Positions 1-33,685 of a stretch of DNA of 33,685 nucleotides are shown one piece after another. A model generated the notes under the pieces. That model was given only the letters and a program-made list of their open reading frames with translations, made no database searches and was not told where the DNA came from. The position numbers were made by a program, and so were the translations under genes. The DNA lies in IMG/VR virus record IMGVR_UViG_3300031841_000749, positions 1 to 33,685 of that record; one strand, 5' to 3'. The first letter of the stretch is position 1. Each line of letters starts with the position of its first letter. The stretch comes from a virus.

Positions 1-1
1 A

Positions 2-178
2 GCTGCATATTCTATGTTTGAAATTATGAATAGCCCAACAGATTTAGGGAATAAAGAAAAAATGGCAGCTGCAAAAGATGTCCTAGATCGTAGTGGATTT
101 ACGAAGACAGAGAAAGTGGAAGTTTCTGCTGCAAGTCCACTGTTTATTCTGCCACAAAAAGATAATGAAGACGAATAA
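2..178 (+). CDS. C-terminal fragment of a probable small-terminase-like protein (5' end outside window)
   Basis: An open frame enters from the left edge and stops with TAA at 176-178, giving 58 residues of a C-terminus. It contains the segment AAAKDVLDRSGFTKTEKVEV. This type of 'AAKxxLDRxG...K' segment is one I know from the ends of phage small-terminase or HTH packaging proteins, where the family binds the packaging start site and hands DNA to TerL. The following gene starts inside this one (ATG at 165), so the two are translationally coupled, and TerL lies just beyond, which fits a packaging role. The start, the DNA-binding domain and the full length are outside the window, so the assignment rests on one short motif plus position. 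Confidence 0.6.
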   Translation, partial: AAYSMFEIMNSPTDLGNKEKMAAAKDVLDRSGFTKTEKVEVSAASPLFILPQKDNEDE

Positions 179-584
179 GACTTGGACTCTACCTAAACCT
201 GAAAAGATAGGTGATGAATATGTCTGGAAACCCGTAGTAAGATTAGGAAGTCATGTACCATTTGGCTATAGACAAGACCCAGATGATTGTGATATACTAC
301 TACCGATCCCAGAAGAACTAGAAATGTTTGAACTGGCTAAGAAGTTTTTAAAACAATACAGTTACAGAGAAGTAGCAGCTTGGCTTAGTTCACAATCTGG
401 CAGATACATCTCCCACGTAGGTTTATATAAGAGAGTTAAAATTGAGCAAAAACGTAAGACAGAAGCTGCAACTCAACGTTACCTCGCCCAAAGGTACAAA
501 GAAGCCCTCGAAAAGGCGGAGAGGCTTGAAGGCAGACTCCTCGGACAAAAAGAGTATTTCGACTCCAGCTCAAGCCAAGCCTGA
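165..584 (+). CDS. Helix-turn-helix DNA-binding protein next to the terminase
   Basis: A 139-aa protein. I place the start at ATG 165, which overlaps the end of the previous gene by 14 bp. The longer frame back to 93 would run through that gene and begins with an implausible Cys-rich stretch. Residues 30-90 contain VPFGYRQDPDD followed by a helical region, SYREVAAWLSSQSGR at 66-80, then GLYKRVK. This looks like a helix-turn-helix and is reminiscent of the 'recombinase domain' of large serine recombinases, but there is no catalytic resolvase domain. Residues 92-128 are charged and helical, probably a coiled coil. The position between the TerS-like end and TerL suggests a packaging or DNA-recognition job, possibly a second small-terminase-like factor; that is inference. 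The 3' end overlaps the TerL gene. Confidence 0.7.
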   Translation: MKTNKTWTLPKPEKIGDEYVWKPVVRLGSHVPFGYRQDPDDCDILLPIPEELEMFELAKKFLKQYSYREVAAWLSSQSGRYISHVGLYKRVKIEQKRKTEAATQRYLAQRYKEALEKAERLEGRLLGQKEYFDSSSSQA

Positions 585-2007
585 AGAGTTAGATTTTGAA
601 CAAGCAGCCCAAGAAGTAATCTTTGAACCAAACCCTGGACCTCAAACAAGTTTTCTAGCTGCAACTGAACAGGAGGTTCTTTATGGAGGTGCTGCTGGTG
701 GTGGAAAATCCTATGCAATGGTTGCCGACCCTGTACGTTACTTGGGGAACCCAAATGCGAGAATGCTACTTGTTCGTCGTAGCACAGAAGAACTTAGAGA
801 ACTTATATCGGTAAGTAAGCAACTTTATCCCAAGGCTATTCCTGGAATTAAGTTTATGGAAAGGGATAAGACTTGGGTAGCTCCATCAGGTGCTACATTG
901 TGGATGTCATATCTTGACAGAGATGATGACGTTATGAGATACCAAGGTCAAGCTTTTAACTGGATTGGCTTTGACGAACTTACACAGTGGCCTACACCTT
1001 ATGCATGGAACTACATGAGATCACGTCTCCGTACTACAAAGGCATCAGGTTTGCCACTGTATATGAGAGCAACAAGCAACCCTGGTGGCCCAGGGCATCA
1101 GTGGGTGAAAAGAACATTCATCGACCCTCAGACTCCAAACCAGTCGTTCTACGCCACTGACGAAAACGGAGATGTGATTACTTGGCCGAGAGGTCATAGT
1201 CGAGAGGGTGAGCCACTGTTTAAACGGAAGTTCATCCCAGCCACCCTCTTTGACAACCCCTACCTTTCGGACGATGGACTCTATGAAGCCAACCTATTAT
1301 CTTTGCCTGAGCATCAACGAAGACAGTTGCTTGAAGGTGACTGGGATATTAACGAAGGAGCAGCTTTCCCAGAGTTTAACAGAAGTATCCATGTTGTTGA
1401 CCCATACGACATACCAAGTAACTGGATACGTTTCAGAGCTTGTGACTACGGTTACGGTTCCTACACTGGGGTTCTTTGGTTTACTGTAGTTCCTGGGTCA
1501 GAGCAGTTAGTAGTCTACAGAGAACTATATGTATCTAAAGTCACAGCTACAGACTTAGCTGACATGATTTTAGAAATTGAAGACGAGGCTAATGAGAAGA
1601 TACGGTATGGAGTTCTTGACTCTTCTTTGTGGCATAATCGTGGTGATACTGGCCCTAGCCTTGCAGAACAGATGATCTTAAAAGGTTGCAGATGGAGACC
1701 TTCAGATAGATCTAAGGGTTCCCGTGTCGCAGGTAAGAACGAAATACACAGACGATTGCAGGTAGATGAATTTACAGAAGAACCTAGGATGGTTTTCTTT
1801 AGTACCTGCACTCAGAGTATAGCACAGATACCAAGTCTACCTCTTGATAAAAATAATCCAGAAGATGTAGACACACATGCAGAAGATCACTTGTATGATG
1901 CTTTACGTTATGGTATAATGACTAGACCTAGAAGCAATATCTTTGATTTTGATCCGTCATCACAAAGAACTGGTTTTCAGGCATCAGACCCCACTTTTGG
2001 ATATTAA
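526..2007 (+). CDS. terL: Terminase large subunit (packaging ATPase/nuclease)
   Basis: This is the motor that pumps DNA through the portal and cuts the concatemer. Numbered from TTG 526 (493 aa), it has Walker A GGAAGGGKS ending at about residue 62, Walker B FNWIGFDE at 145-152 and the TSN coupling motif at 183-185. A C-terminal RNase H-like nuclease follows, with acidic residues in ACDYGYG (D307), VLDSS (D365) and EDHLYDALRY (D454/D458). There is no in-frame ATG before the Walker A motif. The frame stays open to a TTG at 442, but TTG 526 is preceded by a purine-rich AGGCGGAGAGG and leaves an N-terminus of normal length, so I prefer it; 442 is the alternative. Either way the start lies inside the preceding gene. 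The portal gene follows 9 bp downstream, the usual order. Confidence 0.96.
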   Translation: MKADSSDKKSISTPAQAKPEELDFEQAAQEVIFEPNPGPQTSFLAATEQEVLYGGAAGGGKSYAMVADPVRYLGNPNARMLLVRRSTEELRELISVSKQLYPKAIPGIKFMERDKTWVAPSGATLWMSYLDRDDDVMRYQGQAFNWIGFDELTQWPTPYAWNYMRSRLRTTKASGLPLYMRATSNPGGPGHQWVKRTFIDPQTPNQSFYATDENGDVITWPRGHSREGEPLFKRKFIPATLFDNPYLSDDGLYEANLLSLPEHQRRQLLEGDWDINEGAAFPEFNRSIHVVDPYDIPSNWIRFRACDYGYGSYTGVLWFTVVPGSEQLVVYRELYVSKVTATDLADMILEIEDEANEKIRYGVLDSSLWHNRGDTGPSLAEQMILKGCRWRPSDRSKGSRVAGKNEIHRRLQVDEFTEEPRMVFFSTCTQSIAQIPSLPLDKNNPEDVDTHAEDHLYDALRYGIMTRPRSNIFDFDPSSQRTGFQASDPTFGY

Positions 2008-2016
2008 GGATAGAAT

Positions 2017-4125
2017 ATGGAAGAAGAATTTGAATCAATGGGATACGAGATGGACATAGAGGAAACATCTGCTATTGAAGATGTTGACGAAGAAGATTAC
2101 TCTGATCCTATCACAGGTCAAATTGTCCAATTTGTAAAAGACAAATACAGTAAAGCTGAAACAGCTCGTAACTTGGATGAAGAACGGTGGATTCAAGCTT
2201 ACCGTAACTATCGGGGTATCTATGGTCCCGATGTTCAGTTTACTTCTACAGAAAAGTCTCGTGTATTTGTTAAAGTTACAAAAACAAAAACACTTGCAGC
2301 TTATGGTCAAATTGCTGAAGTTCTTTTTGGTGGCAACAAGTTTCCTATTAGTATTGATCCTAGCATCCTTCCTGAAGGTGTAGAAGAAGTAGTTAGCTTT
2401 GAAACTAACCCCGACATACGTAAGGCTGCAGACTCTAAAAATGCAGAACTACTTCCTGGAGAAACTTATCAAGACTTTAGAGAACGTCTGGCAGGAATGT
2501 CAGAAACTCTATCACCAGTTATTGATGATGTAAAACCTAAGTCTGGTAGTACTCAATCTGCTGTTAATTTCTACCCTGCAGAAGTTGCAGCTAAGAAAAT
2601 GGAAAAGAAGATTCATGACCAGTTAGAAGAATCTCACGCAAAGAAACACTTACGTGCAGCAGCATTTGAGTGTGCTTTGTTTGGTACTGGTGTTATGAAA
2701 GGACCATTTGCTGTAGATAAAGAGTACCCTAACTGGGATGACGATGGTGAATACTCACCTACCTATAAAACAGTACCTCAAACTACCTCTGTATCTATTT
2801 GGAACTTCTATCCAGATCCTGATGCAGCTACTATGGAAGAAGCAGAGTATGTAGTAGAACGTCATAAGATGTCTCGTTCTCAAGTACGTGCTTTGAAGAA
2901 CCGTCCATACTTCCGTGAAAATGCTATCGACAATGTTCTACGTCTTGGTGAAGACTACCGCAAAGAGTGGTGGGAACATATTATGGAAGATAACTCAGAA
3001 GAAGATAGGGCTGAACGTTTTGAGGTTCTAGAGTTCTGGGGTTTTGTAGACACAGATATTATTAAAGATCAGGGGGTAGAAATCCCTTCTGAATTAAAAG
3101 ATGCAGATCAGCTAAGTGTGAATATCTGGATTTCTAATGGCCAAGTACTACGTTTGGTAATGAATCCGTTTACTCCTTCTTACATTCCATACTTTGCTGC
3201 ACCATATGAAATGAATCCATACAGTATTTTTGGCGTAGGTATTGCTGAAAACATGGATGACACTCAAACACTTATGAATGGCTTTATGCGTATGGCAGTA
3301 GATAATGCTGCCCTATCTGGTAATTTGCTTATCGAGGTAGACGAGACTAATCTCGTCCCAGGGCAAGACCTCTCCGTGTATCCAGGCAAAGTGTTTAGGA
3401 GACAGGGAGGGGCGCCTGGTCAAGCTATCTTTGGCACAAAGTTCCCTAACGTATCTAATGAAAACATGCAGATGTTTGATAAAGCTAGGGTTTTGTCTGA
3501 TGAAAGTACTGGGTTCCCTTCTTTTGCGCATGGTCAAACTGGCGTTCAAGGTGTGGGCAGAACGGCATCTGGTATTAGTATGCTTATGTCTGCTGCTAAT
3601 GGTTCTATCCGCAACGTAGTTAAAAACATTGATGACTACTTGCTAGCACCACTAGGTAAAGCATTCTTTAACTTTAACATGCAGTTTGATTTTGATAAAG
3701 AGATCAAAGGCGATCTAGAAGTTAAAGCTCGTGGTACAGAAAGCTTGATGGCTAACGAAGTACGCAGCCAACGCCTAATGCAGTTTATGCAGGTTGTTTC
3801 TAATCCAGCACTTGCACCTTTTGCCAGAATGGATTATATTGTTCGTGAGATTGCTAAGTCTATGGATCTTGATCCAGACAAAGTTGGAAACAATATGGCA
3901 GAAGCAGCAATCCAAGCAGAAATCCTCAAACAGTTCCAAGCTCAGAATCCCCCTCCAGCTCCACCTGAAGGTGCTCCACAGCCAGGAGGCCCACAGCAAG
4001 CTCCTGCGGGCGCACAGGTACAGGATACCCAAGGTAGTGGGGGTGGTACCATAGGAACTGGAACAGCACCTCAGCCAGGAGAACAGGGCTTCTCAGGCAA
4101 TACTGGTGAACAACAGATGCAATGA
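2017..4125 (+). CDS. Portal protein (head-tail connector)
   Basis: A 702-aa protein directly after TerL, with an AAGGA ribosome site at 2006-2010. The portal forms the dodecameric ring at one capsid vertex that TerL docks on and the tail attaches to. Residues 390-470 (APYEMNPYSIFGVG, then DTQTLMNGFMRMAVDNAALS, then VYPGKVFR) and 511-546 (GRTASGISMLMSAANGS) are the kind of wing-to-clip sequence seen in large podovirus portals. The N-terminus (1-30) is very acidic. The last 55 residues are low-complexity Pro/Gln/Gly, a tail often found in large portals, perhaps lining the barrel or disordered inside the head. The stop overlaps the next start as ATGA. The fold class is inferred from length and context. 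Confidence 0.93.
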   Translation: MEEEFESMGYEMDIEETSAIEDVDEEDYSDPITGQIVQFVKDKYSKAETARNLDEERWIQAYRNYRGIYGPDVQFTSTEKSRVFVKVTKTKTLAAYGQIAEVLFGGNKFPISIDPSILPEGVEEVVSFETNPDIRKAADSKNAELLPGETYQDFRERLAGMSETLSPVIDDVKPKSGSTQSAVNFYPAEVAAKKMEKKIHDQLEESHAKKHLRAAAFECALFGTGVMKGPFAVDKEYPNWDDDGEYSPTYKTVPQTTSVSIWNFYPDPDAATMEEAEYVVERHKMSRSQVRALKNRPYFRENAIDNVLRLGEDYRKEWWEHIMEDNSEEDRAERFEVLEFWGFVDTDIIKDQGVEIPSELKDADQLSVNIWISNGQVLRLVMNPFTPSYIPYFAAPYEMNPYSIFGVGIAENMDDTQTLMNGFMRMAVDNAALSGNLLIEVDETNLVPGQDLSVYPGKVFRRQGGAPGQAIFGTKFPNVSNENMQMFDKARVLSDESTGFPSFAHGQTGVQGVGRTASGISMLMSAANGSIRNVVKNIDDYLLAPLGKAFFNFNMQFDFDKEIKGDLEVKARGTESLMANEVRSQRLMQFMQVVSNPALAPFARMDYIVREIAKSMDLDPDKVGNNMAEAAIQAEILKQFQAQNPPPAPPEGAPQPGGPQQAPAGAQVQDTQGSGGGTIGTGTAPQPGEQGFSGNTGEQQMQ

Positions 4126-4328
4126 AACTCGTCGTGAATAATACATTAAAACCTTTTGTCAACAATCCAGAATTGTACAACCCATTTCTGGAAGAAATCT
4201 TTAAACGAATTGATGGTGTACATAAACGCCTTGAGCAGATTACAGACGTAGAAGAACTGTATCGTGCTCAGGGTGAGATACGTGTACTTAGATCCTTATT
4301 ACTTCTTAGGGAACATGTAAATGGGTAG
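4122..4328 (+). CDS. Small conserved protein downstream of the portal
   Basis: A 68-aa protein whose ATG overlaps the portal stop (ATGA at 4122-4125) and whose own stop overlaps the next start by 8 bp, so it is translationally coupled on both sides. The sequence is mostly helical: FLEEIFKRIDGVHKRLEQI, then YRAQGEIRVLRSLLLLREHV. Tiny helical proteins of this kind are common just after portals in podovirus-like genomes, where their role is not known to me. A packaging, connector or portal-assembly helper is plausible but unproven. Coding reality is supported by the exact overlaps and the lack of any better frame across this interval. Confidence 0.8.
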   Translation: MKLVVNNTLKPFVNNPELYNPFLEEIFKRIDGVHKRLEQITDVEELYRAQGEIRVLRSLLLLREHVNG

Positions 4329-7300
4329 AAAACCACAATCTTCTAACAAACCTGTTCCAGACTTTCTGGTTAAGCAAGATAGAGGGGTAAACCCTCGTGG
4401 AGTTTCTTATGATCGTGATATAAATGATCAAATGGAGTCTTTAAAAGCTGTAGGGCAATTTGCTTGGGAAAGTCTTCCAGGAATTGGTACTTACTATACT
4501 GTAGAAGATATCAAGGAAGAGTTGGCTAAAGAAAATCCTAACTATTTTATGATTGGTGCTTTAGCTGGTGCAGAAGTTATAGGCCTTATTCCAGGATTAG
4601 GTGATGCAGCCGCAGAGCTTATTAAAAAAGGAGCTAGGTCTGCAGGTAAACTGGGTTCTAAAATAGATAGGGCTGTAGATCAAACAACTGCTTTGCTGGG
4701 TGGACCTAAAGCTAAAGACGTTATCAAGAATGAGATGGCAGGGTTTACTGGACAGAATCCACCAACTTATAAGAAAAGAGATACTCCACTCTCACAACAA
4801 GAAGACTTTGAACCAGACTTTAACGAAGATGGTGTTATAAAACCTAAAGGCATACCTTCTGAAAAAACAAGGTTACGTAAGGATAACATCCTTCAGTTTA
4901 GAGAACCTATTGCAGAGTTTGCAAAAACTGTTACAATACCTAAAAAAGGTTTGCTTGGTTCAGAGTTTTTAAAGATGATCAAAAAGAATGAGTCTATTGC
5001 AGACTCTTCTTTGCAACCTCAAATTATAGACCCTAAGAAAAGATACACTAGAGAAGAACTTTTAGAAGCCATTGGTCTTCAAGATCAATACCCTGGTCCA
5101 AATGTCTTTGAATCTAATGCATACATAAATAATACAATGGGCGGAGAAATGTATGCGGGATACCAACGACAAGGAAAAGATGCTGGATTCTTGGACATTG
5201 AAAAAGAGTTAAGTTATTTTGAAATACCTATTGTCTCTAATGTACCCTCTGGTTTTGAAGGCACAGGAAAAAACTTTAAAGCTAACTCACAACACTTTGA
5301 ACCAGGCACTATTGCTCACGTTAGGGGTTCTATTGTACAACCTCACGATCTTGAAACTACAGCATGGTGGCCTATAACTAATACTTCAGCTAGTTTAAAA
5401 GATTACGAAAGTATTATTGAGGGTAAACCTTTCTTATTTGTCGAAGAAATTCAGTCAGACCTTTTACAAAAAGGTTATGCAAAACCTAAAAGTTTAAGTG
5501 ATGCTGCTTTTAGCAAAGCTACTGAAGAGTGGTCAAGAAACAATGTTACTAGTTTCCAAGAAATGTTTGGAGATATATCTAAAGATATAAAAAATATTTT
5601 TGAAGAGTTAGATGAAGCTGGTATGGTTAGACCAGATCTTGTAGATGGGTTTGGTGCAAAAGACAAATTTCAAAGAGATACAGTAAACAGAGGTTACGTA
5701 CTTTCTAATGAACTAGAAGAAGTTTTAGATAATTTAAATTTAACAGAAGAATTCATTGAACCTAGTGTTACTGATTTAACTCTCACTGGTAGGGATCGAG
5801 ATCTGCCTATTATAGATGTTGATACGGGTGCAGAACTTTCAAGAGCAGACTTCATAAAAAGATTTAAAAAAGAAAAGTATCTTACCCCCAGACAAAAAAC
5901 TCAAAAATTCTTTGATAAGTCTAGGGAACTTTTGGCAAACAAAAAGATAGATAAAGAGATTAATTTTACTGATTTTCAAAATCTTTACGAAAGATATAAA
6001 GCCAATCAATTTAGGATAAGCCGAGGGGGGTATCACGATGATATTGGCTTACCACCAATCACAAAAAATAAACAGGCAGTCGAAGAATCGTTAAAAACTC
6101 TTATAGCAAAAGCAGCTCAATCGGGTGTAGATAAAATAGTTATTCCACCTGCAGAAAGAATTGCTTATGCAAGGGGTAGAAATATTGATCCAAATAATAA
6201 AGGGGATAGGTTTTATCGAACATATGTTTCAGACTTAGATAAAGCTTTAAAAGATCTTGAAAAAAATTATCCAGTTAAAGTTCATAGAGATGTAGAACTC
6301 CCTTACGAATCTAAAGAACGAATGGTAGATGAGACAGAAGCTACTGCTAATTTTTATGAAGTTGCAAGAGATTTTATACAGGAAAATCTTATAGAGTATG
6401 GCGGAATTAGTATTCCAGAAGGCGTAGATTTAGAGACACTCAACCGTGCAGCAGATCAGGAACGTGCTTTTGCACCTTTAACTAATGAAGAAGACAAAGC
6501 ATTTCGAGCATTTGCAAAACACAATCAAATATCTTTAGATGAGGCAGGTAATGCTTTTGATAATTGGTTTGATGGTCAACTCCGCCACTTACAAAGAATA
6601 GATGGGTTTGATGAAATACAAAAAAATCTCTCTACTCAAGTCTCTTATAAAGGCATAATCTTAGATGTTTCACAATTAGCAGATGAATATAAAGTAGAAG
6701 CACCAAGACAATTTGCCAAAGGTGGTTCTCCTAGACCTAAACTAAGACCTGAAGGTTTTGCTAATGCAACTTCTCCCAGACCTCGTCTAAGACCCTCTGA
6801 AGATGAGGTACGTTATGTTGATGCTGTCTTTAGGGGTGAAGACGGTGATATTATAACATCTCCAGAAGAAAATAATCCAGTAACTATGCTTGGACTTATT
6901 GACGGTGATACGTTTAGGCAGTATCCTAATGACCTAAATATATACGGTGCTTATTTAAAACCTTCAGATACAGCTGAGGGTGGGCCTCACAAATCAGAGT
7001 TGCAAGACCTTTACGCAAGGGAAAAACCTGACAGTCCTCCTCTTCTAATCAACGATATTTTAATTGCAGGTAAGAGTGGTGTAGAAAACAGATACACTGC
7101 TGCCCACGAGTTTATGCACCGTGGATTTAATATTCTAAGAAATAAACACAACTTTGATGAAGTTAGTGAACGTTTTGGTCGTGCAACAGCTCAAATCTTA
7201 TTCTCTGAAAATAACCCTAGGTTAGAACATGCTCTTGTTCAATCTATTCTTGAAAAAGAGGGAAAGATTGCTGGCATTGACTATACAAGTAAAGACTACC

Positions 7301-9048
7301 TTAAGGGTGTTAGTAAAGAAACAAGGGATAAACTAAATAAATCTGTAGAAGATATTTACGAGCTATCTAATGAAACTCTTGGGGAGGCTGGATATCAAAC
7401 AGACAGAGATCGTGGACCAACAACACGTCAAGGTAGAAGAGGGGCTAAGCCAAAAAGCTTCTGGTCTTTTATCACAGAAAAATTAGGATTTGCCGAAGGA
7501 GGCGCAGTAGGAAACATGAATCAACAAATGAGTTTTGCATTCGAAGACGGTGGTCTTCGTGACGATGGAATGATGAGAGACCCTGTATCAGGTAATGAAG
7601 TACCTTCAGGTTCTATGGCTAATGAGGTAAGGGATGATATTCCTGCACAACTGTCTGAAGGGGAATACGTAGTTCCTGCAGATGTTGTTCGTTATTATGG
7701 TGTAAAATTCTTCGAAGATTTGCGAAATGAAGCAAAAATGGGCTTGCAAGAGATGGAAGCTAATGGTAGAATAGGCGGAGAACCAGTTCCTGCTGGTGGT
7801 CCTATAAACGATGACGACCTAGATGATGAAGAGTTAGAGGCTATTCAACAGCTTATGGGTATGAATGAAGGTGGTGTTGTTGATGCCTACTTACAACAAC
7901 AAACCCTTTATCAAGACCCTGCACCTATGGCTGTAGGAAATACTATGTCATATGACACAGGCTATAACGTAGGTGGTCTAGCACAGCAAACAGAGGAAGA
8001 TATCTACACAGCAGGACAACAAGCTTCTCAAAATGCTTATATTGGATCTCCACTAGGTTTTAGTCTTTTTAGCCCTAGTGAATCTAAAGCATTTGAACCT
8101 GTAAATCTAATACACCCTGAAACCTTTGCTAAGGTAGTTGCTACTACTCAACAAATGTATGAAGACTATATTGAGCAAGGTTATGTCGTAGATGATGGTT
8201 CTCTGGAACCTCCCGAAGAGGTAGCTGCAGCACCTTCTAGTGGTGGCGATGACGGCGGTGGTACACCACCTCCTGGAGAATCTAAACCTGCTTATGAAGA
8301 TTGGCTAAACTCAGCAGACTTTAACAGTGAAACAGGTATTCAAGAGTTTGTTAATAGTATTGAGTATGACCCATCTAAGTCTAACCTAGATATGCAAACA
8401 CTAGGTGCTACTATGTTAGCTGGACCTATGGCTGGTCTTGCTACAGCCGCAGGTGGAGTATTAAGAGGTGGTGGACTACAAGCAATCTCTGATTTACGTG
8501 CTGCATCACTTATTGCTAAAGCACAAGGGCTTGATGAACTTGCTAGCAAGATTGATGGACAAGTTGCAGATATCATTAAAGATGGTCCAGGCATTCTAGA
8601 CTTCTTAGATGATACCTTTGCTACAGGTAAACAGAAAGCTAATGCTTGGGCTAGAAAAAATGGTTTTGATAATATCACTGCTGCAACAGGAAATATCAAA
8701 GCTAAACAACAGTTACAAGATCAAAAAAATCAAAAGATGATAAATGAGGCTACTAAGAAAGCTGCAGATAAAGCTGTTGCAGACTATGCAGCACTTCAAC
8801 AATCTTCTAGAGGTAGTAGTAATAATGATGATGATGGCCCATCTATAGTTACTCCGAAATCTGTTTCACAGACCTCAGCTATTATGGATAGACAGACAGA
8901 TGACACTAGAGCAGATACTACTGCAAATTTAGAAAGAACTACAGCTAAGATAAAAGATTTACAAACTGGTAAGAACACATCAGGCCAGGTTGGATTTAAA
9001 GAAGGTGGCCTAATGGCCAAAGGCAAAAGAAGAAAGAAAAAGAAATAA
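4321..9048 (+). CDS. Giant multidomain (polyvalent-like) virion candidate with zincin motif
   Basis: A 1575-aa protein between portal and scaffold. The N-terminus has a Gly/Ala-rich hydrophobic segment (about 75-100). Residues about 260-620 carry FEPGTIAHVRGSI, then FVEEIQSD (373-380), then LKTLIAKAAQSGVDKIVIPP (591-610). I recognise this succession from very large phage and mobile-element 'polyvalent' proteins, where its activity is not established to my knowledge. Residues 927-935 contain AAHEFMHRG, a classic HExxH zinc-peptidase motif. Residues 1108-1137 carry PAQLSEGEYVVPADVVRYYG, a motif I associate with marine phage virion proteins. F-x-K/E-G-G motifs recur at 798, 1057 and 1559, and the C-terminus is strongly basic (RRKKKK). 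The late-operon position suggests it is packaged and ejected to act in the host; this is inference. The reading frame is uninterrupted. Confidence 0.85.
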   Translation: MGRKPQSSNKPVPDFLVKQDRGVNPRGVSYDRDINDQMESLKAVGQFAWESLPGIGTYYTVEDIKEELAKENPNYFMIGALAGAEVIGLIPGLGDAAAELIKKGARSAGKLGSKIDRAVDQTTALLGGPKAKDVIKNEMAGFTGQNPPTYKKRDTPLSQQEDFEPDFNEDGVIKPKGIPSEKTRLRKDNILQFREPIAEFAKTVTIPKKGLLGSEFLKMIKKNESIADSSLQPQIIDPKKRYTREELLEAIGLQDQYPGPNVFESNAYINNTMGGEMYAGYQRQGKDAGFLDIEKELSYFEIPIVSNVPSGFEGTGKNFKANSQHFEPGTIAHVRGSIVQPHDLETTAWWPITNTSASLKDYESIIEGKPFLFVEEIQSDLLQKGYAKPKSLSDAAFSKATEEWSRNNVTSFQEMFGDISKDIKNIFEELDEAGMVRPDLVDGFGAKDKFQRDTVNRGYVLSNELEEVLDNLNLTEEFIEPSVTDLTLTGRDRDLPIIDVDTGAELSRADFIKRFKKEKYLTPRQKTQKFFDKSRELLANKKIDKEINFTDFQNLYERYKANQFRISRGGYHDDIGLPPITKNKQAVEESLKTLIAKAAQSGVDKIVIPPAERIAYARGRNIDPNNKGDRFYRTYVSDLDKALKDLEKNYPVKVHRDVELPYESKERMVDETEATANFYEVARDFIQENLIEYGGISIPEGVDLETLNRAADQERAFAPLTNEEDKAFRAFAKHNQISLDEAGNAFDNWFDGQLRHLQRIDGFDEIQKNLSTQVSYKGIILDVSQLADEYKVEAPRQFAKGGSPRPKLRPEGFANATSPRPRLRPSEDEVRYVDAVFRGEDGDIITSPEENNPVTMLGLIDGDTFRQYPNDLNIYGAYLKPSDTAEGGPHKSELQDLYAREKPDSPPLLINDILIAGKSGVENRYTAAHEFMHRGFNILRNKHNFDEVSERFGRATAQILFSENNPRLEHALVQSILEKEGKIAGIDYTSKDYLKGVSKETRDKLNKSVEDIYELSNETLGEAGYQTDRDRGPTTRQGRRGAKPKSFWSFITEKLGFAEGGAVGNMNQQMSFAFEDGGLRDDGMMRDPVSGNEVPSGSMANEVRDDIPAQLSEGEYVVPADVVRYYGVKFFEDLRNEAKMGLQEMEANGRIGGEPVPAGGPINDDDLDDEELEAIQQLMGMNEGGVVDAYLQQQTLYQDPAPMAVGNTMSYDTGYNVGGLAQQTEEDIYTAGQQASQNAYIGSPLGFSLFSPSESKAFEPVNLIHPETFAKVVATTQQMYEDYIEQGYVVDDGSLEPPEEVAAAPSSGGDDGGGTPPPGESKPAYEDWLNSADFNSETGIQEFVNSIEYDPSKSNLDMQTLGATMLAGPMAGLATAAGGVLRGGGLQAISDLRAASLIAKAQGLDELASKIDGQVADIIKDGPGILDFLDDTFATGKQKANAWARKNGFDNITAATGNIKAKQQLQDQKNQKMINEATKKAADKAVADYAALQQSSRGSSNNDDDGPSIVTPKSVSQTSAIMDRQTDDTRADTTANLERTTAKIKDLQTGKNTSGQVGFKEGGLMAKGKRRKKKK

Positions 9049-9054
9049 GGCTAC

Positions 9055-9068
9055 CCAGCTACGGCTGG
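9055..9068 (+). other. UACG-tetraloop hairpin between the giant gene and scaffold
   Basis: CCAGC (9055-9059) pairs perfectly with GGCTGG-derived GCTGG (9064-9068) around the loop TACG, giving the exceptionally stable C(UACG)G tetraloop in RNA. No T tract follows, so it is not a standard terminator. It sits just upstream of the scaffold ribosome site (AAGGAG, about 9078-9083). It could be an RNA-processing or stability element; the function is inferred. Confidence 0.45.
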
Positions 9069-9090
9069 CCCCAACATAAGGAGAATATAA

Positions 9091-9972
9091 ATGCCTGAAC
9101 TAGCAGAAGTAGAAACACAACAATCGACATACGTTGATAGAGGTTATAACTACGAAACTAAACGTAAACGTATGGAAGAGGAAGAAGAGGAGATTAAACG
9201 ACTTGAAGCCGAACAACGTGGTGAATCTGAAGAAGAAGAAACTACCGAAACGGAAGAGACCGATACAGAAGCTGAAGAAGCAACGTTATCTCCAGAAGAA
9301 AAAAGCTTCAAAAAACGTTATGGCGATTTAAGACGCCACATGCAAGATAAAGAGAAGGAATGGAACGAAAAGTTTGAACTTCTTGAAAAACGCATGAAAA
9401 AAGAATCTATTGTTCCTCCTAAGTCTGATGAAGACATTGAACAGTGGGCGCAGCAATACCCTGATGTAGCAGGTATTGTAGAAACTATTGCTGCTAAGAA
9501 AGCAAAAGAAATGTTTAGCAAAGCAGAAGCTAAACTAGAAGAATTTGAGAATGCAAAATATGAGGCTGACAGAGTTCGTGCTGAAAACAAGATCCGTAAA
9601 ATCCACTCTGATTTTGATGATCTAAGAGCTTCAGACGAGTTTCATACTTGGGCAGGAGAACAACCTAAATGGGTTCGAGATGCACTTTATGAAAACTCTG
9701 ATGACCCAGACTCAGTTGTTCGCATAATTGATCTATATAAAGCAGATAAAGGTCTTACTAAATCTGCACGTAAAGATCGAGCAAAAAGTGCAGCTTCTAC
9801 AGTTACAAAACGTAGTAAAACACTAGTAGATGTAGATGATGCAAATGACGTAATTCGTGAGTCAGAAGTTGCTAAAATGTCCGATAAGGAATTTGAAGCA
9901 CGTAATGACGAAATTAACAAAGCTATCCGTTCGGGTAAATTTGTTTACGATGTATCTGGCAAAGCTAGATAA
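9091..9972 (+). CDS. Capsid scaffolding protein
   Basis: A 293-aa, highly charged, mostly helical protein immediately before the capsid gene, with an AAGGAG ribosome site. Residues 25-70 are extremely Glu-rich and residues 75-110 and 135-180 look like coiled coil. The C-terminal half has many Lys/Arg residues (SARKDRAKSAAS, then VTKRSK), and ends in EARNDEINKAIRSGKFVYD. Length, charge and position match podovirus scaffolds, which assemble with coat protein into the procapsid and leave before or during packaging. No protease domain is visible. Scaffolds are poorly conserved, so the call rests on composition and gene order. Confidence 0.85.
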   Translation: MPELAEVETQQSTYVDRGYNYETKRKRMEEEEEEIKRLEAEQRGESEEEETTETEETDTEAEEATLSPEEKSFKKRYGDLRRHMQDKEKEWNEKFELLEKRMKKESIVPPKSDEDIEQWAQQYPDVAGIVETIAAKKAKEMFSKAEAKLEEFENAKYEADRVRAENKIRKIHSDFDDLRASDEFHTWAGEQPKWVRDALYENSDDPDSVVRIIDLYKADKGLTKSARKDRAKSAASTVTKRSKTLVDVDDANDVIRESEVAKMSDKEFEARNDEINKAIRSGKFVYDVSGKAR

Positions 9973-9976
9973 ACTG

Positions 9977-10004
9977 TTGACAAACAAACATTCAACAGTA
10001 TAAC
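9977..10004 (+). promoter_or_regulatory. Sigma70-like promoter before the capsid gene, with overlapping palindrome
   Basis: TTGACA (9977-9982, full consensus) and TATAAC (9999-10004, five of six) are separated by 16 bp. An 8-bp perfect inverted repeat, ACTGTTGA (9973-9980) and TCAACAGT (9992-9999), overlaps the -35 element and touches the -10. It could be an operator or, in read-through RNA, a hairpin right after the scaffold stop. A start near 10011 is expected. Late transcription of coat from its own promoter would be consistent with its high demand. Confidence 0.6.
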
Positions 10005-10014
10005 TACAGGTATG

Positions 10015-10047
10015 AGACAAAAGCCTCTTTGTGACTACCTTTTGTCT
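10015..10047 (+). ncRNA. Leader hairpin with a competing downstream partner
   Basis: A 9-bp perfect stem, AGACAAAAG and CTTTTGTCT, with a 15-nt loop. The 3' arm core CTTTTGT can alternatively pair with ACAAAAG at 10060-10066. There is no U tract, so neither form is a standard terminator. The arrangement resembles an RNA switch or a translation-coupled structure; this is inferred only. Confidence 0.4.
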
Positions 10048-10108
10048 AAACCTAATTTCACAAAAGTCTAAACTATAGAAGAACTACCTGTTCAAGTATA
10101 GGCCCAGT

Positions 10109-10136
10109 AGACACTTGGTAGGCCAACTGAGTGTCT
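10109..10136 (+). ncRNA. Second leader hairpin upstream of the capsid gene
   Basis: AGACACT (10109-10115) pairs with AGTGTCT (10130-10136); inside it TGG and CCA extend the stem around a TAGG loop, leaving a 4-nt ACTG bulge on the 3' side. The sequence after it (TTCTG) is only weakly U-rich. It may be an RNA stability or processing element for the capsid mRNA. Confidence 0.4.
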
Positions 10137-10214
10137 TTCTGCACCCTAGAAAACGTACAGCCTCTTTAAAGGTGTTTAGCTTTATATTAAGCCAAATATC
10201 AGGAGGATTTTATC

Positions 10215-11288
10215 ATGGCTTTTACATCCGCAGCAGGTCACGGAAATCTACCTAACGGTAATTTTTCTTCCGTAATCTATTCTAAAAAAGTACAGCTTGC
10301 TTTCCGCAAGTCTACAGTTGTTGGTGATATCACTAACTCTGATTATTTTGGTGAGATCAGTGCACAAGGTGACACTGTTAAAATCATCAAAGAACCTGAG
10401 ATCTCCGTAAGCTCATATGCTCGTGGTACTCAGATCTCAGCACAAGATCTAGATGACGAGGACTTCTCTCTAGTCGTAGATAAGGCTAACTATTTTGCCT
10501 TCAAGATCGACGACATCGAAGAAGCTCACTCACATGTCAACTTCATGGACCTTGCAACCAACCGTGCGGCATACCGTTTGGCTGATCAGCATGACCAAGA
10601 AGTTCTAGGCTATTTGTCAGGTTATGCACAATCTGCACTACACACAAATGCAGACGGTGTTAACTCAACTGTAAATGGTACTAAAGCAGTATCAACTGCA
10701 GGTTCTGACGAACTACTTTCTTCAATGAAACTAACTCGTCCTAACTTCGGTAACTTGACAACAGCAGGTTCAACAGGCGACTCTATCCCTGTTGCTGCTC
10801 GTCTACCAGGTGCAACAGCACTACCAACAGGTTACGTATCACCTAACATGATCGTAGCTCGTATGGCTCGTTTGCTTGATCAACAACAAGTTGACAAGAA
10901 CGGTAGATGGCTTGTAGTTGACCCAGTATTTATGGAAATCCTACGTGACGAAGATTCACGTCTTCTAAACGCAGATTTCGGTGAATCAGGCGGTCTACGC
11001 AATGGTCTAGTCATCAACAACTTGCATGGCTTCCGTATCTATCAGTCTTCTAACCTACCTTCATTGGGTACAGGTGCTGACACTGTAGATAACACTGCAC
11101 AGTCAGCTAACGCAGGTATCATTGTTGGTGGTCATGACTCAGCAGTAGCAACTGCAGAGCAGATCAACAAGACTGAAACATATCGTGACCCAGACAGCTT
11201 TGCTGACATTGTTCGTGGTATGCATCTATACGGCAGAAAGATTCTTCGTCCAGAAGCAATCGCAACTGCTAAATACAACTTGGCGTAA
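10215..11288 (+). CDS. Major capsid protein
   Basis: A 357-aa coat protein expected to form the icosahedral shell. The start ATG 10215 is preceded by a near-perfect AGGAGG eight bases upstream, the strongest ribosome site class in the window. Residues 50-110 contain GDTVKIIKEPEIS, then YFAFKIDDIEEAHSHV, typical of the P-domain/E-loop region of HK97-fold coat proteins ('F-F-x-DDI'). The C-terminal part has VVDPVFMEIL, then GFRIYQSSNL and VRGMHLYGRKILRPEA, the usual coat ending. Codons are visibly richer in C-ending choices than in neighbouring genes, consistent with high expression. It follows scaffold and precedes a small head protein, the standard order. No N-terminal propeptide is evident. 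Confidence 0.95.
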   Translation: MAFTSAAGHGNLPNGNFSSVIYSKKVQLAFRKSTVVGDITNSDYFGEISAQGDTVKIIKEPEISVSSYARGTQISAQDLDDEDFSLVVDKANYFAFKIDDIEEAHSHVNFMDLATNRAAYRLADQHDQEVLGYLSGYAQSALHTNADGVNSTVNGTKAVSTAGSDELLSSMKLTRPNFGNLTTAGSTGDSIPVAARLPGATALPTGYVSPNMIVARMARLLDQQQVDKNGRWLVVDPVFMEILRDEDSRLLNADFGESGGLRNGLVINNLHGFRIYQSSNLPSLGTGADTVDNTAQSANAGIIVGGHDSAVATAEQINKTETYRDPDSFADIVRGMHLYGRKILRPEAIATAKYNLA

Positions 11289-11303
11289 TAGGAGGACTTA
11301 ATT

Positions 11304-11714
11304 ATGGCTAAATCTACTTCATTGCTTGCAAAAGCAGTTATGGTTGAGAAGCAAGTTGAGCTTCCAACTACGACAGGTACAGTCACAGGTCCATCTGTTG
11401 GAGCAGGTACTCTTGTTCTAGCAGCTGGTGTTGAGTTAATTGATGCAATGGACTCAGCAGATTATGATGTTACAGTTACAGATGGTACAACTACATTTAT
11501 GGCTGCTACAGCCGTAGATAGTGGTTCTGCAGGTGACTTTGCATTCGGTACTCAAACACAGGGTATTGTTGCAGCAGCAGACACCATTGACGTAACTGGT
11601 ACAGCTACTGCTTCTCCAGCAGCAACAGTTACTGCTCGTGTATGGGCTATCGTCGTAGACGTTAACGAGGCAACTCGTGGCGCAGACGAAGTCGATCGTG
11701 ACTATCTTGCATAA
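11304..11714 (+). CDS. Small head protein, probable capsid decoration or head-fibre protein
   Basis: A 136-aa protein 15 bp after the capsid gene, with a strong AGGAGG (11290-11295). Composition is Ala/Thr/Val/Gly-rich with few charges between residues 20 and 115, suggesting beta strands (VTGPSVGAGTLVLAAG, YDVTVTDGTTTFMAA). It ends in VNEATRGADEVDRDYLA. Small beta-rich proteins directly after coat are commonly decoration or cement proteins, and the matched ribosome sites of coat and this gene suggest similarly high output. No specific family is recognised; a minor head completion role is the alternative. Confidence 0.6.
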   Translation: MAKSTSLLAKAVMVEKQVELPTTTGTVTGPSVGAGTLVLAAGVELIDAMDSADYDVTVTDGTTTFMAATAVDSGSAGDFAFGTQTQGIVAAADTIDVTGTATASPAATVTARVWAIVVDVNEATRGADEVDRDYLA

Positions 11715-11723
11715 CTAAACTAA

Positions 11724-11753
11724 CTTAGGGGGCTGGGCAACTGGCCCCTTAAG
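11724..11753 (+). terminator. Strong hairpin after the capsid gene pair (terminator-like, no U tract)
   Basis: CTTAGGGGGC (11724-11733) pairs over all 10 positions (one G-U) with GCCCCTTAAG (11744-11753) around a 10-nt loop. It lies in the 59-bp gap after the decoration gene, where T7-like phages carry a partial terminator. The sequence after it (GCTATCTAAAAGG) lacks a U run, so it may be a leaky terminator, an RNase processing site or a 3' stabiliser of the capsid mRNA. Confidence 0.5.
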
Positions 11754-11773
11754 GCTATCTAAAAGGTGTTATA

Positions 11774-12505
11774 ATGGCTACATATGTTACATTAGTTAAT
11801 CAACTGTTACGAAGACTGAACGAAGTTACCCTAGATGTTGCAGGTAATGGATTTGATTCGGTACGAAACGTGCAAGCTCTGGCTAAAGATTCCATTAACA
11901 ACTCCATAAGAAATATTATTCAAACTGGCCAAGAGTGGCCTTTTTTAAAAACTACTTATACTCAAACATTAGCTGCAGGTACGAGGTTATATGACTTCCC
12001 TGCAGATTTTGCTACTGTAGACTGGGACACTTTCTACATAAAAGAACTAGGATCTGCAACTAACACTCCTAGCTACTTACCTACAATTTCTTTTGAAGAA
12101 TATACGCAAAGATATCGTGGACTAGATGATCAAGGTGATTCAGGTTCTGGTATCTCTGCTCCGCAAAGAGTTTACCAAACATATGAAAGTAAATTTGGTG
12201 TTACTCCAGTACCCAATAATGCTTATGAAATTGAATATGTTTATTGGACTTTTCCCTCAGACTTAACCAACTTTGACGATATTTGTGTAGTGCCTGACAG
12301 ATTTAACCACGTAATTATTGACGGTGCTATGATGTATCTAATGAGATTTAGATCAAACGATCAGAGTGCAGCATTGCATCAACAAAACTTTCAAGAAGGT
12401 ATCAGATCTATGAGACGTGTTCTTATGGATGATGCCCTAGATATCAGATCTACCGTAGTACAACGTAACAAATCGTTTAGTAATACTATTAGCAGTATAG
12501 TTTAA
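11774..12505 (+). CDS. Head-to-tail adaptor protein (tail tubular A-like)
   Basis: A 243-aa protein with an AAGGTG ribosome site. The N-terminal half is helical (LVNQLLRRLNEVTL, then AKDSINNSIRNIIQTGQEWPF); W59-P60 and the following YTQTLAAGTRLYDFPADFA match the way podovirus gp11-type adaptors begin their beta region. The C-terminus is helical again (FNHVIIDGAMMYLMRFR). Adaptors of this class form a ring under the portal and receive the nozzle. The next gene starts within its stop codon (TAATG) and looks like the nozzle, supporting the pair. The call is by pattern and position, not by a diagnostic catalytic motif. Confidence 0.78.
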   Translation: MATYVTLVNQLLRRLNEVTLDVAGNGFDSVRNVQALAKDSINNSIRNIIQTGQEWPFLKTTYTQTLAAGTRLYDFPADFATVDWDTFYIKELGSATNTPSYLPTISFEEYTQRYRGLDDQGDSGSGISAPQRVYQTYESKFGVTPVPNNAYEIEYVYWTFPSDLTNFDDICVVPDRFNHVIIDGAMMYLMRFRSNDQSAALHQQNFQEGIRSMRRVLMDDALDIRSTVVQRNKSFSNTISSIV

Positions 12506-14043
12506 TGCCCGAAAATTTAGCTTCCTTTAAAGTATTTTGTCAAGGTGGACTTAACACCAGCCGTGATGTGTTATCTCAGGGTGAAACTCAACCTGGGTCT
12601 GCTGTACGGCTAATTAACTATGAACCCTCTGTAACTGGTGGTTATAGAAAAATCAACGGTTTTAGTAATGACTACGGCACAGTAACAGGTACTGGAAATA
12701 TTCTAGGTGTCTGCGTCATGGACGGAATTAATGATGGTATTTTAGCTTGTAGAGCACCATCAACAGGCAGTCAATATTTTTACTATTGGGATGCTACAGC
12801 AGAATCTTGGTCTGCCGTAACTGTAACTGGTTCACCTACAATGACAGGTGTAACTAAAGTAAGATTTACTAAATATAACTGGGGTAATGCCAAAGTTCTT
12901 CTTACCGATGGTGTTAATCCTGCTGCTACATATGATGGCACGACTTATACACAGATTACTCATGCCACTGCACCCTCAGCACCAAAATACTCTACTATGT
13001 TTAAAAACCACATGTGGTTGGCTGGGGACTCAACAGAACCTCAAAACGTTTACTTTAGTGCTCCTTACGATGAAACAGACTTTTCTCCTGCAAGTGGCGC
13101 AGGTGTAGTTAATGTTGGGTTTGATGTCGTAGCAATTAAACCTTTCCGTGATACTCTATATATCTTTGGAACCACAAACATAAGAAAGCTTGTAGGAGAT
13201 AATATCTCTAACTTCCAGCTACAAGAAGTTACAGATAATCTTGGCTGTATGGCTACTGACAGTGTTATTGAAATTGGGGGTGACCTACTCTTTCTTTCGC
13301 AAGACGGGCTACGTCCTGTAAGTGCTACAGATAGAATTGGCGATGTAAACTTAGAAACAGTTTCAAAAGACATTCAATCTATTTTTACGGATATTGTATT
13401 TGATATTGATCTTGATACACTAAATGCCGCAGTAATACGCCAAAAGTCTCAATTTAGATACTTTTTTGGTGGTACAGACACACAAGGTATTATTGGGGGT
13501 TTTAGAGAAATAAACGGCGGAATTCAATTTGAATATGGACAACTGCTAGGTATCTCTGCAACTTGTGCAGATAGTGGTTACATTGGTCAGTATGAGTACG
13601 TAATACACGGAAACACTGACGGTAAAGTTCATAGGCAAGAACAAGGAAATGACTTTGATGGTGGTAATATCTTTAGTCTTTTCCAAACCCCATATTATCA
13701 TATGGAAGATCCAGAACAACGTAAAATATTTTATAATGTAGCTACATATTTACGTTCTGAAGGAGATAATGAAATCGTTATGAGTATGCTTTATGACTAT
13801 GATGATTTCTTAACACTAAACCCCTCTGATTTTAACTTAGTAACAGAGGGTGCTGCTGCCTACTATAACGAAGCATTATACAATAGTACGGCAATATACG
13901 ATGGTAATCCATCGCCTGTGCAAAGATCTAACATCTCAGGCTCAGGTAAATCAGCAGCTATAAGATATGTAACTAATAGCACCGATGCATCACACAGTGT
14001 TCAAGGCATTGTAATTACTTTCGGGGTAGGAGACAGGTTGTAA
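12505..14043 (+). CDS. Tail nozzle protein (tail tubular B-like)
   Basis: A 512-aa, beta-rich protein coupled by TAATG to the adaptor. The N-terminus FKVFCQGGLNTSRDVL, then ETQPGSAVRLINYEPSVTGG and YRKINGF, is the recognisable 'GG-L-x-T...L-x-N-x-E...GGYRK-x-x-GF' start of podovirus nozzle proteins, which build a multimeric tube under the adaptor. The middle contains short WD-like strands (YSTMFKNHMWLAGDS, FRDTLYIFGTTNIRKLVG, GGDLLFLSQDGLRPV) consistent with the beta-propeller of such nozzles. It ends just before the fibre gene. Confidence is good for a tail tube role, lower for a direct T7 gp12 equivalence. Confidence 0.8.
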   Translation: MPENLASFKVFCQGGLNTSRDVLSQGETQPGSAVRLINYEPSVTGGYRKINGFSNDYGTVTGTGNILGVCVMDGINDGILACRAPSTGSQYFYYWDATAESWSAVTVTGSPTMTGVTKVRFTKYNWGNAKVLLTDGVNPAATYDGTTYTQITHATAPSAPKYSTMFKNHMWLAGDSTEPQNVYFSAPYDETDFSPASGAGVVNVGFDVVAIKPFRDTLYIFGTTNIRKLVGDNISNFQLQEVTDNLGCMATDSVIEIGGDLLFLSQDGLRPVSATDRIGDVNLETVSKDIQSIFTDIVFDIDLDTLNAAVIRQKSQFRYFFGGTDTQGIIGGFREINGGIQFEYGQLLGISATCADSGYIGQYEYVIHGNTDGKVHRQEQGNDFDGGNIFSLFQTPYYHMEDPEQRKIFYNVATYLRSEGDNEIVMSMLYDYDDFLTLNPSDFNLVTEGAAAYYNEALYNSTAIYDGNPSPVQRSNISGSGKSAAIRYVTNSTDASHSVQGIVITFGVGDRL

Positions 14044-14044
14044 A

Positions 14045-17000
14045 ATGGCAGGTTATACAAGACAAAGTGTGGCTACAATTATTGCTAATGCAGTTATTAA
14101 AGCAGGTCCACTTAACGCAGAGTTTGATCAAATCTTAGCAGCATTTAATCAGGCAACAGGGCATACCCATGATGGTAGTTCTGCAGAGGGTGCATATGTA
14201 CCATTAATTTCTGATACAAGTGCATTTAACAAAGTAGTTATTGATGAGGCTAACAACAGAATTAGTTTCTACAATGACGTATCTAGTGCTGCAGTAGAGC
14301 AAATTAGGCTGGAGGACGGTGTACTTAAACCTGTAACAGACAATGATATAGACCTAGGTGCTTCAGGTCTTGAGTTTAAGAATTTGTATGTAGACGGTGT
14401 AGGTTACATTGACACTATCGAAATTCACGAGAATGCTACAATTACTGGTGATGTTAGTGTTGGTGGTAATTTAACTGTCGATGGTAATACTACCCTAGGC
14501 AATGCATCTTCAGATACAGTTACAGTTACTGCCCAAGTCTCTTCTGACCTTGTTCCAAGTGGAGCATCTTTTGATCTAGGTAGTCTTAGCAATCAGTGGG
14601 ACAACTTATGGATCAACGGTACTGCCAGCATAGATACTGGAACTTTTGGTACTTCTGACACTCTTACTATTAATGGTAATAGCATTACTAGTACCCAACC
14701 TTTAACAGTATCTGCTACTGGTGTAAGCTCAAACCTGTTTTTGGAGTCAGATCGTGATATTTATTTAGATGCAGGTGGTGGTGACATACGGCTGTATGCA
14801 GGAACTCAATTTGCAAAGTTTGCTAATAACAGTGGAAACCTTGTCATTGCCTCTGGCCCTGCAACGACAGCCATGACATTTTCAAGTGCTAATGTAGACT
14901 TTGCAGGTACAGTAGATGTTACAGGTAATACTACGTTAGATGCAAACTTAACTGTTGATGGCAGCACTACTCTAGGTGATAGTCAGTCTGATAGTGTTAC
15001 CTTTAATGCCCGTATTGCCAGTGGATATGGTGTAAACACAGGTATAGAACCTACTGCAAACAATACTTATAACTTAGGCAGTGATAGCTACGAGTGGAGA
15101 AACCTTTGGATTGAGGATACTGCTTATATTGATACAGGTGTGTTTGGTGACAATGAGTATATGACTCTCACAGATAATGAAATTGATGTATCTTCTGGTG
15201 GTCTTACTATTGATGTGACAGGTAATCTTACACTAGACTCTACCACTACAATGAACTTAAACACTAGTTCAGATTTAAATATTGATGCTGCGAGTGAGAT
15301 AGAGATTAGTGCAGGTACTTATCTTGATATAGATACTCTTGACGGTGTAGTAGGACTTCAAAAGAATGGTATTCTTTATGCACAATTTACAGAAAATAGT
15401 GGTAACCTTCAGATACAATCTTCTGCATTTCCTGCTGTAAACTTTACTAATGCAAATGCCGATTTTTTAGGTACACTGGATGTTACAGGTAATACCACAT
15501 TAGATAGTAACCTATCTGTCGGTGGTAATGCTACGATTACTGGAAACCTTACTGTAAACGGCACAACTACCACAGTAAACAGTACTACTGTAACTATTGA
15601 CGATCCTATCTTTACCATAGGTGGAGACACAGCCCCTGCATCAGACGACAACAAAGATCGTGGTATTGAGTTTAATTGGCACAATGGTTCTACAGCAAAA
15701 GTAGGTTTCTTTGGATTCGATGACTCTGAAGGTAAATTTACATTTATTCCTGATGCAACAAATACTTCCGAAGTGTTTAGTGGTACATCTGGAACTATTG
15801 TAGCTGATCTTGAAGGTAATGTTACTGGGGACTTAGACGGTAATATAGTACCCACAAGTGGCTCGTCTGAAGCTGCTAGTATAGTTCCTGGTGTTGACAG
15901 CACTTATACATTAGGTACTGATGTTAAACGTTGGGTAGATGTATTTGCAGATGAAATACATACAGGCTCTAACATTCAGTTTGAAGGTGCTACTGAAGAT
16001 GCCTTTGAAACAACCCTAACTGTTACAGACCCAACTGCTGACAGAACTGTTACTATTCCAGATGCAGATGGTACAGTTGCATTAGCTAACTCCTTAGAGC
16101 ACCCAACCTTTACAAATGGTGCAGATATTGGAAATAACGAGTTTCTAACTTTTGGTGGAGAAACAGCAGGTTCTTCTTTAGGCGGTAGTTATCCTGCAAT
16201 CAGTGCTTTAAGTAATCCTAGTGATAGAAGTAATGACAATTTGTTTTTCTATATTGATGGTTCTAACAGAGTAAACATCAATCAGAACGAAGTGTATCTT
16301 GCAACAGGTATGGATATTGTTTTTGAGGGTGATACCTCAGATGCAAATCAAACAAGGCTTGTTGTAGAAGACCCTACTGCAGATAGAACAATTACTTTAC
16401 CTGATCTTGATGGTACTGTACCTTTAATTAACAGCAGTGGTCACTTAGTTGTTGAGAATGCTGACCCTGAACTACATCTTATATCTACAGATGTTGGTGA
16501 AAGTTATTTTCAACTTAGAAAAAGCTTTGTTGCAGATGCTTGGGATATACGGATCGACGGGTCTAATTCCGCATCAGGTAGTATTTTTAGTACAACTATT
16601 GACAATGTATTATTCCAAGAACAACTTGTTTCTGGTGGGCTTGCTGATACAACGTTTAAAGATACTGTTACAATTGAACCTAACGATCTTACAAACGGCG
16701 ATGGTAGTCTACAAATAAACAGTGGGCTTTTCGGTGAAGCAAAAATTGTTGTAAATTCAAATGACCCCAAGATAGGTATTGGTACAACTTCTCCTGCTGT
16801 TTCACTAGACATTGCAACAACTGATGCAATTCAAGTTCCTGACGGTACAACAGCAGAACGTCCTGCTTCACCTGCAAGTGGTATGTTCCGTTACAATACA
16901 GATGAAAATGGTTTTGAAGGTTATGCAAATGGTGTATGGCAACCTTTAACTGATAAGAAACAAACTGCAAATACTACCTCTACTACTCAAACTGCTATTG

Positions 17001-17260
17001 CAACTTACGCATATGCAAGTTATGTTGGTGGAGAATTTTTAATTACGGCAGATGATGGAACAGAACGTACTATTACTAAACTACTCGTAGTACATGATGG
17101 TACGACTGCTGTTGCTACACAGTTTGGTGAAGTAAATACAGATGCTGCTCTTGCTACATTTGATGTAGACATTAGTGGCTCTAACTTTAGAATACTTGCA
17201 ACTGCTGCAAGTGCTTCTTCTACAGATTACACAGTGATTGCAACTTTAATAGACTCATAA
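14045..17260 (+). CDS. Long tail fibre protein
   Basis: A 1071-aa fibre starting one base after the nozzle stop. Residues 1-55 (NAVIKAGPLNAEFDQILAAF, then GHTHDGSSAEGAYVPLI) form the virion-attachment end common in marine phage fibres. Residues 95-660 carry several copies of a module, 'LG-S-x-x-x-E/Q-W-R/D-N-L-W-I... IDTG... NLTVDGNTTLG', probable beta-helix or triple beta-spiral shaft. Residues 518-575 (DDPIFTIGGD, then GFFGFDDSEGKFTFIPDATN) are a widespread shaft segment. A tip region includes KIGIGTTSPAVSLDI (909-923), RPASPASGMFRY (939-950) and a C-terminal beta domain (990-1071). Function: host binding. The repeats invite recombination. No chaperone/autocleavage domain is clearly present. 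Confidence 0.9.
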   Translation: MAGYTRQSVATIIANAVIKAGPLNAEFDQILAAFNQATGHTHDGSSAEGAYVPLISDTSAFNKVVIDEANNRISFYNDVSSAAVEQIRLEDGVLKPVTDNDIDLGASGLEFKNLYVDGVGYIDTIEIHENATITGDVSVGGNLTVDGNTTLGNASSDTVTVTAQVSSDLVPSGASFDLGSLSNQWDNLWINGTASIDTGTFGTSDTLTINGNSITSTQPLTVSATGVSSNLFLESDRDIYLDAGGGDIRLYAGTQFAKFANNSGNLVIASGPATTAMTFSSANVDFAGTVDVTGNTTLDANLTVDGSTTLGDSQSDSVTFNARIASGYGVNTGIEPTANNTYNLGSDSYEWRNLWIEDTAYIDTGVFGDNEYMTLTDNEIDVSSGGLTIDVTGNLTLDSTTTMNLNTSSDLNIDAASEIEISAGTYLDIDTLDGVVGLQKNGILYAQFTENSGNLQIQSSAFPAVNFTNANADFLGTLDVTGNTTLDSNLSVGGNATITGNLTVNGTTTTVNSTTVTIDDPIFTIGGDTAPASDDNKDRGIEFNWHNGSTAKVGFFGFDDSEGKFTFIPDATNTSEVFSGTSGTIVADLEGNVTGDLDGNIVPTSGSSEAASIVPGVDSTYTLGTDVKRWVDVFADEIHTGSNIQFEGATEDAFETTLTVTDPTADRTVTIPDADGTVALANSLEHPTFTNGADIGNNEFLTFGGETAGSSLGGSYPAISALSNPSDRSNDNLFFYIDGSNRVNINQNEVYLATGMDIVFEGDTSDANQTRLVVEDPTADRTITLPDLDGTVPLINSSGHLVVENADPELHLISTDVGESYFQLRKSFVADAWDIRIDGSNSASGSIFSTTIDNVLFQEQLVSGGLADTTFKDTVTIEPNDLTNGDGSLQINSGLFGEAKIVVNSNDPKIGIGTTSPAVSLDIATTDAIQVPDGTTAERPASPASGMFRYNTDENGFEGYANGVWQPLTDKKQTANTTSTTQTAIATYAYASYVGGEFLITADDGTERTITKLLVVHDGTTAVATQFGEVNTDAALATFDVDISGSNFRILATAASASSTDYTVIATLIDS

Positions 17261-17268
17261 GGTGACTC

Positions 17269-18465
17269 GTGGCTAATACCAGAACATTTACAGCTAACAA
17301 CGGATTATCTAATGTAAACTCAATTTCTGAGATTGTTGGCAGCTTTGGTCCAGATGGAAGTGATGTACTAAATCTTAGTGCAGTTCAAAATATTGGTGCT
17401 GCCTTAGACTTATCTTTAGGTTTTAGTTTTTATGCAGGTCGTTTTCATCTAAACGATGGTGGAACTAGGCTATACATACATCAAGGGGCATTTGGCGATA
17501 CTATAAGAAGGTATGATCTATCTACTGCATATGACATATCTACAGCTTCATTTGCGGAAGCTTATGATTATTCAGGTCTTACTGGTTCTAATAACGGGTC
17601 TACCACTAGCAGAGATGGAACAAAGTTTTATATTGTCGATACTAGTACGCCTTTAAAAATAAAACAAGTGACTTTAAACACCCCATATACATTTAGTTCT
17701 GTCACAAATAATGGGGACTATCTTGATTTAAGTTCTTACAGTCAAGTTGGAAGTTCTATATACGATATAAGATTTAATCCAGATGGAGATTTACTGCATA
17801 TTGTAGATAATACTAACAGTCTCATACATCAATTTTCTTTAGGTACTGCTTGGGATATATCTGGGACAATAACCTACGATGGTTCTACATCATTAAATTC
17901 AAGTTCATATTATGGTTTTCATCTTAGTACAGATGGAACTAAATTATATACTATTAACTCTAGTAGAAACATAGAAGAGTATGATGTTTCTCCTGCATAT
18001 GATTTATCAAGTTCTTCTAATGTTACGTATACAGGGCAAAGTCATAATACAATCAGTTTAGGTGCAGTATCTCCTAGAGGAATTTCTTTAAATATGGACT
18101 ATACTGGAGGTACTGGTGATACTGTTTATATAGCTAACTACACTTCTGACCTAGAAATTTATGAAGCATCTATAGGTGAAGGACCATACAAAACTTTTGA
18201 TCTATCTTCTGGTTCAACTTTTATTGTAGAAAACTCTCAAAACAATACCTATAGATTTGCAAATCCACCTACATCTGGTCGTGGTGGTTTATATACTATA
18301 ATTATAAAAGGTTCTAGTTATTCTACTACACTAGGGGATGTGCAATGGCCTTCTGGTACAGCACCCACATTTAGTACTGCAGGAGCATATGATATAGTTT
18401 CTATTACAAGCTCAGATGGTGGTGCTACATATCAAGCTGTTCTTGCTATGGAGGAATGTAAATAA
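17269..18465 (+). CDS. Propeller-repeat adhesin-like protein, short paralogue
   Basis: A 398-aa protein with a GTG start at 17269 behind AAGGTGA. It is the shortest of three consecutive paralogues sharing the N-terminus MAN(N/T)xxFxxNxxL. Residues 55-300 hold about five repeats of roughly 45-55 aa with consensus 'F-x-x-DGTKLY-x-x...I-x-x-Y-x-L-S-T-A-YDIS-T' (for example RYDLSTAYDISTASF at 81-95 and STDGTKLYTI at 220-229), most simply a five-bladed beta-propeller. Residues 305-395 form one continuous C-terminal domain: FDLSSGSTFIVEN, FANPPTSG, WPSGTAPTF, SSDGGATYQ. In the two larger paralogues this domain is split. A role in receptor or polysaccharide binding is inferred from fibre context; no enzyme motif is seen. 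Confidence 0.8.
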   Translation: MANTRTFTANNGLSNVNSISEIVGSFGPDGSDVLNLSAVQNIGAALDLSLGFSFYAGRFHLNDGGTRLYIHQGAFGDTIRRYDLSTAYDISTASFAEAYDYSGLTGSNNGSTTSRDGTKFYIVDTSTPLKIKQVTLNTPYTFSSVTNNGDYLDLSSYSQVGSSIYDIRFNPDGDLLHIVDNTNSLIHQFSLGTAWDISGTITYDGSTSLNSSSYYGFHLSTDGTKLYTINSSRNIEEYDVSPAYDLSSSSNVTYTGQSHNTISLGAVSPRGISLNMDYTGGTGDTVYIANYTSDLEIYEASIGEGPYKTFDLSSGSTFIVENSQNNTYRFANPPTSGRGGLYTIIIKGSSYSTTLGDVQWPSGTAPTFSTAGAYDIVSITSSDGGATYQAVLAMEECK

Positions 18466-20591
18466 TGGCTAATAATGTACCATTCAAACCTAATAGCAGT
18501 TTAGAAGTAAACGGACCTATAGAGTTTTTAAAAGGAACAGTTACAGAAAGTAGTGGCAGTTATAACATAGACAATGGGCTAATAGAACGTAAAGTTTTTA
18601 ACTTTGCAAATAGTGGAGGCACTACATATACTGAGTCAGCTGAAACGAGAGATATTTGTTTTAAGCCTGATGGAACAGCTATGTTTGTATTGGAAGAAGG
18701 TATAAGTAGTTCTTTTAGAGGAGTAATAAGAAAATTTGATTTAAGTACTGCTTGGGATTTATCTACTGCTACTTATAATGCTTCTGAAAGTGCCGATACC
18801 ATTAACACTATAGGCACTCAAACTGAAGTAACTAGTCTAGTATTCATTCGTTGTTTTTTATTTAGTCCTGACGGTACAAAACTTTTTGTTGCAACAGTTA
18901 ATAACTCATCACCAAAAATTTTACAAATACCTCTTACCACAGCTTGGGATGTTTCAGCTTCAAGTGGGACTGTGCAAGATTTAGGTCCACTTCCTGATAC
19001 CAGTGCAACTCCCCTTGGTCCAAAAGCAATGTCTTTTAATGATGATGGTACTGAACTTTTTTCATGGTGTAGTACTTCATTAGGAATAAATAAAGTTTAT
19101 AAGTCTACTCTTAGTAGTGCTTATGACATAAGTGTTGTCAGTGGTACTACTACAGAACTGGCAGATACAGTAACGTCTATTCAAGACAGTGGCAGTTTAG
19201 GAACTATTGTTGAAGGTGCTTCTATAAGGTTTAATGAAGATGGCACAAAAGTTTTCTTTTGGACTCCGCAGCAAGATGGTGATACAAACTATATTATACG
19301 GATGTTTAATCTATCTACTGCCTACGATGTAACTACTATAGAAGGTGGTGGACCGTATCCAACTACACCTGATGCAACTTTTGATTTTACAACTTTAGGT
19401 TATACGACAGGTTATGGTAGTCCTGTAAGCTGTGATATACGTTCTATAGCATTTGGAAATGATGGTAAAAAACTTTATACTTTAGGTACTCAGTTAGTTA
19501 CGGAGTACGACATAGGTGGAAATAGACGTACCCTAGACCTATCTACTGGAAACTATTTTGAAGTAAACTTAGACGCAGATTCGGATTTAGTTTTTGATAA
19601 TGCTAGGGATGTAGATTTATTTTCTGTAAAAGTAAATGGAGTTTCAACTGAAGGTCATGGTACAGTACCTGGTAATTTTAGTACGTCTTCAAACTTGAAC
19701 AGCCTTATAAGTTTTAGCATTCCTTGGGGCTTTGACCTTATTGATAATGGCACTAAGTTGTACATATATGATGTTAGTGATGAACAAGTAAAATATATTT
19801 CACTCAGCACACCTTACGATGTAAGTTCTGGTTCGTTTAGTTATCAAAACTTTACCAGTACAACTGGAAGTGGGCTTGTCAATTTTAGGTCTTTAACAGT
19901 AAGAGATAGTGGCACAAAAATGCACTTGACTACAGGAACAACTGTAAACCAGTGGACTTTAAACACTCCTTATAGTTTAAGTAGTACTACCTACAACGGC
20001 AGTATTACTCCAACAAGCTCTAGGGCAGGTTGGAATATCTTTTGGAACAACGATGGTACAAGGCTGTACTCTTCTTCCACAACTGGTTCCATTCAACAGA
20101 TGGATTTAAGTACAGCTTACGACATTACTAGTACTGTAACAGACAGTGGAATAAGCCCTACTATGACTAGATCACCATATGGTATGGACTTAGATGAAAC
20201 TGGAACTTACCTCTATTATGTAACAAATGTTAATAATGATCAAATAATTTACAGAGCTACTCTATCTACTCCTTACGACATTAGTACTGTAGATTGGGCT
20301 ACTGAGGTTGAAATAGATTTAACTACAACGGTTGGTATGCCATCTTCAAGCAACTTTACTGGTGTTAGAGTTTTGGATGGAGGCAAAAAGGTAGCCATAC
20401 TTGATAACAGCTATGATGTTGCTAGGGTTTTTACTATACTACAAACCCCATCTATTACACTTTCTCCTAATGTAAATGTCTTAGGCACACAGACTTCTGT
20501 AACAAATGAATCATCTGCACGTTATACATTTAGTACAAAAAATGGTGGAAAAACCTTTATTGGAACTCAAACAGGGACAGACTTTTCATAA
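18465..20591 (+). CDS. Propeller-repeat adhesin-like protein, long paralogue A
   Basis: A 708-aa paralogue coupled to the previous gene by TAATG, with a GGAGGA site at about 18449-18454. It has two blocks of about five repeats: residues 60-352 (CFKPDGTAMFV, FDLSTAWDLSTATY, FSPDGTKLFVA, IPLTTAWDVS, FNEDGTKVFF, FNLSTAYDVTTI) and 419-660 (NGTKLYIYDVS, ISLSTPYDVSSGSF, NDGTRLYSSS, MDLSTAYDITST, TLSTPYDISTV). Between them, residues 355-393 (LDLSTGNYFEVN, LVFDNARDVDLFSVKVNG) correspond to the first half of the C-terminal domain of the short paralogue. The second half is at 663-702 (SITLSPNVNV, YTFSTKNGGKTFIG), so the second propeller appears inserted within that domain. Likely a virion-surface adhesin; the function is inferred. 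Confidence 0.8.
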   Translation: MANNVPFKPNSSLEVNGPIEFLKGTVTESSGSYNIDNGLIERKVFNFANSGGTTYTESAETRDICFKPDGTAMFVLEEGISSSFRGVIRKFDLSTAWDLSTATYNASESADTINTIGTQTEVTSLVFIRCFLFSPDGTKLFVATVNNSSPKILQIPLTTAWDVSASSGTVQDLGPLPDTSATPLGPKAMSFNDDGTELFSWCSTSLGINKVYKSTLSSAYDISVVSGTTTELADTVTSIQDSGSLGTIVEGASIRFNEDGTKVFFWTPQQDGDTNYIIRMFNLSTAYDVTTIEGGGPYPTTPDATFDFTTLGYTTGYGSPVSCDIRSIAFGNDGKKLYTLGTQLVTEYDIGGNRRTLDLSTGNYFEVNLDADSDLVFDNARDVDLFSVKVNGVSTEGHGTVPGNFSTSSNLNSLISFSIPWGFDLIDNGTKLYIYDVSDEQVKYISLSTPYDVSSGSFSYQNFTSTTGSGLVNFRSLTVRDSGTKMHLTTGTTVNQWTLNTPYSLSSTTYNGSITPTSSRAGWNIFWNNDGTRLYSSSTTGSIQQMDLSTAYDITSTVTDSGISPTMTRSPYGMDLDETGTYLYYVTNVNNDQIIYRATLSTPYDISTVDWATEVEIDLTTTVGMPSSSNFTGVRVLDGGKKVAILDNSYDVARVFTILQTPSITLSPNVNVLGTQTSVTNESSARYTFSTKNGGKTFIGTQTGTDFS

Positions 20592-22714
20592 TGGCAAATA
20601 ATCAACCATTCAAATTAAACTCTGGATTATCTGTAACTTCTGTCTTTGAGACTGCTGTACCAGTTACAGAAGAATCTTATGTTTTTAATGGCCCTTGGCC
20701 TACCCTTACGGATACTACGTCATTTACTATACCTTCTGCATATGTAGGTGCACAGGGCAATAAGGGTTTATTTTTCAAACCTGATGGGTTACAGATGTAT
20801 TTTACATCTAATGACCTATTTAATGGTGAAGCATATATTTATCAGTTTACTTTATCTACAGCTTGGGATGTTACAACTGCTTCCTATACAGCAGTATCAG
20901 GAGATAACATAGATGATGGAAACTATTTAGGTGAAACAGAAGGATTAAAATTTAGCCCTGACGGAACTAAAGTGTATGTTACTTCGTACATATCTCAGTT
21001 AATGGTCCAGTATCCTCTTACTACTCCTTGGGATATCTCTACACTGTCTAACTCTACTAGAGTAGAGGCTAGTTGGCCTACAATTATAGGTGCAGGATTT
21101 AATGTGCAAGGCGGTACGTTTATTGATGGTGGTAAACGACTAATACTTTCTCATACCAGTTTACCAACAGTTTCTCCAGATTTTTATGAAATAACTTTAA
21201 GTGAGCCATACAATATAGCTACAGCAGCTTACTACGGTGTAACTTATGATTATGTAGGTGCAGATAATAGTGCAGGGCCATGGACAGATTTTGCTTTTAA
21301 TAGCACAGGAACTATTGCAGTAGGCGTAAATAGTACAAAAACATATGATTTTAGTTTCCTTAGAACTGATCCTAATTCTCCTTGGGATTTAAGTACACTC
21401 ACACAGGGTCCACCATCAGGTGGTAGTTGGGCACCAAGATTTAATATAACAGGTATAGGTAATCCTGAAGGAATATTTATACACCCAGATAACACAAAAG
21501 TGTTTGTATTAGATGGTACTACAGATAAGATACATGAATTAGCATCTAACACAAGTACAAGTACTTGGGATACAGACTTTAGAAATTACAAAATAGATTT
21601 ATCTCAGGGTAATTATTTTACAAAACTTCTTACACACAATACTCGTCTTGAGTTTGATAATCCTCCACCTGATGGACAGGTTGGAAGTTTTATTATGGAA
21701 ATTACTGGCAATAGTGAAGGTTATGATATATCAAATCTTACATACGATTCAAGTAATTATAAGGAATTTAATACTAGAGTAAGGCAAATTGAATTTGGAC
21801 CTGAAGGCCGCAGTGTATCTTTTGCAGGGTATAGGTTTGCAAATTCCTTACATCAGTACCCTTTATCTGAGCCTTATAATCTTCTTACTATGGACCCTAA
21901 AAAATATGTAAGAATTGATATGAGTACTACAGCATATGGTAGTCAGACATTTTGTTACAGTTTTTATTTCAAACCTGATGGAACTTCTGTATACCTTATG
22001 GGCTATTCTGTGTCACCAGATATTATACAAGTAAATCTAAGTACGCCTTTTGATTTAAGTACTGCATCTTCTTCTTACGATGCAATTTTGGCAGTAGGTG
22101 CTGACATGAAAAGAATAGAGTTTAGTCCTGATGGATTAACTTTATTTATTCATTATATGAATTCACAAGATTTAGTTGGGCATCCTCTTACCACAGCTTG
22201 GGATATTACTACTGTTGATCTTCTTGATACTAGCAATAGTTATACTTTAACTACAGATGTGGCAGTTTCAGGAACTATTATGAGTGGTAGATTTAGTCCA
22301 GACGGAAAAGAGTATTATGCTTCAGAGGGTTGGCAGTCTTCAAGTACAAATCATAAAATGCACAAATTTGTTCTCACGACTCCATACGATCTTACTACTA
22401 TGTCTTACGATTCTAGTTCTGTAACATACAACTCTCTTAAATCTACCATACTAGTTCCTGGGTCAGTAACTTTTTCAGAAGATGGTAAAAAACTTTATGT
22501 TACAGATGATGGTGCAGATGATACTGTGCATGTATTTAATGTAGCACCATCCTCTACCCCAGACGATTTTTATATATCGTGGCCTGACAACATTAGATGG
22601 AACAAAGGTCTTATACCTGAAACACCTGCTACAGGTCAAACAGATCAATATGCCTTTATTACGGTAGATGGTGGCGAAACGTACTACGGAAAATTACTTG
22701 GAGATAACATATGA
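20591..22714 (+). CDS. Propeller-repeat adhesin-like protein, long paralogue B
   Basis: A 707-aa paralogue, again joined by TAATG and starting MANNQPFKLNSGLSV. The first repeat block is at 58-320 (FFKPDGLQMYF, FTLSTAWDVTTASY, FSPDGTKVYV, YPLTTPWDISTLS) and the second at 398-652 (FKPDGTSVYLM, VNLSTPFDLSTASS, FSPDGLTLFI, HPLTTAWDITTVD, FVLTTPYDLTTMS, FSEDGKKLYVTDD). Residues 332-374 (YKIDLSQGNYFTKLL, FDNPPPDGQVGSF) and 658-705 (FYISWPDNIRWNKG, FITVDGGETYYG) are the split halves of the C-terminal domain, with the second propeller between them as in paralogue A. The two copies have diverged strongly, so the duplication is not recent. A host-binding role is inferred from position. Confidence 0.8.
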   Translation: MANNQPFKLNSGLSVTSVFETAVPVTEESYVFNGPWPTLTDTTSFTIPSAYVGAQGNKGLFFKPDGLQMYFTSNDLFNGEAYIYQFTLSTAWDVTTASYTAVSGDNIDDGNYLGETEGLKFSPDGTKVYVTSYISQLMVQYPLTTPWDISTLSNSTRVEASWPTIIGAGFNVQGGTFIDGGKRLILSHTSLPTVSPDFYEITLSEPYNIATAAYYGVTYDYVGADNSAGPWTDFAFNSTGTIAVGVNSTKTYDFSFLRTDPNSPWDLSTLTQGPPSGGSWAPRFNITGIGNPEGIFIHPDNTKVFVLDGTTDKIHELASNTSTSTWDTDFRNYKIDLSQGNYFTKLLTHNTRLEFDNPPPDGQVGSFIMEITGNSEGYDISNLTYDSSNYKEFNTRVRQIEFGPEGRSVSFAGYRFANSLHQYPLSEPYNLLTMDPKKYVRIDMSTTAYGSQTFCYSFYFKPDGTSVYLMGYSVSPDIIQVNLSTPFDLSTASSSYDAILAVGADMKRIEFSPDGLTLFIHYMNSQDLVGHPLTTAWDITTVDLLDTSNSYTLTTDVAVSGTIMSGRFSPDGKEYYASEGWQSSSTNHKMHKFVLTTPYDLTTMSYDSSSVTYNSLKSTILVPGSVTFSEDGKKLYVTDDGADDTVHVFNVAPSSTPDDFYISWPDNIRWNKGLIPETPATGQTDQYAFITVDGGETYYGKLLGDNI

Positions 22715-23388
22715 GTACTTCAGGATTAATAGCTGCAGCAGCAGCATACAGCAACTACGAAGAATATATCCCGCCCCCAGTAATATCTTTTCATAGTCAC
22801 ACTATTGACTCAAGTAATATGAACATTACTGTGCCTAGTACAATAGAAGAAGGTGATTTGGCTATAGCATACTCAACAACTGCAACTGGTCCTGCTCCTA
22901 CTCTTTACTCTGGATTTACTCAAATAGCTAGTTTAAATTCTACTTTTGAAGATATGTTTCAGTATAAAATTTTTGATGGTACAGAAGGGGGTACAACTCT
23001 TACTAGAACTGGTGATAGCTATGATGCTGCAAGTTTATTAGTTTTTAGGTCAACTACAGGTGCAGACACAGTTTGGAGTTTAGATCAAAATAACACAAGT
23101 ATTGTGCAAACTAGTAGCACTCCTACTACAGTAAACTTAACCCTTCCTACAGTAGCTCCCACTATCATATTTGCAAACTATTCTGCTTATAGTTCGATGC
23201 CGTATATTAGTGGAACTTTTTGGGATGCTGACTTTCAAAACACGGGTGAAAGTAGTAATAGAATACACTTTTACTATGAAATACAGAATACAGAAGCTGA
23301 TCTAGCTGCTAGAAGTATAGTACCATCTGGTGATTACGGAAGTTATAACAGATTATCTTACGCAGTATTTAGTGCTACAAGAGCATAG
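22711..23388 (+). CDS. Small tail-fibre or adhesin-like protein
   Basis: A 225-aa protein starting in an ATGA overlap with the propeller protein. After a short Ala-rich helix (residues 6-14) it is entirely beta-like: VPSTIEEGDLAIAYST, PTLYSGFTQIASL, DAASLLVFRS, PTVAPTIIFANYSAY. The pattern 'VP-x-x-x-x-x-GDL...GFTQI' is common in small phage tail and adhesin domains that bind sugars or decorate fibre tips. It sits at the end of the adhesin cluster and before the fibre-assembly-like gene. No catalytic signature is seen. An Ig-like or jelly-roll domain is the most likely fold, not confirmed. Confidence 0.65.
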   Translation: MSTSGLIAAAAAYSNYEEYIPPPVISFHSHTIDSSNMNITVPSTIEEGDLAIAYSTTATGPAPTLYSGFTQIASLNSTFEDMFQYKIFDGTEGGTTLTRTGDSYDAASLLVFRSTTGADTVWSLDQNNTSIVQTSSTPTTVNLTLPTVAPTIIFANYSAYSSMPYISGTFWDADFQNTGESSNRIHFYYEIQNTEADLAARSIVPSGDYGSYNRLSYAVFSATRA

Positions 23389-23399
23389 AGGAAAATAAA

Positions 23400-23852
23400 A
23401 TGTATATTAACACAGTTAGAAATATCTACCCTTATACAGAAAAGGATTTTAGGAAAGATAATAGAAGAACATCTTTCCCTAAAGTTATTACTAATACTTT
23501 GTATGCCAAGTTTGGGGTATACCCAGTCACTGATGGCACCCAACCAGATTTTGATAAGACAACTCAAAAGGTTGTTGCAGACGATATGCCCACACAAAAC
23601 GATTCTGGCGATTGGGTATTAGGCTATTCTGTCGTAGATCTAACACCGCAAGAAATAGACGACCAGAATGGTCTAGTTGCTGAAGCTAATCGTGTAAAAC
23701 GTACAGCTCTTTTATCTGATACAGATTTTTATGGTCTATCCGACCAAGCTATGTCAGATGCTATGACAACATATCGTCAAAAACTTAGAGACATAACATC
23801 TCATGAAAACTGGCCGCATCTTTCTGATGATGATTGGCCAGTAAAACCTTGA
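23400..23852 (+). CDS. Tail-fibre assembly / tail chaperone-like protein
   Basis: A 150-aa protein. The C-terminal half, NRVKRTALLSDTDFYGLSD, then MTTYRQKLRDITSHENWPHL and DDDWPVKP, is the familiar ending of phage tail-assembly proteins of the DUF4376/tail-fibre-assembly type ('R...LL-x-x-TD-W/F...YRQ-x-LRDI...WP-x-x-P'). The N-terminal part (TNTLYAKFGVYPVTD) is a small beta region. Such proteins are usually encoded right after fibres and help them fold or attach, which fits this position. It is probably not a virion component. A purine-rich AGAGGAAAA precedes the start. Confidence 0.72.
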   Translation: MYINTVRNIYPYTEKDFRKDNRRTSFPKVITNTLYAKFGVYPVTDGTQPDFDKTTQKVVADDMPTQNDSGDWVLGYSVVDLTPQEIDDQNGLVAEANRVKRTALLSDTDFYGLSDQAMSDAMTTYRQKLRDITSHENWPHLSDDDWPVKP

Positions 23853-23877
23853 CTTTTTTTGATTTATGAGTTAAACT

Positions 23878-24132
23878 ATGAGTGAAGTAAAAATCTCCCA
23901 CGAAGAACTTGAAGCTATGCTAGATCGTGCAGCTAGACGTGGAGCTAAAGAGGCTCTACGTTCTATTGGTCTACTCGATGACGATGCACATAAAGATATT
24001 ACAGAGATGCGTAGCTTATTAGAAGCTTGGAGGGATACTCGTAAATCAATTTGGTCAACACTAGTAAAAATATCTACCGTTGGTATCCTGACCTTTATAG
24101 CAGGGGCGGTATGGATGACAATGGGTAAATAA
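23878..24132 (+). CDS. Single-TM membrane protein, holin candidate (DUF6127-like)
   Basis: An 84-aa protein. Residues 1-55 are charged and helical: EELEAMLDRAARRGAKEAL, then SIGLLDDDAHKDITEMRSLL and EAWRDTRKSIW. Residues 60-80 form one hydrophobic helix (VKISTVGILTFIAGAVWM). From memory this matches the pattern of DUF6127 proteins of phages and alphaproteobacterial prophages ('RAAR-x-GA...GL-x-D-x-DA-x-x-DI-x-x-LR-x-LL-x-AWR'). A holin or lysis-associated role is often suggested for such one-TM proteins and is inferred here. No separate soluble endolysin is visible in the window; the only lysozyme is the 254-aa gene downstream. There is no clear ribosome site upstream. Confidence 0.7.
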   Translation: MSEVKISHEELEAMLDRAARRGAKEALRSIGLLDDDAHKDITEMRSLLEAWRDTRKSIWSTLVKISTVGILTFIAGAVWMTMGK

Positions 24133-24144
24133 GGAAATTAGATT

Positions 24145-27100
24145 ATGGCATGGAATGATCCTAAACCAGTAAGAGATGGCTTTGGTAACGTAGTAAGGGA
24201 TGGTTTTGGCAACCCCGTTATGAATACTCCTGGTGCTTCACACCCTACAGATAACGATAGTTCCTCAAGAACCACAAAAATTTCGTCAAGTAATTTAAAC
24301 CCATCTGATAAGGTATTTCTTAATGTAAGTGGAGAAAACTACTACGACATTAATACAGGTCTTTACCATTATCAAGGCAAGACGTATGATAAAGCATCAG
24401 ATTACTCTGCTGCAGTAAAAGCCTTTAATGAAGGAAGAGGTGGTGGTTCTACTGAATGGACTAAAACTGACTACGGATATGATCCTGATAGAGTACGTAT
24501 AAGTAATACACCAACCACTCGGGAGGTTATGGAAACTCTTGCAGGTATGTCACTTACAGATCTTTATAGTAAATATGAATACAAAGAGTGGGGAAAAATT
24601 GCTAAAACAGCCTCGGATATTGTTTACGGGGTTATAGGCAGTAATGCCGACAACAGAGACTGGAAAACAATTTTTGAAAATGCTAAGAGTGATTCTGGCG
24701 TAGGCTATGACCCTAAAAAGTTTTTACAACTTGCTGGTGCCGCAACTAATAAAATGTATGGTGGTGTAAAACTTAAGTATAAAAAAGCTAAAAAGAATAA
24801 TAAGGGTGAAGTTACAGAAAAATCTAGTGTTATGATTGTAGATTCACAAGGTAATGCTCTAAGACAGCTTACTAGAAACAAAAATGAAGTTGCAAGAGTA
24901 TTAAGTTCTTTTGGTGTTGAAGATGTTAATAAGTCACTAGAAAACATACAGGCCGAAATGATTGCCGATAATGACGATATCGGCCTAAGTTCTTATGGCC
25001 AAGTATTTACATACTTCCAAGATAATGTTTTTGAACCTTGGAAAAATATCGAAGATATTTGGAATACAGAAAACTGGACATTGATGGGGGAAGGCACAGG
25101 AACTGTAGACGTTACCCTTGATCTAGAAGATACTGGTGGTGGAGCCGTTGGTGATACTGGAGGTGGCACTGGCGGTGATACTGGAGGTGGCACTGGCGGT
25201 GATACTGGTGATGATACTGACGGTACTGGTGTAGATACTGGGGATACTGACATAGGTACTGTAGGAGACGATTACACAGGTATCGTAGATCTTCCTGTAG
25301 ATCTTCCAACATATTCTGACCCAACAGATACAGGAATTACTCAAATAGATCCTTTAGACACTTTAGGTTCTACTGAAGGTGATGTAGGAATACTACCAAT
25401 CACCGACCCTTCCTATGACTTAGAAACACAGTTTACAGGTACAACAGATGTTGGTACAGAAACTGGCGGTGCTGGTGCTATACCAACTACAATTTCTATT
25501 CGTCCAAACTATACTGGTACGAATATGGCTAACCTTACTTCTCAGTCTCAATCTGGATTTGGTGGACAAAGAAAATATAAAAACAAGTATGGCCAAGAAC
25601 TTACAGTTACTGTGGATGGTTCTGGTAACCCTATTACCTATGTACCTCCAGGATTTAGTCCTGTTCAAGGACAAGCTAAGGGTGGTGTAGTTTCTGAGAA
25701 TGATCCTGAAGTACAACTGGCTAGAAGATTTCTAGGTTTTGATGGGCCTTCTCACCAACTTGAAAAGTTCTTAGACTCTAATCCTGCAGCAGCAGCTCGT
25801 ATGGGTAAATATCGTCAAGCTTTATCAGGAAGCAATCTTGGTTTTGATGAGGGTGGTTTAGCTGATACAGATTTGGCTGATACAACTTTAGAAGATTTTT
25901 CTGGAATGGCAGGAGATTTAGTTGGACAAACTACAACTCCAAGGCAATCAACCATAGATTTGGTTACACCAGAAACTGCTGACTTTATAGGTCAGGATGC
26001 GGGTCAAGCTGCTGATGTATCTCCAATGCAAGAGGTAGCTTTAGCAGGTACAGCATCTCAAGCTGTACTTCCTGGAACTGGAACTGCATCTACAATGACT
26101 GCAGGAACAGTGGCCCCAGGAGTACAAGCAGAGACAGATGCATTACAAGCTCAAACTGGAGAAGTCTCAGACAAAGCACAGGTAACTGCTGCACAACAAG
26201 AAACGTCTGCAGTATCTCAGTTAAAAGCTGAACAAGGTACAGCTATTATGATGGATAACCCTGTACAAAGGGAAATCCAAGATGGTGAACTTATCTCTGG
26301 TGCTGCTAATGCTTCTAAAGCTGCTGAGTTTACTGAACAAATTGAAGCAGCTACAGCAGAACCTTCACAGAAAGCTACCGTAGCAGGTCAGCTAGAAGGT
26401 CTTATGGCACAGTTTGAAGGTGGTAACACACCTGCATGGGCTGCTGGGTCTATGCGTCAGGCAATGTCTAAACTAGCTGCTAGAGGTTTAGGTGCTTCAT
26501 CTATGGCTGGTCAAGCAGTTATCCAAGCTGCTATGGAAGCTGCACTTCCTATTGCCCAAATGGATGCACAAACTCAAGCAAGTTTTGAAGCACAGAACTT
26601 GTCAAACAGACAACAACGTGCTATGCTTGCAGCACAACAACGTGCTACATTTATGCAGCAAGAGTTTGACCAAGAGTTCCAAGCTCGTGTACAAAATGCA
26701 TCTAAGATTGCTGATGTAGCAAATATGAACTTTACTGCAGAACAGCAGATTGCTCTTGAGAACTCTCGTGCAGCTAACACAATGGAGCTTAACAACCTAT
26801 CTAACCGTCAAGCTCTAGTTATGGCAGAAGCTGCTGCATTGGCCAACCTCGATATGGCAAACTTGAATAATCGTCAGCAAGCTGCTGTACAAAATGCTCA
26901 AGCTTTCCTACAGATGGATATGGCTAACCTAACTAATGAGCAAGCAACATCAATGTTTAAAGCTCAACAAAACATTCAGGCTCTGTTTACAGATACAGCT
27001 GCCTCAAATGCTGCAGCACAATTTAATGCTACAAGTGAAAATCAAACTAACCAGTTCTTTGCTAACTTAAATGCACAGGTAAGTCAGTTCAATGCTTCTC

Positions 27101-27555
27101 AAAAGAATGCTATGGACCAGTTTAACCTAAATAGTACAAATGCTATGAGACAGTTTAATGGAAACTTGCAGCAACAAAGAGACCTGTTTAATGCACAGAA
27201 TGGTTTGGTAGTAGCACAAGCTAATGCTCAATGGAGACAGAACATTGCTACACTAAACCAAGCTGCACAGAACGAAAGCAACATGGACTTTGCAAAGACT
27301 ATGAATGCTCTTACATCGACTACACTGGACGCCATTTGGCAACGTGAACGTGATATCATGTCGTTTGCCTTTACTTCACAGCAGTCAGCACTTGATAGAT
27401 CTTTGAATCTACTATTAGGTGATAAAAAGATTGCCGAAGTTGAGAAGCAACTTGGTGCTCAAAAAGATGCTGCATCTACAGACCTAGTGTTTAGATTCCT
27501 ATTTGGCTCTGATCCTGATGGCATCTTCGGTGGACTATTTAATAAACCATCATAA
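24145..27555 (+). CDS. Large internal or tail-associated virion protein with hendecad repeat
   Basis: A 1136-aa protein with an AAGGA site. The regions in order are: an N-terminal domain (1-310) with duplicated RDGFGN (10-15, 18-23); an acidic Gly/Asp/Thr low-complexity linker (326-370); a segment with AKGGV (511-515) and GFDEGGL (566-572), the same F-x-E-G-G motif as in the 1575-aa protein; an Ala/Gln-rich region (600-815); then an 11-residue periodic repeat from 819 to about 1046; and a short C-terminal domain (1047-1136) with FRFLFGSDPDGIFGG. Position just before the virion lysozyme suggests an inner-core, ejection or tail-needle-like protein. The long Asn/Gln-rich helix could form a trimeric rod or a trans-envelope conduit; that is inference. 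Confidence 0.75.
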   Translation: MAWNDPKPVRDGFGNVVRDGFGNPVMNTPGASHPTDNDSSSRTTKISSSNLNPSDKVFLNVSGENYYDINTGLYHYQGKTYDKASDYSAAVKAFNEGRGGGSTEWTKTDYGYDPDRVRISNTPTTREVMETLAGMSLTDLYSKYEYKEWGKIAKTASDIVYGVIGSNADNRDWKTIFENAKSDSGVGYDPKKFLQLAGAATNKMYGGVKLKYKKAKKNNKGEVTEKSSVMIVDSQGNALRQLTRNKNEVARVLSSFGVEDVNKSLENIQAEMIADNDDIGLSSYGQVFTYFQDNVFEPWKNIEDIWNTENWTLMGEGTGTVDVTLDLEDTGGGAVGDTGGGTGGDTGGGTGGDTGDDTDGTGVDTGDTDIGTVGDDYTGIVDLPVDLPTYSDPTDTGITQIDPLDTLGSTEGDVGILPITDPSYDLETQFTGTTDVGTETGGAGAIPTTISIRPNYTGTNMANLTSQSQSGFGGQRKYKNKYGQELTVTVDGSGNPITYVPPGFSPVQGQAKGGVVSENDPEVQLARRFLGFDGPSHQLEKFLDSNPAAAARMGKYRQALSGSNLGFDEGGLADTDLADTTLEDFSGMAGDLVGQTTTPRQSTIDLVTPETADFIGQDAGQAADVSPMQEVALAGTASQAVLPGTGTASTMTAGTVAPGVQAETDALQAQTGEVSDKAQVTAAQQETSAVSQLKAEQGTAIMMDNPVQREIQDGELISGAANASKAAEFTEQIEAATAEPSQKATVAGQLEGLMAQFEGGNTPAWAAGSMRQAMSKLAARGLGASSMAGQAVIQAAMEAALPIAQMDAQTQASFEAQNLSNRQQRAMLAAQQRATFMQQEFDQEFQARVQNASKIADVANMNFTAEQQIALENSRAANTMELNNLSNRQALVMAEAAALANLDMANLNNRQQAAVQNAQAFLQMDMANLTNEQATSMFKAQQNIQALFTDTAASNAAAQFNATSENQTNQFFANLNAQVSQFNASQKNAMDQFNLNSTNAMRQFNGNLQQQRDLFNAQNGLVVAQANAQWRQNIATLNQAAQNESNMDFAKTMNALTSTTLDAIWQRERDIMSFAFTSQQSALDRSLNLLLGDKKIAEVEKQLGAQKDAASTDLVFRFLFGSDPDGIFGGLFNKPS
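25153..25224 (+). repeat. 24-bp tandem repeat encoding Gly-Asp-Thr linker
   Basis: The unit beginning GATACTGGAGGTGGCACTGG is repeated exactly at 25153-25176 and 25177-25200, followed by a diverged third copy (25201-25224). It encodes DTGGGTGG units in the acidic linker of the 1136-aa protein. It is a likely slippage site, so linker length may vary between relatives. Confidence 0.85.
26599..27282 (+). repeat. 11-residue (hendecad) protein repeat in the 1136-aa protein
   Basis: Landmarks keep an 11-residue register: LSNRQQ at residue 819, LSNRQA at 885, LNNRQQ at 907 and LTNEQA at 929 are 66, 22 and 22 apart. From residue 959 successive units start QFNAT, QFFAN, QFNAS, QFNLN, QFNGN, LFNAQ, QANAQ. 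This is a hendecad pattern, suggesting a long straight or right-handed helical bundle. Confidence 0.8.
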
Positions 27556-27566
27556 GGATAAAGATT

Positions 27567-28331
27567 ATGAGTTTTAACTACGGACCTAACTATATGGCTA
27601 TGGTACAAGCCCTTCAATCTGGTGGGATAGAAGGTGCTAAAGCTGCCAAAGAGTCAAGAGCAACAAGGGGTCTTGCTTCATCTCCTATGGTAGAAAGATT
27701 AGGACAAAAGATAGATGAGCCTATTACAACAGACAAGGCTCTCTTGGCTAAGTTTAAATCTATTCAAGAAGATAACAAGACTCTAAGAGATAAGCTTAGA
27801 GCATCTGGTGTTGAGGAAGATCCTTTAACAGGTGATATTCCAGATATGTCAGACTTCGATGTTTCTGGTAAACCTATGGAAACAGCTTTTAAACTTATTG
27901 ATGACTTTAAGTCTAAATACGATATGACCACAGAACAAGCTGCTGGGGTTGTTGGAAACTTATGGCATGAGACTGGCGGATTTAAATTTATGCAAGAGCT
28001 TAAACCAACTATAAAAGGGTCTAGGGGAGGTTTAGCTTTTGCTCAGTGGACAGGCACAAGAAGAGATCAGTTTGAAAGCCTTCTAGAAGAACTTGGAGAC
28101 TTACCTGCAGATAGTTATGAAGGTAACTGGGCAATGATTGCTGAAGAGTTTGACACTACGGAGAGAGGTGCTCTTAAAAAAATTATGGGTACAGATACTG
28201 TTGAAGGTGCAGCAAGAGCTACATCTAAATTTTACTTAAGACCTGGAAAACCTATGATGGATAAGAGAATAAGTGATGCTAACACAATCTATGCAGCTTA
28301 TATGAAATCTAGACAGAGCAGTGAGGAATAA
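27567..28331 (+). CDS. Virion-associated lysozyme (phage tail lysozyme domain)
   Basis: A 254-aa protein. Residues 103-247 match the phage tail lysozyme family (Phage_lysozyme2, PF18013 as I recall it): MTTEQAAGVVGNLWHETGGF (120-139) with the likely catalytic Glu135, then GGLAFAQWTGTRRDQFESL (154-172), and a C-terminal ATSKFYLRPG...RISDANTIYAAY. The N-terminal 100 residues are charged and helical, with no signal peptide or membrane segment, and may tether the enzyme to the virion. It cuts peptidoglycan, probably to let the DNA conduit through during entry. Its place among large internal proteins supports a virion role, but it could double as the endolysin with the upstream membrane protein, since none other is seen. 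Confidence 0.88.
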   Translation: MSFNYGPNYMAMVQALQSGGIEGAKAAKESRATRGLASSPMVERLGQKIDEPITTDKALLAKFKSIQEDNKTLRDKLRASGVEEDPLTGDIPDMSDFDVSGKPMETAFKLIDDFKSKYDMTTEQAAGVVGNLWHETGGFKFMQELKPTIKGSRGGLAFAQWTGTRRDQFESLLEELGDLPADSYEGNWAMIAEEFDTTERGALKKIMGTDTVEGAARATSKFYLRPGKPMMDKRISDANTIYAAYMKSRQSSEE

Positions 28332-28333
28332 TA

Positions 28334-28867
28334 ATGAGAACTTTTGATGCACCGATTCCAGGGCAGTCTTTAACGGATACTCCAAGAAATGCTGCTTATG
28401 AAAGACCTCCAGAAATATCCGACCCAATGGAGGCTATTGACGTACACTTAGACAATCTGAATAAAGATGGTGCTATGGACGATGTCATCTATTTCTTAGA
28501 AATGGGTGTAGACTTAAAGACTATGGTTCAGGGCATTCTCCGCAGTGGGGTTGTTGCAGGACTGCACTCTATTGATGTTAGCCTTATCATTGCACCAATC
28601 ATACATGAATACATTAAAGGTTTTGCTGAAGCTCTTGACGTTGAGTTTGATGAAGGGTTTGAAGATAAAGAAGGTAAAGAAATTATCACATACCGCAGAG
28701 AAGCATCTCGTGCTAGAAAAGTACTGGATGAGCTTCGTAAGAAGCAAGGTATGGAGCCTTTACCTGAACCAGAGATTGGTATGGAAGAGCCTGAAGAAGC
28801 TACAGAAGATACCGCAGAAGTAGAACAAGAAGAGCCAGCTAAAACTGGACTAATGGCGAGGGTATAA
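28334..28867 (+). CDS. Conserved phage virion-region protein of unknown function
   Basis: A 177-aa protein with GAGGA before the start. The N-terminus MRTFDAPIPGQSLTDTPRNA, then YERPPEISDPMEAIDVHLD, is a pattern I recognise from conserved proteins in marine T4-like and podovirus-like phages, with no known activity. Residues 40-100 are helical and hydrophobic (MVQGILRSGVVAGLHSIDVS, LIIAPIIHEYIKGFAEAL), without being clearly transmembrane. The last 40 residues are Glu/Pro-rich and disordered. It sits 2 bp before the next gene. It may be a structural or assembly protein; I do not assign a function. Confidence 0.7.
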   Translation: MRTFDAPIPGQSLTDTPRNAAYERPPEISDPMEAIDVHLDNLNKDGAMDDVIYFLEMGVDLKTMVQGILRSGVVAGLHSIDVSLIIAPIIHEYIKGFAEALDVEFDEGFEDKEGKEIITYRREASRARKVLDELRKKQGMEPLPEPEIGMEEPEEATEDTAEVEQEEPAKTGLMARV

Positions 28868-28869
28868 TT

Positions 28870-29790
28870 ATGGCATTTAATCCAGTAGGAGTTGTTAATT
28901 GGTTAGAAAAAGCTGATGCAGCTAAAGCAAGAGAAGAAGAACTCATTCGTAGTAGAGAGGATGCCCTTCTGGGATTGTACCTGAAGGGTGGTAAATCTGG
29001 ATCAGCTACTAAAGAAAGAGTTGGTGCAGCAGAGGCTGCTATAAAATTTCAAAACAGGATTGATAGTTCTGGTATTACTGACGAAGAGACTTTGAACTAT
29101 CTGAATAATATTGCTTCAGATCCCTATGCATCTCAAGACGTTTTAAAGTTTATTGATGAACAAGCTACAGAATATGATAGGGTAATTAATCTAAGGGATT
29201 TACCTACAATGATTAGTATCATTGAGGCTCCTACGTCTGACGATGATAAGATTGATCTATTAAAAGAGTTTGAGGTTGTAGATCTTACAAACAAAGACGA
29301 GTACTACAAGCTAGCTGAAAGAATTACTAATATGACCACTAAAAATGGTCGTACAGTATTTGTAGATATCGGTCCAGATGTAATTGCAAAGACAGACTTT
29401 ACTGTAAGAGAAAAGCAATTTGAGGGTGTACAAAAACAAGTTATCCGTATGGCTCAAGTAGCTGTAGATAGTAATCATCCAGAAGCTATGAGAATTCAGT
29501 CCGAACTAAATAATCTAGGCTCAAGTCAATCGGCATTGGTAGATAGAGCAACAGAATATTTATTTGAGATGTTTATTACTCCAGAGCTTGTACAAGGTCT
29601 CGAAGAGGAAAACCCAACTGCCTATCGTGAACTGTCTAAAAACCACCTAATTCAACCCTATCTTATAACTTCAGACAACACTTTCCCTGAGCCAAGTCAA
29701 GCAGCTATTGAGGCTCTATTAGCTGACCCAAGCAAAAGAGCTGAATTTGATCTTAAATTTGGACCAGGATCTTCTGACGAGTATTTATAA
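28870..29790 (+). CDS. Unknown virion-region protein
   Basis: A 306-aa protein, soluble and mixed helical, beginning MAFNPVGVVNWLEKADAAKA followed by a charged helix (REEELIRSREDALLGLYLKG). I see no family motif, signal or membrane segment. The C-terminus includes MFITPELVQGLEEENPTAYR and ends in LKFGPGSSDEYL. It is coupled to the following 1147-aa gene by TAATG and lies among candidate ejection proteins, so an internal virion protein or its chaperone is plausible. This is context only. Confidence 0.65.
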   Translation: MAFNPVGVVNWLEKADAAKAREEELIRSREDALLGLYLKGGKSGSATKERVGAAEAAIKFQNRIDSSGITDEETLNYLNNIASDPYASQDVLKFIDEQATEYDRVINLRDLPTMISIIEAPTSDDDKIDLLKEFEVVDLTNKDEYYKLAERITNMTTKNGRTVFVDIGPDVIAKTDFTVREKQFEGVQKQVIRMAQVAVDSNHPEAMRIQSELNNLGSSQSALVDRATEYLFEMFITPELVQGLEEENPTAYRELSKNHLIQPYLITSDNTFPEPSQAAIEALLADPSKRAEFDLKFGPGSSDEYL

Positions 29791-32700
29791 TGGCAAACTT
29801 TTTTGATCAATTTGATCCACAAGAAGAACCTCAAGAAAACTTCTTCGATCAGTTTGATAACCAAATCACACAGAACCCTCTACCTGAGCCAGGAACTTAC
29901 ACAGAGAATGAGATGGTTGAAGATGATCGGATGTTTACCATCATCAACAACTACATGCTTGATCGTTATGGTCTTCAGTCTGTAGAGAATAAAAGTCGTG
30001 AAAAGATTGTAGATGACTTCTTAGACAATCGTCGTGGTGTATCTGCAGGTAACACTGTGCGTGGTCTGTCGGAGATGGACTACCTAAACGATATTAGTGG
30101 TGACGAAGAAAAGATAGGTAGAGCAGCTGCGGCTGCAGCTTTGTTTGAGAACATGGCAGGTCTTTACTCTAGAGAAACTACCGTAGGTGAAAAGATTAGG
30201 GGTACTGGGGACTACGTTCGTACAGCATTGCTAGATCCAATCAACCTAGCTGGCGGTCTTGTTGGAAAGTTTATCGGTGGTGGTGCTGTTCGTTTAGGTA
30301 CTCAAAGTGCTAAGAAAGTAGCACTACGTGAAATGGCTAAGAAGCAAGCAGCAGGTGCCAGTGCAAAAGAAGTATCTAAAACTGGTAAAAAAGTATTTAT
30401 ACAGGCTGTAGATGCTGCAGGTAAACAGACAACCAAGCAAGTTGCTGACTACTCAGCCCGACTACTATCATCAAAAGGTCTCAAACGTCTGGCACAGAAA
30501 GGTGCACTGGCTGAGATTGCAGCAGTCACTGGTATTGAAGCTGCTGTCAGTGTTGGCATGGAATATCTGTATCAGGATGGACTCATAGAGCTAGGTGTTC
30601 GTGACGACTACGATAAGTTTGCTATGGGTATTGCAGCCCTTGGTGCTACTGCTATTGGTGGAGTACAGGCAGGTAAAGTTATGCTTCGTGGTACCTCTGG
30701 TGTAGCTGCACCATCTGTTACTGTAAGAGACCCTAATGCTGCAGGTATGGTAATAGACCTTGCTAAATCTATTGAAGATTACACAAACGCCCTAGTGCCT
30801 AAAACTGGCAGTTGGAAGAACAAAGTTAAGGGTGGTGTAGAACTTAAAGATCTAGACACAGACTTTTTTGTAGACCTGTTGTTAGGTCATGTTGATGACG
30901 AAGGTAACGTTGTACTAAAGGGGTTAGCACAGTTAGCACAAGAACGTGGCCTAGTATTTAATAAACGTGGTGATGATGATCTGTATAGTAACTGGATGGC
31001 CGATCTAATCAAACAGTCTGATCCAGCAGATATCAAAACATTTATTAAAGCTTTTGAAAAGTCTACAGGCAACAAACTAAAACAAGCTAAAACTTTAAGT
31101 ATCGAAGAGTTTGCAGATACCTTTGCAGCTAAGATGAACGGTGCTGCCAGAGTACTTAATGCTGCATCACAAGGTTCAAAACTTAATGGTGTATCTGTCA
31201 AAGACTTAGAGATTGCACAGATGATTGAATCTGCACTTGATTTAGGTTTGTTGAAAAAGGCAGATGAGTCTAAGGTAGCAGGTCTATCTGAAAAACTTCC
31301 TGATTTTATTCGTAACAACCAAAACAGATTGATTAGATTACTTGTATCTAACCCATCAACAAGTGCACTTAACATGATTGGTTGGGGTGCTAATGCAGGT
31401 ATCAATGCTGTGTCTGATATGGCACTAATGACCCTGCATGCAGGTAGAGGTACATTAGCTAAAGCTATCGGCATGGAAAAGGCTGGAGAAAAATCCTACA
31501 AAATTGCTAAAACCTTGTTTGAATCTAACGCATTTCGTATGAGACTGCTGTTTGATCCTGATATGACTCATGCAGCATTTGAATCTGCACTTACACGTAA
31601 TTCAAAAGCTTTACAAACACTAGCCAGCACTTTGCCAGGTGGTATTGATAACGTCACTAAGCTTGTAACTGATGGTAAGTTTACACCTAACCAAAAGCTT
31701 GTAGGTGAAAAAATTGACGACGGTGTAGACTTTATTCAGGCACTTACTTTTGTTAAGGCTCAAGATAGCTTTACCAAGTCTCAAGAATTTATCTTTCAGA
31801 TGGATAAAGAACTTAGACTAGTAACTGGGATGGGTTGGTCAGACTTTTATAACTGGGATGATGCTTACAAGTTTATGGCCACAAAAGAGTATGCTCAAAT
31901 AGAAGCTAAAGCCGTAGATAAAACTTTAGAAAGCATCTTTAGTAAATCTTATAAAGGTTCTGGACTTGTTGGTGAAGTTGCTGCAGTTATTGAAGATGCT
32001 AGAAACATTCCTGGGGTTGGTCTACTTATCCCATTTGGCAGATTCTTTAACAACACAGTAGACTTTGGTCTACAAGCCACTGGTTTATCTATTGCAGGTA
32101 AGGCTGCTGGTAAATACTCAGACAAAAGCTATGGAGAGCTGTTTACTAAAGCTGCAGTGTCTTGGGGTCTGGCCTCTACTATGGTGCAAACAGAAAGTGA
32201 AAATCGTAAAGCAGGTCTAGGTCTTTATCAAACATCTGTTGGAGGTGAAGTTGTTACACGTCAGTATGACTACCCAGTTTCATTCTTTAAAGCTTGGGCA
32301 AGAATTGGTTCTTACTATATGGATGGTGAAGAGCCACCTGCAGAACTTCTTTCACAAATAGCTAGAGACTTTACTCTAGAAGGAGTTCTTAGAAATTTAG
32401 ACAAGACTCAACAAGATGTTGCAGGTCTGTTCTTCTATATGTTCCAAGGAGATATGAAAGAATCTTGGAGAGCCTTTGGTAAATCTATGGGTGGTGTAGG
32501 ATCACAGGTTGCCTCTTCAGCTACACGTTTTATTGAACCTGTAAACACACTGGCTGGCATTGCCAGAGGTGAACAAGCCAGACCTATTGATCGTTATCAA
32601 GGAAACAAATTCTACAATGACTCTGTTCGTTATATTGACAATATTATTCCATTGTTTACTGGTAAACCAGTCGGTGAGACACTTAAGCAAGCAGCAACAG

Positions 32701-33233
32701 GAGAAGCTGATATTACATCTACAAAGTCATTAGGTATTAGGCCTATCCGACTTACTGATACCCAACGTGTTATGAACATGCTTGGTTATGAGCAGTTCGA
32801 TATTAATGCTGCTAGAAATATCAGAACAAAAACACCTGAAGCTGCTAACGAATATAACGGCATCTTGTTTGATATTATTGAGGCTAAGTCTTCGGCACTT
32901 ATGGACAGTAAAGCATTTAGAAACATGTCTATGTCTAGACAAAGACTTTATTGGGAAAAAGAAATACTGCCTGAAGCTAAAGAATTAGCTAAAACTTTCT
33001 TGTATCTCCAGTACTCAGGTCCACTTGATACCATTGACTTGCAGTATGAGTTAGCAGGTAAATATAATAATAAGAAACTAGATGATGCTCTCGAAGAGCT
33101 AAACTTTGAGGGTGATTTAGGAGATATGACGAGGGCTGAACTTTATGTTTTAAAAGAATATCTTTCTACAATAGAGCAGATAGAACTGCTCAGAGTTCCT
33201 TCGGAGGTTGGAGCAAAACAATACGGTAGATAA
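29790..33233 (+). CDS. Large internal / DNA-ejection protein candidate
   Basis: An 1147-aa protein, the last gene of the late arm. The N-terminus carries two copies of NFFDQFD (residues 3-9 and 17-23) in an acidic disordered segment. It is followed by Ala/Gly-rich hydrophobic helices: INLAGGLVGKFIGGGAVRLG (151-170), AEIAAVTGIEAAVSVGMEYL (241-260) and FAMGIAALGATAIGGVQAG (277-295). The rest is helical. Very large helical proteins with such helices at the end of a podovirus late operon are typically core proteins ejected into the host envelope to form the DNA channel, like T7 gp16. There is no transglycosylase motif, which fits the separate lysozyme gene. The role is inferred; a strong terminator follows 7 bp after the stop. 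Confidence 0.75.
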   Translation: MANFFDQFDPQEEPQENFFDQFDNQITQNPLPEPGTYTENEMVEDDRMFTIINNYMLDRYGLQSVENKSREKIVDDFLDNRRGVSAGNTVRGLSEMDYLNDISGDEEKIGRAAAAAALFENMAGLYSRETTVGEKIRGTGDYVRTALLDPINLAGGLVGKFIGGGAVRLGTQSAKKVALREMAKKQAAGASAKEVSKTGKKVFIQAVDAAGKQTTKQVADYSARLLSSKGLKRLAQKGALAEIAAVTGIEAAVSVGMEYLYQDGLIELGVRDDYDKFAMGIAALGATAIGGVQAGKVMLRGTSGVAAPSVTVRDPNAAGMVIDLAKSIEDYTNALVPKTGSWKNKVKGGVELKDLDTDFFVDLLLGHVDDEGNVVLKGLAQLAQERGLVFNKRGDDDLYSNWMADLIKQSDPADIKTFIKAFEKSTGNKLKQAKTLSIEEFADTFAAKMNGAARVLNAASQGSKLNGVSVKDLEIAQMIESALDLGLLKKADESKVAGLSEKLPDFIRNNQNRLIRLLVSNPSTSALNMIGWGANAGINAVSDMALMTLHAGRGTLAKAIGMEKAGEKSYKIAKTLFESNAFRMRLLFDPDMTHAAFESALTRNSKALQTLASTLPGGIDNVTKLVTDGKFTPNQKLVGEKIDDGVDFIQALTFVKAQDSFTKSQEFIFQMDKELRLVTGMGWSDFYNWDDAYKFMATKEYAQIEAKAVDKTLESIFSKSYKGSGLVGEVAAVIEDARNIPGVGLLIPFGRFFNNTVDFGLQATGLSIAGKAAGKYSDKSYGELFTKAAVSWGLASTMVQTESENRKAGLGLYQTSVGGEVVTRQYDYPVSFFKAWARIGSYYMDGEEPPAELLSQIARDFTLEGVLRNLDKTQQDVAGLFFYMFQGDMKESWRAFGKSMGGVGSQVASSATRFIEPVNTLAGIARGEQARPIDRYQGNKFYNDSVRYIDNIIPLFTGKPVGETLKQAATGEADITSTKSLGIRPIRLTDTQRVMNMLGYEQFDINAARNIRTKTPEAANEYNGILFDIIEAKSSALMDSKAFRNMSMSRQRLYWEKEILPEAKELAKTFLYLQYSGPLDTIDLQYELAGKYNNKKLDDALEELNFEGDLGDMTRAELYVLKEYLSTIEQIELLRVPSEVGAKQYGR

Positions 33234-33239
33234 ATTAAA

Positions 33240-33265
33240 AGGGGGCTTTGCGGCCCCCTCTTTTT
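33240..33265 (+). terminator. Rho-independent terminator ending the late arm (bidirectional)
   Basis: AGGGGGC (33240-33246) pairs perfectly with GCCCCCT (33253-33259) around TTTGCG, followed by CTTTTT. On the minus strand the same stem is followed by TTTTAATTT, so it can also stop the convergent transcript. Its T run overlaps the stop codon of the minus-strand 67-aa gene. Confidence 0.93.
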
Positions 33266-33467
33266 ATGTATCATCCAGCATATAATCTGCCCAATCATAG
33301 GCTTGCCTTTTTATGTCACGCATATCATTACTCGACCTAGCCCCTGCCAATAAACCACATAAGGCCTGACCTGCCAAGTAAATCCTTGGGGTCAGGCTTT
33401 TTGTTGCAGGAGCTTTACGTCTTTGCTGAGTGAACTTTTTTGCCTCTTTCTCTAAGTTCTCTTTCAA
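33264..33467 (-). CDS. Small phage protein of unknown function, convergent with the late arm
   Basis: A 67-aa protein. It starts at TTG 33467, supported by an AAGGAG seven bases upstream; no in-frame ATG lies before residue 49. The N-terminus is highly basic (KEAKKFTQQRRKAPATKS). The rest reads LAGQALCGLLAGARSS, then DMRDIKRQAYDWADYMLDDT, a pattern common in short phage proteins ('AMQGLLA...D...A...A...AD-x-ML') that are usually in early regions and unassigned. It overlaps the upstream RMF-like gene by 53 bp. A plus-strand terminator is embedded antisense in it at 33361-33402. Confidence 0.72.
   Translation of the reverse strand: MKENLEKEAKKFTQQRRKAPATKSLTPRIYLAGQALCGLLAGARSSNDMRDIKRQAYDWADYMLDDT
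33361..33402 (+). terminator. Second strong terminator, antisense inside the 67-aa gene
   Basis: AAGGCCTGACC (33361-33371) pairs with GGTCAGGCTTT (33390-33400) with one G-U; inside, CCAAG (33374-33378) pairs with CTTGG (33385-33389) around TAAATC, leaving only a TG bulge. TTTTT covers 33398-33402. It points in the plus direction about 100 bp after the first terminator. Confidence 0.8.
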
Positions 33468-33684
33468 TGACTAGCTCCTTATTTTTGAAGTAGGCTTTAT
33501 TAAAGCCCATCTCCCAATCCCTATTGTCTTTGGTATTTACTTGGTAGGGATTACCCAAGTTACCATCTAGGAAGGCTTGGTAGCCTTCGTTAAAAGGTTT
33601 TATCGTTTGCTTTGATGCTGTATTAGTGCTTCTAGGTACCATCTTGCTTTCTTCAAATCCTCTAGACCATTCTTGTAACGCCAA
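33415..33684 (-). CDS. Ribosome modulation factor-like small protein (may continue past the window edge)
   Basis: At least 89 aa to the edge. The first in-window codon that can start is TTG at 33684; the gene may begin outside, or internally at an ATG 15 codons in. Residues 30-63 read PFNEGYQAFLDGNLGNPY, then W and GFNKAYF: the 'GY-x-A-x-x-x-G-x-x-x-NPY...W-x-x-GF/W-x-x-A' pattern of the ribosome modulation factor family, which dimerises and inactivates ribosomes in bacteria. The edge residues LQEWSRGFEES resemble the end of another such module, so tandem modules are possible. It is the upstream gene of a minus-strand unit. A ribosome-targeting role in the host is inferred. Confidence 0.68.
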   Translation of the reverse strand: MALQEWSRGFEESKMVPRSTNTASKQTIKPFNEGYQAFLDGNLGNPYQVNTKDNRDWEMGFNKAYFKNKELVIERELRERGKKVHSAKT

Positions 33685-33685
33685 C

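Follow-up and report, generated by a model that had tools for sequence, protein, structure and literature searches.

Tail-fibre-type paralogues with two sockets for exchangeable, predicted five-bladed propellers in an HMO-2011-type marine phage

Three consecutive genes, here termed A, B and C, in the IMG/VR virus record IMGVR_UViG_3300031841_000749 probably encode tail-fibre-type paralogues that share one frame with two sockets, each of which is either empty or filled by a five-bladed propeller (rarely by a DUF7483 domain), with the propellers acting as receptor-binding heads. The frame is a short N-terminal stub followed by a beta-sandwich-like end domain; socket 1 is situated at the junction of the stub and the end domain, and socket 2 lies in a hairpin loop of that domain. 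Among related viruses, single propellers are swapped, gained or lost. The window referred to throughout is the whole stretch of DNA that was analysed, namely positions 1 to 33,685 of the record (33,685 nucleotides).

The virus and the genes around the array

Judged by its capsid, the virus is an HMO-2011-type podovirus, because this protein shares 83% identity with its counterpart in Roseobacter phage CRP-13 and 71% with that in Puniceispirillum phage HMO-2011; the same similarity indicates that the host is probably a marine alphaproteobacterium. Terminase, portal/head-tail adaptor, capsid and tail genes are located 5' of the array, together with a gene for a large tail/structural protein directly adjoining it (14045–17260, plus strand; phrog_697 structural protein, E 1.5e-38). 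On the 3' side follow an ORF of 225 aa and the gene for a tail assembly chaperone (23400–23852, plus strand; PF16778 at 35.5 bits, above the cut-off; phrog_4912), so that the array sits in the tail module. The 225-aa ORF (22711–23388), which occupies the gap between array and chaperone, is 84% conserved in the relative and has no PHROG or Pfam match. Three giant ORFs of the window (4321–9048, 24145–27555 and 29790–33233, encoding 1575, 1136 and 1147 aa) gave no significant Pfam match and no PHROG of known function. A promoter/terminator scan across the array found no excess over shuffled sequences, and the Pfam Lactonase model had no match in the whole record.

Architecture of genes A, B and C

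The original prediction had described three consecutive paralogues made of blocks of about five repeats, the short copy with a continuous C-terminal domain and the two long copies with an entire propeller lodged in a loop of that domain. The three genes were confirmed as A (17269–18465; 398 aa, GTG start), B (18465–20591; 708 aa) and C (20591–22714; 707 aa), all on the plus strand and overlapping by 1 nt at both the A/B and the B/C junction. Repeats were located with a profile of 48 positions that was seeded on gp51 of Lentibacter phage ICBM2 and iterated on 769 repeats (consensus DTSPRGIFFKPDGTKMYVVGSSNDTVYQYSLSTAWDLSTASYDSVSFS). The DGTKxY anchors lie at aa 66, 118, 174, 224 and 279 in A; at 71, 138, 196, 261 and 335 in the first block of B and at 430, 484, 532 and 581 in its second, where the motif places a fifth near 634; and at 67, 126, about 182, 241 and 302 in the first block of C and 407, 465, 516, 573 and 633 in its second. 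The number of repeats can accordingly be given as exactly five in every block (5 in A, 5+5 in B and 5+5 in C). The sequence signal is weak for two blades, blade 3 of C block one and blade 5 of B block two; the former was recovered in the orthologue, and predicted strands support both.

In gene A the stub is followed by a single propeller in socket 1 (17359–18183) and by an end domain without insert (18187–18462; aa 307–398), both on the plus strand like all the parts given below. An end-domain profile of 88 columns is covered from column 1 to 88 by aa 309–393 of A (E 1e-23), confirming the unbroken domain of the short copy, and this region also matches the PHROG tail fiber families 3904, 9017 and 7760 (E 2e-4 to 2e-3; phrog_7760 and phrog_9017 in the C-terminal region, E 1.6e-3 to 1.8e-3). 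Gene C has two propellers, the first in socket 1 (20681–21589; strands 39–319 in the structural model) and the second in socket 2 (21725–22564), which lies between the first half (21590–21724; aa 335–374) and the second half (22565–22711; aa 662–702) of the end domain; the two pieces with five repeats between them match the whole end-domain model at E 4e-12 and 2e-17, and the second half matches tail fiber family phrog_7760 (E 1.5e-7). Gene B has the same layout as C: a socket 1 propeller (18555–19523), the first end-domain half (19524–19652; aa 356–405, profile E 5e-6, hhalign P 1.5e-6), a socket 2 propeller in the end-domain loop recognized by repeat profile and predicted strands (19653–20444), and the second half (20445–20588). 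The second half of B is weak by sequence: it was missed by the generic profile, but the profile for its gene slot (see below) places it at aa 687–708, the exact C-terminus, with 13.1 bits as compared with at most 4.8 in 300 shuffles (hhalign P 0.003). B had no PHROG match, and its frame does match the slot 2 profile. Two complete end domains in tandem were considered and rejected, as each protein yields a single first half and a single second half with the half-domain profiles. The split of the domain in the long copies, as originally proposed, is far beyond chance, since about 50 other proteins show this split, likewise with exactly five repeats inside it.

Predicted structure

Structure prediction, put forward earlier as a check on the propeller reading, supports it. 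AlphaFold2 was run on C with an 18-sequence family alignment and B was also modelled, giving models of moderate confidence (mean pLDDT 73 for C and 68 for B; pTM 0.50 and 0.57). Block two of C is predicted to have exactly 20 strands in four-strand groups (5 x 4) and block one about 19–20, whilst the end domain has four strands before the insert and three after it; the strand groups of B are similar. The strand order, with one strand before the first anchor and strands after the last, would be compatible with circular (velcro) closure of the first strand on the last. Searching the B and C models against the PDB with Foldseek returned tandem WD40 propellers (E about 1e-14), and among viral models a protein of 1213 aa, as long as CRP-13 gp43, ranked first and ICBM2 gp51 second. 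A phmmer search of C against the PDB gave no match; the best PDB sequence match was 1l0q, a YVTN-type surface-layer propeller and not an enzyme. The blocks of A, B and C are predicted to be five-bladed beta-propellers, a reading supported by the repeat profile and by the strand pattern of the B and C models.

Empty and filled sockets in other phages

Close-pattern searches with A, B and C found only one relative in viral contigs and none in genome contigs. Half-domain profiles trained on continuous domains only were run on 1086 ORFs of related contigs. In this first set, 21 proteins had five repeats before a split end domain and five inside it, 12 split proteins had none before and five inside, and a continuous end domain was found with five repeats before it in 10 proteins and without a propeller in 27, counts that are biased because these loci were fetched by a propeller protein. 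A second set, fetched through the end domain alone and so free of this bias, contained 17 more split proteins, all 17 with five repeats inside, together with 83 proteins that had a continuous end domain and no propeller and three with one. Altogether about 50 further split proteins from other phage contigs nearly all have exactly five repeats in the same loop, with the proviso that the two sets share some contigs and that most loci are metagenome contig fragments, some of them redundant across samples. Exactly five blades were found in 79 of 82 nonredundant cassettes.

The best evidence that a whole propeller can sit in the end-domain loop, as the original prediction held, comes from near-identical frames with and without the insert. 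The frames of L051:2742-3908 (no insert) and L142:14152-16068 (insert) are 95% identical. At the DNA level the two loci run in parallel as far as ...CAGGCTACGTTGTTGTTGG and once more after it from CAGCCTACACAGT...; the stretch between these points measures about 12 nt in L051 and about 760 nt in L142. Since insert-free end domains are so common, insertion rather than loss is the likely direction of change as judged from these sequences, and loss may have occurred in single cases. In its minimal form, stub plus end domain, the frame is a 117–120-aa protein in relatives.

The loop also accepts a different guest. In L149:9489-11747 the same split frame carries DUF7483 (PF24299, E 1e-110, two stretches) in both sockets, and another relative has it in socket 1; the loci with DUF7483 in sockets otherwise used by propellers are L149:9489-11747 and L141:17347-18663. 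The loop can accordingly serve as a socket for guests other than propellers. DUF7483 is also present twice in CRP-9 gp44 (L009:1839-3788), and it was not mentioned by name in the open-access literature searched.

Other phages carry stand-alone propeller proteins near end-domain genes, some with one block of five repeats (275–295 aa; L181:4100-4924, L184:4288-5115 and L188:2750-3595) and some with two blocks (536–549 aa; L180:4354-5961, L244:4288-5919 and L250:2709-4316). A protein annotated as a wD40 repeat protein in MW202701 (L257:20935-23079), a phage whose capsid is 69% identical to that of the window, is found at a similar, tail-fibre position and is followed by a tail chaperone; this 714-aa protein has many near-identical repeats (AYPWSGSGFGTKYANPATLPTG...), and it was set aside because its repeats differ.

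Where relatives carry consecutive frame genes, three slots recur, each with a distinct frame, for which the stubs are DFKVKNGI, DF(V/I)xxNAVEVG and xFKIKNGL, and in each slot sockets 1 and 2 can be filled or empty. Scored against these slots, the frame of A fits slot 1 best (60.5 bits), that of B slot 2 (47.2 bits) and that of C slot 3 (104.0 bits). Because gene order and frame had been used to define the slot sets, this agreement is a consistency check and not an independent proof; for A and C the assigned slot also came first either among the three genes listed for that slot or among the gene's own scores.

Exchange of single propellers

The window and its nearest relative, L002, carry the same three genes. 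Across the stub, propeller 1, end half 1, propeller 2 and end half 2, protein C is 92, 90, 93, 34 and 90% identical to its counterpart. Any two different propellers of the window and L002 are 25–34% alike, and propeller 2 of C (31–36% identical in amino acids to that of the relative over the module) is thus a different propeller and not a diverged copy. Third-codon identity between the two C genes is 49% inside the exchanged block and 78–85% in the flanks. In B it is propeller 1 that differs (39–42% amino acid identity), the later modules being 82–90% identical; this propeller retains 60–70% local similarity to its counterpart around aa 61–100, and the sequence suggests that its exchange may be older or partial. 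A second pair of loci, L142 and L145, is identical until the insert, 50% identical in it and 93% after it (100/100/100/50/93%). The reverse case has also been found, in which the same cassette, 84–92% identical, resides in frames that are only 62–70% alike (L044/L051, L063/L084, L073/L079 and L077/L079).

Where two frames are at least 85% alike, their cassettes mostly show background identity (median about 43%). Nearest-neighbour cassettes share a socket with a frequency of 0.60, as compared with 0.50 expected (p about 0.05). Since this is only slightly above expectation, both sockets seem to draw on one pool, and propeller lineages specific to one socket were rejected.

Proposed function and alternative explanations

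Variation within the propellers is concentrated in particular loops. In an alignment of 844 distinct repeats the variable positions are in the loop before the first strand (columns 2 and 4, 3.2–3.7 bits) and in the loop between strands two and three (columns 20–24, 2.2–3.7 bits), and the other two loops are conserved (means about 1.3–1.4 bits). The variable loops, DA and BC with strands assigned here by analogy, share one face of a propeller, which is the usual ligand face. A receptor- or glycan-binding array, as first suggested from the sequence, would fit the tail-fibre family matches, the variable loops on one face and the cassette exchange. It is most likely that the propellers are interchangeable receptor-binding heads on tail fibres, and from these patterns we infer the binding, the ligand and the location in the virion. 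The DA/BC-loop face would be the binding face and the ligands would probably be surface glycans. The identity patterns suggest that frame DNA on both sides of each socket could act as homology arms for recombination, and swapping one head at a time would change or broaden host recognition while the attachment and assembly parts stay constant. We lean towards an extension of this reading, in which the array works as a combinatorial recognition device: three genes with two sockets each would offer as many as six sites, each vacant or occupied independently of the others by a propeller, or by an unrelated domain such as DUF7483, from a pool shared among phages, with the frame supplying the socket and the homology arms.

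It is unlikely that the propellers are passive decoration, serving as spacers or making the fibre generally sticky towards particles or mucus-like polymers, with no recognition specific to a host. Close relatives do have empty sockets (the 117–120-aa frames), and so propellers are not essential to every fibre; against this explanation, cassettes swap while all of the flanking sequence stays and variation is concentrated on one loop face, which together suggest selection on specific binding. We consider an enzymatic role improbable, in which the propellers would break down polymers on the host surface as a lyase, a lactonase or a polysaccharide depolymerase. The family does weakly resemble propellers of the SGL, lactonase, arylesterase and Vgb lyase kinds in Pfam, but when 79 five-blade cassettes were aligned blade by blade, the only blade-specific residue was the exit Thr (blade 5, column 31), so that no conserved symmetry-breaking active site is visible, and cassettes of the same socket are only about 43% alike (median). 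It is very improbable that the apparent exchanges arose as chimeras during metagenome assembly, or that they reflect ordinary divergence of orthologous propellers that evolve fast: repeats do assemble poorly and most loci are short-read metagenome contigs, but the sequences flanking the exchanged blocks on either side differ by 8–10% between the window and its relative, which is not what a chimera would give, the L142 version is found again in contigs L146 and L179, third-codon identity drops inside the exchanged block, one cassette is kept in different frames, and gp51 of the isolate ICBM2 also seems to be split around five repeats.

Comparison with known systems

A close isolate counterpart to A–C is gp51 of Lentibacter phage vB_LenP_ICBM2 (Cobavirinae; AYP28110.1, annotated as hypothetical), which like A–C has five repeats of the same type between pieces that resemble end-domain halves 1 and 2, and is likewise adjoined by tail assembly chaperone genes. 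It differs in having one propeller, weakly matching end-domain halves (E 0.03 and 0.07) and no three-gene array. In ICBM2 (L008:2875-6879) three chaperone genes alternate with tail-fibre-like genes, as if there were one chaperone per fibre, whereas in the window one chaperone is recognized for three fibre genes. The genome paper on ICBM2 and the Cobaviruses describes the homologous ICBM2 region as a variable tail-fibre region and does not mention propellers (PMC6775973); nor does the CRP-9/13 genome paper.

The RCA roseophages, HMO-2011-type phages with Rhodobacteraceae hosts, are the closest virus group to the window (CRP-13 capsid, 83% identical) and also have five-repeat propeller blocks in the tail-gene region (CRP-2 gp51, CRP-9 gp42, CRP-13 gp43 and CRP-738 gp33). 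Unlike A–C, these proteins unite three blocks in a single chain of 1100–1240 aa, where the blocks lie between pieces of another conserved frame (L009:4372-8097, L010:4267-7908, L014:4405-8073 and L013:5425-8823). In CRP-738 a LamG-like domain (PF13385, E 2.3e-12) replaces the middle block.

Gp45 of Staphylococcus phage phi11 has a five-bladed receptor-binding propeller (PMC4901313, which also cites PRD1 P2), and so resembles the proposal for A–C in that a five-bladed propeller is the presumed receptor-binding module of a phage tail protein. In contrast to A–C, Gp45 has a triple-helical stem, a single propeller and a C-terminal tower, with no propeller inside an end-domain loop and no reported exchange of cassettes. 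It has no sequence match to A–C, and the models of B and C lack such a triple-helical N-terminal stem, having a stub of about 20–30 aa before the first propeller and no long predicted helices. The tachylectin family (tachylectin-2-like five-bladed lectins) was not among the Pfam hits.

In marine phages, metaviromic islands fall in host-recognition genes (PMC3909814), and modules for host recognition pass from one phage to another (PMC10579305). The window resembles these mosaic systems in that tail-fibre regions vary, partly by recombination; they are described at the level of genes, gene modules or intragenic regions, whereas the unit exchanged in the window is one propeller at a fixed socket within a gene. 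Propeller receptor-binding domains and mosaic tail fibres are already known separately, and for the cassette scaffold, a frame with two sockets and three slots, no description was found in the open-access literature. The earlier remark that no described system with this layout was known stands to that extent, but the layout itself proved to be widespread, and the exchange of propellers as cassettes and the lodging of DUF7483 in the same loop go beyond what had been noticed.

Biological significance

The comparison pins down both what is exchanged, a single five-bladed cassette, and where, in a fixed loop, and it provides naturally occurring phage pairs set apart by one cassette. Which sequence changes alter host recognition in uncultured marine phages is a long-standing question that becomes directly testable. 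Many unannotated marine phage proteins gain a label, and the frame offers a natural case of domain insertion in which one loop tolerates very different guests. If the combinatorial reading is right, a phage would be able to swap one binding head and leave the rest untouched.
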